A stretch of 64,000 nucleotides of DNA from Oligoflexia bacterium (lineage in GTDB: Bacteria; Bdellovibrionota_G; JANQFH01). Location of the stretch: positions 62,001-126,000 of the forward strand of contig JANQFH010000049.1 in NCBI GenBank assembly GCA_028277945.1, given 5' to 3'. Shown one piece after another: positions 1-64,000 of this stretch; the first letter of the stretch is position 1; each line of letters starts with the position of its first letter. The notes under the pieces were generated by a model. The model was not told where the DNA came from, made no database searches, and was given only the letters and a program-made list of their open reading frames with translations. The position numbers and the translations under genes were made by a program.

Positions 1-1032
1 GTAGCCATCCTATCGCTACTCCATCTCACGACCGCGGAGTGCCTTTTGGCCGCCACAGGTACCAGCCAAAGTTTACTCAACAAAGATAAGAGAAAACGTA
101 CCAAACCAAAGTCTACGCGCAGCGGTATGGTGCAAGGCACTATCTCCCGCCCCATCCAGATACACGTTGCCGGAGAGGTCTTAGAGCCGGGGAGCTATCT
201 ACTCAATCAGCCAACTCGCCTGACTACGGCCCTACAGGCGGCATCCGGTATTACAGAGCGCGGTAGCACACGCCGCATTGAGATTCGTAAGGTCGCAAAG
301 CCGTCAAGAATAGTCGATCTCTTTAAGTTCGAAACTACCGGTGACCTTAAACATGACCCTTATCTCTTTGATAACGACGTTATTTTTGTCCCTTTCAAGG
401 GACGATCGGTCACTATCAACGGGCCGGTCAAAAGGTCTGGAGAGTACGAGTTGCTGGCAGAAGAATCCCTTCAGGCACTCATCGACCTAGCCGGCGGTTT
501 CTCCACAGGAGTGGCAAAGTTCAAACCGATACAGATTGTCCGCTACAGCAATGAAAGAGATGAACGGCAGGTCATTGAGATAGGCTTTGATAAGATTACG
601 GTAAACGGTTATCGGCCACAAAACGGCGATGTCATCATTATTCCACACCTGTTTACCATAAAGAATAAACTCAGCACCGAGGTCGGCTCTTTACCCAATG
701 ACGAGTTCGCGGTCACTGCCTTTGAGGATCGAGTGTTTGTTACCGGCGCTGTAAGAGTTCCTGGCGCCTTTCCATTTCAACCCCAGTTCAAACTGAACCA
801 GTACATTGCGCTTGCCGGCGGTGGAACTCGATTAGCAAAGAGAGGCGTCAAGCTCATTTCACTGGACGGTGGTATCACCCGCACTAAGGTCACTGACAGC
901 ACCACTATTATCAATCCTGGAGATACGATTCAGGTCCAGGAGAAAGCGGTTTCCACTGAGTTCTGGATTGGCTTCTTGGCTACTGTCGCATCCGTAGGCC
1001 TATCGGCTGTGGCAATTTTCGACACTAACTGA
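1..1032 (+). CDS. Polysaccharide export protein (Wza/SLBB-type), 5' end outside window
   Basis: Listed ORF starts at a TTG at 46, but the frame is open to base 1 and reads VAILSLLHLTTAECLLAATG (signal-peptide-like). Contains repeated SLBB-type segments (IHVAGEVLEPGSYLL, VFVTGAVRVPGAFPFQ). Confidence 0.8.
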   Translation, partial: VAILSLLHLTTAECLLAATGTSQSLLNKDKRKRTKPKSTRSGMVQGTISRPIQIHVAGEVLEPGSYLLNQPTRLTTALQAASGITERGSTRRIEIRKVAKPSRIVDLFKFETTGDLKHDPYLFDNDVIFVPFKGRSVTINGPVKRSGEYELLAEESLQALIDLAGGFSTGVAKFKPIQIVRYSNERDERQVIEIGFDKITVNGYRPQNGDVIIIPHLFTIKNKLSTEVGSLPNDEFAVTAFEDRVFVTGAVRVPGAFPFQPQFKLNQYIALAGGGTRLAKRGVKLISLDGGITRTKVTDSTTIINPGDTIQVQEKAVSTEFWIGFLATVASVGLSAVAIFDTN

Positions 1033-2146
1033 GCAGCTTCGTATAGAGATCCAAAGTCTGATTGGCCATACGGCTGACGTCAAACTGCTCGTACACGCGT
1101 TGTTGCGCTGTCCGTCCTAGCTCTTGGCATTTATCCGCATCGTTCCAAAGCTCGTCTATGGCCTCTGCGAGACTCTCTACATCCGCAGGCGGCACGACGA
1201 TACCACTCTCACCATGTCTGTTGACAAACGGCACTCCCGTATCAAGACTCGTGCTTATTACTGGTTTGCCTGCCGCCATGGCCTCCAACTGCACAATGCC
1301 AAAAGCCTCATTCCGTGTAATCGAAGGGAGCAGGAAGAAACTACTAGCGTGATAGAAATGGCGAATTTCTTCGTCACTCAAACGGCCGAGAAAGTGTACT
1401 CGCCTGTCAATGTCTAGCTCTTTGGCTAGCAGCATCAACTCGCCCTTCAGGGGGCCATCGCCAACAACAACAAGCCGTGCCGACGTCTTTTGCAACGCCT
1501 GTAAAAGGTAACGCAACCCCTTGTAGGGTACTAAGCGGCCGACAAAGAGCATGAACTTGTTGCCATAGTCTTTACGGATTCCACGGACCCGCTCTTGATC
1601 GACCCGATCCACAGCAAAGCTGTTGCTTTCTATTCCAAGCGGTATAACACGGCACTTGTTGGCATACTTTCTCAGCAGCTCTGAGCTGCGTAGATAGTTT
1701 GGGGACGTCACGATGATGCGCTCTGCCTTACCCAGAATGTAGTGGACCATCGGTTGGTAAAGTTTGAGTAGCAGTTTTTGTTCAATAATATCGGAATGAT
1801 AGGTCATGACAAGCTTAGCGGTGCCGGTCTTTGCCAGTAATAGGGCAAGATCGCTGGCTGGGTTGGGAAACTGTGCATGGATAATGTTGAATCGTTTTTT
1901 ATGGAGACGATACAGCAGGTAGGGCATGCTCGGTGAAATAGGCGCCTTGGCCACGACGCCAAGCTGACAGGCACGATGTACCCAAACATCATCTATTTTC
2001 TCATGCACCGTACGCGCCTGGGTATTCGTTGCCAAGACCTCCAAATCGACGCGGTCTTTTAACTGACGCACCAGCTGTGCTGTATAGACTTCAATACCAC
2101 CAACGTATGGCGGGTAATATTTTCCTAAAACCAGGACCTTCATCAC
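1025..2146 (-). CDS. Glycosyltransferase family 4 (GT-B)
   Basis: YYPPYVGGIEVYTAQLV N-terminus; FVGRLVPYKGLRYLLQAL; EAFGIVQLEAMAAGKPVI motif. Confidence 0.92.
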   Translation of the reverse strand: MMKVLVLGKYYPPYVGGIEVYTAQLVRQLKDRVDLEVLATNTQARTVHEKIDDVWVHRACQLGVVAKAPISPSMPYLLYRLHKKRFNIIHAQFPNPASDLALLLAKTGTAKLVMTYHSDIIEQKLLLKLYQPMVHYILGKAERIIVTSPNYLRSSELLRKYANKCRVIPLGIESNSFAVDRVDQERVRGIRKDYGNKFMLFVGRLVPYKGLRYLLQALQKTSARLVVVGDGPLKGELMLLAKELDIDRRVHFLGRLSDEEIRHFYHASSFFLLPSITRNEAFGIVQLEAMAAGKPVISTSLDTGVPFVNRHGESGIVVPPADVESLAEAIDELWNDADKCQELGRTAQQRVYEQFDVSRMANQTLDLYTKLLS

Positions 2147-2410
2147 AGTTTTAACAGACTATTTACTTGCTCGGCTTTGTGTCCTTGGGCAAGTCCTGGG
2201 CGGCAACTATCGACTTGGCGAGCTTTTGCAGGACTCGAGCTTTGTTCAGTTTGCTCATCTTATCAATAGTTTACAAAGTTAGCGGTCATGGCTCGCTGCT
2301 TAGCACATTGGTCTGTTGTCGTCAAACCGCCGCCCTGAACGCCTGTCAACAGTTTGTTGATTTGCTACCAAGTATGTTAGATAAGAGCTGTTCATGCCGA
2401 AAATCTAACT

Positions 2411-3796
2411 ATGCAAAATGGTAGAAAAATAATTATCGGGCTGATTGCTAGGCGAGATGCGGCCTTCTTCCGCGACCTTCTGCCCCAGCTGCGCCAAGAG
2501 CTGCCGCATCTGGACCTCACCTTTCTCACCTTTCATGCGGGCTGCGAAACCATGCTGCAACACTGTGGATTTTCCGTCTACAACTTTCACCGCTGGAAAC
2601 GCACATTCTCCCCACAGTTGTCCGCACCGCAGATTGAGACGCGCTACGGTATGCCTGTGGAAAACATCATCGTGCATGAAGCGCTTACCCACCATCACCA
2701 CGATCACACAAAACTCGTCCGTAAGACAGCACTCTACCTCCAGGCATTAGAGGCGCTCTTTGAAAAAATCCAGCCAGATCTGTTTATAACCGAACTTGGG
2801 GGTTTCATAGCCCACCTCACGGTCTTTCTCGTGTGTAGACGACGCGGAGTCACCCATTACACCATTGAGCCGGCTTTCTTTCCAAAGCGTTGTTTCTGGG
2901 TTAAGGACAGTTTGTACGCACGGCTTCCTGCTGACATCGGACCGCAACTGGAAGAAACCGAACAGGCCTATATTCGTTCCCATGTGGCCGAAATCGTCGA
3001 CAAAAAGTTGATCAATATTCCGGATAAAGATCAAAATCATTTCAAGGATATGAATCTTCGTAAGCTATTCACGCTACGAAACGGCAATCGACTAATCAGC
3101 AAACTTACAGATAAGTATATAAGAGGCTGTGAGGAGGAGTTTGATGCCGTTTTCCAGGTAGTACGCTATAACTTTTGGAAGCTCAAAAATCGGAAGATCA
3201 ATGCAAAGTACTACAGCCAACTGGCCGACCTTCCAGGAAAGTTTGTTTACTATCCACTGCATGTGCCTCTTGACGTGCAGCTGACGGTAAGATCCAAAAG
3301 TTACCTTAATCAGCATGAGCTGATCCGCAGAGTGATTGCAAACTTACCTGACGAGCTGGTTCTCGCTACTAAAGAACATCCGGCTTCGATCGGCGCCTAT
3401 GACTTTAGACCGCTAGACGATCTCATCAAGAACCGTCGTCTCATGCTTCTACACCCGACCGTAAGCTCGCATGATCTAGTGGATCGGGCGCTTTACGTCC
3501 TGACGGTTAATTCCAAGGTCGGCATTGAGGCACTGTTTCGGCACCGCAAGACCGTTACCCTGGGAGACTCTATCTACCGAGGTGAGGGAATCACCACGGA
3601 TTTAGAAAGCGTTGAGGATCTCAAACAGCTACATCAACGTGGCTTGCGCAAGGAGTTTTCCGATGAGGCTTTGGATACCTTTTTGCGACGATCTTACAAT
3701 TGGAGCTTGCCAGGTGAGCTCTATGAGCACTCGCCGGAAAACTTGCACCGCTTTAGTTCCAGCCTGTCGCAAGTCATATCGGGTGCTGCTAGGTAG
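2411..3796 (+). CDS. Capsule polysaccharide biosynthesis-like protein (KpsS/KpsC-type)
   Basis: 461 aa; KFVYYPLHVPLDVQLTVRS and LATKEHPASIG, capsule-synthesis-like motifs; capsule locus context. Confidence 0.65.
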   Translation: MQNGRKIIIGLIARRDAAFFRDLLPQLRQELPHLDLTFLTFHAGCETMLQHCGFSVYNFHRWKRTFSPQLSAPQIETRYGMPVENIIVHEALTHHHHDHTKLVRKTALYLQALEALFEKIQPDLFITELGGFIAHLTVFLVCRRRGVTHYTIEPAFFPKRCFWVKDSLYARLPADIGPQLEETEQAYIRSHVAEIVDKKLINIPDKDQNHFKDMNLRKLFTLRNGNRLISKLTDKYIRGCEEEFDAVFQVVRYNFWKLKNRKINAKYYSQLADLPGKFVYYPLHVPLDVQLTVRSKSYLNQHELIRRVIANLPDELVLATKEHPASIGAYDFRPLDDLIKNRRLMLLHPTVSSHDLVDRALYVLTVNSKVGIEALFRHRKTVTLGDSIYRGEGITTDLESVEDLKQLHQRGLRKEFSDEALDTFLRRSYNWSLPGELYEHSPENLHRFSSSLSQVISGAAR

Positions 3797-5435
3797 CGTC
3801 CGGTTCGGGGTAAGCGCTGCTGCTGAAGGCCTGGACCGCATCTAAGTCAAAAATACTATGAGGAGCTGTATGGTAGTCAACCACAAGCCTGTTGGGTCGT
3901 TGCGTGATGGGCCCACGGTGACATCGTAGCTCTTTGGCAATCAACACAACCCCGTGGCTCATATCCAGGATATCTAATCGCCCTTGCTTGGTGTCAAAAA
4001 CAAAACGCAGGGCAAAGGGAAAATCACTCTTTCCCGGCAACTTATTCAAAACCATGCTACGATTGGATTTAACCACGGGCAACACCAATTTTGCGCTCTC
4101 TCTACTGCTGAGCGTCAAGGACGCTAGGCTCGTTGCCGCGTCTCTACCAGGTTCGATAGAAACCGTCACGGTCGATACTTCGCTGCTTACTGTACTGGTA
4201 AGACGACCAACGACATCGATGGTCACATACCGTTCTTTCGTACGATCGAGGCCGATAGCATGATTACTAAAAACTACCCGCGCTGCCGGCGGATCCGCTC
4301 GATGTGCTTTGCTAGCCGGTCCGACGCTGCGGCTTACCCAACGCCCATCTATGACTGCCTCTTTAACGACACTGTCCGTGGTGGATCCTGCATACCACTG
4401 ACCAGTTGCCGACTGATAGTCTACCGTCCAGCCATTGATTCCATGGATCGATCCCCCTGCGCGATAGTCGTAACACTCTTCCGGTTCCGCTTCGAAGAGA
4501 TCGACAAAGGCATACTTGTTCTGAGTAAAGTCACGACTTTGGCCAAAATCTCGGTGAACAGCAATCAGATGCGCGTGCTTGCGGAAGCAGTCGGAGTCCA
4601 CTCCAGCCCAGCCCCCTTTAGGTCCCTGAAAATGATACCATTGGAAGCCAATGACATTGTACTTAGGAATTTCGTTTAACTCTTCGATGATGTCGAGATA
4701 GGCCTGAGTCTCCTCAGGCGTGGGCATCCTGCCGCCTTTTGCAACCTCTGCCGCTGCCTGGCCGATAAATATAACAGGTTGGGCTATACCGGCGTCTCTC
4801 ACTTTATCAAGCTCTCGTCTGACCTGATTTCTGATATTCTCTATTTCCGATCCTGGATTGTCTCTAACCGCATAAGCAAAGATACCAACTATATCGATAG
4901 TATCAGGCAGAGAGTGCCCTGCCATAAACTGTGGATTGATAACCACAACCTGCTTGATTCCTGGGAACACCTGCCGCACCAAGACACTGAGTCGCTGCAA
5001 ATCTTTATCAGATTTGTTGCGTGCCCAAGGCTCGTCATCGATAAAGAGCATGTCCACAGAATCCAGCAAATTCGTCAGTTCAAGCCATCTGCGTCTTAGC
5101 TGCAGCATTTCGAGCAGTTCGTTGTCCGATCGTCCTAAATCCAACTCGTACTGCAGGTCATACTGGATCCTCTGCGCTCGACTCCGTAGCAGCCAAGAGC
5201 TACGTCGTAAATAGTCATCAAAAGAACCGCTCACCCGTGTCAGGTTGGTGTATTCCGTAATGATACGGTTGTGCCAGTGCAGACTCTTATTGAAATAGCC
5301 GCCGTAGTACTGCAGCCGATGCGACGATTTCTCAGCCTGCCTGACACCAGCGCCGCTGTCACGTTTATGCGAGCAGCTGACAACCGCTAGTAACAAAACA
5401 GTTGCCAGGATTTGCAGCCATTCGGACTTAACCAT
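3789..5435 (-). CDS. Putative lipoprotein, possible TIM-barrel/glycoside-hydrolase-like extracellular protein
   Basis: Lipobox-like LLLAVVSCS; barrel-like VDMLFIDDEPW and VIFIGQAA; located inside the capsule locus. Confidence 0.45.
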   Translation of the reverse strand: MVKSEWLQILATVLLLAVVSCSHKRDSGAGVRQAEKSSHRLQYYGGYFNKSLHWHNRIITEYTNLTRVSGSFDDYLRRSSWLLRSRAQRIQYDLQYELDLGRSDNELLEMLQLRRRWLELTNLLDSVDMLFIDDEPWARNKSDKDLQRLSVLVRQVFPGIKQVVVINPQFMAGHSLPDTIDIVGIFAYAVRDNPGSEIENIRNQVRRELDKVRDAGIAQPVIFIGQAAAEVAKGGRMPTPEETQAYLDIIEELNEIPKYNVIGFQWYHFQGPKGGWAGVDSDCFRKHAHLIAVHRDFGQSRDFTQNKYAFVDLFEAEPEECYDYRAGGSIHGINGWTVDYQSATGQWYAGSTTDSVVKEAVIDGRWVSRSVGPASKAHRADPPAARVVFSNHAIGLDRTKERYVTIDVVGRLTSTVSSEVSTVTVSIEPGRDAATSLASLTLSSRESAKLVLPVVKSNRSMVLNKLPGKSDFPFALRFVFDTKQGRLDILDMSHGVVLIAKELRCHRGPITQRPNRLVVDYHTAPHSIFDLDAVQAFSSSAYPEPDAT

Positions 5436-5498
5436 TGCTAAACACTTGACAATCGAGTAATTAAGTACTCTAAATCCTCTACCTGGAGTCTATTTTCA

Positions 5499-6701
5499 AT
5501 GCAAGATAAGCCCCTTCTTATAGAGCTGATCAAATTTTTGTTCAAGTGGAAACGCACCATTGTGGTTATTACGATTGTTCCAACCATAATCGTAGTCGTC
5601 CTGAGCTTTGCCTGGCGAAAGGGCTACGAGGCTACGACAACCCTCATTCCTAGTCGACCCCCAGCAAATAGCACGCCTGGTGCTTGGCTATCCCAGTCAG
5701 CGTTTGGAAGGTTCGCTGGATTGATCGAAGGGATCGAAGGTATGAGTGATGTCGATAGGCTCAAGTTCATATTAAAGAGCGAAACCATAGCCAGAGAGGT
5801 CATTAAAGATCTCAATCTGCAACCGCATCTCTACCCATCACGATGGGATAATAAGAACCAACAATGGAAAAAAGGTTCCAAACCACCAACAATGAATAAC
5901 CTAGTTGGCCTCTTTCATCGTAAAGTTTTAACTGTCAAAGCTATGGCAGAAGGCTTGATTACGGTACGCGTTATCATGCCAGAAGCTAACCTGGCTGCCA
6001 TGACGGCAAACAGAATAACAGAAGCCCTACAGAACTTTATTAATCATAAAGTTCTGACCATAGGCAAAAAGAATCGTATTTTTGTCGAACAACAACTTGA
6101 AAAGACTCGTGAAGATTTGGCCATCGCCGAACAACGCTTACAGGAGTTCGAAGAAAAAGAAAAGATATATGATATTAGCAGCCAGACGGCTATGACTCTG
6201 CAGATTGCGTCAGAACTAAAAGCTGATATCATAAAAAACAACGTGAAACTTGCGCAGATAGAAAAAGTCTATGGCAGGGAAAACGCTAGTTATAAGCAAC
6301 TTATTTTAGAAAACGCATCATTGAAAAGACAGATGCGTAAAATTGAAGCGGGCTCGTATGCAAAAGACCAGACCACGCAGAAACCGCCACCGCTATTTGG
6401 TCGTCTCGAAAACGTACCCGAAGTTAAAGTAGACTACTTTGGACTAAAGCGAAACGTCTTAGTGCTTGAAAAGGTTTATGCGTTTCTAAAGGAGCAGTAC
6501 GAAATTGTAAAGGTCAATGAGCTGCGTGATGAAATCTCTTTTCAAGTTATCGATGCGGCCGTTGTGCCAGACGGTCCAGCCTGGCCGAAGAAAAAGCTCC
6601 TGGCTATTTTAAGCCTCTTCTGCTGTTTTATGCTGGGGAGCCTGATTGCTTTTATTGCTGAGCATGTCGTTCCTGATGTTCGTAAAGCTCTTGCTAGCTG
6701 A
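5499..6701 (+). CDS. Wzz/chain-length determinant family protein
   Basis: N- and C-terminal TM segments around a coiled-coil region; PDGPAWPKKKLLAIL near the C-terminus. Confidence 0.88.
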   Translation: MQDKPLLIELIKFLFKWKRTIVVITIVPTIIVVVLSFAWRKGYEATTTLIPSRPPANSTPGAWLSQSAFGRFAGLIEGIEGMSDVDRLKFILKSETIAREVIKDLNLQPHLYPSRWDNKNQQWKKGSKPPTMNNLVGLFHRKVLTVKAMAEGLITVRVIMPEANLAAMTANRITEALQNFINHKVLTIGKKNRIFVEQQLEKTREDLAIAEQRLQEFEEKEKIYDISSQTAMTLQIASELKADIIKNNVKLAQIEKVYGRENASYKQLILENASLKRQMRKIEAGSYAKDQTTQKPPPLFGRLENVPEVKVDYFGLKRNVLVLEKVYAFLKEQYEIVKVNELRDEISFQVIDAAVVPDGPAWPKKKLLAILSLFCCFMLGSLIAFIAEHVVPDVRKALAS

Positions 6702-6707
6702 CATCTC

Positions 6708-7949
6708 TTGTTTTTAAAAGCATACATAATCTTTGCCATTCTATTTGGAAGCTTTGCCCTCTTTTATATTACCGATCATAATCTTGGTAAAGCCCCGTGG
6801 TACATCGTAACCATTCGCGATTTTATTTGGCTAGTTTTCTGCGTACTCGCACTCTTTCGCTATTTCTTGTTAAAGAAAGCCCACCCCACCTATTTAGCGC
6901 AGTTCAAACCTTATTACACGTTTCTATTAAGGTGGTTTCCAGTTTTCGCCGGGCCATTTTTGATTGTCGTCATTGCCCATATCTACCACCGTGGCCTTAT
7001 GGAGGTGGCGCAGCATGATCTCAGAAACACATTTTACTACAGTCTTGTGTTCTTTATTCTCCCTCTTTTTGTTAGCAGTCGTGAGGACCTACTACGCCTG
7101 CAGCAATTTTTGCTGAAAACCTGTTTCCTAACCTTTGCTGTCTGTCTCTTCTATGTTTTCAAGCCGGCACTCTTGGTTGTTGGACGAGTCAGTGCAAGTT
7201 TTGTTAGTCCTAATAACTATGCTTTCTTTCTAAATCTGATGATATGTCTTAGCTTTGCTTTGGTTCTAAATAATCTTGCGAAGAAGATGCACTACTGGAT
7301 TCTAATACTTTCCTGTGTGGTGCTTTTGCTGACAATTTCCTTCGGTAATTTTATTATGTTCTTTGGTATTCTGTTGTCGCTTCTGCTGCTTAAACGGCGC
7401 CTATTCTTATCGTTCAGCATGATCATTTTTGCAGTCCTGTTAGGATATGTCGCCATTGAATGGTTACAGCTACAACCACTCATCAAAAAGATTGAAATAG
7501 TGACAACCGGGGGTTATACGGTCTCACACAGGGTCGTTCAATATGAAATGATGTGGTCTTACCTGCTCTCTGCAGATCCTCTTTCGCTACTATTTGGTGA
7601 CCTTAGCACTACAAGGTTTAGCAAGTGGGATAGCACTTACTTTAATGTATTACGTAACAACGGACTGCTCTGCCTCGCTATCTTTCTATGCTACTACGCA
7701 TTTTTTATCATCCACTCCTTTCGGCTTCGTCGTATCGCCTTTCAGAATGGTGATCGGGAATTAGGCGCGCTTTTCGAGGGGTATGCCGTCTTTTTGCTTA
7801 TGGCCGTTGCCATTCCTTTTCAGATATACTCCATAACCTATCGGTACCCGCTGAACTTTCTGCTGTTCCTTATTAACACTTTGATTCTCATGTCTTTGAA
7901 GGTGCCCTCTTTTGCCCCTTCGCCAACAGACCAGCCGTTAACGAAATAG
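6708..7949 (+). CDS. O-antigen polymerase/ligase-like (Wzy) integral membrane protein
   Basis: Multi-TM 413 aa protein (TTG start) directly after wzz-like gene. Confidence 0.6.
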   Translation: MFLKAYIIFAILFGSFALFYITDHNLGKAPWYIVTIRDFIWLVFCVLALFRYFLLKKAHPTYLAQFKPYYTFLLRWFPVFAGPFLIVVIAHIYHRGLMEVAQHDLRNTFYYSLVFFILPLFVSSREDLLRLQQFLLKTCFLTFAVCLFYVFKPALLVVGRVSASFVSPNNYAFFLNLMICLSFALVLNNLAKKMHYWILILSCVVLLLTISFGNFIMFFGILLSLLLLKRRLFLSFSMIIFAVLLGYVAIEWLQLQPLIKKIEIVTTGGYTVSHRVVQYEMMWSYLLSADPLSLLFGDLSTTRFSKWDSTYFNVLRNNGLLCLAIFLCYYAFFIIHSFRLRRIAFQNGDRELGALFEGYAVFLLMAVAIPFQIYSITYRYPLNFLLFLINTLILMSLKVPSFAPSPTDQPLTK

Positions 7950-9362
7950 GATCTTTTCTAGCTTTTTTTCCCAGTATGCTATGTCATTTAGACAGATATT
8001 CTTATTGAACCTCCCTAACACATCAACCGACCGCCGAAAGAACTTTCCGTTCTTCCAGTCAGCCGCTCGGAATCCCGTTTTGCTCATCGCTTGTAATTTT
8101 ATCCAAGCTTTGAATCGTTCAGGCAATGGTATAGAGTTTGTGTCCGTGGTTACCTTTCGATCGTGCAAGTACCTTGACATCTTGTCCGCCAAGCGTTTCG
8201 TAGATTTTCCGTCCCTGTAGCCGCACCACTCTAAAATATAAGCATCTTGGTGTTCTTTCATTTCAGAAGTAGCACCGTTAGAGAGAGCATCTACGATGCC
8301 TTTGCTAAGTTCCTCTGCATTGGTAACAAAGTAACTACAATATCTATGCTCCTCGTTTCTCATGTAGTTGGAATTTTCTAACATTTGGATTTCGAGAGTC
8401 GGTTTGGCCATCAACCATGCTTCAATACACGTTGTGCAGGATCTACCACCTACTAGATCAGCACAGTTGATGATATCCCAAATCATTATCTGATCGGTAT
8501 ATCCAATTTTTACGTGCGGATTTGTCATCAAGGATTGAATCTGTATTACTCTGTATTTCTCCCATTTTTGGTCAGCATTTGGATGAGGCTTGATTAGAAC
8601 ATTACAAGGTGGGAAATTTTCTATAGCTTTTTCTAGGGCGTCAAAAAAGCGATTTCTGCATCTCCAGTCTAACATGGGGAAATCCTTGGCGCCCTTATAC
8701 ATCTTGTCAAATTTATAAAGCTGAATCTCCTTTTCAAACAGACCTTCGACGTCAGGATCATGGTATCGTGCTATGGAAAAATTGGTTGGAAAGAACACCA
8801 AGGGTTTTGTGGCATCCCAATGAAAATGTTGACAGAGTTCTGACTTTTGCAGAAGCGCCTCAGAAAGAGGGGGGAAATAGAAATCGAAGCGCGGTGGACC
8901 AACGACATGGATAGCCTCCTTCGACACTTTATCAGTCGCAAGAGCGGCACTTTTAACTGGGTCATTCCACACGTAGAACTGGCTTACACAAGTCAAGTCT
9001 CTGTCCAAGCCTAAAATATGCACAACGTCTTCCCGAAACGTAGGAATACCTTCAGTTGGTAAAATAAAGACATCGATACCCGCATTTCGAAGTTTGTGAT
9101 ATCTCTCAGCCATATTCTTAGCCAGGACATGAATGCCCAGAACTGCATCAGCTTGCTTCGCAATCGCTGTGTAGGTGTCGTGAGTTGCCCGACAGAACGT
9201 GGTATCCACACCTCTCTCTCTCAATAGAAAGGATAGGTATACAAGCCCTGGTAAATCCCTCCACTTATGATCAACTGCAATTACAAGTAGAGGCCGTTTT
9301 GATTTCCTGGATTCTGAAATTTGACTTTCCGTTTTCATCTCTGCTGAACCGGCGTTAATCAA
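7938..9362 (-). CDS. Surface carbohydrate biosynthesis protein (GT-B/CDP-glycerophosphotransferase-like)
   Basis: PLVFFPTNFSIARY, NVLIKPHPNAD, ADLVGGRSCTTCIEAWLMAKPTL motifs. Confidence 0.6.
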   Translation of the reverse strand: MINAGSAEMKTESQISESRKSKRPLLVIAVDHKWRDLPGLVYLSFLLRERGVDTTFCRATHDTYTAIAKQADAVLGIHVLAKNMAERYHKLRNAGIDVFILPTEGIPTFREDVVHILGLDRDLTCVSQFYVWNDPVKSAALATDKVSKEAIHVVGPPRFDFYFPPLSEALLQKSELCQHFHWDATKPLVFFPTNFSIARYHDPDVEGLFEKEIQLYKFDKMYKGAKDFPMLDWRCRNRFFDALEKAIENFPPCNVLIKPHPNADQKWEKYRVIQIQSLMTNPHVKIGYTDQIMIWDIINCADLVGGRSCTTCIEAWLMAKPTLEIQMLENSNYMRNEEHRYCSYFVTNAEELSKGIVDALSNGATSEMKEHQDAYILEWCGYRDGKSTKRLADKMSRYLHDRKVTTDTNSIPLPERFKAWIKLQAMSKTGFRAADWKNGKFFRRSVDVLGRFNKNICLNDIAYWEKKLEKILFR

Positions 9363-9613
9363 GGCCTTAAGAAATTATCGAGGTGACTTCATAAAGGCAA
9401 GGGCTATCCGTTGCGGAACGAAGCTGCAGCTTGCCATTTTCCTTGAACCATCTCTCTCCATATTGAAATGTAACGCTATGAAATTACTAAAAAAAATAAA
9501 GCTTGTGGGCGCGGGCGTTAAGGATAACCGTAGAGAGACCCACTCGCGGGGTTCTTGACACTTCCACCCTATTTTGAAACAACAGTTCAGTCTTAAGAAA
9601 GGCGAGGTAGGGC

Positions 9614-10456
9614 ATGAAGGTATTTGTTATTGCTGAAATTGGAATAAACCACAACGGAGACTTGGGTCTTGCCAAACAGTTGATCGACGTTGCTGCCATA
9701 GCGGGTGCGAACGCAGTTAAGTTTCAGAAGAGGACCTTGGATCTTGTTTATACAAAAGAAGAGCTCGACAAACCCCGTGAAAGCCCTTGGGGCACCACCA
9801 ATCGTGAGCAAAAACAGGGTCTTGAATTCGAAAAACAAGAGTACGATCAGATCGATTCCTACTGTAAGGAAAAGGGAATTGAATGGTTTGCTTCGGCATG
9901 GGATATCAAGAGTCAAGAATTTTTAAAACAATATGATCTCAAATACAATAAGATAGCTTCTCCCAGACTAACCCATTCTGGTCTTCTCAACATGATCGCC
10001 GATGAAGGTAAGTATACATTCATTTCCACCGGAATGGCTACCATTGCCGAAATCGAATCGGCTGTGGAAATCTTTCGAAAGAAAGATTGTCCCTTTGAGC
10101 TCATGCACTGTACGAGCACATATCCTGGTACAACTTCCGAGTTGAATCTACGATGCATTCCAGCCTTGAGAGAAAAATTCAGATGTAAAGTAGGCTATAG
10201 TGGGCATGAAGTCGGGCTTGTGACTACGTGGGCGGCCGTGGCTCTTGGTGCTACCTCCGTTGAAAGACATATCACCCTGAATCGGGCTATGTATGGATCT
10301 GATCAACCGGCATCCGTTGAACCACAAGGGTTCATGCGTTTGGTTCGGGACATTCGCACATTGGAAGGAGCCATGGGCGATGGTGAAAAGCGAGTCTGGG
10401 ACAGTGAAGTTCCAATTGCAAAGAAATTAAAGCGAACGGAAGACATTTTGGCCTAA
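9614..10456 (+). CDS. NeuB-family ulosonic/sialic acid synthase lacking the C-terminal SAF domain
   Basis: FVIAEIGINHNGDLGLAKQLIDVAAIAGANAVKFQKR; STGMATIAEIESAV; LMHCTSTYPG; GYSGHEVG; VERHITL; ends at 280 aa. Confidence 0.9.
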   Translation: MKVFVIAEIGINHNGDLGLAKQLIDVAAIAGANAVKFQKRTLDLVYTKEELDKPRESPWGTTNREQKQGLEFEKQEYDQIDSYCKEKGIEWFASAWDIKSQEFLKQYDLKYNKIASPRLTHSGLLNMIADEGKYTFISTGMATIAEIESAVEIFRKKDCPFELMHCTSTYPGTTSELNLRCIPALREKFRCKVGYSGHEVGLVTTWAAVALGATSVERHITLNRAMYGSDQPASVEPQGFMRLVRDIRTLEGAMGDGEKRVWDSEVPIAKKLKRTEDILA

Positions 10457-10462
10457 GTTTGC

Positions 10463-11638
10463 ATGACGGATGAGCTAAAATCACAAAATGAATTTCTCAA
10501 GAGATATCCAGCCTTAGAAGTAATTGGCAGCGATTTAGTTGCAGCGTTCGAGTTATTGAAGAACTCTATACACGCCGGTGGTAAGATTCTAACCTGCGGG
10601 AATGGGGGTAGCGCTGCCGATGCCGAACATATTGTTGGTGAACTCGTAAAAAGCTTTTTATATAACCGTCCGATCAATGAGCTAGATCATATTAAACTCA
10701 AGAAATGCTTCCTAGAGGAAGCCGACAGCATCTCCAAGAACCTAGAGGGAGCGATCCCAGCAATCTGTTTGATGTCGCCGGTCTCGTTGAACTCCGCCTT
10801 TGCCAACGACATGAGTTTTGACTTTGCACTCGCTCAGCAAGTTTATGCTCTCGGAAAGCCTAACGACGTTTTGATTGCGATATCAACATCTGGAAATTCG
10901 AAGAACGTATTGAACGCCTGTAAAGTTGCTAAAATCAAGGGAGTGAAGATTTTGGCTCTGACAGGCCAACATGGGGGAAAATTAAAGGCCTTGAGCGATA
11001 TATGTATTTGCGTACCCTCCACTAAAGTCCATGAAATACAGGAATACCATCTGCCAGTTTATCACTGGCTATGTTACACGCTGGAGGAACACTTTTTTGG
11101 AAAGTACGGCTTAAAAGAAAACACTACACCCGTAACTGATATCTTGAATGACCGAAACACCAAAAAAATAGACAAAGAAAATATCGATCTTATTGTCATG
11201 GATTTTGATGGTGTGTTTACCGACAATCTTGTTTTCACACTTCAAGATGGTGGCGAAGCTGTAGTCTGTAGCAGAGCGGACGGCTTAGGCATGGATATGC
11301 TTCGAGAGTCCGAAATCCCGTTAATGATACTCTCAACAGAGTCGAATCCTGTTATTGAAGCGCGGGCTAAAAAGCTGAAGGTGCCTTGCCATTTCGACTG
11401 TAAAGATAAGAAGAGTTTTTTAGAAAGGTATCTTACAGATCATGGGTTGGATCCAAACAAAGTAATCTATATTGGAAATGATGTAAATGATCTTGATTCT
11501 ATGAAGTTCGTGGGGACAAGCGTTTGTCCCCAAGATTCCCATCCGATAGTCTTGCGCAATGCAGACTATATTCTTCAACACTCAGGTGGTCGAGGAGCAG
11601 TGAGGGAGTTTGCTGAAATGATTTGCTCTGATGGCTAG
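10463..11638 (+). CDS. Fusion protein: SIS (GmhA-like) isomerase + KdsC-like HAD phosphatase
   Basis: N-half ILTCGNGGSAADAEHIVGELV and ISTSGNSKNVLNA (SIS); C-half IVMDFDGVFTDN, YIGNDVNDLDSM, GGRGAVREFAE (KdsC-like). Confidence 0.9.
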   Translation: MTDELKSQNEFLKRYPALEVIGSDLVAAFELLKNSIHAGGKILTCGNGGSAADAEHIVGELVKSFLYNRPINELDHIKLKKCFLEEADSISKNLEGAIPAICLMSPVSLNSAFANDMSFDFALAQQVYALGKPNDVLIAISTSGNSKNVLNACKVAKIKGVKILALTGQHGGKLKALSDICICVPSTKVHEIQEYHLPVYHWLCYTLEEHFFGKYGLKENTTPVTDILNDRNTKKIDKENIDLIVMDFDGVFTDNLVFTLQDGGEAVVCSRADGLGMDMLRESEIPLMILSTESNPVIEARAKKLKVPCHFDCKDKKSFLERYLTDHGLDPNKVIYIGNDVNDLDSMKFVGTSVCPQDSHPIVLRNADYILQHSGGRGAVREFAEMICSDG

Positions 11639-12326
11639 TTTACCTAGAATCTTGTGTATTATACCTGCTCGAGGAGGAAGTAGAGGTATCCCGCATAAGA
11701 ATCGCGTCTCTTTTGCAGGCAAGCCTCTCATCGCCTGGAGTATTGACCAAGCCAAACACGCTACCCTGGTCTCCGACACAGTCGTATCCTCTGACGACCA
11801 GCAGATTCTTCAAATAGCAAAAGATTTTGGTGCAGAGACCGTATTACGACCGCATGAGCTATCGCTTGGTACCGCCCCGTCAGAAGCGGCCTTGATACAC
11901 GCGTTGGATTATATGGAACAACAGAAGTCAGCTTCGTATGATCTGATTGTTTTTCTTCAGGCTACGTCCCCGATTCGACAAAGAGACGATATCGATAATG
12001 CCATCTCTAAACTAATCGCTGAAAATGCTGACAGCCTTTTATCAGTAAGGGTTCTTAATGATTATTTCATTTGGGAGGACGGGCAAGAAGGCGTTCGAAG
12101 CGTCAACTATGACTATAAACATAGGAAGATGCGACAGGATATCAGCACTACCTATTTGGAAAATGGGTCGATATATGTGTTTCGTCCGGAAATTCTGCGA
12201 AGGCACCGTAATCGACTTGGAGGCAAAATTGTTGTTTATGAAATGGATCGACTTTCCTCGCAGCAAATTGACAATCAAGATGATCTGGAACTATGTGAAC
12301 TCATCGCAAAGAAGGTTTTGATGTGA
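11631..12326 (+). CDS. CMP-sialic/ulosonic acid cytidylyltransferase (NeuA family)
   Basis: LCIIPARGGSRGIPHKNRVSFAGKPLIAWSI; FLQATSPIRQRDDID. Confidence 0.93.
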   Translation: MASLPRILCIIPARGGSRGIPHKNRVSFAGKPLIAWSIDQAKHATLVSDTVVSSDDQQILQIAKDFGAETVLRPHELSLGTAPSEAALIHALDYMEQQKSASYDLIVFLQATSPIRQRDDIDNAISKLIAENADSLLSVRVLNDYFIWEDGQEGVRSVNYDYKHRKMRQDISTTYLENGSIYVFRPEILRRHRNRLGGKIVVYEMDRLSSQQIDNQDDLELCELIAKKVLM

Positions 12327-13105
12327 AGAAGACAGTTGTAGTCACAGGTGCGACGGGTTTTTTTGGTAGATATTTGGTTCAGGCCTTAGAAAATGACTAC
12401 CACGTCTGTGCCGTCTCAAGAAACCATGACAAGCTGAAGAGTATATTCCCAGCAGAATCGGTGTCTAAGATAGTAGTAGATCTATATGATTCCGAATCCA
12501 TCATTCGAGAGTGCAAGAACATTGGAAAACACTTTGACGTCCACGGCCTAATCAACAATGCCTATGACTTCTCGGAAAAAACTGGTTTTAATACTCAAAA
12601 GGGTACTTTGGAGAATATTTCAGTAGAGATGATTCAAGCAGCATTGCAATCGGGTGTGACCGCACCATTATTGTTTGCTCAATCGATTGGCAATCAGATG
12701 ATTGAGAAAAGCATAAAGGGTAGCATTATTAATGTCTCCTCAATGTACAGCATAGTATCGCCAGATCGGCGGCTATATCAGGGAAAAACCACCTTGAATC
12801 CCGTAACCTATGGGATCGCCAAGAGCGGTTTGAATGCAATGAGCAGGTATATGGCCTCTTTTTGGGGCAAACATGGTATTCGCGTTAACTCGATCGCCCC
12901 TGGTGCATACCCAAACATGGAAATGGAGAGTGCAAACGCTACCTCAGATAGAGAATTCATCTGTCGCCTCGAACATAAAACCGCCTTAGCTCGGGTCGGA
13001 CACCCGAATGATCTTACGGGCATCACAAGGTTTCTTCTTTCAGACAGCTCCAGTTATATAACAGGCCAGACCATCTGCATAGATGGTGGATGGACAATCA
13101 TCTAG
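12323..13105 (+). CDS. SDR family oxidoreductase
   Basis: VTGATGFFGRYL; NVSSMYS; YGIAK catalytic motif; ITGQTICIDGGWTII end. Confidence 0.92.
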   Translation: MKKTVVVTGATGFFGRYLVQALENDYHVCAVSRNHDKLKSIFPAESVSKIVVDLYDSESIIRECKNIGKHFDVHGLINNAYDFSEKTGFNTQKGTLENISVEMIQAALQSGVTAPLLFAQSIGNQMIEKSIKGSIINVSSMYSIVSPDRRLYQGKTTLNPVTYGIAKSGLNAMSRYMASFWGKHGIRVNSIAPGAYPNMEMESANATSDREFICRLEHKTALARVGHPNDLTGITRFLLSDSSSYITGQTICIDGGWTII

Positions 13106-13949
13106 GGACTCACTGATCGCCTTCCAAATCGGCATAATGCAGGGAAGACTATCTCCTAGACACCAAGGACAATATCAAGCCTTCCCTTTACATCATTGGA
13201 AAAAAGAGTTTCAGCTCGCCAAGTCGATTGGTTTTGCAGCTATCGAGTTCATCTTTGACTATAGATCGGCCAAACAGAATCCACTGATGACCGATGGAGG
13301 CATCAAGTCAATTTTAGAACTGATTGAAGAAACTGGAGTGAAGGTAAAATCCATCTGCGCCGATTACTTTATGGAGAGGCCTTTTCATTCTGAGCATTTT
13401 GAGACTTCACTGCTGGTCCTGAAGGAGCTAATTGATAGATCTAGCCAATTAGGGGTTAAGGACATTGTCATACCTTGTGTAGATCAGGCACGAATCATCA
13501 CCAAAGAGGACCAGTGTAGAGTTCTCAGTGCAATTCGAACGGCTGATTCTTTTGCGTCTGAGCGTGGTATTTACCTCAACCTGGAGACCGATTTGCCGCC
13601 GGAAAGAGTAGGTGAACTACTCACCGATGCTGCTTTAGATTGCTTGCGGATAAACTATGATATCGGTAACTCAGCATCTTTGGGCTACGATCCTTCACAG
13701 GAGTTTGCCAATTATGGTGAGTGGATTTCCGACGTTCATGTCAAAGACCGAGTCCTGGGAGGGTTCTCGGTCAAACTTGGAATAGGGAACGCCAAGTTTG
13801 ATCTGGTTTTTTCCCTTCTAAAACAGTATAACTTTAAGGGCAATTTGGTGATGCAAGCAGCTCGGGCCGAGGAATACTCAGACGAGTTGTCCCTAGTGCG
13901 AGAACAACTTGCCTTACTTCAAAGTTTGATGAAGAGGTATCTGGTATAA
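13083..13949 (+). CDS. Sugar phosphate isomerase/epimerase (xylose-isomerase-like TIM barrel)
   Basis: IGIMQGRLSP, FAAIEFIFD, INYDIGNSASLG, DVHVKDR. True start probably downstream of 13083 since it overlaps the previous SDR. Confidence 0.85.
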   Translation: MVDGQSSRDSLIAFQIGIMQGRLSPRHQGQYQAFPLHHWKKEFQLAKSIGFAAIEFIFDYRSAKQNPLMTDGGIKSILELIEETGVKVKSICADYFMERPFHSEHFETSLLVLKELIDRSSQLGVKDIVIPCVDQARIITKEDQCRVLSAIRTADSFASERGIYLNLETDLPPERVGELLTDAALDCLRINYDIGNSASLGYDPSQEFANYGEWISDVHVKDRVLGGFSVKLGIGNAKFDLVFSLLKQYNFKGNLVMQAARAEEYSDELSLVREQLALLQSLMKRYLV

Positions 13950-13952
13950 GCG

Positions 13953-14702
13953 ATGAAAACAAGAACTGCTTTTGTCTCCGGATCAAGTAGAGGCATCGGT
14001 AAGGCTATTGCAGAAAAGCTTTCACAAATGGACTTTGCTGTTTATCTCAATGGTCGAAATGAGAGCGATCTCGAGAATGCCGTGGCCGATATCAATGCTA
14101 AAGGCGGACACGCCTATGCCATAGCAGGAGACTTAACAGATGATAAAGCCATCCGGGAGGCACTTGAGCAAGTACTCAAGAAAAAGGATAAGATCGATGT
14201 TGTGGTAGCCAATTTGGGAAGTGGGCGATCGGTTCCTGGTTGGGCGATCTCTATCGCGGAATATCGCAGAGTGTTTGATCTAAACTTTTTTTCAGCAGTT
14301 TCCTTGATGACACAAGCCATTCCTCATATGGCTAAAAATTCGAATCTGGTTGTTATTTCTTCGATTGCTGGCTGTGAGTCGATTGGAGCACCAATTGCTT
14401 ACCTCAGTGCCAAAGCGGCTCTGCTTGCCTTTACAAAAGGACTTTCAGATCAAGTTGTCGACCTTGGTATTCGAGTCAATGCCATTAGTCCCGGAAATAT
14501 CTACTTTCCTGGTGGTACTTGGGATGAGAAAATGCACAAGGATGAAAATGCTGTTCGAAAACTGCTTGACGACAAAGTGCCTCTTAAGCGTCTTGGTCGA
14601 CCCAGCGAGATCGCCGATGCTGTAGAATTTCTCCTGTCAAACGAGTTTGTTGTTGGACATAACCTGGTAATCGATGGCGGCCAGATAAGAAAGATCATTT
14701 GA
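13953..14702 (+). CDS. SDR family oxidoreductase
   Basis: SGSSRGIGKAIA; YLSAK; NAISPGNI; LVIDGGQ. Confidence 0.93.
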   Translation: MKTRTAFVSGSSRGIGKAIAEKLSQMDFAVYLNGRNESDLENAVADINAKGGHAYAIAGDLTDDKAIREALEQVLKKKDKIDVVVANLGSGRSVPGWAISIAEYRRVFDLNFFSAVSLMTQAIPHMAKNSNLVVISSIAGCESIGAPIAYLSAKAALLAFTKGLSDQVVDLGIRVNAISPGNIYFPGGTWDEKMHKDENAVRKLLDDKVPLKRLGRPSEIADAVEFLLSNEFVVGHNLVIDGGQIRKII

Positions 14703-14723
14703 TCTTCAAGAAATGTACTCTCG

Positions 14724-15557
14724 ATGAATGTAGCTGATAAATTTCGCTTGGATGGCAGGCTCGGCGTTCTCACTGGAGGAGGCGGTCTACTCGGCACACA
14801 GTACACAGCCGCCCTTCTTCAGGCAGGAGCAAAGCTTGCCGTGTTAGATGTCTCGACAAGTTGTCTAAATAAGTTAGAGGAGCTCATTGGCCACAATGCT
14901 CAGGGGAGCCTTCTACCACTCGAGTGTGATATTCGAGATGAACCTAAGATCATGAAAGCTAGAGACAAAATATTTGAATCTTTCGGAAAGTACCCAGACT
15001 TCTTGATCAATAATGCTGCAATAGATCCAAAATTTGATGAATCTTGCAGCCAAAATCATCCTAGTCGACTGGAAAAGTTACCGATCGAACAGTGGAATCT
15101 GGAAATTGCAGTAGGTTTAACGGGTGCATGGTTGTGTAGCCGTGTTTTCGGTGTTCCTATGGCAGAAGCAAACTACGGTGTGATTATTAATATTGCCTCA
15201 GACCTAGCATTTATCTCTCCTGACCAAAGGATCTATCAAAAATCCGGGCTGATGCAAAACGCGCAAATGGTCAAGCCGGTAACCTACTCTGTAATTAAAC
15301 ACGGTATTGTAGGGTTAACGAAATATATCGCAACTTACTGGGCAAAGGATGGGGTTCGCTGTAACGCCTTCGCTCCAGGAGGCGTATACAATAGCCATTC
15401 AGATGAGTTTGTAGAAAGAATAACTCAGAGAATTCCCATGGGCCGCATGGCCGCGCTCGAAGAGTATCGGGCAACAATCGTCTACTTATGCAGTGATGCA
15501 TCCTCCTATATGAATGGCGCGGTTTTAAAGATGGATGGGGGTCGTACCGTCTGGTAG
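14724..15557 (+). CDS. SDR family oxidoreductase
   Basis: LTGGGGLLGTQYTAAL; NNAA; YSVIK; NGAVLKMDGGRTVW. Confidence 0.92.
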   Translation: MNVADKFRLDGRLGVLTGGGGLLGTQYTAALLQAGAKLAVLDVSTSCLNKLEELIGHNAQGSLLPLECDIRDEPKIMKARDKIFESFGKYPDFLINNAAIDPKFDESCSQNHPSRLEKLPIEQWNLEIAVGLTGAWLCSRVFGVPMAEANYGVIINIASDLAFISPDQRIYQKSGLMQNAQMVKPVTYSVIKHGIVGLTKYIATYWAKDGVRCNAFAPGGVYNSHSDEFVERITQRIPMGRMAALEEYRATIVYLCSDASSYMNGAVLKMDGGRTVW

Positions 15558-15575
15558 ATAATACCACTTGAATGT

Positions 15576-16415
15576 TTAAGTAAGAAACCCGCGCAGGGTG
15601 TATTTTCCACTCGGTTCACGAAGACGCTCGAACGAATGCAAGACATAGTCAGCACGAGAAGCCAAGATGGCTAGCGAGGCGGCGCTGAATACATGGTGAT
15701 GATCAATAAAGAATTCCTCACGACTGGGGCCGTCATGTTGTGCTATTTCGCCATCAGGAAGTTCCACGTAGGTAAAACCACCTGGTTCGAGAAACTTCCT
15801 ACTGTGAGCAAGCATGGCCACAGGATCGCGAAAGTGTTCTAGCACTTTGTTAAAGGCGACCGCATCATAGGAGTCAGCTTCGGCAATCTCAGTAAAACTG
15901 CCTTGCACTGCTGCCACGCCAATGCTCCGCGCGTGCTCAATCTGCCGAGGGTCTACGTCTATGGCGGTGCCTGTCCAACCCCGCTGTTGCATGCGGTAGA
16001 GGAAGACACAAAGGCCTGAACCCACGTCCAAAATGGTCGGCTTACATTGAACAAATCTGTCCTTTGCAAAGTAGTTCTCTGCAAAAGCCAGCACTCTCTC
16101 CGCGCGCCCAAGATTGTCAGACTTCTCTGGTGGTAGGCTGTTGATGCGATCAAACGCCTCTTTGATGCCCTGTTGATCACGGTAATTTGCGGTGACGTAG
16201 TCGTCACCGTACAGGTTGCCCTCGTCCATATCATGCAAAGAGAGAAAATGACCACAAACGTCACAGCAGACCACCTGACGCTGATAGGCCTTGTCACGAC
16301 TAAACTGAAATGCCACTTCACCCGCTGGCGGAGCATCGTAATTAAAAACCGTACGAAAAGAAGTGTTGCCGCAGATACAGACTGTATGCCGGCTGTTTTT
16401 AGCTCCTGAGTTCAA
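15576..16415 (-). CDS. Class I SAM methyltransferase with N-terminal CxxC motifs
   Basis: CICGN and CCDVCGH Zn-binding-like pairs; ILDVGSGLCVFL; VLEHFRDP; HHHVFS. Confidence 0.85.
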   Translation of the reverse strand: MNSGAKNSRHTVCICGNTSFRTVFNYDAPPAGEVAFQFSRDKAYQRQVVCCDVCGHFLSLHDMDEGNLYGDDYVTANYRDQQGIKEAFDRINSLPPEKSDNLGRAERVLAFAENYFAKDRFVQCKPTILDVGSGLCVFLYRMQQRGWTGTAIDVDPRQIEHARSIGVAAVQGSFTEIAEADSYDAVAFNKVLEHFRDPVAMLAHSRKFLEPGGFTYVELPDGEIAQHDGPSREEFFIDHHHVFSAASLAILASRADYVLHSFERLREPSGKYTLRGFLT

Positions 16416-16419
16416 AGCA

Positions 16420-17517
16420 CTATAACCCAGCTACTAGCTGCCAAGATTGACCCTGTTTTTTCCAGATCTCAGCGCTACGAAAGCTTTCGGCTATCTCAAA
16501 AAAACGCCTCTCTTTAATGCCAACGTAGTCACAAAAAGCACGGATGTCCTCCTTGGGTGTCTGTTCGCCACTCTGTTTGACGATCTCTACAGCTTGATCT
16601 CTTGACATGCGGCCATTTCTGATCTCTAGGGAAAGGTTGTCAAATAGCCGCGTAAAGCCAAATTTATACCACTTCAAATAGTGGTGAATGGAGATAAAAT
16701 CATCATCAATATCAGCATAGTCATAGTAGCCAGTGCGAGGGCCTTTAGACTCTGCTTGAAAGCCATGAGCTTTGGCAACTGCAAAAGTCTCCGCTGGATC
16801 CCATGCAAAATAATAGCCAAGAAAGATCGACAAAACGTTGGCTGCACGCAACTCTTCATCACTAGGAGTAAAGTATGGTGTCAGCTCTTTGATCGTTAAC
16901 TGCTCTGAGACCCAGTCCGATGCCGTTGTGCCTTGCGTGACGCCAAACTGCTTAAGCCAAGCCTCATTCATCTGGAAACCTTGAGTGGCCTGGTCCTTGC
17001 TGCCATACTCAAAGGCCGAATTCTCTCCCCAGATTACTAAAGGTATACGGTAGTTTACCGCCACTTGTAGTGGAATGCTAAAAAGCGCCATATGCATCGG
17101 AATCATGGGTGTGCCGTATCGAACAAACGACTCTAACAGAAACTTTTTTTCCACCTTTGGATTGATCTGAAAATCGATATGGTCCACACCTAGGCCAATA
17201 AGATTCTTTAGGTTAGCTTCTCCTACTGGTGTGCGAACGGGTGACCTCCATGTCACCGCCAAAGGATGCAAACCGTGTTGCAAACAGTGCACCACCTGCC
17301 AGGTGCTATCCTTGCCGCCACTTACGGGAATAACACAATCATATCCGTGGGTTAAACTCTTGGCGCGCTCAACGACTTTGCTAAAGGCACGCGCCCGTTC
17401 CTGCCAATCGATGACCGCCTTGGTCGCATGACTCTTACATGCGTTGCAGACACCATCTTTGCCAATCACCAAGTTTGGTCGAGTGTCTGGAAGGATGCAC
17501 TTTTGACAGAACCTCAT
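16420..17517 (-). CDS. N-acetyl sugar amidotransferase (PseA/WbpG/LegG-like)
   Basis: CQKCILPDTRPNLVIGKDGVCNACKSH; PP-loop VIPVSGGKDSTWQV. Confidence 0.9.
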   Translation of the reverse strand: MRFCQKCILPDTRPNLVIGKDGVCNACKSHATKAVIDWQERARAFSKVVERAKSLTHGYDCVIPVSGGKDSTWQVVHCLQHGLHPLAVTWRSPVRTPVGEANLKNLIGLGVDHIDFQINPKVEKKFLLESFVRYGTPMIPMHMALFSIPLQVAVNYRIPLVIWGENSAFEYGSKDQATQGFQMNEAWLKQFGVTQGTTASDWVSEQLTIKELTPYFTPSDEELRAANVLSIFLGYYFAWDPAETFAVAKAHGFQAESKGPRTGYYDYADIDDDFISIHHYLKWYKFGFTRLFDNLSLEIRNGRMSRDQAVEIVKQSGEQTPKEDIRAFCDYVGIKERRFFEIAESFRSAEIWKKQGQSWQLVAGL

Positions 17518-19343
17518 GCAGCAAACTCCTCAAGAAACAGCTTACTACTTACAAAATAAAAGAGAAATTTGCTCTCGCTGTTCGCAAGCTCACTTTTTTT
17601 AAGTAAGCATTCAATCTTTTCTCTCTTTACCAAATCGTAGATCCTTCCAGACGCCAGCAGGTAATCCTTGGTATTGGCATCATGAATGTCCAGCAATGAA
17701 AAAATCGGTGCGTTGAATCCAACCTTGCGGTGATTGTTCAGTATGGTTTCTGGAACGATACCACGCATGGCATCTCGTAGCACCGCCTTAGCCAATCCAT
17801 GCTTGATTAAATGGCGTGAGGGAATTTGATAACAAAATTCAAAAAGATCTCGATCGAGAAAGGGAGAGCGATTCTCGATGGAGTAAAACATAGCGTTCAG
17901 GTCATCCTCGTGAAGGATTACAGGAACTGCCTCATGAAACATCTCGTTCATCATCCTATTGCGCAGTAAGCTGTCAGTATAATTTGTTTCCTCAAAGTCT
18001 TCGTACCAATCGTCATAGAAACACTCAGCAAACTGCTTGGCATTAAGAAAAATGTGCTGTCGAAATGATGGATCCTCGATAAAAAGCTCGGCATTACTGA
18101 GATGGGGGTTTCGCACAAACGGCTTTACCCGTTCTGTCCAGTTGGCCTGCGCCTCTTGGAGTAGGCCAGTGTCATGGCGAATCTCGTGAAAGTAGGCTAA
18201 ATGATGATCGTAATAGCCTGTAAGCAGCTCATCCGCTGCCGTACCGCTTATGGAAATACGGTAGCCGTGTTCAGCAATGGCGGACATGAGCATCCAGTGG
18301 GCGTAGTAAGAAATGGTGTAAATCGGCGCATCATGTTGGCGAATCAACAGACGTAGTTGATGCAAAAAGTCGCGTTTCTCCAGAGGAACTTGGGTATGGC
18401 GAATGCCCAGGCTACCTACAGCGTGTTCGACCATCTCCCTCTCTTGATAACGCCCATCTGTATTCATGATGGTAAAACCATGCACATCATAGTCAAAGAC
18501 GTTTTTGGCAATACTAATCAGACTATTGGAATCAACACCCCCACTCATACAGAAGGCCAAGGGCACGTCAGCCCGCAAGCGAAGTTTGACTGAATTTATC
18601 AGTCGTTGGCGAACGCCCTCCACGGCTTCTTGGTAGCGCATACTGTCTCGTGGGGCATAAACAGGCTTCCAGTATGGCCTCTGACTTTCCTTACCATCAG
18701 CAGTGACCTCCATAATATGGGCGCTTGGCAGCTCAGAGACACCCTTAAAAAAGCTACCACCCTGTTTGTAGAGCGACTTGTAGCCGTTGATCATGTAGCG
18801 GCACAGCATCTGTTGATCTATCTCAAACTCCTTGCCCACAAGCGTGCTCAGAAACTTGATTTCAGAGGCAAAGTAGAGACCACTCTTGTCCCGATAAAGA
18901 TAGCAAGGTTTCTCACCAAAACGGTCTCGGCTCAACAGCAACGAACCATTACGCTCATCATAGACAGCAAAGGCCCACATACCCTCACACATCTCTAATA
19001 TGCTGGGTCCATAGCTTAGAGCATGTAGCAACACCTCGGTATCCGAGGCCGTGCGGAATTCATGGCCTTTTTGCTGAAGATACTCTTTGACCTCAAGATA
19101 GTTGTACAGCTCACCGTTGAGGATGAGCGATTGAGATCCATAAACAAATGGCTGGTTGGAACGCTCATCTGGATCTATGATATTTAGGCGAGAGTGCAAA
19201 AGGTATATTCTCTTACCTGCGCTATTTTCCCATTGTCTCAGGTCAGCATGATCTGGACCCCGTCGGCCCATCTTGACTAAACACTCCTGTAGAACCGCAG
19301 GATCTAGGTTTCTTGTACCAAAGTATCCGGCAATACCACACAT
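17514..19343 (-). CDS. asnB: Asparagine synthase (glutamine-hydrolysing)
   Basis: MCGIAGYFG with catalytic Cys2; RGPDHAD; FCMSGGVDSNSL synthetase PP-loop; FEFCYQIPSRHLI. Confidence 0.93.
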   Translation of the reverse strand: MCGIAGYFGTRNLDPAVLQECLVKMGRRGPDHADLRQWENSAGKRIYLLHSRLNIIDPDERSNQPFVYGSQSLILNGELYNYLEVKEYLQQKGHEFRTASDTEVLLHALSYGPSILEMCEGMWAFAVYDERNGSLLLSRDRFGEKPCYLYRDKSGLYFASEIKFLSTLVGKEFEIDQQMLCRYMINGYKSLYKQGGSFFKGVSELPSAHIMEVTADGKESQRPYWKPVYAPRDSMRYQEAVEGVRQRLINSVKLRLRADVPLAFCMSGGVDSNSLISIAKNVFDYDVHGFTIMNTDGRYQEREMVEHAVGSLGIRHTQVPLEKRDFLHQLRLLIRQHDAPIYTISYYAHWMLMSAIAEHGYRISISGTAADELLTGYYDHHLAYFHEIRHDTGLLQEAQANWTERVKPFVRNPHLSNAELFIEDPSFRQHIFLNAKQFAECFYDDWYEDFEETNYTDSLLRNRMMNEMFHEAVPVILHEDDLNAMFYSIENRSPFLDRDLFEFCYQIPSRHLIKHGLAKAVLRDAMRGIVPETILNNHRKVGFNAPIFSLLDIHDANTKDYLLASGRIYDLVKREKIECLLKKSELANSESKFLFYFVSSKLFLEEFAA

Positions 19344-19346
19344 GGT

Positions 19347-20363
19347 TCACAAAGGATCGACAACTTCGGGGGTTATGGCTTCACCCTCAGAGACATCACT
19401 CTTTAGATGTCGACCAATGAGCGTGGTTTCATCATCAAAGAGTTTTTCTTGGGGTGACCGTACCCAGATGAGATCGCTCTTGGTCAAAGTCGCTCCCGCT
19501 GGTAGGTTCCTACTGGCTATGGGAGATCTCCTGGTCTGCTGACGGATGCTCTGCTCACTTGCAGCAACGCCGACTTCGCCCGTACCCAGAAGCGTGTTGG
19601 CATGGCGAATCCGCTCGACCATAAGCCGCAATTCATTAGGCTCTGCCGATAGCTGATGGTCACGAAAGTCAGAATACTCCTTATCGAGAGTAAAGTGCTT
19701 TTCGATCACTCGTGCGCCTGCGGCAACTGCCAATACAGCCGCTTCTATGCCCAGCGTGTGATCCGAATAGCCGACAGGTGTACGGAATCTCTCATAAAGG
19801 GTGCCAATGGCTGCGAGGTTTGCCTCTTCTGCTGGCGTTGGATAGGCGCTCACACAGTGCAACAGCACCAGGCCAGGAGAGACACCTGCACCCTGCCAAC
19901 GTTCTTCAATAAAATTTTTTGTCGACTGAATTTCGTCAAGCGTAGCCATGCCGGTAGAGAGAATGATAGGCTTATGAAACGAACTCACAGTGTCAATCAG
20001 TGGATAAAAGGTATTATCACTGGATGCAATTTTAAACACATCACAGATGGTGTTGAGAAAATTTGCCGACTCGAGATCCAACGGTGTCGACAAAAAATGT
20101 ATCTTTTCTGCATCAGCAAGATGTTTCAACTTTACAAATTCAGCATGAGTCAGCTGAAACCGTTTCAGCTTTTCAAATCGCTCCTTATCTGTTTTGCTAA
20201 CATAACGCTCTGTCAAGAACGTCTGGAATTTAACAACGTCGACGCCAGCCTCGGCAGCACGTTCAATCAGTTCGGCGGCAACATCAAACCGACCTTCGTG
20301 ATTGTTGCCAATCTCAGCAATGACGACAACATCTTTAGTTAAATCTTTACCAAATAACTTCAT
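19347..20363 (-). CDS. NeuB-family N-acetylneuraminate/legionaminate-type synthase with SAF domain
   Basis: MKLFGKDLTKDVVVIAEIGNNHEGRFDVA (internal start preferred over 20450); LLHCVSAYPTP; GYSDHTLG; IEKHFTL; SAF-like RNLPAGATLTKSDLIWVR. Confidence 0.92.
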   Translation of the reverse strand: MKLFGKDLTKDVVVIAEIGNNHEGRFDVAAELIERAAEAGVDVVKFQTFLTERYVSKTDKERFEKLKRFQLTHAEFVKLKHLADAEKIHFLSTPLDLESANFLNTICDVFKIASSDNTFYPLIDTVSSFHKPIILSTGMATLDEIQSTKNFIEERWQGAGVSPGLVLLHCVSAYPTPAEEANLAAIGTLYERFRTPVGYSDHTLGIEAAVLAVAAGARVIEKHFTLDKEYSDFRDHQLSAEPNELRLMVERIRHANTLLGTGEVGVAASEQSIRQQTRRSPIASRNLPAGATLTKSDLIWVRSPQEKLFDDETTLIGRHLKSDVSEGEAITPEVVDPL

Positions 20364-21100
20364 GGTGTCAGATGTAGGTGAAGGATATAATGCGACGCCT
20401 GTAGTCGAAAACCCAGCTTTTCGTACAGACCGATAGAGGCGATATTGCACACCTGTGTGCCCGCCTGGATATGTGCAAATTCCTTATGCATACTCTCTGC
20501 GGCCTGAATCATCATCGAGCCAACACCCTTTTTGTAGTGGTTTGGCGCTACCGCAATAAGATCAATAACCAAGATGCCCTTTCCAGCATCTAAAAGCAAT
20601 AGGAAGCCAGCTGGCGCACCGTTATCCACGGCCACCAACATATCATCACCTCTATTACCACGAAAGTAGTTGCGCACCCATGTTGCTTTGATGTGATCTG
20701 CCACGCTGTCTTCAATGCTTGGATCCAGATGGAACCTAGAAGAAGAAAAGCTCGCTGCAGCAATTGTCGCCACAGCTTCTTCATCCTCTGGCTTTACCCG
20801 GCGTACCCTTGGTGGTGCAGCATCTGCGGCCTGGCTGATGGCCTTGGTAAACACCAATTGCGTGTCGATAAGACGAAATCCTGTTGCCTGCAGGCTCTTT
20901 GTCGTAGTGACATCACTGGTAGGCACCTTGGTAAAAAGAAAGACCCGTTCCAATTCAAACAGGCCAGCAAGGTCCTGCTCCGACATGGAGGGAAACCTAT
21001 GCAAGAACCTCTTGGCTGCAACCGAGAAGCACTTCATCTGCATGGTCTCGCTCAACCAGGGATCAGCAGTAAAAACTTCCGGGTCATAGGGTTGCTGCAT
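20360..21100 (-). CDS. GNAT-family N-acetyltransferase
   Basis: IAVAPNHYKKGVGSMMIQAAES; ASIGLYEKLGFR. Confidence 0.88.
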   Translation of the reverse strand: MQQPYDPEVFTADPWLSETMQMKCFSVAAKRFLHRFPSMSEQDLAGLFELERVFLFTKVPTSDVTTTKSLQATGFRLIDTQLVFTKAISQAADAAPPRVRRVKPEDEEAVATIAAASFSSSRFHLDPSIEDSVADHIKATWVRNYFRGNRGDDMLVAVDNGAPAGFLLLLDAGKGILVIDLIAVAPNHYKKGVGSMMIQAAESMHKEFAHIQAGTQVCNIASIGLYEKLGFRLQASHYILHLHLTP

Positions 21101-22145
21101 AGTGACCCTGAATACTAGGTAAATCTTGGCTGTGACTCTTATACCAGTTGAGGTACTTTACACAGCCTTCTTCCAAAGGGTATTTTGGACTGTATCCAAG
21201 CAAACTCTTGGCTTTGTCTACAGACAAGGTGCCTCGCTTTGGGGTTAACTTGTCACGAGCTTTAAACTTGACTTTGATATCCGGAAAGTTCGCAGAGACA
21301 ATGTCTGCCAACTGTTTGATAGTACGGGAACCACCAAAGGTTAGATTGAATGTTTCATTAATGGCGTTGTCATTACTCACAACCTTGACTATGCCTTGAA
21401 CCAGATCATCAATGTAGGTAAAGTCCAGAGCATCCGAGCCATCCCCATTGACGACGATCTCATCTCCCCTAATGGCATTTTCAACAAAGATTTGGGCGAC
21501 ACGACGGCTGACACATCTTTCACCGTAAAGTGCCGACGGTCGAATGATAGTGTAAGGAAGATCAAACGTCTGGTTGTAGGCAATCACCAGCTTTTCACCG
21601 CTAAATTTTAAGGCCCCATAAATGCCGAGGGGATTACATACGGTTTCCTCAGTCACTGTGTCTGAACCAAATGTGCCGTAGACCATGCTGGAAGAAAAAT
21701 AGACAAATTGATCGATCTGTTGTCCACGACTAAAATCAAGAACATTCTCAAGTGTCCGTAGGCTATGATCAAATGTGTGGTAGGGATCCTTATTCGACTT
21801 TCCAGCGTGGGCAATGGCTGCTAGATGAATGACAACGCTCGGATCAATAGCCTCGAGCAGATGGGCCACACGATGGTAGTCACGGGCATCTTGTACATGC
21901 AGAGGAATGCTTGCGTCTCTTAATAGCCGCAGGCGTTCATTGAGAAAGTGGCAGTATAAGGCGTTGTAAGGTTGGTTGGTCGACATGGAGGTAAACTCCA
22001 GTAGGTTGTTAACCTCCAGACCATCAATGATTTCGACATGAGCCCCTTGCTTTGCCAACGCCAAGGCCAGGTGATGGCCAATAAAGCCCGCACCACCAAT
22101 CAGAGCAATTTTGCGATCTTTTAGCGATCTAGATGCCATGGTCAC
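21084..22145 (-). CDS. NAD-dependent epimerase/dehydratase (extended SDR)
   Basis: IALIGGAGFIGHHLALAL; YFSSSMVYG; YGALKFSGE; YGERC. Confidence 0.92.
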   Translation of the reverse strand: MTMASRSLKDRKIALIGGAGFIGHHLALALAKQGAHVEIIDGLEVNNLLEFTSMSTNQPYNALYCHFLNERLRLLRDASIPLHVQDARDYHRVAHLLEAIDPSVVIHLAAIAHAGKSNKDPYHTFDHSLRTLENVLDFSRGQQIDQFVYFSSSMVYGTFGSDTVTEETVCNPLGIYGALKFSGEKLVIAYNQTFDLPYTIIRPSALYGERCVSRRVAQIFVENAIRGDEIVVNGDGSDALDFTYIDDLVQGIVKVVSNDNAINETFNLTFGGSRTIKQLADIVSANFPDIKVKFKARDKLTPKRGTLSVDKAKSLLGYSPKYPLEEGCVKYLNWYKSHSQDLPSIQGHYAATL

Positions 22146-23311
22146 TCCTTATCACTTCTGACGACGTCAATCGCCTGTCTAAACGTAGTTACTATCCACT
22201 CAATGTCATCGTCCTGCAAGTGTGGGCCCACCGGCAAGGCTATCGAGCCGTCGCTTATGGATTCTGCCACCGGATACATCCCTCTGACATAACCGTATTT
22301 TTCGCGGTAATAGGAGAGGCGAGGGACTGGATGTGGATAGTGCACGGTTGTGCCAACGCCGCGGGTTTTAAGATAGGAGACAATTTCGTACCGCTTTTTA
22401 CGCAATGTCTCGTCAAGCACAACCTGAAAACAGTAGTTACTGCTGACATGATCCTCATTGGGTGGTGCGAAGTATGAAATGCCCTCGATGCCATCTAGCT
22501 CTTCACGCAACATGCGAGCATGTCGTTCACGACTCTTCAGAAAATCACTGAGACGTTTTATCTGCTCAATACCAATGGCAGATTGAATCTCATTAAGTCG
22601 ATAGTTAAAACCCAGCATGTTGACATCATAAACACCAGGTACAGCACGTTCTGTCGGTGTACGGTCTACACCAAACGCCTTCTGTCGTTTAATCCGTTCT
22701 TTAACCTGTGGGTGCTTGGTAAGCAACATACCCCCCTCTGCAGTCGTCATGTGTTTTACTGGATAAAAGGAAAAACAGCCTGTATCACCGTGTAGTCCAA
22801 CGTGGACTCCTTTAAAATAGCTGCCAACCGCGAGAGCACAGTCTTCAACCACAAAGAGATCGTGGTTCTTGGCAATGGCACCAAGCCGTTCCATGTCGAC
22901 CGGGATACCAAGAAAGTGAACAAGCGAAATTGCCCGAGTCTTATCGGTTATCTTGTCTTCGATCTGGGTCAGGTCGATATTGCCTGTCTGCGGCTCAGCG
23001 TCGACAAAAACAGGCGTGGCGCCAGTGAGTTCGACGGCATGTACGGTTGCCGTGTGAGTTTGAGCAGGCACAATGACTTCGTCTCCCGGACCTATGCCTA
23101 GATAGAAGTAGGACAAATGTAGTGCCGCTGTACATGATGAAAGTGACACCGCGTGCGATGCACCCGTCCATTTGGCGAAAGCCTCTTCAAACTCAGTCGC
23201 CTTAGGACCATGCACTAGTATAGGGCCTGCTAAGACTTCGAGCACTGCCTGGACTTCTGCATCGCCCAACATGGGACGCCCAAAAGGAATCTGTCTCGTA
23301 GATTCTGTCAT
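22142..23311 (-). CDS. DegT/DnrJ/EryC1/StrS-family sugar aminotransferase
   Basis: IPFGRPMLGDAEVQAVLEVLAGPILVHGPKATEFEEAFAKWTGA (internal start); CFSFYPVKHMTTAEGGML PLP-Lys region; GFNYRLNEIQSAIG. Confidence 0.93.
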   Translation of the reverse strand: MTESTRQIPFGRPMLGDAEVQAVLEVLAGPILVHGPKATEFEEAFAKWTGASHAVSLSSCTAALHLSYFYLGIGPGDEVIVPAQTHTATVHAVELTGATPVFVDAEPQTGNIDLTQIEDKITDKTRAISLVHFLGIPVDMERLGAIAKNHDLFVVEDCALAVGSYFKGVHVGLHGDTGCFSFYPVKHMTTAEGGMLLTKHPQVKERIKRQKAFGVDRTPTERAVPGVYDVNMLGFNYRLNEIQSAIGIEQIKRLSDFLKSRERHARMLREELDGIEGISYFAPPNEDHVSSNYCFQVVLDETLRKKRYEIVSYLKTRGVGTTVHYPHPVPRLSYYREKYGYVRGMYPVAESISDGSIALPVGPHLQDDDIEWIVTTFRQAIDVVRSDKE

Positions 23312-24321
23312 GAACAACCTCCGAAATACTGCACTGGAACAAAGCCTTGACACTGAACAGCTTTCTCGATCGCAAAACAAATAGCCATAACATCGAAAAT
23401 ATCTCTTGCACTGACCTCTGTTTTTCCGTCTTTGACAATAGCCTCAACAAAATCGTACAACAGATCGCCCTTAGCTGGCTTTTTATCAAATCCTGAAAGC
23501 ATCTCAGTAGCGACATGGGGATCTCGGCTCTTATAGAGTTTCAGTGCCTCAGGTTCGTTGACAACCGTCGCCTCGGTGCCGTAAAAGGTGCAACGATGAA
23601 AGTGAGGGTAAACACAGCCAAAGTTAACCGCCATCTTGCCTACCATACCGCTTTGAAATCTCATTAGACATACCACGAGATCATTGAACTTGAATTGCGA
23701 CTCCCTTGACGCAATCCTATTGCCACAGGCAGCAACCTCAACAACGCGATCATTCGTTAGCCAGGTAAACAGATCGACGATGTGCACACCGCCACCGTAG
23801 ACAACCGAATAGAAATCAAGTTTGCCGCGCCAACCATCAGTAATCTTTTCCAGACGGCCATAGTTGTAATCGCCTTCAATAAGGAAGAGCTCCCCAAGTG
23901 AGCCAGCACGTATCATCTCTCGTAAACGAATGAATTTGGGATAGTGCCGCAGAATTAGGTTGGACGATAGTTTCAGACGAGAGTGACGTTGGTGCAACTC
24001 GGCAATGTGTTTGGCATGATCTTCTCGTTGACAAAGGGGTTTTTCAACAAAAACATGTTTGCCTTGCTGCATTGCCTTGACCACCTGTTCGTAGTGATCG
24101 TCGTCATAGGATGCAATGGCCACTGCATCGATGTTTGGATCTTCAAGAAGCGTTTTGGCTGACTCGTAAATCGCCATCTGTGGATACTGGCTCTTTGCCT
24201 GTTGCCGCTTTTGCGGCAGTCGATCACAAAGTGCTACAACTTCACACTGTGGATGGGACTGAAACCCACGAATATGCGCCTCACCCACTCCAAGACCAAT
24301 GATACCAGCGCGCAAACTCAT
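23308..24321 (-). CDS. Gfo/Idh/MocA-family oxidoreductase
   Basis: AGIIGLGVGEAHIRGF; VFVEKPLCQ; GGGVHIVDLFTWL. Confidence 0.92.
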   Translation of the reverse strand: MSLRAGIIGLGVGEAHIRGFQSHPQCEVVALCDRLPQKRQQAKSQYPQMAIYESAKTLLEDPNIDAVAIASYDDDHYEQVVKAMQQGKHVFVEKPLCQREDHAKHIAELHQRHSRLKLSSNLILRHYPKFIRLREMIRAGSLGELFLIEGDYNYGRLEKITDGWRGKLDFYSVVYGGGVHIVDLFTWLTNDRVVEVAACGNRIASRESQFKFNDLVVCLMRFQSGMVGKMAVNFGCVYPHFHRCTFYGTEATVVNEPEALKLYKSRDPHVATEMLSGFDKKPAKGDLLYDFVEAIVKDGKTEVSARDIFDVMAICFAIEKAVQCQGFVPVQYFGGCS

Positions 24322-25025
24322 AAAAAGGCCCTCGGATTTTGCGATAGACGTCGACGCAGGGTCGCAAACTCCAACCAGGAATCTTCGAGCTGACGCTCCA
24401 TATGCTGTTGCATGATGGTCTCGATGGCGACAAGATCCGCCGGTGTGTCTACTGCCAGGCTAATATCTGCATAGCTCGGATCGGGCGATTCAAAGCAGCA
24501 GAGTTTGAAGGCCGTGGCGTGCTGGTAAAAGTAACGTGTCACGTGTTCCTGATCTCTGACGTCCTGCATATTGCCAACATGCTCCAAAAAGCAAGAAGAT
24601 CTAATCATTTCAACACTTTGACCTCTAGGAAAGGTCCGTGGTCTAACATTTGTAATAAGGTCATAGTCCTGTTGGCGATAGAGTGCAATAGCGCGATCAA
24701 CCAGCTCCACGTCCAAGAGCGGACTGTCGCCAGAGAGACGCACAAAGGCTTCGGCTGGATAGGTCTTGAGACAACTGGCAAAGCGCTCAGCTACATGACC
24801 AAGAGGACCACGATGGCAGAGAATACTGTTAGTCGCACAGAACTGCACAATGGGTATGTCACTGTCATCTGCGGAAGTCGCAACGACTATGTCACAACCG
24901 TGGTGGTTACGGCTAATTCGCTCTAGCAAATGCGCAAGTAAAGGCTTACCACATAAGGGTGCCAAGACTTTCCCAGGAAACCTCGTCGAGTTCATACGTG
25001 CCTGAATAATAATGAGGTAGTTCAT
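24318..25025 (-). CDS. SpsF/cytidylyltransferase-family glycan protein
   Basis: IIIQARMNSTRFPGKVLAPLCGKPLLAHLLERI; VRLSGDSPLLD. Confidence 0.9.
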   Translation of the reverse strand: MNYLIIIQARMNSTRFPGKVLAPLCGKPLLAHLLERISRNHHGCDIVVATSADDSDIPIVQFCATNSILCHRGPLGHVAERFASCLKTYPAEAFVRLSGDSPLLDVELVDRAIALYRQQDYDLITNVRPRTFPRGQSVEMIRSSCFLEHVGNMQDVRDQEHVTRYFYQHATAFKLCCFESPDPSYADISLAVDTPADLVAIETIMQQHMERQLEDSWLEFATLRRRLSQNPRAFL

Positions 25026-26371
25026 GGAACCTGCGAAGATGGAGATTGGGTTAGCTCATGCCAAAATGACCGCAGCTCTTTCTCAACACATGGGGAGCAC
25101 TGCCGTAACTCGAGGTTTTGCGCCAAAAACTCTGGAACGTCATAACTGACTAGTGATGAGCTCACCTCAGGAAGTGAGCGGACAACGTCCAAACACTGTG
25201 GGTAAAGCGCTTCACCAGAATACGCAGACAACGACTTTACTCTTGCAAAAGGATGCACAGGCCACTTCTTTGTAGCCAACAGGAGTTCAAATAGTTGCGT
25301 CAGCGAGGTGAGACTACGTGGCAGTGAAACCGGCAAGCACTCCACCTCAGCTGTCAACGCGTTGTTTGTCTGCTTGATGACATCGATAAGGTTGCCAAGT
25401 TCTAACAGGCGCCCCTCATAAACGGAGGCACTCGTTAACACGTTAATGCCTGCTTGGCGCGCAAACTCGAGTGTCGACACTGCCTTATCTTGAAGGCGTT
25501 GATTCTGCTTGGTCAGTACCGCCGGCATGCCAACGCTAAGGGGCACTTCCAAAAACTTGAAGTGATGGTCTGCCGTAACCTGCTTGGCAATGCCTAAAAT
25601 TCTCTTGAGATCAAGGTAAACTGGCGATGTTGTATCAACACGGAACCCTTTCCAAGATGCCATACCATACGCTCGAATACTACCCTGCTCTACCTCTCGT
25701 TCTAGAAGCTCGAAGATCTCAAAAAGTTTTTTATAGAAATCGTCTTGAGAGTAACTATAGAGAGCCGTCTCTGGGTTGTGCAGCAAGTAACAGTCGATGG
25801 TTGCCAGCCCAAGATGAGTCCTGCTTCTGACAAGCTCTCGTTCAAGAAAGACCGGCTCAATACAGTGGCTCCAATCTGTGATAACACGGGAATCTACATG
25901 CAACGGGCTAACTACTTCGGCCTCGACAAAACCTCTTTTGTCTACGCCATCCGGAATCGCGATTAACCCGCCCTTGGTACTCACAAAAAATTCACGCCGC
26001 TGAACCTCACTCCTCTTGATGAGGTCGCGAAAAACTCGTCCCAAGGTCTTTTCACTGCGCGTTGCCCGATATTTAATGGCTGAATCGATGACATTGAGTC
26101 CGCCCGACAAGGCCAGCCTGAGGGACTGAGAGTATGCGGCATCAGTCGCATCATCGGCTTTGCCCTTATAGGTACCAAGCCCAATAGAGGAGAGCAAAAG
26201 GCCGTCGGTAGTCTTATGATAAAAGTCGCCCCGAGCCAGATTGGCATGCGCCTCGACATAGCTGCGTGTCCCCTCTGGCGTGGCAAAACCCTCGATGCAC
26301 TCAGCTTGCTGGCGGCTGCCCAGGTTTTGTCGGTCTACTATGGTTTGCGGTCGATCCATGCTTGCATCCAT
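25022..26371 (-). CDS. Aldo/keto reductase
   Basis: LSSIGLGTYKG; NVIDSAIKYR; IDCYLLHNPE; C-terminal extension. Confidence 0.85.
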   Translation of the reverse strand: MDASMDRPQTIVDRQNLGSRQQAECIEGFATPEGTRSYVEAHANLARGDFYHKTTDGLLLSSIGLGTYKGKADDATDAAYSQSLRLALSGGLNVIDSAIKYRATRSEKTLGRVFRDLIKRSEVQRREFFVSTKGGLIAIPDGVDKRGFVEAEVVSPLHVDSRVITDWSHCIEPVFLERELVRSRTHLGLATIDCYLLHNPETALYSYSQDDFYKKLFEIFELLEREVEQGSIRAYGMASWKGFRVDTTSPVYLDLKRILGIAKQVTADHHFKFLEVPLSVGMPAVLTKQNQRLQDKAVSTLEFARQAGINVLTSASVYEGRLLELGNLIDVIKQTNNALTAEVECLPVSLPRSLTSLTQLFELLLATKKWPVHPFARVKSLSAYSGEALYPQCLDVVRSLPEVSSSLVSYDVPEFLAQNLELRQCSPCVEKELRSFWHELTQSPSSQVP

Positions 26372-28188
26372 AACTCTAGATTAAGCGCTTGCCAAATAAG
26401 CATCATGTGGTTGGCCTCACCCTGCATATGCTGCGCAAGCAAACCATCAAATGTAGGTAGATCGTAAATTCCCCGCCCCCTAAAACTCGCCGCTCGGAAG
26501 GTATCCATGACAAAGTCATTGAGCACTCCACGTACCCACAGATCAAATGGGGCGTTGAAGCCGCTCTTGTCGACACGATCGAGGATCTCTCGAGCACATA
26601 TGCCATCAAGTGAGCGGCGGGCAAGGACTTTGTTGACTCCGTCCTTGATTTTGTCTTGTGACGGGATAGTCCAGCCAAATTCTACGACATCCTTACAAAA
26701 AAACGGAGAAATCATCTCTGTGCCCCAACGCCAATCAATAAGATCCTCCGCCTCCGCTCCCGGAGCCACGGCATCGTAAAAATATTCCTGCATAACATAG
26801 GTACGAGCGAACTCGCCGTACGATCGCACCATCGTTGGCATAAAGTTCCCAACTTCCTCTCTGAATTCTGGTGACAACAGCGGATCGGCAAGAAACATGG
26901 GCACGGCACGCAGATGGCCGGGCTTAGAGAGGTCAAGATAACGATCAAAAAACGCCTCTGCTGTCTCTGGGCTCTTGGGGAATTGCTTGGTGCCGTGATG
27001 TCTTATCCAACACTGCAACTCCTTTTCATAAAGATCGGTATCGCTAACCTTGAGGTCAGCAAGATAATAATAGAAATTGGTGTAGTTGCCTGCTTGGATG
27101 TAGTCACCGCCAGCACCCGTAAGCAGGCGCTGAAAACCACGCTTGGCAGCCTCGCGGTAGAGATAGTCATAGCCATAGATGCTAATAGTGGCAAGTGGTA
27201 CATCAAAACACTCATACATGTGCATGAGATCACGCAACAAGACCTTGGCGTCTAGATTAACAGCATGCCAGTTGCGTACATGGTCGCGTACTGAACATTT
27301 AATCAGATAAGTCTCATCGAAATCTGTCTCTTCTGCATAAGTCATGGAAATAGCATCAATCCGCCCAGACAGGTGCTGGTGCACCAAGCCACATATCGTC
27401 CCCGAATCAATGCCGCCACTAAGCGCAATACCAAGCCCAGCCACCGGCCTCTCTTGCAAGTAGTTACGGATCATACGCTGCAGATGCTCTCGATAAAGCT
27501 GTTCCATAGACTCTGCATCTATCTGCAAAAATGGCGTGCTGGCATCAAGGTCCCAGTACCGTTCCTCTTTGGCACCAGAGCTATCCTTTATATACAGACT
27601 TGCCGGCGTGAGCAGTTTAACCTCTGCAAAAAAGCTCGGGCTTCTACCGTAGGTTGTACGGTAGTGGCAAGCGGCATACTTGGCAATCGTGCTGGTGTTC
27701 GCCTGCCGCGGCAATAGACCAGAACGCATCAGTGCACCGGCATTGGAACCCGCAAGCAGGAAATCTCCAGAGTCCGCGTAGTAGAATGGTTTCAGCCCTA
27801 GACGGTCTCGGAGCAACACAACCTTATTATCTCGCTCGTCGAGAATGATCGCCGTCCAGCCACCATCTACCCTGTCGGCCATAGCCTTGGCACCTAGCTG
27901 AAGGTAGAGCCCCCCCAGCTCTCGTGCCGACAGTAGATGAGCACCCACCTGGGGCGACCCGTCTACAGCGACAACCACACCAGAAGTTGGATCGCGCCAG
28001 AGTCTATCTGGCTCATCTTCTTTCTCTAGCAGATACAGTTTGGCGTTTTCTCCCAGTGCAGAAACCAAAGTTTCACGCAACCTGCTATGGGCTGCTTTCT
28101 TAAGATAGCAGCAGGCATCCCCTATGCTTTCGGCCCAATCACTGGCCGTCTGTGGACGAGCTGCATAGATGCAGAAGATACGTGCCAT
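26338..28188 (-). CDS. Asparagine synthetase-like protein lacking the N-terminal catalytic Cys
   Basis: Begins MARIFCIYAARP instead of MCGI; retains RDRLGLKPFYY and PP-loop GIALSGGIDSGTI; GFNAPFDLWVRG end. Confidence 0.88.
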   Translation of the reverse strand: MARIFCIYAARPQTASDWAESIGDACCYLKKAAHSRLRETLVSALGENAKLYLLEKEDEPDRLWRDPTSGVVVAVDGSPQVGAHLLSARELGGLYLQLGAKAMADRVDGGWTAIILDERDNKVVLLRDRLGLKPFYYADSGDFLLAGSNAGALMRSGLLPRQANTSTIAKYAACHYRTTYGRSPSFFAEVKLLTPASLYIKDSSGAKEERYWDLDASTPFLQIDAESMEQLYREHLQRMIRNYLQERPVAGLGIALSGGIDSGTICGLVHQHLSGRIDAISMTYAEETDFDETYLIKCSVRDHVRNWHAVNLDAKVLLRDLMHMYECFDVPLATISIYGYDYLYREAAKRGFQRLLTGAGGDYIQAGNYTNFYYYLADLKVSDTDLYEKELQCWIRHHGTKQFPKSPETAEAFFDRYLDLSKPGHLRAVPMFLADPLLSPEFREEVGNFMPTMVRSYGEFARTYVMQEYFYDAVAPGAEAEDLIDWRWGTEMISPFFCKDVVEFGWTIPSQDKIKDGVNKVLARRSLDGICAREILDRVDKSGFNAPFDLWVRGVLNDFVMDTFRAASFRGRGIYDLPTFDGLLAQHMQGEANHMMLIWQALNLELWMQAWIDRKP

Positions 28189-29222
28189 TACACCGCAACT
28201 CCTCTGGCGCGAAGGTCTTGCAATAGCTGGTCTTCTATCTGTTGCGATCGCAAAGAGACAGCCTGATCTTCCGCAAATGCTGAACAGAGGCGATGGAATG
28301 CACTAGACCACGCTTTGCGTTCTGTAGAAGACATCGGACGAGGTCCGGGCGCGTCGCCCATTACTAGTGGCTCATAGTCTATGCTCGGCCCGTTCTGATC
28401 AAAATCTAGACGCACTTGCAAACTGATTTTAGGTAGGTCACGGCCTGTGTTGAGTGAAAACCTTGCTGCATGTGCCACCGGGGCAAAAAACTCGCGCCAC
28501 ACTTGTTCGCTGTGATGATCAAAAATGGCGTCGCCAATGCTGTAGAAGATATGTTTTCCTTTGTAGATCTCCATAGGCTGGACACAGTGCGGGTTGCTGC
28601 CGACAACAAGGTCTGCACCTAAGTCAATCATCTGCCGATAAGCCCGACAATCTCGTGGCAATGGAAACTGATACAGTTCAATGCCTGAATGCGGCATGGC
28701 AACGAGAAAATCAACCTGTGGACGCAATTTGCATATAGCTTCGCTAACGGTATTGTCATAGAGATAGGCGACACCGGCAGCGCTCTCTGTTGCTGGTGGT
28801 GTAAAGCTAAACCCCAGAAAGCCTACTCTGCGACCACCAGCATTGAGGATAGCTCCCGTCATGGCCGCTAGACGATTCCGTCCGGCTCCAGCATGAAGAA
28901 TACCAGCCTGGTCGAGCGCCTGCTCTGTCTCCACAAAGCCCTCAACCCCGCAATCAAAAGTGTGGTTGTTTGCCAGGCTTAGAAAGGAAAAACCCACTTT
29001 ATGAAGCTCCTCCGCTAAAGCAGGCTCGGCGTAGAAAACTGGGTTGGTACCCGCTGATTCAGCTAAATGGGGTCGACAGAGAGGGGATTCAAGATTAGCT
29101 ACCACATGATGGCCATCGACAAGATGGCGAATGGGCTCAAACATACGCCACAAACCGACCCGTTGTACGACGGGTGTCACAAGTCGACCCAGCATAATGT
29201 CGCCCAAAAAAACAATGCTCAT
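28188..29222 (-). CDS. CapA/PgsA-like metallophosphatase-fold protein
   Basis: MSIVFLGDIMLGRLV (preferred internal start); NLESPLC; FLSLANNHTFDCG; DLVVGSNPHCVQPMEIYKGKHIFYSIGD. Confidence 0.9.
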   Translation of the reverse strand: MSIVFLGDIMLGRLVTPVVQRVGLWRMFEPIRHLVDGHHVVANLESPLCRPHLAESAGTNPVFYAEPALAEELHKVGFSFLSLANNHTFDCGVEGFVETEQALDQAGILHAGAGRNRLAAMTGAILNAGGRRVGFLGFSFTPPATESAAGVAYLYDNTVSEAICKLRPQVDFLVAMPHSGIELYQFPLPRDCRAYRQMIDLGADLVVGSNPHCVQPMEIYKGKHIFYSIGDAIFDHHSEQVWREFFAPVAHAARFSLNTGRDLPKISLQVRLDFDQNGPSIDYEPLVMGDAPGPRPMSSTERKAWSSAFHRLCSAFAEDQAVSLRSQQIEDQLLQDLRARGVAV

Positions 29223-29235
29223 AGACTGTCCGAGT

Positions 29236-29682
29236 TTAGGTTGAAAGTTTTTCAATCTGAGATTTTTCCACGTCTCCCCCATCAAGCCAGACCACAATCT
29301 CTTGTTCTTCCTGACGCAGATACTCAAAAAAGGCCGCCTCTTTACCGGTGTCAACGAGTAATAAGTAGAGTTTGCCGTGTTTATTTCTTACTAGTGCAGA
29401 ACGAAAGCCGTGCGCTCTAAGTCGACCATTCAATGAGGGAGTTGCGTAGAATCCCCAAGCCTTTCTAACAACATCGTACTCACCGCCAGATTCTGTGACA
29501 AAAGTTACCTGCTCATCTGATTCAAGCGCAATATTTGCACAGTGGCGAATTTCAATTTTGCCCTGTTTGCCAACCTTAAACGTGCGCGGGGGTTCTATAG
29601 GGTCCAATTGCATGCTAGCCTCATCTCTATCGACCGTACATTGCAGGGCAGCTCTTATAGCACATCTGCGGCATGACGACAA
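29236..29682 (-). CDS. Conserved-looking hypothetical protein of the polysaccharide operon
   Basis: 148 aa ORF directly upstream of capA-like gene, same strand; no assigned domain. Confidence 0.6.
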   Translation of the reverse strand: MSSCRRCAIRAALQCTVDRDEASMQLDPIEPPRTFKVGKQGKIEIRHCANIALESDEQVTFVTESGGEYDVVRKAWGFYATPSLNGRLRAHGFRSALVRNKHGKLYLLLVDTGKEAAFFEYLRQEEQEIVVWLDGGDVEKSQIEKLST

Positions 29683-29781
29683 ACGCGCTTACCCTTGCCA
29701 CCTGCCGTATAACGCTCTGACATCATGAGAAAATTGGCCCTTGCCGCCATGCAGAGAGTGCGCCAACCTTGAACCTGACTA

Positions 29782-31134
29782 ATGTCTGATGTATATACGC
29801 CCGCAAATCATGAGAGCTCAAAGGCTCCGTTTGTCGCTGCTCTAAAGTCACTAGGTATCAAGACAGTGGGGCTGCCTACAGAAGGCATCACGCAGCAGAT
29901 CAATATGTCGCGACTAGATCACCAAGAATACGACTATCTGATCATTGGTGCAGGCATTATCGGCTTGAGTGTCGCCAGAGAATTACACGTCAGAAAACCT
30001 CACGCTCGAGTCTGTATCATAGAGAAAGAAAAGCAGATTGCGGAACACGCCAGTGGTCGCAACAGTGGAGTGCTGCACGCTGGCTTTTACTATACGGCAA
30101 ATACTCTAAAGGCACGCTTCACTCGTGACGGCAACAGGCGACTACGCAATTACTGTTATGAGCACGGCCTACGCATCAACCCTTGTGGCAAATTGGTCGT
30201 TGCCAGCAGCGCCAAGGATCTTGAAGTGCTTGAGGAGCTCAAACAGCGCGGTGATCGCAACCAAGTACCTCTGGAATGGGTTGAAGAGTCCGATCTCCAT
30301 AAGATAGAACCTCGTGCCAAGACCTACGAACGGGCCCTCTTCTCACCCTCTACAGCCACGGTGGATCCAAGGGAGGTCTGTTGCAACCTATACGACGAGT
30401 TGCGCCAGGCAGGCGTTGCCGTGCATACCGGCGTCCAGTACCTTGGCCAGGAGAAGCACCACCTCCGTACCAGCGCCGGCATAATCAGGGCTAATTCTCT
30501 TATCAACTGTGCTGGGCTGTATGCCGACCGCATTGCCAAGGAATATGGTTTTTGTAAGGATTTCATTATGTTGCCCTTTAAGGGGCAGTATTTGCAACAC
30601 CGCGGTTCGCAGCCGCCCGTACGAACCAATATCTATCCGGTGCCAAATCTGGCCAACCCTTTTTTAGGGGTACATTTTACCGTAGCGGTTGATGGCTCAG
30701 TCAAAATAGGGCCGAGCGCCGTCCCAGCGCTCTGGCGCGAGCATTACTCCGGCTGGAACGCCTTCAGCTTAAGAGACCTCTGTGAGGTAGGCTTCCATGA
30801 GGCAAAACTATTCGCGCGCAATTCATCTGGTTTCAGAACCATGGCTTGGTCCGAGGTTAAGAAGCTCAGACGCAAGTCCTTTACCCAACAGGCCGCAAAG
30901 TTGGTCAAAACTCTAGCCGATGATGATTTTGATACCTGGGGCAGACCTGGCATCCGAGCACAACTCTTGCAAAGACAAACCGGACAACTTATAGAGGATT
31001 TTATCTTGGAGGGAGATAGTCGCTCACTACACGTTCTCAACGTGGTATCGCCTGCATTCACCTGCGCCTTCCCCATTGCAGAATACCTCGTCGATAGGCT
31101 TGAAGAAAATGGACAATCTAAAGCTTCGAGATAA
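29782..31134 (+). CDS. lhgO: FAD-dependent L-2-hydroxyglutarate oxidase-family protein
   Basis: YDYLIIGAGIIGLSVARELH; HASGRNSGVLHAGFYY; CGKLVVA; LPFKGQYLQ. Start may be internal (~29905). Confidence 0.85.
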   Translation: MSDVYTPANHESSKAPFVAALKSLGIKTVGLPTEGITQQINMSRLDHQEYDYLIIGAGIIGLSVARELHVRKPHARVCIIEKEKQIAEHASGRNSGVLHAGFYYTANTLKARFTRDGNRRLRNYCYEHGLRINPCGKLVVASSAKDLEVLEELKQRGDRNQVPLEWVEESDLHKIEPRAKTYERALFSPSTATVDPREVCCNLYDELRQAGVAVHTGVQYLGQEKHHLRTSAGIIRANSLINCAGLYADRIAKEYGFCKDFIMLPFKGQYLQHRGSQPPVRTNIYPVPNLANPFLGVHFTVAVDGSVKIGPSAVPALWREHYSGWNAFSLRDLCEVGFHEAKLFARNSSGFRTMAWSEVKKLRRKSFTQQAAKLVKTLADDDFDTWGRPGIRAQLLQRQTGQLIEDFILEGDSRSLHVLNVVSPAFTCAFPIAEYLVDRLEENGQSKASR

Positions 31135-31143
31135 GATTAGGCA

Positions 31144-32112
31144 ATGCGCTACAGACTGGCAAGATATCTCCGTGTGGTGACGCCAAGAGTGATTTTAGAT
31201 CCCGTCTTGAACGTAGCACGACTATTGCGCGCCATTATCTCAGCCCCTTCGAACAGTCTCGCTGAGCTCGGAAAACTGCACGAAATGTATCTTACCTTAG
31301 AAAAGACACGGCGCAATGTAGAAAGATTGATGAACAGAGAACAACCAACCCTCAACAAGCAAAAGGGTGGCCAGAGAACCAGACTACTACATCAAGAGGC
31401 GTCGATTTACTCGCAAAATGGCGAAGATGGACTGCTTAGCTACATATTCTCTATAACTGGCGTAGCTCATGGTACACTCATCGAATTTGGCGCTGGGGGC
31501 TATTCATCCAATACGGCTAACCTCATCCTCAATCACGGCTGGAAAGGATTGTTGATAGACGGTGGCAACTTAACTTTTACCGGACCTAATGCCGCTCTCG
31601 CGCGAATTCCCAATACTGATGGTATCAAGTGTATTCAGCAGTGGCTGACTCCAGACAACATCAACGACATTTTTCAAAAAAATGGAATGACCGGAGAGAT
31701 AGACCTGCTTTCTATCGACATCGATGGAAACGACTATTGGGTGTGGAAAGCTATTAAGACAGTCAACCCGCGGGTTGTTGTCTGCGAATACAATGCATCA
31801 TTTGGCAGTGAGGAAAGTGTCACCATAGAGTTCGATGCTAAATTTGACCGATACCGTTTTCATCCGCAGGGCTGGTATTATGGAGCCTCTCTCACCGCTT
31901 TAGCAAGATTAGCGAACGAAAAGGGTTATATTCTCGTTGGCTGTGAGTCCTCGGGTGTAAATGCCTTTTTTATTCGCAAAGATCTCGAATCTGATGACCT
32001 GAGAGAGGTCACCCCCCAAGAAGCCTTCTTTCCGGACTCTCGCCGATCTAAAATAATGCCGCCTAGTGAACAGTTAAAACAGGTTATGCAGTACCCCATA
32101 CAAAAAGTCTGA
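31144..32112 (+). CDS. FkbM-like methyltransferase-fold/hypothetical protein
   Basis: IEFGAGGYSSNTANLILNHGWKGLLIDGG; IDLLSIDIDGNDYWVWKAI. Confidence 0.5.
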   Translation: MRYRLARYLRVVTPRVILDPVLNVARLLRAIISAPSNSLAELGKLHEMYLTLEKTRRNVERLMNREQPTLNKQKGGQRTRLLHQEASIYSQNGEDGLLSYIFSITGVAHGTLIEFGAGGYSSNTANLILNHGWKGLLIDGGNLTFTGPNAALARIPNTDGIKCIQQWLTPDNINDIFQKNGMTGEIDLLSIDIDGNDYWVWKAIKTVNPRVVVCEYNASFGSEESVTIEFDAKFDRYRFHPQGWYYGASLTALARLANEKGYILVGCESSGVNAFFIRKDLESDDLREVTPQEAFFPDSRRSKIMPPSEQLKQVMQYPIQKV

Positions 32113-32130
32113 TTTACTACACAGCCCTAA

Positions 32131-33642
32131 ATGTCGCAAAAAAGACTAATCGTTAGAAACACCCTCTTCAACGCTGGAGCGACGGTAACGAACGCTATTA
32201 TCTCTCTGGCGTTACTTCCCTTTATGATTCTTAAATTGGGAGTGGTTGAATTTGGATTAGTTGGAATTAGTACTGTTTTTGCCTTTGGCGGTCTTATCAG
32301 TCTGCTGGAGCCCGGTTTACAGATTTCGGTCACCAAACATGTGGCCCAGTATGCCAGCAAAAAGGACTTTGAGAGCGTAAGTAAACTGATCAATACGGCC
32401 TTTTTTATTCTGCTAACTATTGGATTCTTGGCTTCCTTAGTAGGCTTGGGACTGACAACCGTTCTTAGCAAAAAAGTATTTCCAGTTCCTGTAGAACATC
32501 AGGAGGCGTTTGGCATCGCTCTTTATGCTCTCTTTACCGCATACATTCTCCAGTTTCCTGGTCTCTGTTTTACTGCAGCGCTAGAAGGGTTGCAGCGATT
32601 TGAGATTGTCAAGGGAGTCATTGCGGGCAGCGATATCCTAAGAGCGCTATTGATAGTTGTCTATCTCTCACTTGGATTTGGTTTTCTGTCGATCGTTATC
32701 ATTACTCTTGCAATGCAGCTGTTGCAGATAGTTGTCTTTTGTATCTTTAGTTTCAGGTTACTACCCCATTTCGGACTGCGAATACTAGAGTGCTCTAAAG
32801 AGATGGCGCAGAATCTATGGGCTGTGTCAAAGTTTGCATACCTAAATAAGATCTCGAGCACCCTCTACACTCACATTGATCGTGCTGTGATTGGTCTGTT
32901 TGGTGGCCCGACGATGATGACCTTCTACGAAGGATTGATTCGACTGCCACGCTTTATCAAGACCTTTATGGGGTTTGGCCAGGCAGCCCTGGTACCAGCT
33001 GCGAGCAGCTTGCAGACTAGCAACGATTGGCAGCGACTAAATCATTTATACACAACTGGATTTCGCTTTAATTTTGTCTTCTCACTACCGATCATTAGCG
33101 CCGCCATTTACTTTGCCAAACCGTTTTTCGTACAGTGGCTAGGCCCGGAGTTTGCCAGGCTAACACCAATGCTACAGGCGCTCATGGTATGGAACCTGCT
33201 GCTGTTATTCAATTTTGGTGTCAGCATTCTGTACGGCACGAATCGCAAGCTAAGAGAGGCGGCGATCCTCTCTTGGACATCCACGATCATTCGCGCAGCT
33301 CTGGCGATGGTGTTGATTCCGCGATTTGGGCTCTGGGGGTTTGTTGCCGGCGCCATAGGATCTCATCTTGTCGTGCCCATATTTTTAAGGATGGTCTTTC
33401 GAGAGTTTTCGGTGGCAACGATCCCATTCTTTAGAGACGTAGCGCTAACGCTCTTTACGGGCCTAGTTCTCTACATTATTTTTTACTTCATGGCAGGATA
33501 TATGCAGATCAACAGCATGTTCGGTTTGCTCGCCTATGGATCCCTCTGGTGTACTATCTATTGGGCACTGTTGTACCTAGTTGTACTAAAAAAACGCGAT
33601 AGGGATGTAGTACGTGAACTGTTCACCCGCTGGACTGTCTAA
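32131..33642 (+). CDS. Polysaccharide flippase (Wzx/MATE-like, oligosaccharide transporter)
   Basis: 503 aa multi-TM; FKNA-like N-terminus NTLFNAGATVTNAIISLALLPFMI; GLVGISTVFAFGGLISLLEPGL. Confidence 0.85.
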   Translation: MSQKRLIVRNTLFNAGATVTNAIISLALLPFMILKLGVVEFGLVGISTVFAFGGLISLLEPGLQISVTKHVAQYASKKDFESVSKLINTAFFILLTIGFLASLVGLGLTTVLSKKVFPVPVEHQEAFGIALYALFTAYILQFPGLCFTAALEGLQRFEIVKGVIAGSDILRALLIVVYLSLGFGFLSIVIITLAMQLLQIVVFCIFSFRLLPHFGLRILECSKEMAQNLWAVSKFAYLNKISSTLYTHIDRAVIGLFGGPTMMTFYEGLIRLPRFIKTFMGFGQAALVPAASSLQTSNDWQRLNHLYTTGFRFNFVFSLPIISAAIYFAKPFFVQWLGPEFARLTPMLQALMVWNLLLLFNFGVSILYGTNRKLREAAILSWTSTIIRAALAMVLIPRFGLWGFVAGAIGSHLVVPIFLRMVFREFSVATIPFFRDVALTLFTGLVLYIIFYFMAGYMQINSMFGLLAYGSLWCTIYWALLYLVVLKKRDRDVVRELFTRWTV

Positions 33643-33828
33643 GAGGAAGAGCCGATTTTTGCCCCTATAGACAGCTATTTATACAGTGCGCTAGAAAGTA
33701 GCGATAACATTCCTACTATGGTATAATTATTAATAGGTTACGTGGATCGAGCTGAGGCCTCCGCGCAACCCAAAGCCGCCATTTCCCCGCCATAAGTAGT
33801 CTGCATCTTAGAGAAACTGGGTCGATCT

Positions 33829-36687
33829 ATGGCTAGAGTACGCAGATTTTGCCGCATGGGTTTGGTTGTTGTGAGCCTATCGTTGTTCACGACAGTCTCA
33901 ACTGAGGTTCACGCCCTAACCGCAATCCATCCAAGCCAGGGCAACTACCAAGGCTTTATGCGTGGCTGGTTTCGTTTTCACACTGGCTCGGGCAGCAGTG
34001 CTGAAAACAGCGCCAACTATCATGTCTGTACGGATCCCGCCTACTCGCAGAGCAACTTCACGGAAGTCGATGGTACACTCGGCGGTGAGACCGGCACGCC
34101 AGCGTGGGTTGCCGGTAGCGCTACCGACATGCCAGGCCTTGATTTCACTAGCGCCAACAAGCACTACGTTAAATTACTGGATAATAGCACCAGCTGTACT
34201 ACCGGTAACGACCCTTGGGACGCTGACATTGGTGTCGCCGATACGTTCGCTCTTCACGCTTGGGTAAAACCCGAGGTGACCTTAACCTGCGTCGGTACAC
34301 CCGCTGGCACTAAATATACCATCGCCTCCAAATGGGATGACTCGTCCCAGTGCTCTTACAAACTCTACCTCGAGGTTGTCGACAGCAACGGCGGCAGCTG
34401 CGATGCCGACAGTGACCTCAAGCTGGCAGCACGCGCCCTCTTTAACGACAGCGGCGGCACCTTCAGTTGCGGCTCTCCCTGTGAGGTTAGGCAACCCCAG
34501 TCAACCTTTGATCTCGACGACAACAACAACGGCTGGACCCACATCCAGCTGATGGTTAATCCGGAAAGTTCGAATGCCGATGCCTACATCATGGTTGATG
34601 GTAAACGCACTGAAACCAATGCAAACGGACGTAAGTGCGAAGATCTAACCGACATCCCAGAAAACGTGGGCCTGCAAAATAGTACTCAAGATCTTCTCAT
34701 CGGTATCGATACCGTAGGAGGCAACGAGGCCTTTGAAGGCAAGATCGCCGAGGTCATGGTTGCTGTTGGAACTGATATCCCAATCGACGAGCACCAAAAC
34801 CGTTTGTTTATGTACACCCATCTAAATGATGACATCGGTGCGACGGGTCTCTTTGGGGCGGATAGCTTTGTGCCGCAGTATTTTAAACGCAAGCCAACAG
34901 GTACACCGCCTACCTTTGACGCTGCGCAGGCGCGTTACGGCTCATCACTCAATCTTGACGGTACTGAGGACTACGCTGAGTCCATAACCGGCATCGCCAA
35001 AGACACTGGTGTTACCGCCGGTACGAAAAATTACGTGGTAGAGGCGTGGATACGGCCGGTGGATGCGGATGGCGGTGGTACCAAGGAACAGACGATTGTC
35101 TCTAGATGGCTCTACGATGACTCAGCCGGTTGTCCGGATGATACCACAGAGAGCTCATTTCGGCTCTTTCTTGATACCAGTGGCAAACTCAACTTTGAAC
35201 TGATGGCCGACGATACGACAAAGTTCTCCGTTACGGGAACCACGGTTTTATCTGATAACAAGTGGTACCACGTAGCTGGGGTCGTTACCAACGCGGTTGT
35301 CGGATACTTAACAACTCAGAAAGTGTACGTTCATGTAAACGGAGTTGAAGACACCGGTGGTTCACCCACCAGTAAACCCGGTGCAACAAACTTTGTCTAC
35401 GAAGACGCGCCCATCTATCTGGGGGCAACTAGAGTTACGAGCCCTGGTACAACCTGCGCCTCGGGCACAGAGACGGATTTCTTTGAGGGTCATATTGATG
35501 AGGTGATGGTACAGGTGTACAGACAGTCTATCGCACGCCGGGAGTACTTTAACCCGGGTGTTGTGATCAACGAGGTGAACTTTCAAAAAACCAACGAGGA
35601 GGTGGAGCTCTATGTTTGGTCTGGAGTCAACGGTGCTATTAATCTCCACAATAATGGCATTGCGCTCTGTTCATCGGCAACGAGCAAACAGATTATCTTT
35701 GATGATTCGTGCGGGGCACAGTGTAGCTCAAAGTCTGTTGACGCTGGCGACATCGTAACCGTGGTCTTCGACACCACCTCACCACCGGCTGATACCAGCT
35801 GTAGTGGCGCAGCAACCACCTGCACCTGGTACTCAGGCAACTCGTCCGCGACAACCGATTTGGCCGCAGGAGACATTGTCGACGCCGGAGATGGCGTCTC
35901 TCTCTATGGCAACTTGATCTCTTCTCCGAGTGAAAGAAAATTAAGGGCTGCGGTCATTGACAGTGTTGTCTGGGGTGGTGCCACAGGGTGCCAAATTAAC
36001 AATGCCAATCAGGGAAGGGGGATTTGGCAGTGGGAGGAGAGTCTATCTACTGGGTTGATTACCGACTCAACCAAGTCTCTCTGTCTAAAAGAAGATGGCC
36101 GCAATGAAGATGGTGTCTTCAGCTGGACACAGTGTAATGATTCCATTGGTTCGCTGAACAGCACGGCTTCAAGCGCTGTAGAGCTGCGCTATCTTGAAGC
36201 CACGCAAACCAGCGATGGTGTCCAAGTCGCCTGGGGCACGGGTACTGAGATCGACACCTTAGGCTTTCATGTTGAGTGCGCTGACAGCAAAAGCGGTCCC
36301 TTCGTTCGTAAGACAAGCCAGATCATTTTGGCGAAGGGAGCCAGTGCCGACTACCTTTTCCATGACGAAAGTCCAGGCTCTTGCCAGTACTACCGTCTGG
36401 TCGAAATTGAGAATAGCAGCCTCGAGACGCCAACGGAAGCGGTTGCCGTTGCGACACCATCAACAGCCATTACAAGCCTTGATGCAGACGCTACGGTCGC
36501 TTCGGGTGATAGCCCCTCAACGGTTGGCTCCGAGAATGGAGCGGCTGATCTTTCACCTCAACCCACAGGATTGGGATGCGGCCACATTGTCACCTCAGAA
36601 CCGTTGGCCAGCCTAGCCCTGATACTACTGTGCCTCCTCACCCTCTTTCTCTCTACGCGCACCCACCTGATCGGCAGGGATCCTTAA
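33829..36687 (+). CDS. Secreted LamG-domain protein with C-terminal TM sorting-like tail
   Basis: Signal peptide; two LamG-like repeats (FALHAWVKPEV and YVVEAWIRPVD); tail GLGCGHIVTSEPLASLALILLCLLTLFLSTRTH. Confidence 0.75.
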   Translation: MARVRRFCRMGLVVVSLSLFTTVSTEVHALTAIHPSQGNYQGFMRGWFRFHTGSGSSAENSANYHVCTDPAYSQSNFTEVDGTLGGETGTPAWVAGSATDMPGLDFTSANKHYVKLLDNSTSCTTGNDPWDADIGVADTFALHAWVKPEVTLTCVGTPAGTKYTIASKWDDSSQCSYKLYLEVVDSNGGSCDADSDLKLAARALFNDSGGTFSCGSPCEVRQPQSTFDLDDNNNGWTHIQLMVNPESSNADAYIMVDGKRTETNANGRKCEDLTDIPENVGLQNSTQDLLIGIDTVGGNEAFEGKIAEVMVAVGTDIPIDEHQNRLFMYTHLNDDIGATGLFGADSFVPQYFKRKPTGTPPTFDAAQARYGSSLNLDGTEDYAESITGIAKDTGVTAGTKNYVVEAWIRPVDADGGGTKEQTIVSRWLYDDSAGCPDDTTESSFRLFLDTSGKLNFELMADDTTKFSVTGTTVLSDNKWYHVAGVVTNAVVGYLTTQKVYVHVNGVEDTGGSPTSKPGATNFVYEDAPIYLGATRVTSPGTTCASGTETDFFEGHIDEVMVQVYRQSIARREYFNPGVVINEVNFQKTNEEVELYVWSGVNGAINLHNNGIALCSSATSKQIIFDDSCGAQCSSKSVDAGDIVTVVFDTTSPPADTSCSGAATTCTWYSGNSSATTDLAAGDIVDAGDGVSLYGNLISSPSERKLRAAVIDSVVWGGATGCQINNANQGRGIWQWEESLSTGLITDSTKSLCLKEDGRNEDGVFSWTQCNDSIGSLNSTASSAVELRYLEATQTSDGVQVAWGTGTEIDTLGFHVECADSKSGPFVRKTSQIILAKGASADYLFHDESPGSCQYYRLVEIENSSLETPTEAVAVATPSTAITSLDADATVASGDSPSTVGSENGAADLSPQPTGLGCGHIVTSEPLASLALILLCLLTLFLSTRTHLIGRDP

Positions 36688-36723
36688 ATAAGGTATTCGA
36701 TCACTTTTGCCCAGCAACTCGGC

Positions 36724-38565
36724 CTACAGCACTGTACAACCCAAGATGGGATCACAGTCAATATTACAACTCGCTGCAGCCCCACCTTCGTCAAAAGTAG
36801 CACTACCCAACGGCGGCGCCAAACACTCCGGACACATCATCGGCATCAATTCGCGACCATATCTAAGAAAACAGCCACTCATACAATCCCAAATCGGTTT
36901 ATTGACACCATTTGGTGAAAGACAGTGCTGACAGTTCTGCGTATTGTTCTCAACAAAGTAACCTGTAGGTTTGGTTTTGCTCTCTAAACTCTTCCAGATA
37001 TCGCGCACCATGCGGCCACTCTGGGTTTTACCACCTCCCTCTTCAAAACAGAGGGTGCTGCCATCTTCAGCACAGATCGGCCCACCATCCTTTTCATAGC
37101 CCCAGACGTAGCCAATTTCACGACTAACAACGATTTCACTATCAATATCGTCAATAGCCTCAAAACTCTCATGCCATTTGGCAACTTCGGGCAGAGCATC
37201 ATCGTGTGGAAAGCCAACCTCCAAGACGCGCAAATCAATCTCTAGTTGCGCATCAGGACAGTAGGTGGTGTGGTAGGGACAGTGAAAGGTTGCTGAACCA
37301 CTACGTGCAAAGAACCGTTTTGGGAAATCCACTTTATCACGAAGCGCCCAATTAAGACCTACGGTTGAACCATAGCTGCAACCGCTGGCAAAATAGTGTC
37401 GTCCTGGATCACCAGGATCATCCAGCAAAATGCCCTCTAAAGGATGGCCCTGTTGTTGGTTCATGTCAAAGAGCCGGTTTTTTACCGCAACCAACTGCGA
37501 GATGACTCGCTCCTTTATCCAAGGATCGGTGGGGCTAAACTTGCAGAAGGGATCGCCCGTGGCTACAACATAACCCGCATTGGCAAACGCCGTTACTTCT
37601 CCCTCGCCATCGTAATCGTTGTTACACTGGTTACCGCCACTCAAATCTATGAGCAAGGGACAAGGATTTTGGCTGTTACATAGATTAGGATTCCACAGAG
37701 TTTTGAATCGCGCTGGCACCTCATAGTGTGGCCATCCTTCGGGAAACATGGTCAGCACATCCTCACGACAGCTGATTTTTGGATCATCACCACAGTAGGT
37801 AGGATTGCGATCAAACAGGGATCGACCTTGCGAGTCCGCGAACAAAATGATCTCATCGATATTACCTGCAAAGTCCTCTCCCAAAACCGGATAGTTGTTA
37901 GAAGCCGGCACGTTAGGCACCTTTTGGACAAACTCGCCCAAGAAATCGACCATCACAATCACCTGTTGTTTTCCTGGGAAGTACTTAACGTCGACGTGTT
38001 GATAGCTGGCACCGTGTAGCTTGATACCACTCCTGAAGTGCTGCATTGCACCGGCAGTAGAAACAGCAATCTCAATCTCCCCTTGGTTCAAGTGGATTCC
38101 AAAACTATTTTGAACCAGAAGAAGCCAACCACTTTCGCTAGAGCTGTCCGGTTTGACCCACGCCTGGAAGGCAAGACCCTTATTTGCCGAAAAACTAGAG
38201 AGGTGTATCTCAATTGCCTGCTTGGATGAGCCACCAGCAAACCGAGCGGCACGGCCATACTTACCTTCGCCAAGTGCCGTACGCCTGGCACCGTTGAGAA
38301 ATTGCAACGTCGCTATACCTTCATGGTTATTGGGAAACTGAAAACAATCCTCAAAACCAGCGTGATCAGGCCCATCATCAAAGGTAGCCTCAACCGTTAG
38401 ATTGCCCTCGGATTGCGGACCATTACTTGCAAAGGCGCTGCAGTTCGAACTACCAACACCCGCTCCGCTGCTGTCATCCTCATCGTCACCACTGCTACAG
38501 GCCATGGTGAGCGTGGCAAGCAAGACAACGCCTGCAAAGAAAAGCTGTCGCGCAAAGTAGTGCAT
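36724..38565 (-). CDS. Lipoprotein with LamG-like and alpha/beta-hydrolase-like regions and Cys-rich tail
   Basis: Lipobox LATLTMACSS; LAFQAWVKPDSS (LamG-like); FASGCSYGSTVGL nucleophile-elbow-like; many Cys at C-terminus. Confidence 0.65.
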   Translation of the reverse strand: MHYFARQLFFAGVVLLATLTMACSSGDDEDDSSGAGVGSSNCSAFASNGPQSEGNLTVEATFDDGPDHAGFEDCFQFPNNHEGIATLQFLNGARRTALGEGKYGRAARFAGGSSKQAIEIHLSSFSANKGLAFQAWVKPDSSSESGWLLLVQNSFGIHLNQGEIEIAVSTAGAMQHFRSGIKLHGASYQHVDVKYFPGKQQVIVMVDFLGEFVQKVPNVPASNNYPVLGEDFAGNIDEIILFADSQGRSLFDRNPTYCGDDPKISCREDVLTMFPEGWPHYEVPARFKTLWNPNLCNSQNPCPLLIDLSGGNQCNNDYDGEGEVTAFANAGYVVATGDPFCKFSPTDPWIKERVISQLVAVKNRLFDMNQQQGHPLEGILLDDPGDPGRHYFASGCSYGSTVGLNWALRDKVDFPKRFFARSGSATFHCPYHTTYCPDAQLEIDLRVLEVGFPHDDALPEVAKWHESFEAIDDIDSEIVVSREIGYVWGYEKDGGPICAEDGSTLCFEEGGGKTQSGRMVRDIWKSLESKTKPTGYFVENNTQNCQHCLSPNGVNKPIWDCMSGCFLRYGRELMPMMCPECLAPPLGSATFDEGGAAASCNIDCDPILGCTVL

Positions 38566-38757
38566 ACCCTAGCCTAAAATAATGCAAGATCAGTGCCCAG
38601 TATAGATAATTTTATGCTAATATTTCAATAAGTTAGAAGGTAATCGCATAACCTTAAGCATCAAAAGGAAACACAAGTTTCCAAAACGCAACTAATTTCA
38701 ACCTCGCTGCGTAGGTCACACCGATGCTGAAGCTTTCTCTCCGGTCTCTCTCTATCA

Positions 38758-38925
38758 TTCGAAGAATCCGATATCATTCTCGGCTTGCAAAAAGGCGCCG
38801 ATGACTACGTTACCAATCCTTTCAGCACCTCAGAACTGATCGCCAGAGTTAAGGCTGTTATGCGTAGAGCGCCAAATCGAGCCAGCAGCACGAGACCAAA
38901 ACGGATTGCCATTCTTACCAAGTAA
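38758..38925 (+). pseudogene. Relic of an OmpR-type response regulator receiver domain
   Basis: Open frame reads [40 protein letters not shown]...TK*; matches the C-terminal end of a receiver domain only, no DNA-binding domain and no upstream half. Confidence 0.8.
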
Positions 38926-38965
38926 GTTCTGTATAAGAACGCTGCAAGGTGATAGGAACTTAGCC

Positions 38966-41275
38966 ATGGCCAAGTGTCTCAGACTGTCTGGTATTGTCGT
39001 ATTGAGCTTTGGCTTTGGACAATTGTATGCTCAGGAAGATGGACGTAAGCGCCAACCTACTGAAGTAAGGCAGAGTCTTTTCGCTGGATTGGAAGATTAT
39101 CGCCACGTCTCTATTGAGACGACTTCCGCTTATTGGATCGATGGCGGACCAGAGGCACGACCGGAAGATCTCTTCAAAGCCAAACCCAAACCCCTTGATG
39201 AGGAACATTTAAAGGTTCTCGATCCTTCCAGCTTCCAATGGGAGGATTCTGAGTACCTTGATGGTTTGCAAGGCATTGAGGCCGAAGTGGTGTTTGCAGA
39301 CGCGAGCGTGGTGGACCGCGCCATTTCTCTGCTTGAGCTCAGCCTCGCCCAAGTTACGGATGATGACGTTTACGTCGGCGATTTCATCAAACAGCTGCTC
39401 AGGCTCCTAGGAAAGATCGATGCAGAGTCGGCACGACAAAAACTACTCGCGGTTGCGAACATGGCAGAGCTGGGTCCTGATCTGCGTGCGCTGGCGGCCA
39501 TCCATCTGGTCAAAAACGAACAGCGCTTTGGCGCAGTATCCACAGGGACGTTAACAGCCATTGCCCAAATCATTGAGGACTGTCTGCCCCACATAGATGC
39601 CCGCGTTTATAATGACCATGAGGCGGCCACCCGTGACATGCTCGAGTTACTTGGAGCCATTGATGCGGAGGCTGCACGCCATCAGCTCCGTCAGCTCATT
39701 CGTGATGCGCCATTTGACCGACTAACCAAAGGTACCGCTGTTGAAAGCCTCGTCACCAACGAGCAGGAGTTTGACAGTCAGAATAAGAAAACCGTCGCTC
39801 TCCTCGAGGAGCTCATCGCCACTTCATATCCATTTGCAAGACCTATACGTCAAACCAATGCTGTCGCCTTCAGTGACTGGGAGTTCATGCTTCACGATCA
39901 ATTGCGTCTATATTCTGGCGTTCGTGAGAAGGTAGATGAGTTCTATTGGAACCTTGCTGCAAACTCCGCCACAAGGACGGGCGCCTTTATGCGGAGCTCG
40001 GAGCGTTTGGTTGCTATGTATCAAGAGGCTGTGCATCGAGATCCCGCTTATGCGCAGGAGCTTTTGAGGCGTATCGCCCCACTGCTCGAAGCGAGGAGAA
40101 CGAGTCTCGCCTTCTACTACGAGCAATACAACTACCGCATCCAAAGAGCCGACTATCTTGCCGCGATTGCCGCCATGGACTTCACCGAATTGGTGGTGAC
40201 GCTCTCAGAGGCAAAACGCTACAAAAAACCTCAAGGTTATTCAGGGCCACCCAAGAGCGAACCCAATATAGACTTCGAATCTCCATACCACCTTACGTTT
40301 CGTCAACATTACAGGGTGAGGTATGAGTCGCTGACAACCGAGGCCGAACCCGCTTATCATCGCATTCTGAGAATCCTCATAGAACCGGGCGAGACACTCG
40401 TTGAACTTGGTCTTCTCGTTGCCTTAATGGATGTTATGGGCACAAAGGATAAGCTTTTGGCTACATTTGACGTGCGGGACGAAGAGGATTCCCTGCCAAC
40501 GCTCCCGGAAGCGCTCGCTCTCTACCTAAAATATGAGTATGGCAACTTGCTTCCGGACGATATTTTAGAGAGCTTGTTGGATCTATTTTCTGAGCCTAAA
40601 CGCCGCCAAGATGATCGCCTTTTGCCGTTAAGAGATGTCGCAGTCAGCAAAGTCGTCTATGACTTGCGGCACGAATCGCCCACCTGGCGTGATGTTGAAG
40701 ACAACTTTAAGCACCTTTTTGAACTTGTAGGCAAAGATACAGATCCGCCACTTGCGACCTCAGCCTATTTTTCTCTCCGCGTGGCTATGGCGATCGCATT
40801 GGAACGTAGCCTCTGGAACGCGGAGCTATTGGGTCTTGAACTTGGCATGCTCGAAAATGGAAAAGAGCTAGTACGCCTCGATGTGGCTGGTCCGAAGCCC
40901 CTGAAGCCAGCACTCATTGAGTGTCTAGACTCGGCGGTAGAGTTTGACCAGAATCGCCCGGCCAACAGCACCGTTGTTCCCCTTGTTGATGTGCCGATTG
41001 ATTTACCGATTGGCTTGGCCAGCCATTTTGATCCGCTCCCCGTAGAATCTCAGACCCACCTCGCTAACCTGCTCAATAACCTCCTAAAGCCTCAAGTCCT
41101 AGACATTGAGACTGTGGATGGCCCATCCATCGAGACAGTAACAGAGATGCTGCCGCCACCACCTAGCGCTAGGCCGCTTAATTCAGAAGCAAGAGAGGCG
41201 TTGCATGAAACCCTATTAGCACTAGAAATGACTTGGAGTGAGACGCTTGCCAGAGTTGACAAACGATCACGGTAA
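38966..41275 (+). CDS. Large secreted hypothetical protein
   Basis: Internal Met gives a signal peptide MAKCLRLSGIVVLSFGFGQLYAQ; no recognised domain. Confidence 0.65.
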   Translation: MAKCLRLSGIVVLSFGFGQLYAQEDGRKRQPTEVRQSLFAGLEDYRHVSIETTSAYWIDGGPEARPEDLFKAKPKPLDEEHLKVLDPSSFQWEDSEYLDGLQGIEAEVVFADASVVDRAISLLELSLAQVTDDDVYVGDFIKQLLRLLGKIDAESARQKLLAVANMAELGPDLRALAAIHLVKNEQRFGAVSTGTLTAIAQIIEDCLPHIDARVYNDHEAATRDMLELLGAIDAEAARHQLRQLIRDAPFDRLTKGTAVESLVTNEQEFDSQNKKTVALLEELIATSYPFARPIRQTNAVAFSDWEFMLHDQLRLYSGVREKVDEFYWNLAANSATRTGAFMRSSERLVAMYQEAVHRDPAYAQELLRRIAPLLEARRTSLAFYYEQYNYRIQRADYLAAIAAMDFTELVVTLSEAKRYKKPQGYSGPPKSEPNIDFESPYHLTFRQHYRVRYESLTTEAEPAYHRILRILIEPGETLVELGLLVALMDVMGTKDKLLATFDVRDEEDSLPTLPEALALYLKYEYGNLLPDDILESLLDLFSEPKRRQDDRLLPLRDVAVSKVVYDLRHESPTWRDVEDNFKHLFELVGKDTDPPLATSAYFSLRVAMAIALERSLWNAELLGLELGMLENGKELVRLDVAGPKPLKPALIECLDSAVEFDQNRPANSTVVPLVDVPIDLPIGLASHFDPLPVESQTHLANLLNNLLKPQVLDIETVDGPSIETVTEMLPPPPSARPLNSEAREALHETLLALEMTWSETLARVDKRSR

Positions 41276-41280
41276 ATGAA

Positions 41281-41337
41281 TTGACACGATTTTAGTCCTA
41301 GCTAAAAATCTCTGTAGAATCTTAACGGGAGGCGTCT
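41281..41337 (+). promoter_or_regulatory. Promoter/5'UTR of secreted protein copy 1: TTGACA, inverted repeat 41288-41310, RBS GGGAGG
   Basis: Same block is conserved upstream of the paralogue at 44787-44854. Confidence 0.55.
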
Positions 41338-41853
41338 ATGAATATAAAATTGAAACTCATAATGTCCGCAATGATAGCTTTTTGTCTATTCGCTTCGACT
41401 GACGTTTGTGCTCAGGGGGCCCCAGCAGCAGGTGCTGACATGTGGACGGGAGGCATGGCATTAGGCAACCTTTTTACTCCTCATGTCAATTTTTGTGATC
41501 CTGCAACAGAAGCATTTGTGGACGTCATTTTTGGTCTTGGGTACTGCATTGAAAAAAACGAAAGGCCTGCCATGCAGTGGACAGACGCGCGAAAGACCTG
41601 TCTGCAAAATTTCAAGCGTCTTCCGGAAGTTGCGGAAATGCACCTTGCATGTGATGACGCAGCCGCCTTGGGATTAGCCAATATGCTGGTAAACGCTGAA
41701 TGGTCCTCCAATTTTTTCATAGAAACAGCTGACAGCAGCACCACCGCAGGCGTACACGTAACTGGCTTTGGTGGCTGCGATGTTATCAGAACAGGACAGA
41801 TTAATCGTTCAGGGGGAGGCCCTGAAGTTTTGGTATTTCGTTGTGTAAGATAA
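41338..41853 (+). CDS. Small secreted protein, copy 1 (possible FGE/C-type-lectin-like fold)
   Basis: Signal peptide; QWTDARKTCLQNFKRLPEVAE; C-terminal FRCVR resembling SUMF1-type GFRCVR ends; paralogue at 44855. Confidence 0.7.
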   Translation: MNIKLKLIMSAMIAFCLFASTDVCAQGAPAAGADMWTGGMALGNLFTPHVNFCDPATEAFVDVIFGLGYCIEKNERPAMQWTDARKTCLQNFKRLPEVAEMHLACDDAAALGLANMLVNAEWSSNFFIETADSSTTAGVHVTGFGGCDVIRTGQINRSGGGPEVLVFRCVR

Positions 41854-41970
41854 TGATCTATTGATTCGTTCGAGTGGTTAAACCTAGCTGTTTAAGCAGG
41901 CAAAGCTTTAGGCTTGATACCCAAACCATAAGTAGAGAGAATTCCCATTAAAGATCAGCACGTTTGAGCT

Positions 41971-42390
41971 TCATTTGCCAGCATCCTTCTTAGACACTTT
42001 AAAAAAAGCCATATTTATCCACCCAGCAGTCTTGCCATCGCTGGTTTCAATAAGAACCCAACGTTCGCCAAATTGTGTTTGTACGTTCTTGGCTACAACT
42101 GCTACACCCTTCCCAGCATCTTTGATGCGTATCTTGTTCCCTTTGCCAGGCTCAGAAAATAGCCCAATGGTCATATATTTGGGGTCCGTTTTCGGAAAAC
42201 ACGGATTCCCAGAAACATACTTAACGTTATCACAGGAATAGATTATTCCTGCCTTGCTAAAATTTTGAATACCGCTGTCCTTTTTCCTTGGTTCTCTGTT
42301 ATCGTTGCTCCCAAAAAACATCATGATTACCCCAAATAGAACAAATGCTGCCACTGCGAATACAACAAACTTAAAGAATTTCTTTATCAT
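41971..42390 (-). CDS. Membrane-anchored small protein, possible bacterial SH3-like domain
   Basis: N-terminal TM; KIRIKDAGKGVAVVAKNVQTQFGERWVLIETSDGKTAGWINMAFF. Confidence 0.55.
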   Translation of the reverse strand: MIKKFFKFVVFAVAAFVLFGVIMMFFGSNDNREPRKKDSGIQNFSKAGIIYSCDNVKYVSGNPCFPKTDPKYMTIGLFSEPGKGNKIRIKDAGKGVAVVAKNVQTQFGERWVLIETSDGKTAGWINMAFFKVSKKDAGK

Positions 42391-42548
42391 CTACACACCT
42401 CTTTAGGATTCAATCTTAATATTGATACCTAAAATAGGTCCAGATACTGATGTCGCCTTCAATGGGCCAGATTCGGCGTGTATTGACGCAACATATTATA
42501 TGTGCTTTTATAGCGGGGTTGAAAATTTTGGAGTGAAATATCAATAAC

Positions 42549-44699
42549 ATGCGAGCCTTTACCATCATTGTGCAGCTCACGACGCTGCTGTGTACAACTG
42601 CCGCACTCGCCTCAGAGAGCGATTTAAACAACCTACCAGAAAGCACCACCCCACCTTTCCTTCTCGAGTTCTTTGAACAGATAGATGCAGCTGAGCTGAC
42701 CACAGCACAACAACAAGCCTTTCGCAACTTTTTCAATAGCTACCGTGAAATCGAAAGCGAAGGCTGGCTGCTGTATAAACAGCGGGAGCGTGGTGAGCTC
42801 TCATCAGTAAAAAAGACCGCCTATAGACGAAAAAAAACCACCCTACTCAAGGTTCTTCTGCCGCAACTTATTCAAGGCCTTCCTCCAAGCCAGGTCTTTA
42901 TTTTTGCGGACATCTTTGCAGAAAAAACACCCTCTCTCTACCGCATGTCATCCCAAGAGGCCGATATCTCACTTAGCATTGCCGATATAGATCACGCTTT
43001 TCAACAGGAAATACGAAAACGGCGGACGCTCTTAGAAAAGCCTGACACCGACGCTGACCTCGCTCTACGCATTTCTGGCTTTCGTGCGCGCCTTGCTGAT
43101 ATTTTATACACTCGTGATTTGGTTGCAAAGACTTGGCAAGAGAATTACCAGTGGGGGGAACGGCACGATCGTAATGAGTATGCTCAGGAGACTCTCGACA
43201 GCGCTATCCCCCGGCACAATGCCACCCTTACCGAATTAACCAGTGCCATTCAAGCAGAACTTCAACAACCCATTGGTGACCCAACGCAGGCTGAAGAGCT
43301 AAGAAATTTATTGAGCACCCTTGAACAGATTCCTGATCTACCAGATCTATTACTACCCTCGCTATCGGAAAGACAACAACAGCTTCTTGAAAGCCTCACC
43401 CTGTTTACGCCTTTGCTGCCGGCAGTCTTAGCAAAATGGACTGTTGAGGATCTTATTCAAGGTAATTATTTCTCAGGAGCCCTCAATGCCCTTCCGCCTC
43501 TTGCTCGCGGTAAGCGCTTATTCAGCAGGATGCCTCCAGCAACCTGGGTGCCGAAGTATGAAAATTATGCCATACGCTTTCCCGAGGCTGTCGAACTTGT
43601 CTGGAATGAAAGTGGCCTGCGTGAAGCACTGTGGGCAGAAGTTGAACAGGCTCTGCTTAGCGTCGGGATACCAAAAAGATACCATGGTCTCGCTAAGTTT
43701 GTTGTTGCGACAATGCCCATAGCAATCCTTGGATCGAGGAGTGCAAAACTTCTTGGCAGTAACAGCTCAGCGGCACAATGGATAGGGGCAAGCGTTCACC
43801 CAGCATCGCAATTGGCAATGAGTGGCATCACCTATGTTGGAGAACGCAAACTTGGCCGAGCCGATCTGCCGCTATCTTGGTTGGAGTACTTTGATGAGGC
43901 AGGAGATCAGGCACTGCACTCCGCCGGATATACCGGTACGCTTTACTACCTTGGACGCTTTGGTTGGGGTCGTGATCTAGCCAGGTTTGCCGAATGGACC
44001 GGCTTTCTTGAGGAGATGGACCATGTTGTAGCCGCTCTTATTGAAAAAGATTCCTTGGTAGCTGTTGCACGACTGGCAGCCAGTGCCATTGACCTTGGGG
44101 ATCCATTGGGCGCTTTCTACCTCATTGCCGCAAGAGGGGCGATCGAGGAAGGTGTTGGCACAGAGGAATCGCTATCTGCACTATCGGAGGATGAACGGGG
44201 TGCCTTAGGCTTAGTGGCAAGACTTTTGCTTTTTGAAAAACTTCAAGAGCAAAGTGAGGGACTCACGAATCAATCCTACCTTGAATGGAAAAGCCAATGG
44301 TTTGCCACGACCCCCAGCCAAATAGTCAGGCATCTTCGTGCGCTAGGTAAAGATGCTTTTGCAGAGTGGGAGTTAGAGGCCATATTTAAGGATTTACAGG
44401 CGAATAATACATCTTTCAAAGAACGTTTTAAAACCGTGGAGGATTTTGTTATAAACCTCTTCCCACCGAGAGGTCTGCCGCAAATAGATTCCTTTGCCAG
44501 CTTCCAGTCGCTTCTCAGAAATCGCTTTAATGCAAGGCATGTGCCTGTGGAGTATGTGGGTGCTACAGGTAGGTGGCAAGGTTACGATTCTGAAGGGAAT
44601 ATGCTTGAGCTCATTCAAACCCCTGAGGGCATAGAAGAGTATTATTTTGTACCCAAAGCAGGAGGTCGTATTCTCCTCTTCACTCGCCGTGTGGAGTAG
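42549..44699 (+). CDS. Secreted hypothetical protein (716 aa)
   Basis: Signal peptide MRAFTIIVQLTTLLCTTAALASE; long uninterrupted ORF. Confidence 0.65.
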   Translation: MRAFTIIVQLTTLLCTTAALASESDLNNLPESTTPPFLLEFFEQIDAAELTTAQQQAFRNFFNSYREIESEGWLLYKQRERGELSSVKKTAYRRKKTTLLKVLLPQLIQGLPPSQVFIFADIFAEKTPSLYRMSSQEADISLSIADIDHAFQQEIRKRRTLLEKPDTDADLALRISGFRARLADILYTRDLVAKTWQENYQWGERHDRNEYAQETLDSAIPRHNATLTELTSAIQAELQQPIGDPTQAEELRNLLSTLEQIPDLPDLLLPSLSERQQQLLESLTLFTPLLPAVLAKWTVEDLIQGNYFSGALNALPPLARGKRLFSRMPPATWVPKYENYAIRFPEAVELVWNESGLREALWAEVEQALLSVGIPKRYHGLAKFVVATMPIAILGSRSAKLLGSNSSAAQWIGASVHPASQLAMSGITYVGERKLGRADLPLSWLEYFDEAGDQALHSAGYTGTLYYLGRFGWGRDLARFAEWTGFLEEMDHVVAALIEKDSLVAVARLAASAIDLGDPLGAFYLIAARGAIEEGVGTEESLSALSEDERGALGLVARLLLFEKLQEQSEGLTNQSYLEWKSQWFATTPSQIVRHLRALGKDAFAEWELEAIFKDLQANNTSFKERFKTVEDFVINLFPPRGLPQIDSFASFQSLLRNRFNARHVPVEYVGATGRWQGYDSEGNMLELIQTPEGIEEYYFVPKAGGRILLFTRRVE

Positions 44700-44786
44700 T
44701 CTAACTAGTACAAAGTGGTTTCGCTTTACTGTTCTTACCTTATTTCGGCTGTCAAGGTAACCATCGGGGGGGTCAACTAACACCCT

Positions 44787-44854
44787 TTGACAGGCCTTTA
44801 GTCCTAGCTAAAAGCCTCTATAGAATCTTAACAGGAGGCGTCTAATTTAAACTC
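44787..44854 (+). promoter_or_regulatory. Promoter/5'UTR of secreted protein copy 2: TTGACA, inverted repeat 44793-44816, RBS AGGAGG
   Basis: Aligns with 41281-41337 (TTTAGTCCTAGCTAAAA..TAGAATCTTAAC.GGAGGCGTCT). Confidence 0.5.
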
Positions 44855-45358
44855 ATGATGTCCGTAATGATAGCTTTTTGTCCATTCGCTTCGACCGCCG
44901 TTTATGCCCAGGGAGCCCCGTCAGCAGGTGCTGACATGTGGACGGGAGCCATGGCACTAGGCAACCTTTTTACTCCTCATGTCGACTTTTGTGATCCTGC
45001 AACAGAAGCATTTGTGCCCGTCATTTTTAATCTTGGCTATTGTATTGAAAAAAATGAGAGGCCGGCCCAACAGTGGGAACAGGCCCGCATCACCTGTCTG
45101 CAACAATTGAAACGTCTTCCTGAAGTAGCTGAGTTTCAGGTTGCCTGTGACAGTGCTGCAACTTTAGGACTCAACAACATGACAAATGGCTTGGAGTGGA
45201 CGTCGAACTTTCTCATTAGTACCCACGACTTCAACACTACTGCCCAAGCTGTGATGACATCTGGCGATAATGACTGTAATGATGGTTCTACTGGCAGAGT
45301 CTCGAATAGCGGTACTGGCCAACCAGTCTCAAGCCTGAAGTTTCGTTGTGTAAAGTAG
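44855..45358 (+). CDS. Small secreted protein, copy 2
   Basis: Paralogue of 41338-41853 (DMWTGAMALGNLFTPHVDFCDPATEAF, CIEKNERPAQQW, KRLPEVAEF, FRCVK). Confidence 0.7.
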   Translation: MMSVMIAFCPFASTAVYAQGAPSAGADMWTGAMALGNLFTPHVDFCDPATEAFVPVIFNLGYCIEKNERPAQQWEQARITCLQQLKRLPEVAEFQVACDSAATLGLNNMTNGLEWTSNFLISTHDFNTTAQAVMTSGDNDCNDGSTGRVSNSGTGQPVSSLKFRCVK

Positions 45359-45401
45359 CTTAAAGACTTAATAATCCCTGCGGGATTGCTATGATTTGAT
45401 T

Positions 45402-45442
45402 TGGCTCATAAAAGCCTATCGAAGATAGGCTTTTATGAGCCA
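45402..45442. repeat. Hairpin H1: 19-bp perfect arms, loop GAA
   Basis: TGGCTCATAAAAGCCTATC-GAA-GATAGGCTTTTATGAGCCA. Confidence 0.9.
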
Positions 45443-45475
45443 GGAAGGATTAGCGTCGCTGCGCTCCGTGATCCT
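45435..45475. repeat. REP-like module copy 1
   Basis: ATGAGCCAGGAAGGATTAGCGTCGCTGCGCTCCGTGATCCT; second copy at 48001-48040. Confidence 0.75.
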
Positions 45476-45497
45476 AAGGAAAGTGTCATTATACGGC

Positions 45498-45540
45498 TGG
45501 CTCATTTGAGCTGATCTACGATCAGCTCAAATGAGCCAGG
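45498..45540. repeat. Hairpin H2: 20-bp perfect arms, loop TAC
   Basis: CTGGCTCATTTGAGCTGATC-TAC-GATCAGCTCAAATGAGCCAG. Confidence 0.95.
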
Positions 45541-45605
45541 AAGGATTCGAACCTTCGACCAACGGCTTAAAAGGCCGATCGCTTTACCAATACCGCAATC
45601 ACAAG
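45532..45605 (-). pseudogene. tRNA-Lys 3'-half copy / tRNA pseudogene
   Basis: First 47 bp (45532-45578) identical to 48100-48146; the remainder keeps TGGTAaAGC of the D region but cannot form the acceptor stem. Confidence 0.8.
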
Positions 45606-45660
45606 CCTTTGAAATATTAGATAACTTATCGACATCAAAAACGATATCCGCTTACAAGCT

Positions 45661-45710
45661 GCCTGTTAATGCTCGTTAGTTCCCGTTGGTTGTCGATGAT
45701 TCTGATTGGT
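45661..45710 (+). repeat. Five degenerate 10-bp tandem units
   Basis: gcctgttaat/gctcgttagt/tcccgttggt/tgtcgatgat/tctgattggt. Confidence 0.6.
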
Positions 45711-45876
45711 TCTTTAGACATACTTTAGAAACTCCTGAAGCACTTACCTACTTTTGGGACCAGGCATGGGATCTCCAGAATACGGTACCTGGAAAATTTG
45801 GAGCATCTATGTGTACTCAGGTTCCGGATTAGAACTTTGATGACAACGGCCTCGATCTGTACTATTTGGTCAACCT

Positions 45877-46461
45877 ATGGAAAGCATTTGTGTCTTTTGC
45901 GGTTCCAATAGCGGAAATGCTCCAGAATACGTTGAATTAACCACACAACTCGGTGAGGTACTGGCACATAATCGGATTCGGCTGGTATATGGAGGGGCAC
46001 GAGTTGGGTTGATGGGCATATTGGCGGATGCCATGGTAGCAAAAGGTGGAGAAATAGTAGGAGTAATTCCGAAAAATTTGGTCAGCAAAGAGGTTGCGCA
46101 CACCGGCATTAACGATCTTAGAATTGTGGACTCCATGCATGAGAGAAAAGCCCTCATGGCCGAACTTGCAGAAGCGTTTATTGCTCTTCCAGGAGGGCTC
46201 GGTACTTTCGAAGAATTTTTTGAAATGCTAACGTGGTCTCAGCTTGGGCTACATAAGAAACCGATCGGTCTGTTGAATATCCGAAACTATTACTCGCCCC
46301 TGCTACAGCTGATTGAAGTCGGAGTCAAGGAACAGTTCATTCCTGAAGAGCACAGAAAGCTCGTTCTTGATGCGGAAGATCCAGAAACATTATTAAAACG
46401 TTTTTCTACTTATAAGCCTATTGAAGTAGAAAAATGGATCAAAAGACCGTTAGAGACCTAG
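45877..46461 (+). CDS. LOG-family protein (TIGR00730-type Rossmann fold)
   Basis: ICVFCGSNSGNAPEY; YGGARVGLMG; ERKALMAELAEAFIALPGGLGTFEEFFEMLTW. Confidence 0.93.
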   Translation: MESICVFCGSNSGNAPEYVELTTQLGEVLAHNRIRLVYGGARVGLMGILADAMVAKGGEIVGVIPKNLVSKEVAHTGINDLRIVDSMHERKALMAELAEAFIALPGGLGTFEEFFEMLTWSQLGLHKKPIGLLNIRNYYSPLLQLIEVGVKEQFIPEEHRKLVLDAEDPETLLKRFSTYKPIEVEKWIKRPLET

Positions 46462-46502
46462 AACTAAGCCTTCGAGGAAGCAAAGGTTTTTAAGATGGAC
46501 AG

Positions 46503-46844
46503 CTAAAAATTTACTGTTGGATCGGAAAGTATGGCCGATGTTTCAGTTATCTCTATCTCTTCATCTGTTTCATTTGAAGACAATCTTGCTTGCTTAACAA
46601 TATCCAGGAACTTTTGGACCGCCGGTTGGATGTTTTTCAAAGTTACCTTAGCTTTAAACTCATCTTGAAATCGCAGGAGTTCATGGGCAAACGACCTCGA
46701 AACAAAGGTAATATCGCAAAAATCCAAAACGACATCGCTACTGCGCTCAGCCTTCCTGGCAATTTCCTCCACTGCCTGACGAGTGCTAATGGAACTCCCA
46801 AACAGAGAGTGTAATTTAATTAGTTTCTTCTTATCCTTCGACAT
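46503..46844 (-). CDS. STAS-like (DUF4325-type) protein
   Basis: STRQAVEEIARKAERSSDVVLDFCDITFVSRSFAHELLRF; internal start MSKDKKK preferred. Confidence 0.75.
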   Translation of the reverse strand: MSKDKKKLIKLHSLFGSSISTRQAVEEIARKAERSSDVVLDFCDITFVSRSFAHELLRFQDEFKAKVTLKNIQPAVQKFLDIVKQARLSSNETDEEIEITETSAILSDPTVNF

Positions 46845-47667
46845 ACCTGTAAATATCCACCGGCTTTGTTGCTCGTTTGACTCTACAAACAATTATAGCA
46901 CCTTTCCACTGCCATCCTCCGAGGTCCAGCCAAAGTTCCCGGTCGGAGTCGGCATAATAGGCGGAATTACCTGAAATCATAAGGAACTTTCCACTGAGCT
47001 CCGCTCCAGTAATAAGGTTCTTAGTCGTTCGTATGCCGTAACCTCGTTCCTTATCCTTCTTCACAGAACGGCCTTTCAATGCAGCTTTGAGGGCCTCCCT
47101 ATCCGTATAGCGTTCCTGATACGCCTTTTCATAAACTTTTCTGAAACCCAAACCACGATCCAGAATCACGAGATCAAGGAATTCTCTCGTCGGCCAGTAT
47201 TGAGCAAGGAGCCAGCCAGAGGAGCTTTGGGAGTGTTGTGAAATGTTGTCGAGCATCTCTCCAACTGTATAACTCCAAGCGTTTCTAAAATTCCCGGCAA
47301 AATCAATATAACTAAAGACTAGATTTGAAAAATGACTATTAAGCTGTTCGATAATTTCAGCTGATGATGTTGGTATCCGAACAAGCGGAATATAGGTTCG
47401 GTTTTTGCGAAGGTCTTGTACCGAATCAAAACCATTAGGGAACCCGATCGTTTGAAGGTAGGTATTGGTGCAGTTAGTCACTTCCCTGCCTTGCTCGTAA
47501 ATCACAGCAGCAAGTGGAACAGTTGTAAGTGGCCAAGCCCAATCAAAATGACGAAAGTCCAGAGGTCCAGCGCCCGTTTCAACAACTGATAGATTCCGCT
47601 GCAAACAGAGAAGTTGATCTCGCAGGAGTTCCGAACTTTCAGACCTTATTTGTAATTTCTCTGCCAT
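46831..47667 (-). CDS. GHKL (HATPase_c-like) ATP-binding protein
   Basis: N-box-like VGEMLDNISQHSQSS; LVILDRGLGFRKVY; KDKERGYGIRTTKNLI. Confidence 0.82.
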   Translation of the reverse strand: MAEKLQIRSESSELLRDQLLCLQRNLSVVETGAGPLDFRHFDWAWPLTTVPLAAVIYEQGREVTNCTNTYLQTIGFPNGFDSVQDLRKNRTYIPLVRIPTSSAEIIEQLNSHFSNLVFSYIDFAGNFRNAWSYTVGEMLDNISQHSQSSSGWLLAQYWPTREFLDLVILDRGLGFRKVYEKAYQERYTDREALKAALKGRSVKKDKERGYGIRTTKNLITGAELSGKFLMISGNSAYYADSDRELWLDLGGWQWKGAIIVCRVKRATKPVDIYRYVEG

Positions 47668-48000
47668 TGATCAACAATATGGTAATTCAGCTTGCAATTA
47701 GGTCAATGCAAGCCCTGGTCAGGATGAAAGTATAAAAGCCGTAACTAAATTTCCCACTGCTATTTCTTCTTAATCGGTACCCGAACCAATACCAAGTTGT
47801 TACTTCATCCCCGAAACCCCTGCAAGGAGGCGAACTTTAGAAATACTTTAGAAAAACCCTCTAACATATTAGACGCGCAACTACCAAACGGCCTACTGGC
47901 AAGGACTTACCAAGCACTTCATATGGTCGAGCACTGGAGCGGGTGCAACGCTGGTTTAATGCAATATGTGAAAATTTAACTTAATGAAATTAAAAAATAA

Positions 48001-48040
48001 ATGAGCCAGGAAGGATTACGTCGCTGCGCTCCGTGATCCT
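48001..48040. repeat. REP-like module copy 2
   Basis: ATGAGCCAGGAAGGATTACGTCGCTGCGCTCCGTGATCCT; AAGGATTACG/CGTGATCCTT can pair as a stem (with 48041). Confidence 0.75.
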
Positions 48041-48065
48041 TAGGGTGGCTGCGCTTAATTATAAG

Positions 48066-48108
48066 CTGGCTCATACAGCTGCATCGTAGATGCAGCTGTA
48101 TGAGCCAG
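48066..48108. repeat. Hairpin H3: 20-bp perfect arms, loop GTA, sharing the tRNA-Lys 3' terminus
   Basis: CTGGCTCATACAGCTGCATC-GTA-GATGCAGCTGTATGAGCCAG; right arm includes tRNA positions 48101-48108. Confidence 0.95.
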
Positions 48109-48174
48109 GAAGGATTCGAACCTTCGACCAACGGCTTAAAAGGCCGCTGCTCTACCAGACTGAGCTACTGGCCC
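48101..48174 (-). tRNA. tRNA-Lys (anticodon TTT), CCA not encoded
   Basis: Reverse complement GGGCCAGTAGCTCAGTCTGGTAGAGCAGCGGCCTTTTAAGCCGTTGGTCGAAGGTTCGAATCCTTCCTGGCTCA folds as a full cloverleaf; loop CTTTTAA. Confidence 0.96.
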
Positions 48175-48394
48175 ATACAACAGCTAAGCTTGGTGCGAGG
48201 TTTGCCGTAGCAGGGTTCTAGTGCGGAGTCAAGCGAGAACTGGCTGGATTTATTGGCCTTTAGCGCGTTCGCCGACAACGACTGCAAGGTTGATTTGTAG
48301 GGCTTATGTGTACTATCTTAGCTAAACAGCAAAGCAACAACAGCGCTCACCCCTAAACTCCCAACTCGAGGCCTAAGGCCAAAGGATTGTAACG

Positions 48395-48871
48395 ATGGCG
48401 CAGGAACGTGTGCCCATGACAGTAGAAGGGAAAAAGCAGCTTGAAGCCGAGCTCAACCGGCTCAAGCGCGTGGAACGCCCAAAGGCAATCAAGGCGATTG
48501 CCGAGGCGCGAGCCCATGGGGACCTTTCAGAAAACGCGGAATACGATGCGGCAAAAAACCACCAAGGACACTTGGAAGCGAGGATTCGGGATCTCGAGGA
48601 TAAACTGTCGCGCGCTGAGGTTATACCGCCGGCCAACGGCAAACCCGAGCGGGTTACCTTTGGCGTGCAGGTTACGGTTGTTGATGTGGATTCAGAAAAG
48701 GAGAGCAGCTACCGCATCGTTGGCGAGCTGGAAGCGGATCCAGAAAACAACAGACTCTCCATCACCTCACCTATGGCACGAGCCTTTATTGGCAAAGAGG
48801 TGGGAGACGAAGTCACCCTGCGCACACCGGGTGGTGTGCGTAACTACGAAGTTGTCGATATTGACGCCTAG
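48395..48871 (+). CDS. greA: Transcription elongation factor GreA
   Basis: PMTVEGKKQLEAELNRLKRVERPKAIKAIAEARAHGDLSENAEYDAAKNHQG. Confidence 0.98.
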   Translation: MAQERVPMTVEGKKQLEAELNRLKRVERPKAIKAIAEARAHGDLSENAEYDAAKNHQGHLEARIRDLEDKLSRAEVIPPANGKPERVTFGVQVTVVDVDSEKESSYRIVGELEADPENNRLSITSPMARAFIGKEVGDEVTLRTPGGVRNYEVVDIDA

Positions 48872-48934
48872 AACTCGTTTTAAAACCCCAGTGAAACTCG
48901 CCATAAAGTCAGGAACTCAAACAGGGCAGCGGGT

Positions 48935-50485
48935 CTAGAGCTGGCGGTTGTAGGCGGCGCGCTCCAACTTCCATACCGGCACCCCACAGTAACGCTCACC
49001 CTCTGGACAAAAAGGCTTATCGCCCGTGCGCAAACGTTGGTAGCAGGGAGGTTTCATGTGCTGCATAAGACGAGGATGGATTTTGCTGATCTGTTCGATC
49101 TCTTCAATACTGGCGTTGTAGATCTCTTCTTGCGCATTAAAACAGGTACGCAGCTTCCACTTGTGAAAGAGGTTCAGTAAATCCCCGCTCTCAATAAAGC
49201 GCACGCACCATGCATTGGGTAGCAAGTAGAGCGCTGACTCATGCGGCTCCCCAAGATCGAGCAGCTGGTTGATGGCCGTGAAGGTCTCTGCCATGACACT
49301 TTGGTAGAATTCCTCTGCTGCTGGTGTGCGACGAATAAGCTCTGGCGTAATAAAATCAGGACTACCCAAGTAATGCGCCATCACCAAGGGTCGTGCTGCG
49401 GGAACCATACGATGGCGTTGGTCTTGCGAATCAGCGGTGTGGCTCAATCTCTTTTTAAAGGTGTAGTGGACGCTAAACATGGCACGACTGAGTTTAGAGA
49501 GCGTTGTCGTATTCAACGGCAGTGAAAGCGCCCGGTTGTTGGCGGGATCAAGCAGCAGTTCAATGGCATCGTCATCCTGCAGTTGAGCTTTAGTGATGCC
49601 AAAAACCGTACGCACGTTCTCAGCCAAGGTCGCCTCTGCCTTGGCGTTGTAATCTAAAAGCGTAGCGTACCTGCCTTGCATACTGGTGTCGAACTCTCTG
49701 ACAAAGCTCGCTGTAACATCGTCTTGCTGATGGAACTGAGAAAAGAGTTTGTATTCGTCGGTCTCTTCCAATGGTAGGGGGTCTACAAGTTCACGGGCAA
49801 AATCGGGATCTCGTGCACACACTGCCTCGACCATGGCGTTGACCAACTGACGTTGCTCCTGGGGCAGATCAAAAGCGTGGCACATATGGTGGTAGCGCAT
49901 TAGGGTCAAGGCGCTAATGGAGTGGTAGAGATAGGTGTGGGTTGCCACCGGCAGGATGTAACGCGCCACCTCCATGGCGCGTTTTTCAATCGCCTTTTGC
50001 CAACGCTCAGGGTGGTGCCTGCGCGCCTTAAAGATTGCAAAGTAAACCTCTGCAACCACAGGTTCTAGCATGCGGCGCAATTCCCTGTAGGCCTGCATCT
50101 GCCGTTGAATCGTGGCTAGATAGAGAGCCTCACCCCTCTCGCTTAAACTCGGCGTGTGAAAGCGCTGCGCTTTCACTTTGACATAGCGTTGGCTAACCTG
50201 CTCGGAGTTGTAGTAGGGATGGCTGTGCAAAAAGGCCCAGACACAGTGACGGGAGATGCCATCGATGGAGAAGACAAAGTTGGCATGTTGCCGGGTGGTA
50301 AGATGGCCTGCGGCTAGAGTGCTGGAGGCAATGCGGTGGCTAACTGCTTCGCGCTTTTCATCGCCGCGCACCTGCTCGGGAAGGATGATACCCTTAGAGG
50401 AGTAACAGGTGCGTGCTGAAGCCACAGCAAGATCATAGGGACGATCGTAGGCAGAGATGAGTTCGACTTGAAGCGGCTGCTGCAT
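48935..50485 (-). CDS. thyX: FAD-dependent thymidylate synthase, tandem-domain form
   Basis: 516 aa; HANFVFSIDGISRH...NSEQVSQRYVK in N-half and LSRAMFSVHYTFKKRLSHTADSQDQRHRMVPAARP in C-half. Confidence 0.85.
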   Translation of the reverse strand: MQQPLQVELISAYDRPYDLAVASARTCYSSKGIILPEQVRGDEKREAVSHRIASSTLAAGHLTTRQHANFVFSIDGISRHCVWAFLHSHPYYNSEQVSQRYVKVKAQRFHTPSLSERGEALYLATIQRQMQAYRELRRMLEPVVAEVYFAIFKARRHHPERWQKAIEKRAMEVARYILPVATHTYLYHSISALTLMRYHHMCHAFDLPQEQRQLVNAMVEAVCARDPDFARELVDPLPLEETDEYKLFSQFHQQDDVTASFVREFDTSMQGRYATLLDYNAKAEATLAENVRTVFGITKAQLQDDDAIELLLDPANNRALSLPLNTTTLSKLSRAMFSVHYTFKKRLSHTADSQDQRHRMVPAARPLVMAHYLGSPDFITPELIRRTPAAEEFYQSVMAETFTAINQLLDLGEPHESALYLLPNAWCVRFIESGDLLNLFHKWKLRTCFNAQEEIYNASIEEIEQISKIHPRLMQHMKPPCYQRLRTGDKPFCPEGERYCGVPVWKLERAAYNRQL

Positions 50486-50625
50486 GGTGATTGGCCATCA
50501 AACTAACTGGTTTGTCTACTCTAAGCAACGGTTACCGTATGGCAGCTCCCGCACACAGAGCTGCTACATTAGGCATATTTTTTGCTAAAATCTTATGGGT
50601 TCCATTTGATTGGACAGAATTGCCT

Positions 50626-51729
50626 ATGGCCAAAATAAAACCCTTTATTATCAAGCTACTAGCAGTAGCTCTTGTTATGAGCCCGCCGGCAATTGCGCAA
50701 GATTTGCCACCTGTTGAGGAAGTGCCAACGCTCGATAACATCGGCAAACGGGCGCAAGAAGGGGGAAGCGCTCTTAGCCTCATCTGCCAATATCTGGAAG
50801 CCAACCCTGACTCGGTGTCTGCAGAGGAAGTCCAACAACTCGTGCTGATCTTTGTGCTATTGATGGACTTTGTTCCCCTAAACGTTGTTCAACGCGAACT
50901 ACGAGCTCTCAACGAGTGTAGTGCCCCAGAGATGGCTCCCTTTCTCGAGGAAATCAAGAAAATGCTGCAGGGACGAAGTAGCAAATTGACTCGAACGCAG
51001 CCGACTATTCTTAAAATCAGAGAAGAAATCTTTCGCAAACTCAAAATAAATCCGACAGCTAAGATATCGTCTGGTCGAGATTATCGGTCGCTCCTACCCG
51101 AACCAGAGATACAACAGCGGGAAAGCTGTGGACCGCACGCCGTTGCTCCGATTGTATCCATGCTAGCTGGTTCAAGCGCCGAGGAGATAGATCCTGAAGC
51201 ACTCTATACCGACTACCTTAATAGCCCTTCTGTCGGGCCACTGCGAAAATTAGTGGGTGGTGTGCATCTGCCCACCCTTTTGTGGTATTTGCAAACCAAT
51301 CAGCAGATCAAAGATTACTATGTGATTCCGGTAAGACCCGTGCTATTGAGAGGCCACGAGTATGTAAATACCGAGCGACTGGCACAGCTGTCTCGATTCA
51401 CCAATCTTGGGCAAGACAAGCTCATCCAACGCATCCTCGACGCCCGACCAGAGTCACCCCTCTTACCAATTCTATGGCTTGATACCTACAAGAGTGAAGA
51501 AATTGGCCATGCCAAGGATGGAACACCATGGCTAGTTTATCATTATCAACAGGGTGGCATGGCCCATATCGTTGACATCGTAGGCTTTGGCACGGAAGCG
51601 CTCGATGGTAGACAAAGAGAGTACTTTATCGTGCGTGATTCCTTACTTGAAGGAGGTTACGCCTACGTTTCCATGGAAAACATCTTCGCGCGCATCATTC
51701 TGTTTGCTGTGATCGTCAGTGTTTATTGA
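50626..51729 (+). CDS. Secreted protein, possible papain-like cysteine peptidase fold
   Basis: Internal Met gives signal peptide MAKIKPFIIKLLAVALVMSPPAIAQ; QQRESCGPHAVAPIVSMLAG; GMAHIVDIVGFG; YFIVRDSL. Confidence 0.6.
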   Translation: MAKIKPFIIKLLAVALVMSPPAIAQDLPPVEEVPTLDNIGKRAQEGGSALSLICQYLEANPDSVSAEEVQQLVLIFVLLMDFVPLNVVQRELRALNECSAPEMAPFLEEIKKMLQGRSSKLTRTQPTILKIREEIFRKLKINPTAKISSGRDYRSLLPEPEIQQRESCGPHAVAPIVSMLAGSSAEEIDPEALYTDYLNSPSVGPLRKLVGGVHLPTLLWYLQTNQQIKDYYVIPVRPVLLRGHEYVNTERLAQLSRFTNLGQDKLIQRILDARPESPLLPILWLDTYKSEEIGHAKDGTPWLVYHYQQGGMAHIVDIVGFGTEALDGRQREYFIVRDSLLEGGYAYVSMENIFARIILFAVIVSVY

Positions 51730-51735
51730 TACCAC

Positions 51736-52506
51736 TCAAAGCTGGGCAACTTGTGGGTTTGTTGGCGGCGGTCCCTGCTCAAGCTCAACGGCCATGGGCT
51801 CGCGGTAATTCACGGCCAACCTCTTGAGAAAACGCGCCTTCTCTTCCGGCATGCCGGAGAGGCTGGCAATTTCAGCTGCGCGTATCCTACGAATCCAAGT
51901 CACTGAGGGAATGCCAATGGCGAAGAACTTGCGGATCTGCTCAACGTCCAGCTCCCGGCTAAAACACATCATGCGGTAGAAGCCGAGGATGTTACCAACG
52001 GCTCGCTGGCTACCACGAAGATCGAGAGAAAAAGCCTTGTTGACCTCCATATAAGAGCTCACCAGCTCTTGCAGCAGCGCCTCAGAGAGAGTACCAAAGT
52101 GCGTTGCCAGGATTCGAGTCAATACGGTTTTAAACTGCAGCAAGTTGGAAGTCTGTGAGAAGAGGTTTACCTTCTCTACCTTGTCGATGAGCGGGGTGAC
52201 GGTAAAATTGATAATCTCAAAGACTTCTCGATTATGAACGCCGTTAATCACCGCCTTAATGTAGCGGGTAACCGGACGCAGCACCTGTTGCATGATGGCC
52301 ATGAAGGTCTGCTGCATCTGTTCATAAGCAGGATCTTCGGCAGGTTCCACGGCTTCAACCTGCTCCGGCGCGGGAATGGCTTCGAGCTGTTCTGGAGTTA
52401 GATCGACGAGGAGTTCATCGACCTCTTGAATGAACTCCTCAAAGGAGCTCTCTGTCTCTTCAGCCTCAGTGGGAACACCTAAGAATTTGTCCACATCAGC
52501 AGCCAT
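51736..52506 (-). CDS. Hypothetical protein
   Basis: 256 aa ORF with acidic N-terminus; no recognised domain. Confidence 0.65.
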   Translation of the reverse strand: MAADVDKFLGVPTEAEETESSFEEFIQEVDELLVDLTPEQLEAIPAPEQVEAVEPAEDPAYEQMQQTFMAIMQQVLRPVTRYIKAVINGVHNREVFEIINFTVTPLIDKVEKVNLFSQTSNLLQFKTVLTRILATHFGTLSEALLQELVSSYMEVNKAFSLDLRGSQRAVGNILGFYRMMCFSRELDVEQIRKFFAIGIPSVTWIRRIRAAEIASLSGMPEEKARFLKRLAVNYREPMAVELEQGPPPTNPQVAQL

Positions 52507-52674
52507 GGTCTCAGGCCGCGTTGCGAAAATACAACAGGCCCACTAGGATGATAATGTATTGTATGTTATTGTCAAGATCTGCTTTTTTACATGGGGTTAA
52601 AGCTATACCCAAGGGCGAGTTCACCGTTGCCTTTGGCCACGCCTACCATTATAAGATTAGCGCAAAACTAAGGA

Positions 52675-53658
52675 GTGCCTATCATCGCCTATCCAACCCA
52701 TCGCGGACGCCGCTTGCGAGAGAACGCCTCGACGCGAGCCATGGTGCGTGAGACCCAGCTTCTCAAACAAGACCTCATCTATCCCCTTTTCGTCTGCGAG
52801 GGAGAGGGAATCCAAGAAGAGATCTCGGGTATGCCTGGACAGAAGCGCTTCTCGCTCGATCGATTGGTTGAAGAGGTGAAGCAGGTGGTCGATTGCGGCC
52901 TGGGTAGCGTCATCCTCTTTGGCATCCCAGAGAAAAAAGACAGCGTTGGCAGTGAAGCGTGGCGCGAAGATGGTATTGTGCAGCGGGCCATCCAGACCGT
53001 TAAGGAGATCAAGCGGGATATCTGCGTGGTCGGTGATGTCTGTCTGTGCCAGTACACCGAGCATGGTCACTGTGGGGTGGTACAAGGAGAGAGCGTTGAC
53101 AACGACAGCAGTTTGGAGCTGCTAACCCGGGTGGCAGTGAGTCAAGCCAAGGCGGGCGCGGATATCATCGCCCCTTCGGACATGATGGATGGTCGTATTG
53201 GCGCCATCCGTCAGGCTCTGGATGCGGCGGGTTTTGCGCAACTGCCGATTATGGCTTACGGTGCCAAGTACGCCTCGGCCTTTTACGGCCCCTTTCGCGA
53301 AGCCGCACAGAGCGCACCCAAGTTTGGCGACCGTCGCAGCTATCAGATGGATGTGGCAAATCGCCGCGAGGCGCTGCGCGAGCTTGCCCTCGACCTTGAA
53401 GAGGGCGCCGATATCCTCATGATTAAGCCGGCCCTCGCCTACCTTGATGTCATTGCCGCTGCCAGAGAGCGCTTTGATGTTCCCATTGCCGCATACAACG
53501 TCAGCGGTGAGTACGCCATGGTCTGCGCCGCCGCTGCCAACGGCTGGCTTGATCGTAGGGCAATCATTATGGAGACGCTCACCGCAATCAAAAGGGCTGG
53601 TGCGGATCTAATTCTTACTTACTTTGCCAAAGAGGTGGCAGCTGATCTGCCACAGTGA
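52675..53658 (+). CDS. hemB: Delta-aminolevulinic acid dehydratase (porphobilinogen synthase)
   Basis: [12 protein letters not shown] Zn-site; [45 protein letters not shown] start. Confidence 0.97.
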
Positions 53659-53670
53659 TGGCAGACTGCT

Positions 53671-54984
53671 ATGATGAAAAATTTTATCAAGGTTTGCAAG
53701 CGGCCTTACTTTTGGATTCCGGTTGCTCTGGTTCTCATGATTGCGCTTGGGATCTTCCTGCACGGGTTGCGACAACAACAAGATCTACAACGTTTTGTCA
53801 ATTGCATTGAGACGCGCAAGCTTACAGATTGTCAGCCACCAGACCAACTACCGACAAACCGCATCGTAGAAAAGTCACTCACCGATGCCATTTACAAAAG
53901 AGCCGACAACATGCCAAACCAAGAGTCACTGCAGTTTTTACGGCAGCTACACAGCCTTTATCCCGCATTACCAGGCTTGGAGCAGAAACGCGTCGAATTC
54001 GAAGTAGTACAGCTCAGAAAGCTCTTTGCAGAGCATCAACCTGCTGCATTCACAGAGGGAGGGCGGCTCTTGGCGCAGTTTCCAAATAACCCCACGCTTC
54101 ATTATGAGCTTGGCCTGTTGCAACTACAACGATCGCCGCCAGCGTTGGTAGCTGCCACGAGCCACTTTGCTAATGCCATTGGATTCGATCAGGGCTTTCG
54201 TGACAAGGCGGTAATTTTGGAGACCATACCCCTGGCTTTGGCAGTGCTTAACCGCTCACAACTACAAAAGAACTTTAGCTTCATCGACGCCGACTACATT
54301 GAGAAGCTTGAGCTTTTTCTGCGGCAGCAGCTCTCAGACCATAACAACCCAAGAGTCCGCAGCAACGCCTTTACGCTGCTTGAGTTAGCAGGACGAGTCG
54401 ACGACGAAGAGACCTTTCAGCATCACTGGCTCAACCTGCTGAGCGGGACAACAAAGATGCCGCAGCTCTATCAAGAGGCGGTACTCTATTTCGAGAAGCT
54501 GGCAGAGAACTCAGGTGCAGCTGCAGAGCTTACACAACGGAAACTCGACTATAAATACTTTCCAGTCATCGACCAACTTCCTGATTACTACACCCGACAG
54601 ACTTTGCGCCTGTTACTCAAACACTTTCCAAAACAGACAAAGGCCTTTCTCAAGAAAAACCTGAGGAATCGTCAACAACATTGGCGTCGCAGTAACAGCT
54701 TCTATGCATTACAAGAGAGCAACCTTCTTGGTAACAACGAGGTCTACCGTTACCACAACATCAACCTTTCTCGACCTAGCTACCCAAACTTTACTGGATG
54801 GCTTGCTGATTCCATTGATTACTTTAGCCGTCGCGGTCGTAGTGGCAAACAGAAGTTACGCCAGCTGGCCGCACGGGTTGCCCGTCTACGTAGTCAGAGC
54901 AAGCGAGCAGGCAAGAAGGAAGCGGCAAAAGTCTATGCGGAGATCGAGAGCTATACGCGCAAAAAGATCGGCCGGCGAAACTAA
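53671..54984 (+). CDS. Membrane-anchored repeat-like hypothetical protein
   Basis: Single N-terminal TM; helical, TPR-like composition. Confidence 0.6.
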   Translation: MMKNFIKVCKRPYFWIPVALVLMIALGIFLHGLRQQQDLQRFVNCIETRKLTDCQPPDQLPTNRIVEKSLTDAIYKRADNMPNQESLQFLRQLHSLYPALPGLEQKRVEFEVVQLRKLFAEHQPAAFTEGGRLLAQFPNNPTLHYELGLLQLQRSPPALVAATSHFANAIGFDQGFRDKAVILETIPLALAVLNRSQLQKNFSFIDADYIEKLELFLRQQLSDHNNPRVRSNAFTLLELAGRVDDEETFQHHWLNLLSGTTKMPQLYQEAVLYFEKLAENSGAAAELTQRKLDYKYFPVIDQLPDYYTRQTLRLLLKHFPKQTKAFLKKNLRNRQQHWRRSNSFYALQESNLLGNNEVYRYHNINLSRPSYPNFTGWLADSIDYFSRRGRSGKQKLRQLAARVARLRSQSKRAGKKEAAKVYAEIESYTRKKIGRRN

Positions 54985-55063
54985 CAGAGCGACGTTGCTT
55001 TTTCCGACACATCGTCTATGATGCTCGCTGTGCTCTCTTCCGATTTAAGCGTTTGAAATTATT

Positions 55064-56746
55064 ATGAAAAAGTTGATCCAGTTTGCCCTATTTTTCGCCG
55101 TTATTATTCTATGTGCCATCCCACTTGGGGCGGAACGTGCCATTCCCCTGTTACCACCCGTCATTGCCATTGGTTTCGCTTTTTTAACCAGGAATGTCAT
55201 TCTTTCGCTCTTCTGTGGCATCTATATAGGAGCACTCGCTTTAGTAGACTTCTACAGTATAGGTACGTTCGTTAAAGGACTTTTCACAGCAGTCGTTAAA
55301 ATCAGCGATGTATACCTATTAAAAGCGCTAATGGATCGTGACCACGCAGCCAATGTTCTTTTCCTTTTAGGAATTGGTGGCATGATTGGCGTGGCAACAC
55401 GTTCCGGTGGAATTGAGGGGATAGTCCTTAAGCTTTCACGACTCTCGAAGAACGCTGTTTGGACCCAGTTCGTCACTTGGCTCTTGGGGCTGGTGATCTT
55501 TGTCGACGACTACGCCAATACCCTTATCGTCGGCAATACCATGCGACCACTAGCCGACAAGCATCGTGTCTCCAGAGAGAAACTCTCCTTTATCGTCGAC
55601 GCGACGGCTGCTCCCGTAGTATCGCTTTTTGTCGTTTCTACTTGGATTGGCTATGAAGTGAATCTCATCCAGGATTCGTTGCAGGCTGCCGGCTTGGATC
55701 AAAGTGCCTACTTGCTCTTTCTCGATTCATTGCCCTATCGATTTTATGCTATTTTGTTGCTTGCGTTTATTGTTCTCTCGATCTTTATGAGACGAGACTT
55801 CGGTCCCATGCTAACTGCTGAGCAGCGTGCTCGCAAAACCGGCAAGACCCTGCGTCCAGGTTCAACACCACTCTCTAGCCGTGAGCTGACCGAGATGCAG
55901 GTGGATAAAGGCACACCTAAAAGGTGGTACAACGCTGCTATCCCCATTCTCGTTTTGGTGGGTACCGTCTTCGTCGGTCTCTACCTGGATGGCATGCACA
56001 GCCTAGCAAAAACCCTGGGTAACGACGCCGCAGAGCAGGCTGGGCTTCGTCAGATTATCGGCGCAGCTGATTCATTTCGAGTGCTTTTGTGTGCGGCACT
56101 GTTTTCATCTATTACTGGCATTGCTCTAGTTGTATTCCAAAAAATCTGTACACTACAAGCAGCTCTGGATGCCTGGATTGATGGAGTTAAATCGTTTGTT
56201 ATTGCTATTGTCATCCTTGTTCTGGCTTGGGCCCTTGCTAGTGTCATCGCCGATCTAAAAACAGCTGAGGTCCTCACAAACCTCACCATCGGCATTCTAA
56301 AACCCGCGCTATTTCCGCTTATCGTCTTTCTGCTCTCCTGGATTGTTGCTTTTGCTACTGGGACTTCGTGGGGAACCATGGCCATCCTCTTTCCACTGGT
56401 CATCCCACTTCTCACTAAACTTGCGGAAGCGTCTGCACTGCCCGCAGCTGAAATGAGCTACCTGCTTTCAGGAACCGTAGGTGCCATCCTCACCGGGGCG
56501 ATCTTTGGCGATCACATCTCACCCATCTCCGATACGACAGTTATGAGCTCGATGTTTTCCGCAGTCGACCACATGGACCACGTGCGCACGCAAATGCCTT
56601 ATGCGCTCTTTGTTGGCGGTGTGGCCGCCCTGCTTGGCTACCTGCCTGCAGGGTTTGGCTGGAATCCCTTTTTGTTACTGTTTATCTCTTTTCCTGTGAT
56701 CTGGTGGGTACTGTTTGTCTTTGGCAAGGATCCTGAGGCCAGCTAA
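55064..56746 (+). CDS. NhaC-family Na+/H+ antiporter
   Basis: Multi-TM; DDYANTLIVGNTMRPLADKHRVSREKLSFIVDATAAPV; GTSWGTMAILFPLVIPL; GDHISPISDTTVMSS. Confidence 0.9.
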   Translation: MKKLIQFALFFAVIILCAIPLGAERAIPLLPPVIAIGFAFLTRNVILSLFCGIYIGALALVDFYSIGTFVKGLFTAVVKISDVYLLKALMDRDHAANVLFLLGIGGMIGVATRSGGIEGIVLKLSRLSKNAVWTQFVTWLLGLVIFVDDYANTLIVGNTMRPLADKHRVSREKLSFIVDATAAPVVSLFVVSTWIGYEVNLIQDSLQAAGLDQSAYLLFLDSLPYRFYAILLLAFIVLSIFMRRDFGPMLTAEQRARKTGKTLRPGSTPLSSRELTEMQVDKGTPKRWYNAAIPILVLVGTVFVGLYLDGMHSLAKTLGNDAAEQAGLRQIIGAADSFRVLLCAALFSSITGIALVVFQKICTLQAALDAWIDGVKSFVIAIVILVLAWALASVIADLKTAEVLTNLTIGILKPALFPLIVFLLSWIVAFATGTSWGTMAILFPLVIPLLTKLAEASALPAAEMSYLLSGTVGAILTGAIFGDHISPISDTTVMSSMFSAVDHMDHVRTQMPYALFVGGVAALLGYLPAGFGWNPFLLLFISFPVIWWVLFVFGKDPEAS

Positions 56747-56752
56747 CAGACA

Positions 56753-57079
56753 CTACATGAGGTTGAGTTCGAGCTTGGCGGCCTCGGTCATCATCTCTTT
56801 GTTCCACGGCGGATCCCACACCACTTCCACCTGCGCTTGATTGACTTCCGCAAGCTCTTGGATACGCATCTGCACTTCCGGAGGCAGGGTCTCAGCTACA
56901 GGACAGGCAGGTGAGGTTAAAGTCATCTTAACTTGAACATTGGCATCGGCGTCAATGTCGATATCGTAGATCAAACCGAGATCGTAGATGTTGACCGGGA
57001 TTTCTGGGTCGTAACAGGCTTTCAAAGCTTCGATGATCTTCGTTTTAATCTCTTCTGCGGATATAGGCTTATCACTCAT
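56753..57079 (-). CDS. sufT: SUF-associated DUF59/MIP18-family Fe-S assembly protein (SufT-like)
   Basis: ACYDPEIPVNIYDLGLIYDIDID; MTLTSPACPVAE. Confidence 0.9.
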   Translation of the reverse strand: MSDKPISAEEIKTKIIEALKACYDPEIPVNIYDLGLIYDIDIDADANVQVKMTLTSPACPVAETLPPEVQMRIQELAEVNQAQVEVVWDPPWNKEMMTEAAKLELNLM

Positions 57080-57087
57080 AACTCTTC

Positions 57088-57537
57088 CTACTCTGTGGTT
57101 GTCTCCTGCTTGCCCTCAAGTGCGGCACGCAGCGTGTGCCAGGCAAGCGAAGCGCACTTCACGCGGATGGGAAATTCACAGACTCCAGCAAAGGCGGCCA
57201 ATTTGCCCAAGGCTTCAGCAATCTTAATTTGGCCAGGCTCGCTAGTTACCAGCTCATGAAACATTCCAAACAGCTGCACCGCTTCCGCAACGCTTTTACC
57301 CTTGAGGCTTTCGGTCATCAGGGATGCAGAAGCCATGGAGATGGCACAGCCGGTTCCGTCAAAGCTAACATCGGTGATGCGGCCATCGTCGACCTTCAAG
57401 AAAACGGTCATCTTATCACCACAGAGCGGGTTATGGCCGACAGAGATCTGCTTAGCGTCTGGCATAACATGAAAGTTGCGTGGCCGCTTGCTGTGATCAA
57501 TGATCACTTCTTGATAGAGTTCACGCAGGTCGCTCAT
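57088..57537 (-). CDS. sufU: SufU-type Fe-S scaffold/sulfur transfer protein
   Basis: NPLCGDKMTVFLK; FDGTGCAISMASASLMTE; RVKCASLAWHTL. Confidence 0.92.
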   Translation of the reverse strand: MSDLRELYQEVIIDHSKRPRNFHVMPDAKQISVGHNPLCGDKMTVFLKVDDGRITDVSFDGTGCAISMASASLMTESLKGKSVAEAVQLFGMFHELVTSEPGQIKIAEALGKLAAFAGVCEFPIRVKCASLAWHTLRAALEGKQETTTE

Positions 57538-58808
57538 CAGGCAAAGACCTCTTGCACCTTGTGGATGGTTGCCACCAGACGATCAATATCCTCGAAACTG
57601 TTATAAAAGGCAAACGAAGCACGAGCGGTTGCTGGCACACCAAAGTGTTGCATGGTGGGTTGGGCGCAGTGGTGGCCCGCACGGATGGCTATGGCCTCTT
57701 GATCCACGATCGTACCAATGTCATGTGGGTGCACGCCCTCAAGAACAAACGAGATAACGCTTGCCTTTGCTGCGGCCGTACCGATGATGCGTAATCCGTC
57801 GATGGCGGCAAGAGCGCGCGTACCATACTCTAACAGTCGCTGCTCGTGAGCAGCAATGGCATCATAGCCAATGGCGCCGAGGTAATCGATAGCAGCCCCA
57901 AGGCCGATGGCACCGGCAACGTTCGGAGTGCCTGCCTCAAACTTATAGGGCAGACGGTTATAGGTGGTCTTGTCAAAAGTGACCGAGCTGATCATATCAC
58001 CACCCCCCTGATAGGGCTGCATGGTCTCCAACAGCGCGCCTTTGCCGTAGAGCGCGCCAATACCGGTGGGGCCAAAGGCCTTGTGCGACGAAAACACATA
58101 AAAGTCACAGTCCAGATCCAAAACATCAACCGCCATGTGCGGTACTGCCTGCGCACCGTCGATCAACACCACGGCACCCTGCTTGTGCGCCATGGCAGTG
58201 AGTTCAGCAACCGGATTGATAGTACCCAGGGCATTGGAAATATGGGCTAGAGCAACCATGCGTGTCTTAGGGTTTAAAAGTCGGGCATACTCCTCAACCA
58301 GCAACTCACCCTTCTCATTCATCGGCGCAACCTTGAGTTTGGCACCACGCTTTTCGCAGACCATCTGCCACGGCACAATGTTTGAATGGTGTTCCATCTC
58401 GGTGATCAACACCTCATCTCCCGCCTGCAGATGCTGCAACCCATAACTGTTTGCTACCAAGTTGATGCCCTCGGTTGCCCCCCGTACAAAGACAATCTCA
58501 TGGGCATCTTTGGCACCTAAGAGGCGTTGCACCTTGCTGCGTGCCTGCTCATACTGTTTGGTAGCGCGGATACTCAACTGATGCACACCGCGATGGACAT
58601 TCGCCTTATGACACTCGTAAAAGTTTTTAATAGCTTCGATCACAGAACGGGGGGTCTGTGTTGTCGCGGCATTATCCAAGTAGACCAGAGGCTTACCCTG
58701 AAGAGACTGCTGGAGCGCAGGAAAGTCATCCCGGGTTTGTAACAGATCCTTCACGCTGTCGTCTCCTTTCGGCAGGTTCTGTAATTCCATATCCCCAGAC
58801 CGAATCAT
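57537..58808 (-). CDS. sufS: Cysteine desulfurase SufS
   Basis: LVYLDNAATTQTP; SSHKAFGPTGIGALYG; IRAGHHCAQPTM. Confidence 0.97.
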   Translation of the reverse strand: MIRSGDMELQNLPKGDDSVKDLLQTRDDFPALQQSLQGKPLVYLDNAATTQTPRSVIEAIKNFYECHKANVHRGVHQLSIRATKQYEQARSKVQRLLGAKDAHEIVFVRGATEGINLVANSYGLQHLQAGDEVLITEMEHHSNIVPWQMVCEKRGAKLKVAPMNEKGELLVEEYARLLNPKTRMVALAHISNALGTINPVAELTAMAHKQGAVVLIDGAQAVPHMAVDVLDLDCDFYVFSSHKAFGPTGIGALYGKGALLETMQPYQGGGDMISSVTFDKTTYNRLPYKFEAGTPNVAGAIGLGAAIDYLGAIGYDAIAAHEQRLLEYGTRALAAIDGLRIIGTAAAKASVISFVLEGVHPHDIGTIVDQEAIAIRAGHHCAQPTMQHFGVPATARASFAFYNSFEDIDRLVATIHKVQEVFA

Positions 58809-60157
58809 CTCACCTCTCCCTCAGAGCGATGTTCACCGGGCAGGTAGCCCCAAATACGCTCGGCCAACTTCTGTTGCAGCGGTGGAAAGGGCATGCGATC
58901 AACAACTTCGTTGGCAAAGGCGTAGGTCAACAGCGATCGTGCTGATGCCAGGTCCATCCCCCGTGAACGCAGGTAAAACAGGGCATTGGCGTCCAGCTGG
59001 CCCACGGTCGCCCCATGGGTACACTTCACATCGTCAGCAAAGATCTCTAGCTGCGGCTTGGTATCTATGATCGCATCTTTAGAGAGCAACAGGCAGCTGT
59101 TGGACTGTTTGGCGTTGGTCTTCTGGGCTTCAGGACGGACAACGATCTTGCCATTAAAAACACCTCTCGACTCTCCAGCTAGGATACCTTTGTAGAGTTC
59201 ATGGCTGTTGCAGTGAGGCTGACGATGATCAATACAGGTGTAGCTGTCGACGAGCTGAGCGCTGTTACCAAAGTAGAGGCCGTTCAGTGTTGTCTCGCAG
59301 CCCTCGCCATTTAACACGGCAAAGATCTCATTGCGGCTCAATTTGCCGCCCACGGCCAACACTTGCGAATGGAAATGACTGGCTCGAGCTTGGTGGACTT
59401 GCGTGGTTGCCATGTGAAAGGCTTTGCTCTGTTCGAGTTGCAGCTTGGTGTGCTCCACGACGGCACTATCTTCAAGGCAGACCTCGGTCACGGCGTTGGT
59501 AAAATAGCTAACGCCATCCAAGCCGGCATAGCTTTCAATCAGCCGCAGTTGGCTTGATGGTTCAGCGACGATAAGATTGCGTGGATAGGTAACCAGGTGT
59601 TCATCGGCAGCTGTGGTGAGAAAGAGCAGGTGGATGGGCTTTTCCACCACAACGTTTTTAGGCACAAAGATAAAAGCGCCATCCTGCATAAGCGCTGTGT
59701 TCAGAGCCACAAAGCCATGCACGGCAGCTCCCCAGTGACGCCCCAGGTGGGCTTGGACTAAAGCTGGCCGCTCATGCGCTGCTGTCTGTAGTGTGCTCAC
59801 GACAACGCCGTTGGGAAGCTCATCAATGCGAGACAGGCTCTTAGTAAAGGTGCCGTTGATAAAGACGAGTTGGTAGGCGTCGATATCACCAAGAGAGTAT
59901 GGCTGTAGTGCTGTGGCGTTGGGAAGCGATTCCGGCAGGGCCGCGCGTTTGAAGTTGGTGTCGCGTATAGGTGCGATGTTGGTAAAGCGCCACTCTTCCT
60001 GTTTGAGTGTCGGCAGACCCACGGTTGCATAGTGTTGCATCGCCTGCTGGCGAATGTTGCTTAGCCAATCTACTTCATGGGCTTTAAGATCTGCCTGCAG
60101 CTGCGAAAACTCATGTAAGTAGCGATCTTCCTGCTTGTGCAGCATGGCCAAGGACAT
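58805..60157 (-). CDS. sufD: Fe-S assembly protein SufD
   Basis: SufB/SufD-family C-terminal core, KCTHGATVGQLDANALFYLRSRGMDLASARSLLTYAF. Confidence 0.95.
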   Translation of the reverse strand: MSLAMLHKQEDRYLHEFSQLQADLKAHEVDWLSNIRQQAMQHYATVGLPTLKQEEWRFTNIAPIRDTNFKRAALPESLPNATALQPYSLGDIDAYQLVFINGTFTKSLSRIDELPNGVVVSTLQTAAHERPALVQAHLGRHWGAAVHGFVALNTALMQDGAFIFVPKNVVVEKPIHLLFLTTAADEHLVTYPRNLIVAEPSSQLRLIESYAGLDGVSYFTNAVTEVCLEDSAVVEHTKLQLEQSKAFHMATTQVHQARASHFHSQVLAVGGKLSRNEIFAVLNGEGCETTLNGLYFGNSAQLVDSYTCIDHRQPHCNSHELYKGILAGESRGVFNGKIVVRPEAQKTNAKQSNSCLLLSKDAIIDTKPQLEIFADDVKCTHGATVGQLDANALFYLRSRGMDLASARSLLTYAFANEVVDRMPFPPLQQKLAERIWGYLPGEHRSEGEVR

Positions 60158-60904
60158 TCAGCACCTCGCGCTGATGGCTGCATAGCCTTTCTCTTCTAAT
60201 TCAAGAGCTAGGTCTTTATCACCTGATTTGACAATGCGACCATCGGCAAGCACATGCACAAAGTCCGGCACAATGTAGTTCAACAACCGCTGGTAGTGGG
60301 TTACAACGATAATGGCTTGGTCATCAGCCCGCAGTTGGTTAACACCATCGGCAACGATCTTCAGCGCATCGATATCTAGACCTGAGTCGGTCTCATCCAG
60401 AATCGCTAAGGTTGGCTCCAAGACCGCCATCTGAAAAATCTCATTGCGCTTTTTCTCACCACCGGAAAATCCTTCGTTGATGGCACGGTTGAGCAGCGCC
60501 TCATCAATCTGCAACAGCTTCATCTTCTCTTTAATCAGTTGCAGAAAATCAACCGCGTCGACTTCTTCTTCACCCCGATGTTTGCGGCGTGCGTTGAGAG
60601 CGGCTTTGAGAAAGTAGGTGTTGCTCACCCCAGGTATCTCCACTGGATACTGGAATGCCATAAAGATACCCTCGCAGGCGCGTTCCTCTGGCGCCATTGC
60701 CAGTAGATCGTGGCCTTTATAAAGGATGCTCCCTTTGGTTACCTCGTATTCGTCCCGCCCTGCCAACACATTGGCAAGCGTGCTCTTGCCCGAACCATTC
60801 GGTCCCATGATGGCGTGCACTTCGCCGGCCTTCACCTTTAGATCGATACCACGTAAAATCTCTTTGCCACCGACGGTGGCGTACACTCCTTGCATCTCTA
60901 ACAT
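60158..60904 (-). CDS. sufC: Fe-S assembly ATPase SufC
   Basis: Walker A GPNGSGKSTL; FSGGEKKRNEI; LAILDETDSGLDIDAL. Confidence 0.97.
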   Translation of the reverse strand: MLEMQGVYATVGGKEILRGIDLKVKAGEVHAIMGPNGSGKSTLANVLAGRDEYEVTKGSILYKGHDLLAMAPEERACEGIFMAFQYPVEIPGVSNTYFLKAALNARRKHRGEEEVDAVDFLQLIKEKMKLLQIDEALLNRAINEGFSGGEKKRNEIFQMAVLEPTLAILDETDSGLDIDALKIVADGVNQLRADDQAIIVVTHYQRLLNYIVPDFVHVLADGRIVKSGDKDLALELEEKGYAAISARC

Positions 60905-60931
60905 GCCTGCATTTCTCCGTCTCTTGTTTGG

Positions 60932-62377
60932 CTAACCAACGCTACCCTCTAGGCTAACCTCAAGCAGCTTCTGTGCCTCTACAGCAAACTCCATGGGCAA
61001 CTCACGAAAAACCTCTTTGCAGAAACCATTAACGATCATATTGACCGCGTCCTCAGTACTCAGACCACGCTGACGACAGTAAAAGAGCTGGTCCTCGCCA
61101 ATCTTCGAGGTGGAGGCTTCATGCTCCAGTTGCGATGAGCTGTTCTTAACTTCTATGTAAGGAAAGGTATGCGCCCCACACTTATCCCCTATGAGCAGCG
61201 AGTCGCACTGCGAGTAATTACGGCTGTTGCTCGCTCCAGGCTGCATGCGCACCAGTCCGCGATAGGAGTTCTGGCCATGGCCGGCAGAGATGCCCTTGGA
61301 AACAATCGTACTCTTGGTGTTCTTGCCAAGGTGGAGCATCTTCGTGCCGGTATCTGCCTGCTGGTAGTTGTTGGTCAAGGCAACCGAGTAGAACTCGCCC
61401 ACCGAGTTGTCTCCTTGGAGAATGCAGCTGGGATACTTCCAAGTAATGGCGGAGCCGGTCTCCACCTGCGTCCAGGAGATCTTCGAGTTAACGCCCTTAC
61501 ATTTGCCACGCTTAGTGACAAAGTTGTAAATGCCGCCCTTGCCATTTTTGTCGCCTGGATACCAGTTTTGCACGGTCGAGTATTTGATAGTGGCATTATT
61601 CAGCGCGACCAACTCGACCACGGCTGCATGCAGCTGATTCTCATCCCGCATGGGTGCGGTGCAGCCTTCAAGATAGCTGACATAGCTACCCTCCTCGGCA
61701 ATGATCAAAGTACGTTCAAACTGGCCGGTGTTGGCCTCGTTGATACGAAAGTAAGTGGAGAGCTCCATGGGACAACGCACTCCCTTAGGGATGTAGACAA
61801 ACGAGCCATCGGTAAAGACCGCGGAGTTGAGGGTGGCGAAAAAGTTATCGGTGTAAGGTACAACCGTACCAAGGTATTTCTTTACCAACTCGGGATGGTT
61901 CTGCACCGCCTCAGAAAAGGAGCAGAAGATAATGCCAAGCTCATGCAGCTTGTCCTTAAAGGTGGTGGCCACAGAGACGCTATCAAAGACCGCATCAACC
62001 GCAACGCCAGCAAGACGTTTTTGCTCCTCTAGCGAGATGCCGAGCTTCTCAAAGGTTTGGCGCAGCTCTGGATCGACCTCATCTAAGCTCTTTAACTGCT
62101 TCTTTGGCTTGGGGGCTGAGTAGTAGCTGATGGCCTGGTAGTCGATGGGCGGATAGGTGACGTTCGGCCAGGTTGGCTCCTGCATCTGCAACCACTTATG
62201 AAAAGCCTTGAGCCGCCACTGCAGCATAAACTCGGGCTCTTGCTTCTTGGCCGAGATGAAGCGGATCTTCTCTTCATCAAGCCCAGGCGGCAGGGTGTCT
62301 GCGGCAATGTCGGTGACAAAGCCGTATTTGTATTCCTGCTCGGTGAACTTTTCGATAGTCTGCTGGCTGCGACTCAT
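60932..62377 (-). CDS. sufB: Fe-S assembly protein SufB
   Basis: [47 protein letters not shown]. Confidence 0.97.
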
Positions 62378-62552
62378 GCGGTTTTGTCCCTTCCTTATAT
62401 TGGACCTTCTTGGTCCTGTATCTGTCCAAAAAGGTATATAACATGCTCAAATAACAGGGCAAGTAAAAAGGTCGCCTTGAATGAGCTGGATCTATTCGGA
62501 TTATACCATAGTTGGATCGGTCTTGCGGCCGGACTGAAATCAGATACAAAAA

Positions 62553-62597
62553 AGCCTACTTAGGTCAAGCGGAGCGAACCCAAGTAGGCTTCTACCA
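62553..62597 (-). terminator. Rho-independent terminator downstream of the vWA lipoprotein gene
   Basis: Minus strand AAGCCTACTTgGG...CCtAAGTAGGCTTTTTT: 10-bp stem followed by a T run. Confidence 0.85.
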
Positions 62598-62613
62598 CGT
62601 TCAGTAAAACTAA

Positions 62614-63864
62614 CTACTCCTCACCAAAGCCTTTGTTGAGGAAGGTTGCCTCGATGAGGGTGTCGGGTACTGCCAGGAGACCATCCTTGAAAACAATGAG
62701 CTTTGCAGGGGAGTCGCCATCCTTATCCTCAAATTCCCAATTCCCTGGAGCTGAGACAGGCGCGCCATTCGCAAAGACTGTCAGTGTGCTGGGATCAGGG
62801 TCGTATTGGGCATCAAACACAAAGAAGGTTGTTGGATCAAACTGCAGCTGCTCATCGGCAAGCGTATCGAGAAAGACACCAAACTGAGGTCCAACGACCC
62901 CACCTGCCCCATCGGGGCCATTGCACAGAGAGCCCCCTAAGCCCTGTGTGGATGCCACCGCTAACTCGTAGATGAAACCGATTTGGTCTGTGCTGTTGAA
63001 GCATGGGGAACCGGGTGGATCAAGGTTAACATCGCTCGTATGGTAGACCGCATTGAGAAAGTAGTTGCCTGCCCCTTTTAGGCCATCCAGCCAATCGAGA
63101 TAATCATTCAATCCATCTTTGTCGAGAGTCTCACCACCCCCACCAGAGATGACCGAGGTGAAGGTATCATCCTCTTCATCGGTGACGAAAATAACCGATA
63201 ACAATGCCTCCTCCCGCAAGAAACCGCCGTTGGTCGCCTCGTTCGTACCATCGAGCGCGCGCTTCAGCGCTCTATGGCCTGTCTCCTTGCCACTGTCATC
63301 GCAGCCAAAATCTACCTGCTTTTTCATCGCCGCTATGACAGCGTCGGGATTCTCATTGAGGTCAGCTGAGGTGACCCAGGGCCTCTGTGCTAATACTGGC
63401 AGAATGTCCTTGGCAGTGTCTGTAAAGGCACCATTTAAACCGCTAAAGCTGGTATCCATGTTAGTGACAGCAATTTGAAAATCGTGTTTGCTGCCCAAGT
63501 TGTGGAATCCATCAAAAAACGAGTCAAACGCGGCCGCGAGTTTTTGCTGCTCAGCACACGTGCTACCAGAGCTATCAATGACAAAAATCACATCCACGGA
63601 TCTAATGGTCTCTTTGAGTTCACTCTGGGTCCAGGTTTGGCTCTCGGTAAGCTGATCAAACTCACTGACCTGGTTAATACTACTCTCGGTGGTGTCACCG
63701 TCGCCATTACTACCACTTGATTCACTGGAGTCATCACCGCAAGCAGTGAGCAGGAGAACGCTTGGCACCACCACACTCAAGACGATGAGGTAGCGTCTTA
63801 AGGTCTGCCAAATGCCTGGTTGTTTATGACTTACCCACATCTTCTGCCCCCCGTTCGCAATCAC
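62614..63864 (-). CDS. Lipoprotein with von Willebrand factor A domain
   Basis: Lipobox LLLTACGDD; MIDAS-like VIFVIDSSGSTC. Confidence 0.85.
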   Translation of the reverse strand: MIANGGQKMWVSHKQPGIWQTLRRYLIVLSVVVPSVLLLTACGDDSSESSGSNGDGDTTESSINQVSEFDQLTESQTWTQSELKETIRSVDVIFVIDSSGSTCAEQQKLAAAFDSFFDGFHNLGSKHDFQIAVTNMDTSFSGLNGAFTDTAKDILPVLAQRPWVTSADLNENPDAVIAAMKKQVDFGCDDSGKETGHRALKRALDGTNEATNGGFLREEALLSVIFVTDEEDDTFTSVISGGGGETLDKDGLNDYLDWLDGLKGAGNYFLNAVYHTSDVNLDPPGSPCFNSTDQIGFIYELAVASTQGLGGSLCNGPDGAGGVVGPQFGVFLDTLADEQLQFDPTTFFVFDAQYDPDPSTLTVFANGAPVSAPGNWEFEDKDGDSPAKLIVFKDGLLAVPDTLIEATFLNKGFGEE

Positions 63865-64000
63865 CCGCTAGGGGTGCAACATCTAGACCAAAAGGGAACA
63901 GCAGATATAAATATAACTACTTAATTTTACAAAGCTTATGGAACAATCGATAATAAGGTATAACTATCATTACAAAAGGCTGTGCGGCTTTCCAACAGCC

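Follow-up and report, generated by a model that had tools for sequence, protein, structure and literature searches.

What does a bacterium make with a sialic-type synthase gene that is followed by a heptose-type isomerase joined to a phosphatase? The question is raised by seven tightly packed co-directional genes at 9614-15557 in the ORF list of the window, by which we mean the whole 64,000-nucleotide stretch of DNA that was analysed. The source bacterium belongs to a poorly sampled phylum. In the leading reading, these genes would form a single operon that turns a phosphorylated aldose into a CMP-activated 3-deoxy-2-ulosonic acid. The genes, the parts of the fusion and one flanking gene are as follows.

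7938-9362, minus strand: BFO_1060-family / TIGR04396 surface carbohydrate protein (NF046086, TIGR04396)
9614-10456, plus strand: NeuB-type synthase without SAF domain, 280 aa (PF03102, 242 bits)
10463-11638, plus strand: SIS-KdsC fusion, 391 aa, single ORF
10463-11119, plus strand: SIS domain of GmhA type (profile matches, catalytic residues, AF2 model)
11120-11173, plus strand: linker between the fusion halves, without a stop; one TTG, neither ATG nor GTG
11174-11638, plus strand: KdsC/YrbI-type HAD phosphatase domain (PRK09484, TIGR01670 and KDN-9-PPhBT matches)
11631-12326, plus strand: CMP-ulosonate cytidylyltransferase (CMPT), NeuA-like (PF02348, 83.9 bits)
12323-13105, plus strand: SDR1, predicted tailoring oxidoreductase (PF13561, 111 bits)
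13083-13949, plus strand: predicted TIM-barrel sugar(-phosphate) epimerase, UlaE-like (PF01261)
13953-14702, plus strand: SDR2, part of a TIM-SDR2-SDR3 submodule (PF13561, 162.7 bits)
14724-15557, plus strand: SDR3, co-occurring with the TIM barrel (PF13561, 127 bits)

The ORFs and domains bear out the order given in the first-pass annotation, namely a NeuB without SAF, a SIS-KdsC fusion and a CMPT, then three SDRs and a TIM barrel, and the domain matches are far above noise in profile searches. The genome_contigs collection was scanned with an alignment of five SAF-less NeuBs and the loci of the 80 best relatives were kept (numbered with the prefix L); a search of viral_contigs gave no matches. 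Because related NeuB genes in many phyla carry the same neighbour families, the locus is not a chance assembly. A separate, second surface-sugar set lies at 16420-28188 on the minus strand, with a SAF-containing NeuB (19347-20450, minus strand), two Asn-synthase proteins, a DegT aminotransferase, a Gfo/Idh dehydrogenase, a CTP-transferase, an aldo-keto reductase and an NAD-epimerase.

The isomerase-phosphatase fusion

SIS_2/GmhA matches span residues ~20-214 of the fusion. The TIGR00441 score of 157.1 bits is under the gmhA equivalog cut-off (209.45), as are the scores of most GmhA-like genes of related genomes, and the KdsD model PRK10892 gives only 22 bits (cut-off 505). The zinc and channel residues of Burkholderia pseudomallei GmhA are D61, H64, E68, Q175 and H183 (PMC5705639), and in the alignment all five equivalents are kept in the fusion. 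At the loop beside the GmhA active site the SIS domain carries an insert of 26 residues (about 70-97); in Neisseria gonorrhoeae GmhA the loop preceding the insert position sits by the active site (PMC5387315). AF2 modelling of the fusion was restricted to the SIS domain because MAFFT placed the SIS C-terminus against KdsC, and gave a model with a pLDDT of 90.5 and GmhA 2x3y as top PDB match.

The KdsC/YrbI match covers residues 238-388. This half scores below the cut-offs of PRK09484 (KdsC; 104.5 bits, cut-off 208), TIGR01670 (YrbI subfamily; 99.3 bits, cut-off 106.95) and KDN-9-PPhBT (93.3 bits, cut-off 180), and its nearest solved chain is 3mmz (117 bits), titled putative HAD hydrolase. The linker is stop-free and its one TTG is the sole possible start codon ahead of the DFDG motif, so that 10463-11638 reads as a genuine fusion, with an assembly artefact a small remaining possibility. 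These results agree with the first-pass description of a GmhA-like SIS fused to a KdsC-like phosphatase, as does, for the SIS half, its predicted structure; prediction of the SIS pocket had been put forward there as a check.

Among the 80 NeuB loci, the SIS-KdsC order of fusion is found in the window only, and there is no second such fusion in the 385 genomes of one class that were searched, nor a second copy among five genomes of the window's phylum. L023, L034 and L057 have SIS and KdsC as neighbouring genes arranged as in the window, and in the latter two they overlap by 4 nt. Such adjacent or overlapping genes suggest how the fusion may have arisen.

The SAF-less synthase

The operon NeuB matches the full PF03102 profile but the C-terminal SAF (antifreeze-like) domain, a feature of canonical Neu5Ac/Leg/Pse synthases, is missing; it was detected in the control NeuB at 19347-20450 on the minus strand. 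The first-pass annotation had named this absence in proposing a likely noncanonical ulosonic acid pathway. Related NeuB ORFs are mostly 268-311 aa and SAF is missing throughout the group, so its absence is ordinary in the window's clade and does not by itself point to a product other than Neu5Ac. The synthase is also below the cut-offs of the Neu5Ac or Pse synthase equivalogs TIGR03569 (253.6 bits, cut-off 399.7) and TIGR03586 (199.7 bits, cut-off 340.3), and its nearest PDB chain is 6ncs (157.7 bits).

A tree made by a quick method places the window in a clade of 55 NeuBs (SH-aLRT 100) with 30 others apart, many of them with KdsC as their only partner. Residue 227, three residues ahead of the conserved Asp of the GSD motif, is Y in 55/55 of the window's clade and W in 30/30 of the sister NeuBs. 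The stretch 63-66 shows a fixed difference as well, and from these positions we infer an altered pocket in the window's clade. Human NANS uses phosphorylated substrates; the KFQK and GYSGHE motifs of the window's group presumably occur in it too, and we take them to be absent from the solved NeuB/PseI/SpsE chains.

Related loci in other phyla

The 80 loci are spread over many phyla, and carriers include SAR11, Prochlorococcus, Lachnospiraceae, Acidobacteria, Omnitrophota, Myxococcales and a Thermoplasmatales-labelled MAG. KdsC is present in 45/80, a GmhA-type SIS in 36/80 and a CMPT-type ORF in 51/80; together with TIM and SDR3 they recur in shuffled order. The same enzymes are also found fused in other combinations: KdsC-SIS in 10 of the 80 loci, CMPT-KdsC in about nine and CMPT-KdsC-NeuB in one (L009 7633-9825, Nonomuraea gerenzanensis). 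Two of the KdsC-SIS fusions (L027 8901-9989 and L030 8898-9962) have a damaged SIS active-site motif and their isomerase half may be inactive. The presence of SIS was rejected as an indicator of the NeuB clade, since it (27/53 vs 9/27) does not follow the split.

In the SIS tree the NeuB-linked proteins are scattered among other GmhA proteins (14 label changes, of which starred branches force at least two), which suggests that GmhA-type isomerases were probably recruited to NeuB loci more than once. The window's SIS is in an insert-bearing clade (96%) that also includes L103, where the SIS gene has a nucleotidyltransferase-GmhB fusion on one side and an HddA-like kinase on the other, in a nucleotide-heptose cluster. 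Insert-bearing SIS genes are also present in alphaproteobacteria with no nearby sugar genes (L104 8254-8955 and L105 7875-8501), and their neighbours resemble panC/panB by eye.

Two roseobacter plasmids carry CMPT-KdsC fusions beside an AGE-type epimerase (L005 7260-8477 and L006 7032-8225), a vertebrate-like arrangement, and L006 also has an annotated sialyltransferase. Class IV or class III aminotransferases lie in two cassettes (L025 9319-10302 and L034 11594-12973) and hint at amino-sugar variants.

Predicted activation, tailoring and transfer

The PDB matches of the CMPT are PpNeuA (118 bits), CMAS 1qwj (92.7 bits) and KdsB (35 bits), and by these scores it is NeuA-like rather than KdsB-like. 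Close homologues of SDR1 occur in just two loci, L012 (an Alteromonas) and L079. The TIM barrel matches the UlaE profile at 107.6 bits and its AF2 model (pLDDT 93.7) resembles UlaE 3cqi (TM 0.79) and YcjR 6wn6 (TM 0.68). UlaE is a ketose-phosphate 3-epimerase. The TIM barrel could act upstream, on a ketose-phosphate, or downstream, in an oxidise-epimerise-reduce set. In the window's NeuB clade 19 loci have both TIM and SDR3, 1 and 2 have one of them alone and 15 have neither (Fisher p = 2e-7, a guide only as the loci are related to one another). For TIM and SIS the counts are 13 with both, 8 with SIS only, 7 with TIM only and 9 with neither (p = 0.33). The data fit downstream tailoring better because the link of TIM to SDR3 is strong and that to SIS is weak.

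The flanking protein at 7938-9362, a BFO_1060-family glycosyltransferase by its match, is above the cut-offs of NF046086 (207 bits, cut-off 200) and TIGR04396 (173.5 bits, cut-off 125). By association only, it is a candidate transferase for the CMP-sugar; the Azospirillum thermophilum cluster is also bordered by a 'surface carbohydrate biosynthesis protein'. In L026 (8461-10248) and L034 (16508-18265) a LIC12162-family transferase (TIGR04331) adjoins the cassette.

Proposed pathway and its alternatives

Gene content, the fusion, the intact GmhA catalytic set and the evolutionary coupling are established. On this basis we propose the individual reactions, the substrate and the size of the acid, as follows. 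The SIS half would convert a ketose-phosphate to an aldose-phosphate, NeuB would condense this with PEP, the KdsC half would remove the terminal phosphate and the CMPT would activate the resulting acid with CMP. The TIM barrel with SDR2 and SDR3 would probably invert one or more stereocentres, by oxidise-epimerise-reduce chemistry or ketose-phosphate 3-epimerization. A phosphorylated four-step route of this general kind is likely, given the recurrent clustering and the independent fusions of the same enzymes; together with the complete catalytic set, these uphold the Kdo-like logic with a phosphorylated sugar that the first-pass annotation had proposed.

The most likely substrate would be sedoheptulose-7-P, converted to D-glycero-D-manno-heptose-7-P and on to a ten-carbon acid. 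That the window's operon makes a ten-carbon 3-deoxy-ulosonate from heptose-7-P is our tentative preference, a little short of an even chance; that the related module in many phyla does so too, each with CMP-activated ten-carbon 3-deoxy-2-ulosonic acids as products, is possible but held more loosely. GmhA normally serves heptose synthesis. Heptose-7-phosphate is favoured over mannose-6-phosphate by the repeated recruitment of GmhA-type SIS, the context of L103, the rarity of local mannose-6-P isomerases (2/80 loci vs 36/80 with SIS) although most SIS-bearing genomes, the window's own included, have one elsewhere, and the window's own genome, a draft (95.6% complete) in which no HldE or HddA heptose kinase was found above cut-off. 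As this draft also has no other SIS_2 or KdsC, we detected no nucleotide-heptose route that would consume heptose-7-P, with the caveats that gene absence in a draft is weaker than presence and that the HddA cut-offs are strict. SIS recruitment and genome content therefore lend indirect support to the heptose-7-P idea of the first-pass annotation; the sequence does not prove the carbon number. Several points stand against ten carbons: the SIS score under the gmhA equivalog cut-off (157 vs 209 bits), the lack of a local SIS in about half of the 80 loci, the damaged isomerase motifs of L027 and L030, a CMPT nearest to sialic/Kdn-type enzymes, and the established chemistry of a phosphorylated Kdn-9-P route (PMC6200933).

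A GmhA-like gene is present elsewhere in 33/45 genomes without a local SIS, which we judged uninformative because Gram-negatives usually carry GmhA. The idea that SIS stands in for a missing mannose-6-P isomerase was dropped; ManA class I and PGI/PMI were not found in the window's own genome, but it has a standalone type II mannose-6-P isomerase domain, and about 23/31 SIS-bearing genomes have a separate isomerase elsewhere.

The main rival, which we consider somewhat unlikely, is Kdn. Here SIS would convert Fru-6-P to Man-6-P, NeuB would form Kdn-9-P, the KdsC half would release Kdn and the CMPT would make CMP-Kdn, with the SDRs and TIM barrel modifying it later. A Kdn-9-P synthase, a KdsC-type phosphatase and a CMP-Kdn synthetase are described in Bacteroides thetaiotaomicron and P. 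parvum (PMC6200933), Kdn is present in Streptomyces walls (PMC11481543) and Serratia marcescens produces Kdn with a NeuB bearing a COG1082 domain (PMC9000132). The similarity of the CMPT to PpNeuA and CMAS, that of the KdsC half to 3mmz and the triple fusion in Nonomuraea also fit this product, and the KdsC-only NeuB loci may plausibly be Kdn loci. Yet the isomerase recruited is of GmhA type and not a Man-6-P isomerase, though most SIS-bearing genomes own one, and the window's clade differs by fixed residues from the sister NeuBs, many of them KdsC-only.

It is unlikely that another aldose-phosphate is used, with the TIM barrel 3-epimerizing a ketose-phosphate (to allulose-6-P or a sedoheptulose epimer) that SIS then isomerizes towards a stereoisomer of Kdn or of the ten-carbon acid, or with a pentose-phosphate leading to a Kdo-like acid. 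The barrel is nearest to UlaE and its close homologues are rare outside these NeuB loci, which speaks for this reading, but it follows SDR3 and not SIS, a pattern more in keeping with a late tailoring role than with supplying the substrate. Very unlikely is an incidental fusion in which the SIS half belongs to some other sugar pathway, of the nucleotide-heptose or another kind, since the usual role of GmhA and the insert-bearing SIS of L103 are outweighed by the lack of HldE/HddA above cut-off in the window's genome, the confinement of HddA-like genes to two of the 80 loci (L013 and L038, both without SIS) and the repeated fusion of SIS to KdsC beside NeuB.

A further point against ten carbons is that, to our knowledge, no natural ten-carbon 3-deoxy-ulosonate is known, nor a biosynthetic pathway for one. 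If the heptose-7-P reading is true, Kdo (8 C) and the nonulosonic acids (9 C) would be joined by a further class of ulosonic acids. Sialic-type chemistry would then be connected with heptose metabolism, and mass spectrometry would have a direct target. Such a class would probably have been overlooked because genome annotation labels such synthases N-acetylneuraminate synthase, a label that would also mislead surveys predicting nonulosonic acids from NeuB phylogeny. Given the wide spread of the related loci, the product may be a common surface sugar.

Comparison with known systems

We found no published description of a SIS-KdsC-NeuB module in the open-licence literature searched. The Kdo pathway (KdsD, KdsA, KdsC, KdsB) has the same order of steps, with a SIS isomerase, PEP condensation, a KdsC phosphatase and CMP activation, but the window's synthase is of NeuB and not KdsA type, its isomerase of GmhA and not KdsD type and its transferase NeuA-like and not KdsB-like. 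The window's SIS shares the fold, zinc ligands, channel residue and phosphate-binding loop of the sedoheptulose-7-P isomerase GmhA; it differs in its insert and fused phosphatase, and in a genome without a heptose kinase above cut-off. Sets of the YcjQ/YcjR/YcjS type combine a TIM-barrel epimerase with oxidoreductases in an oxidise-epimerise-reduce pathway. YcjR lies close to the window's TIM barrel in structure, but the partners of the barrel are SDRs.

The NeuB of the S. marcescens KL1/KL2 Kdn capsules has a COG1082 sugar phosphate isomerase/epimerase domain, in the broad class of the window's PF01261 barrel; there it is fused within a 2.2-kb neuB and no phosphatase is mentioned, whereas in the window NeuB and TIM are separate genes (PMC9000132). 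The Kdn-9-P route, represented by BT1713-1715 of B. thetaiotaomicron and the Kdn-9-P synthetase of P. parvum, likewise joins NeuB-family condensation of a phosphorylated aldose with PEP to a KdsC-type phosphatase and a CMP-transferase (PMC6200933). In the part of that source used here no isomerase is described, whereas the window has a GmhA-type SIS fused to the phosphatase and TIM and SDR genes after it, and its phosphatase is far under the KDN-9-phosphatase cut-off (93 vs 180 bits). The closest established route is that through Kdn-9-P and the closest step logic is that of Kdo.
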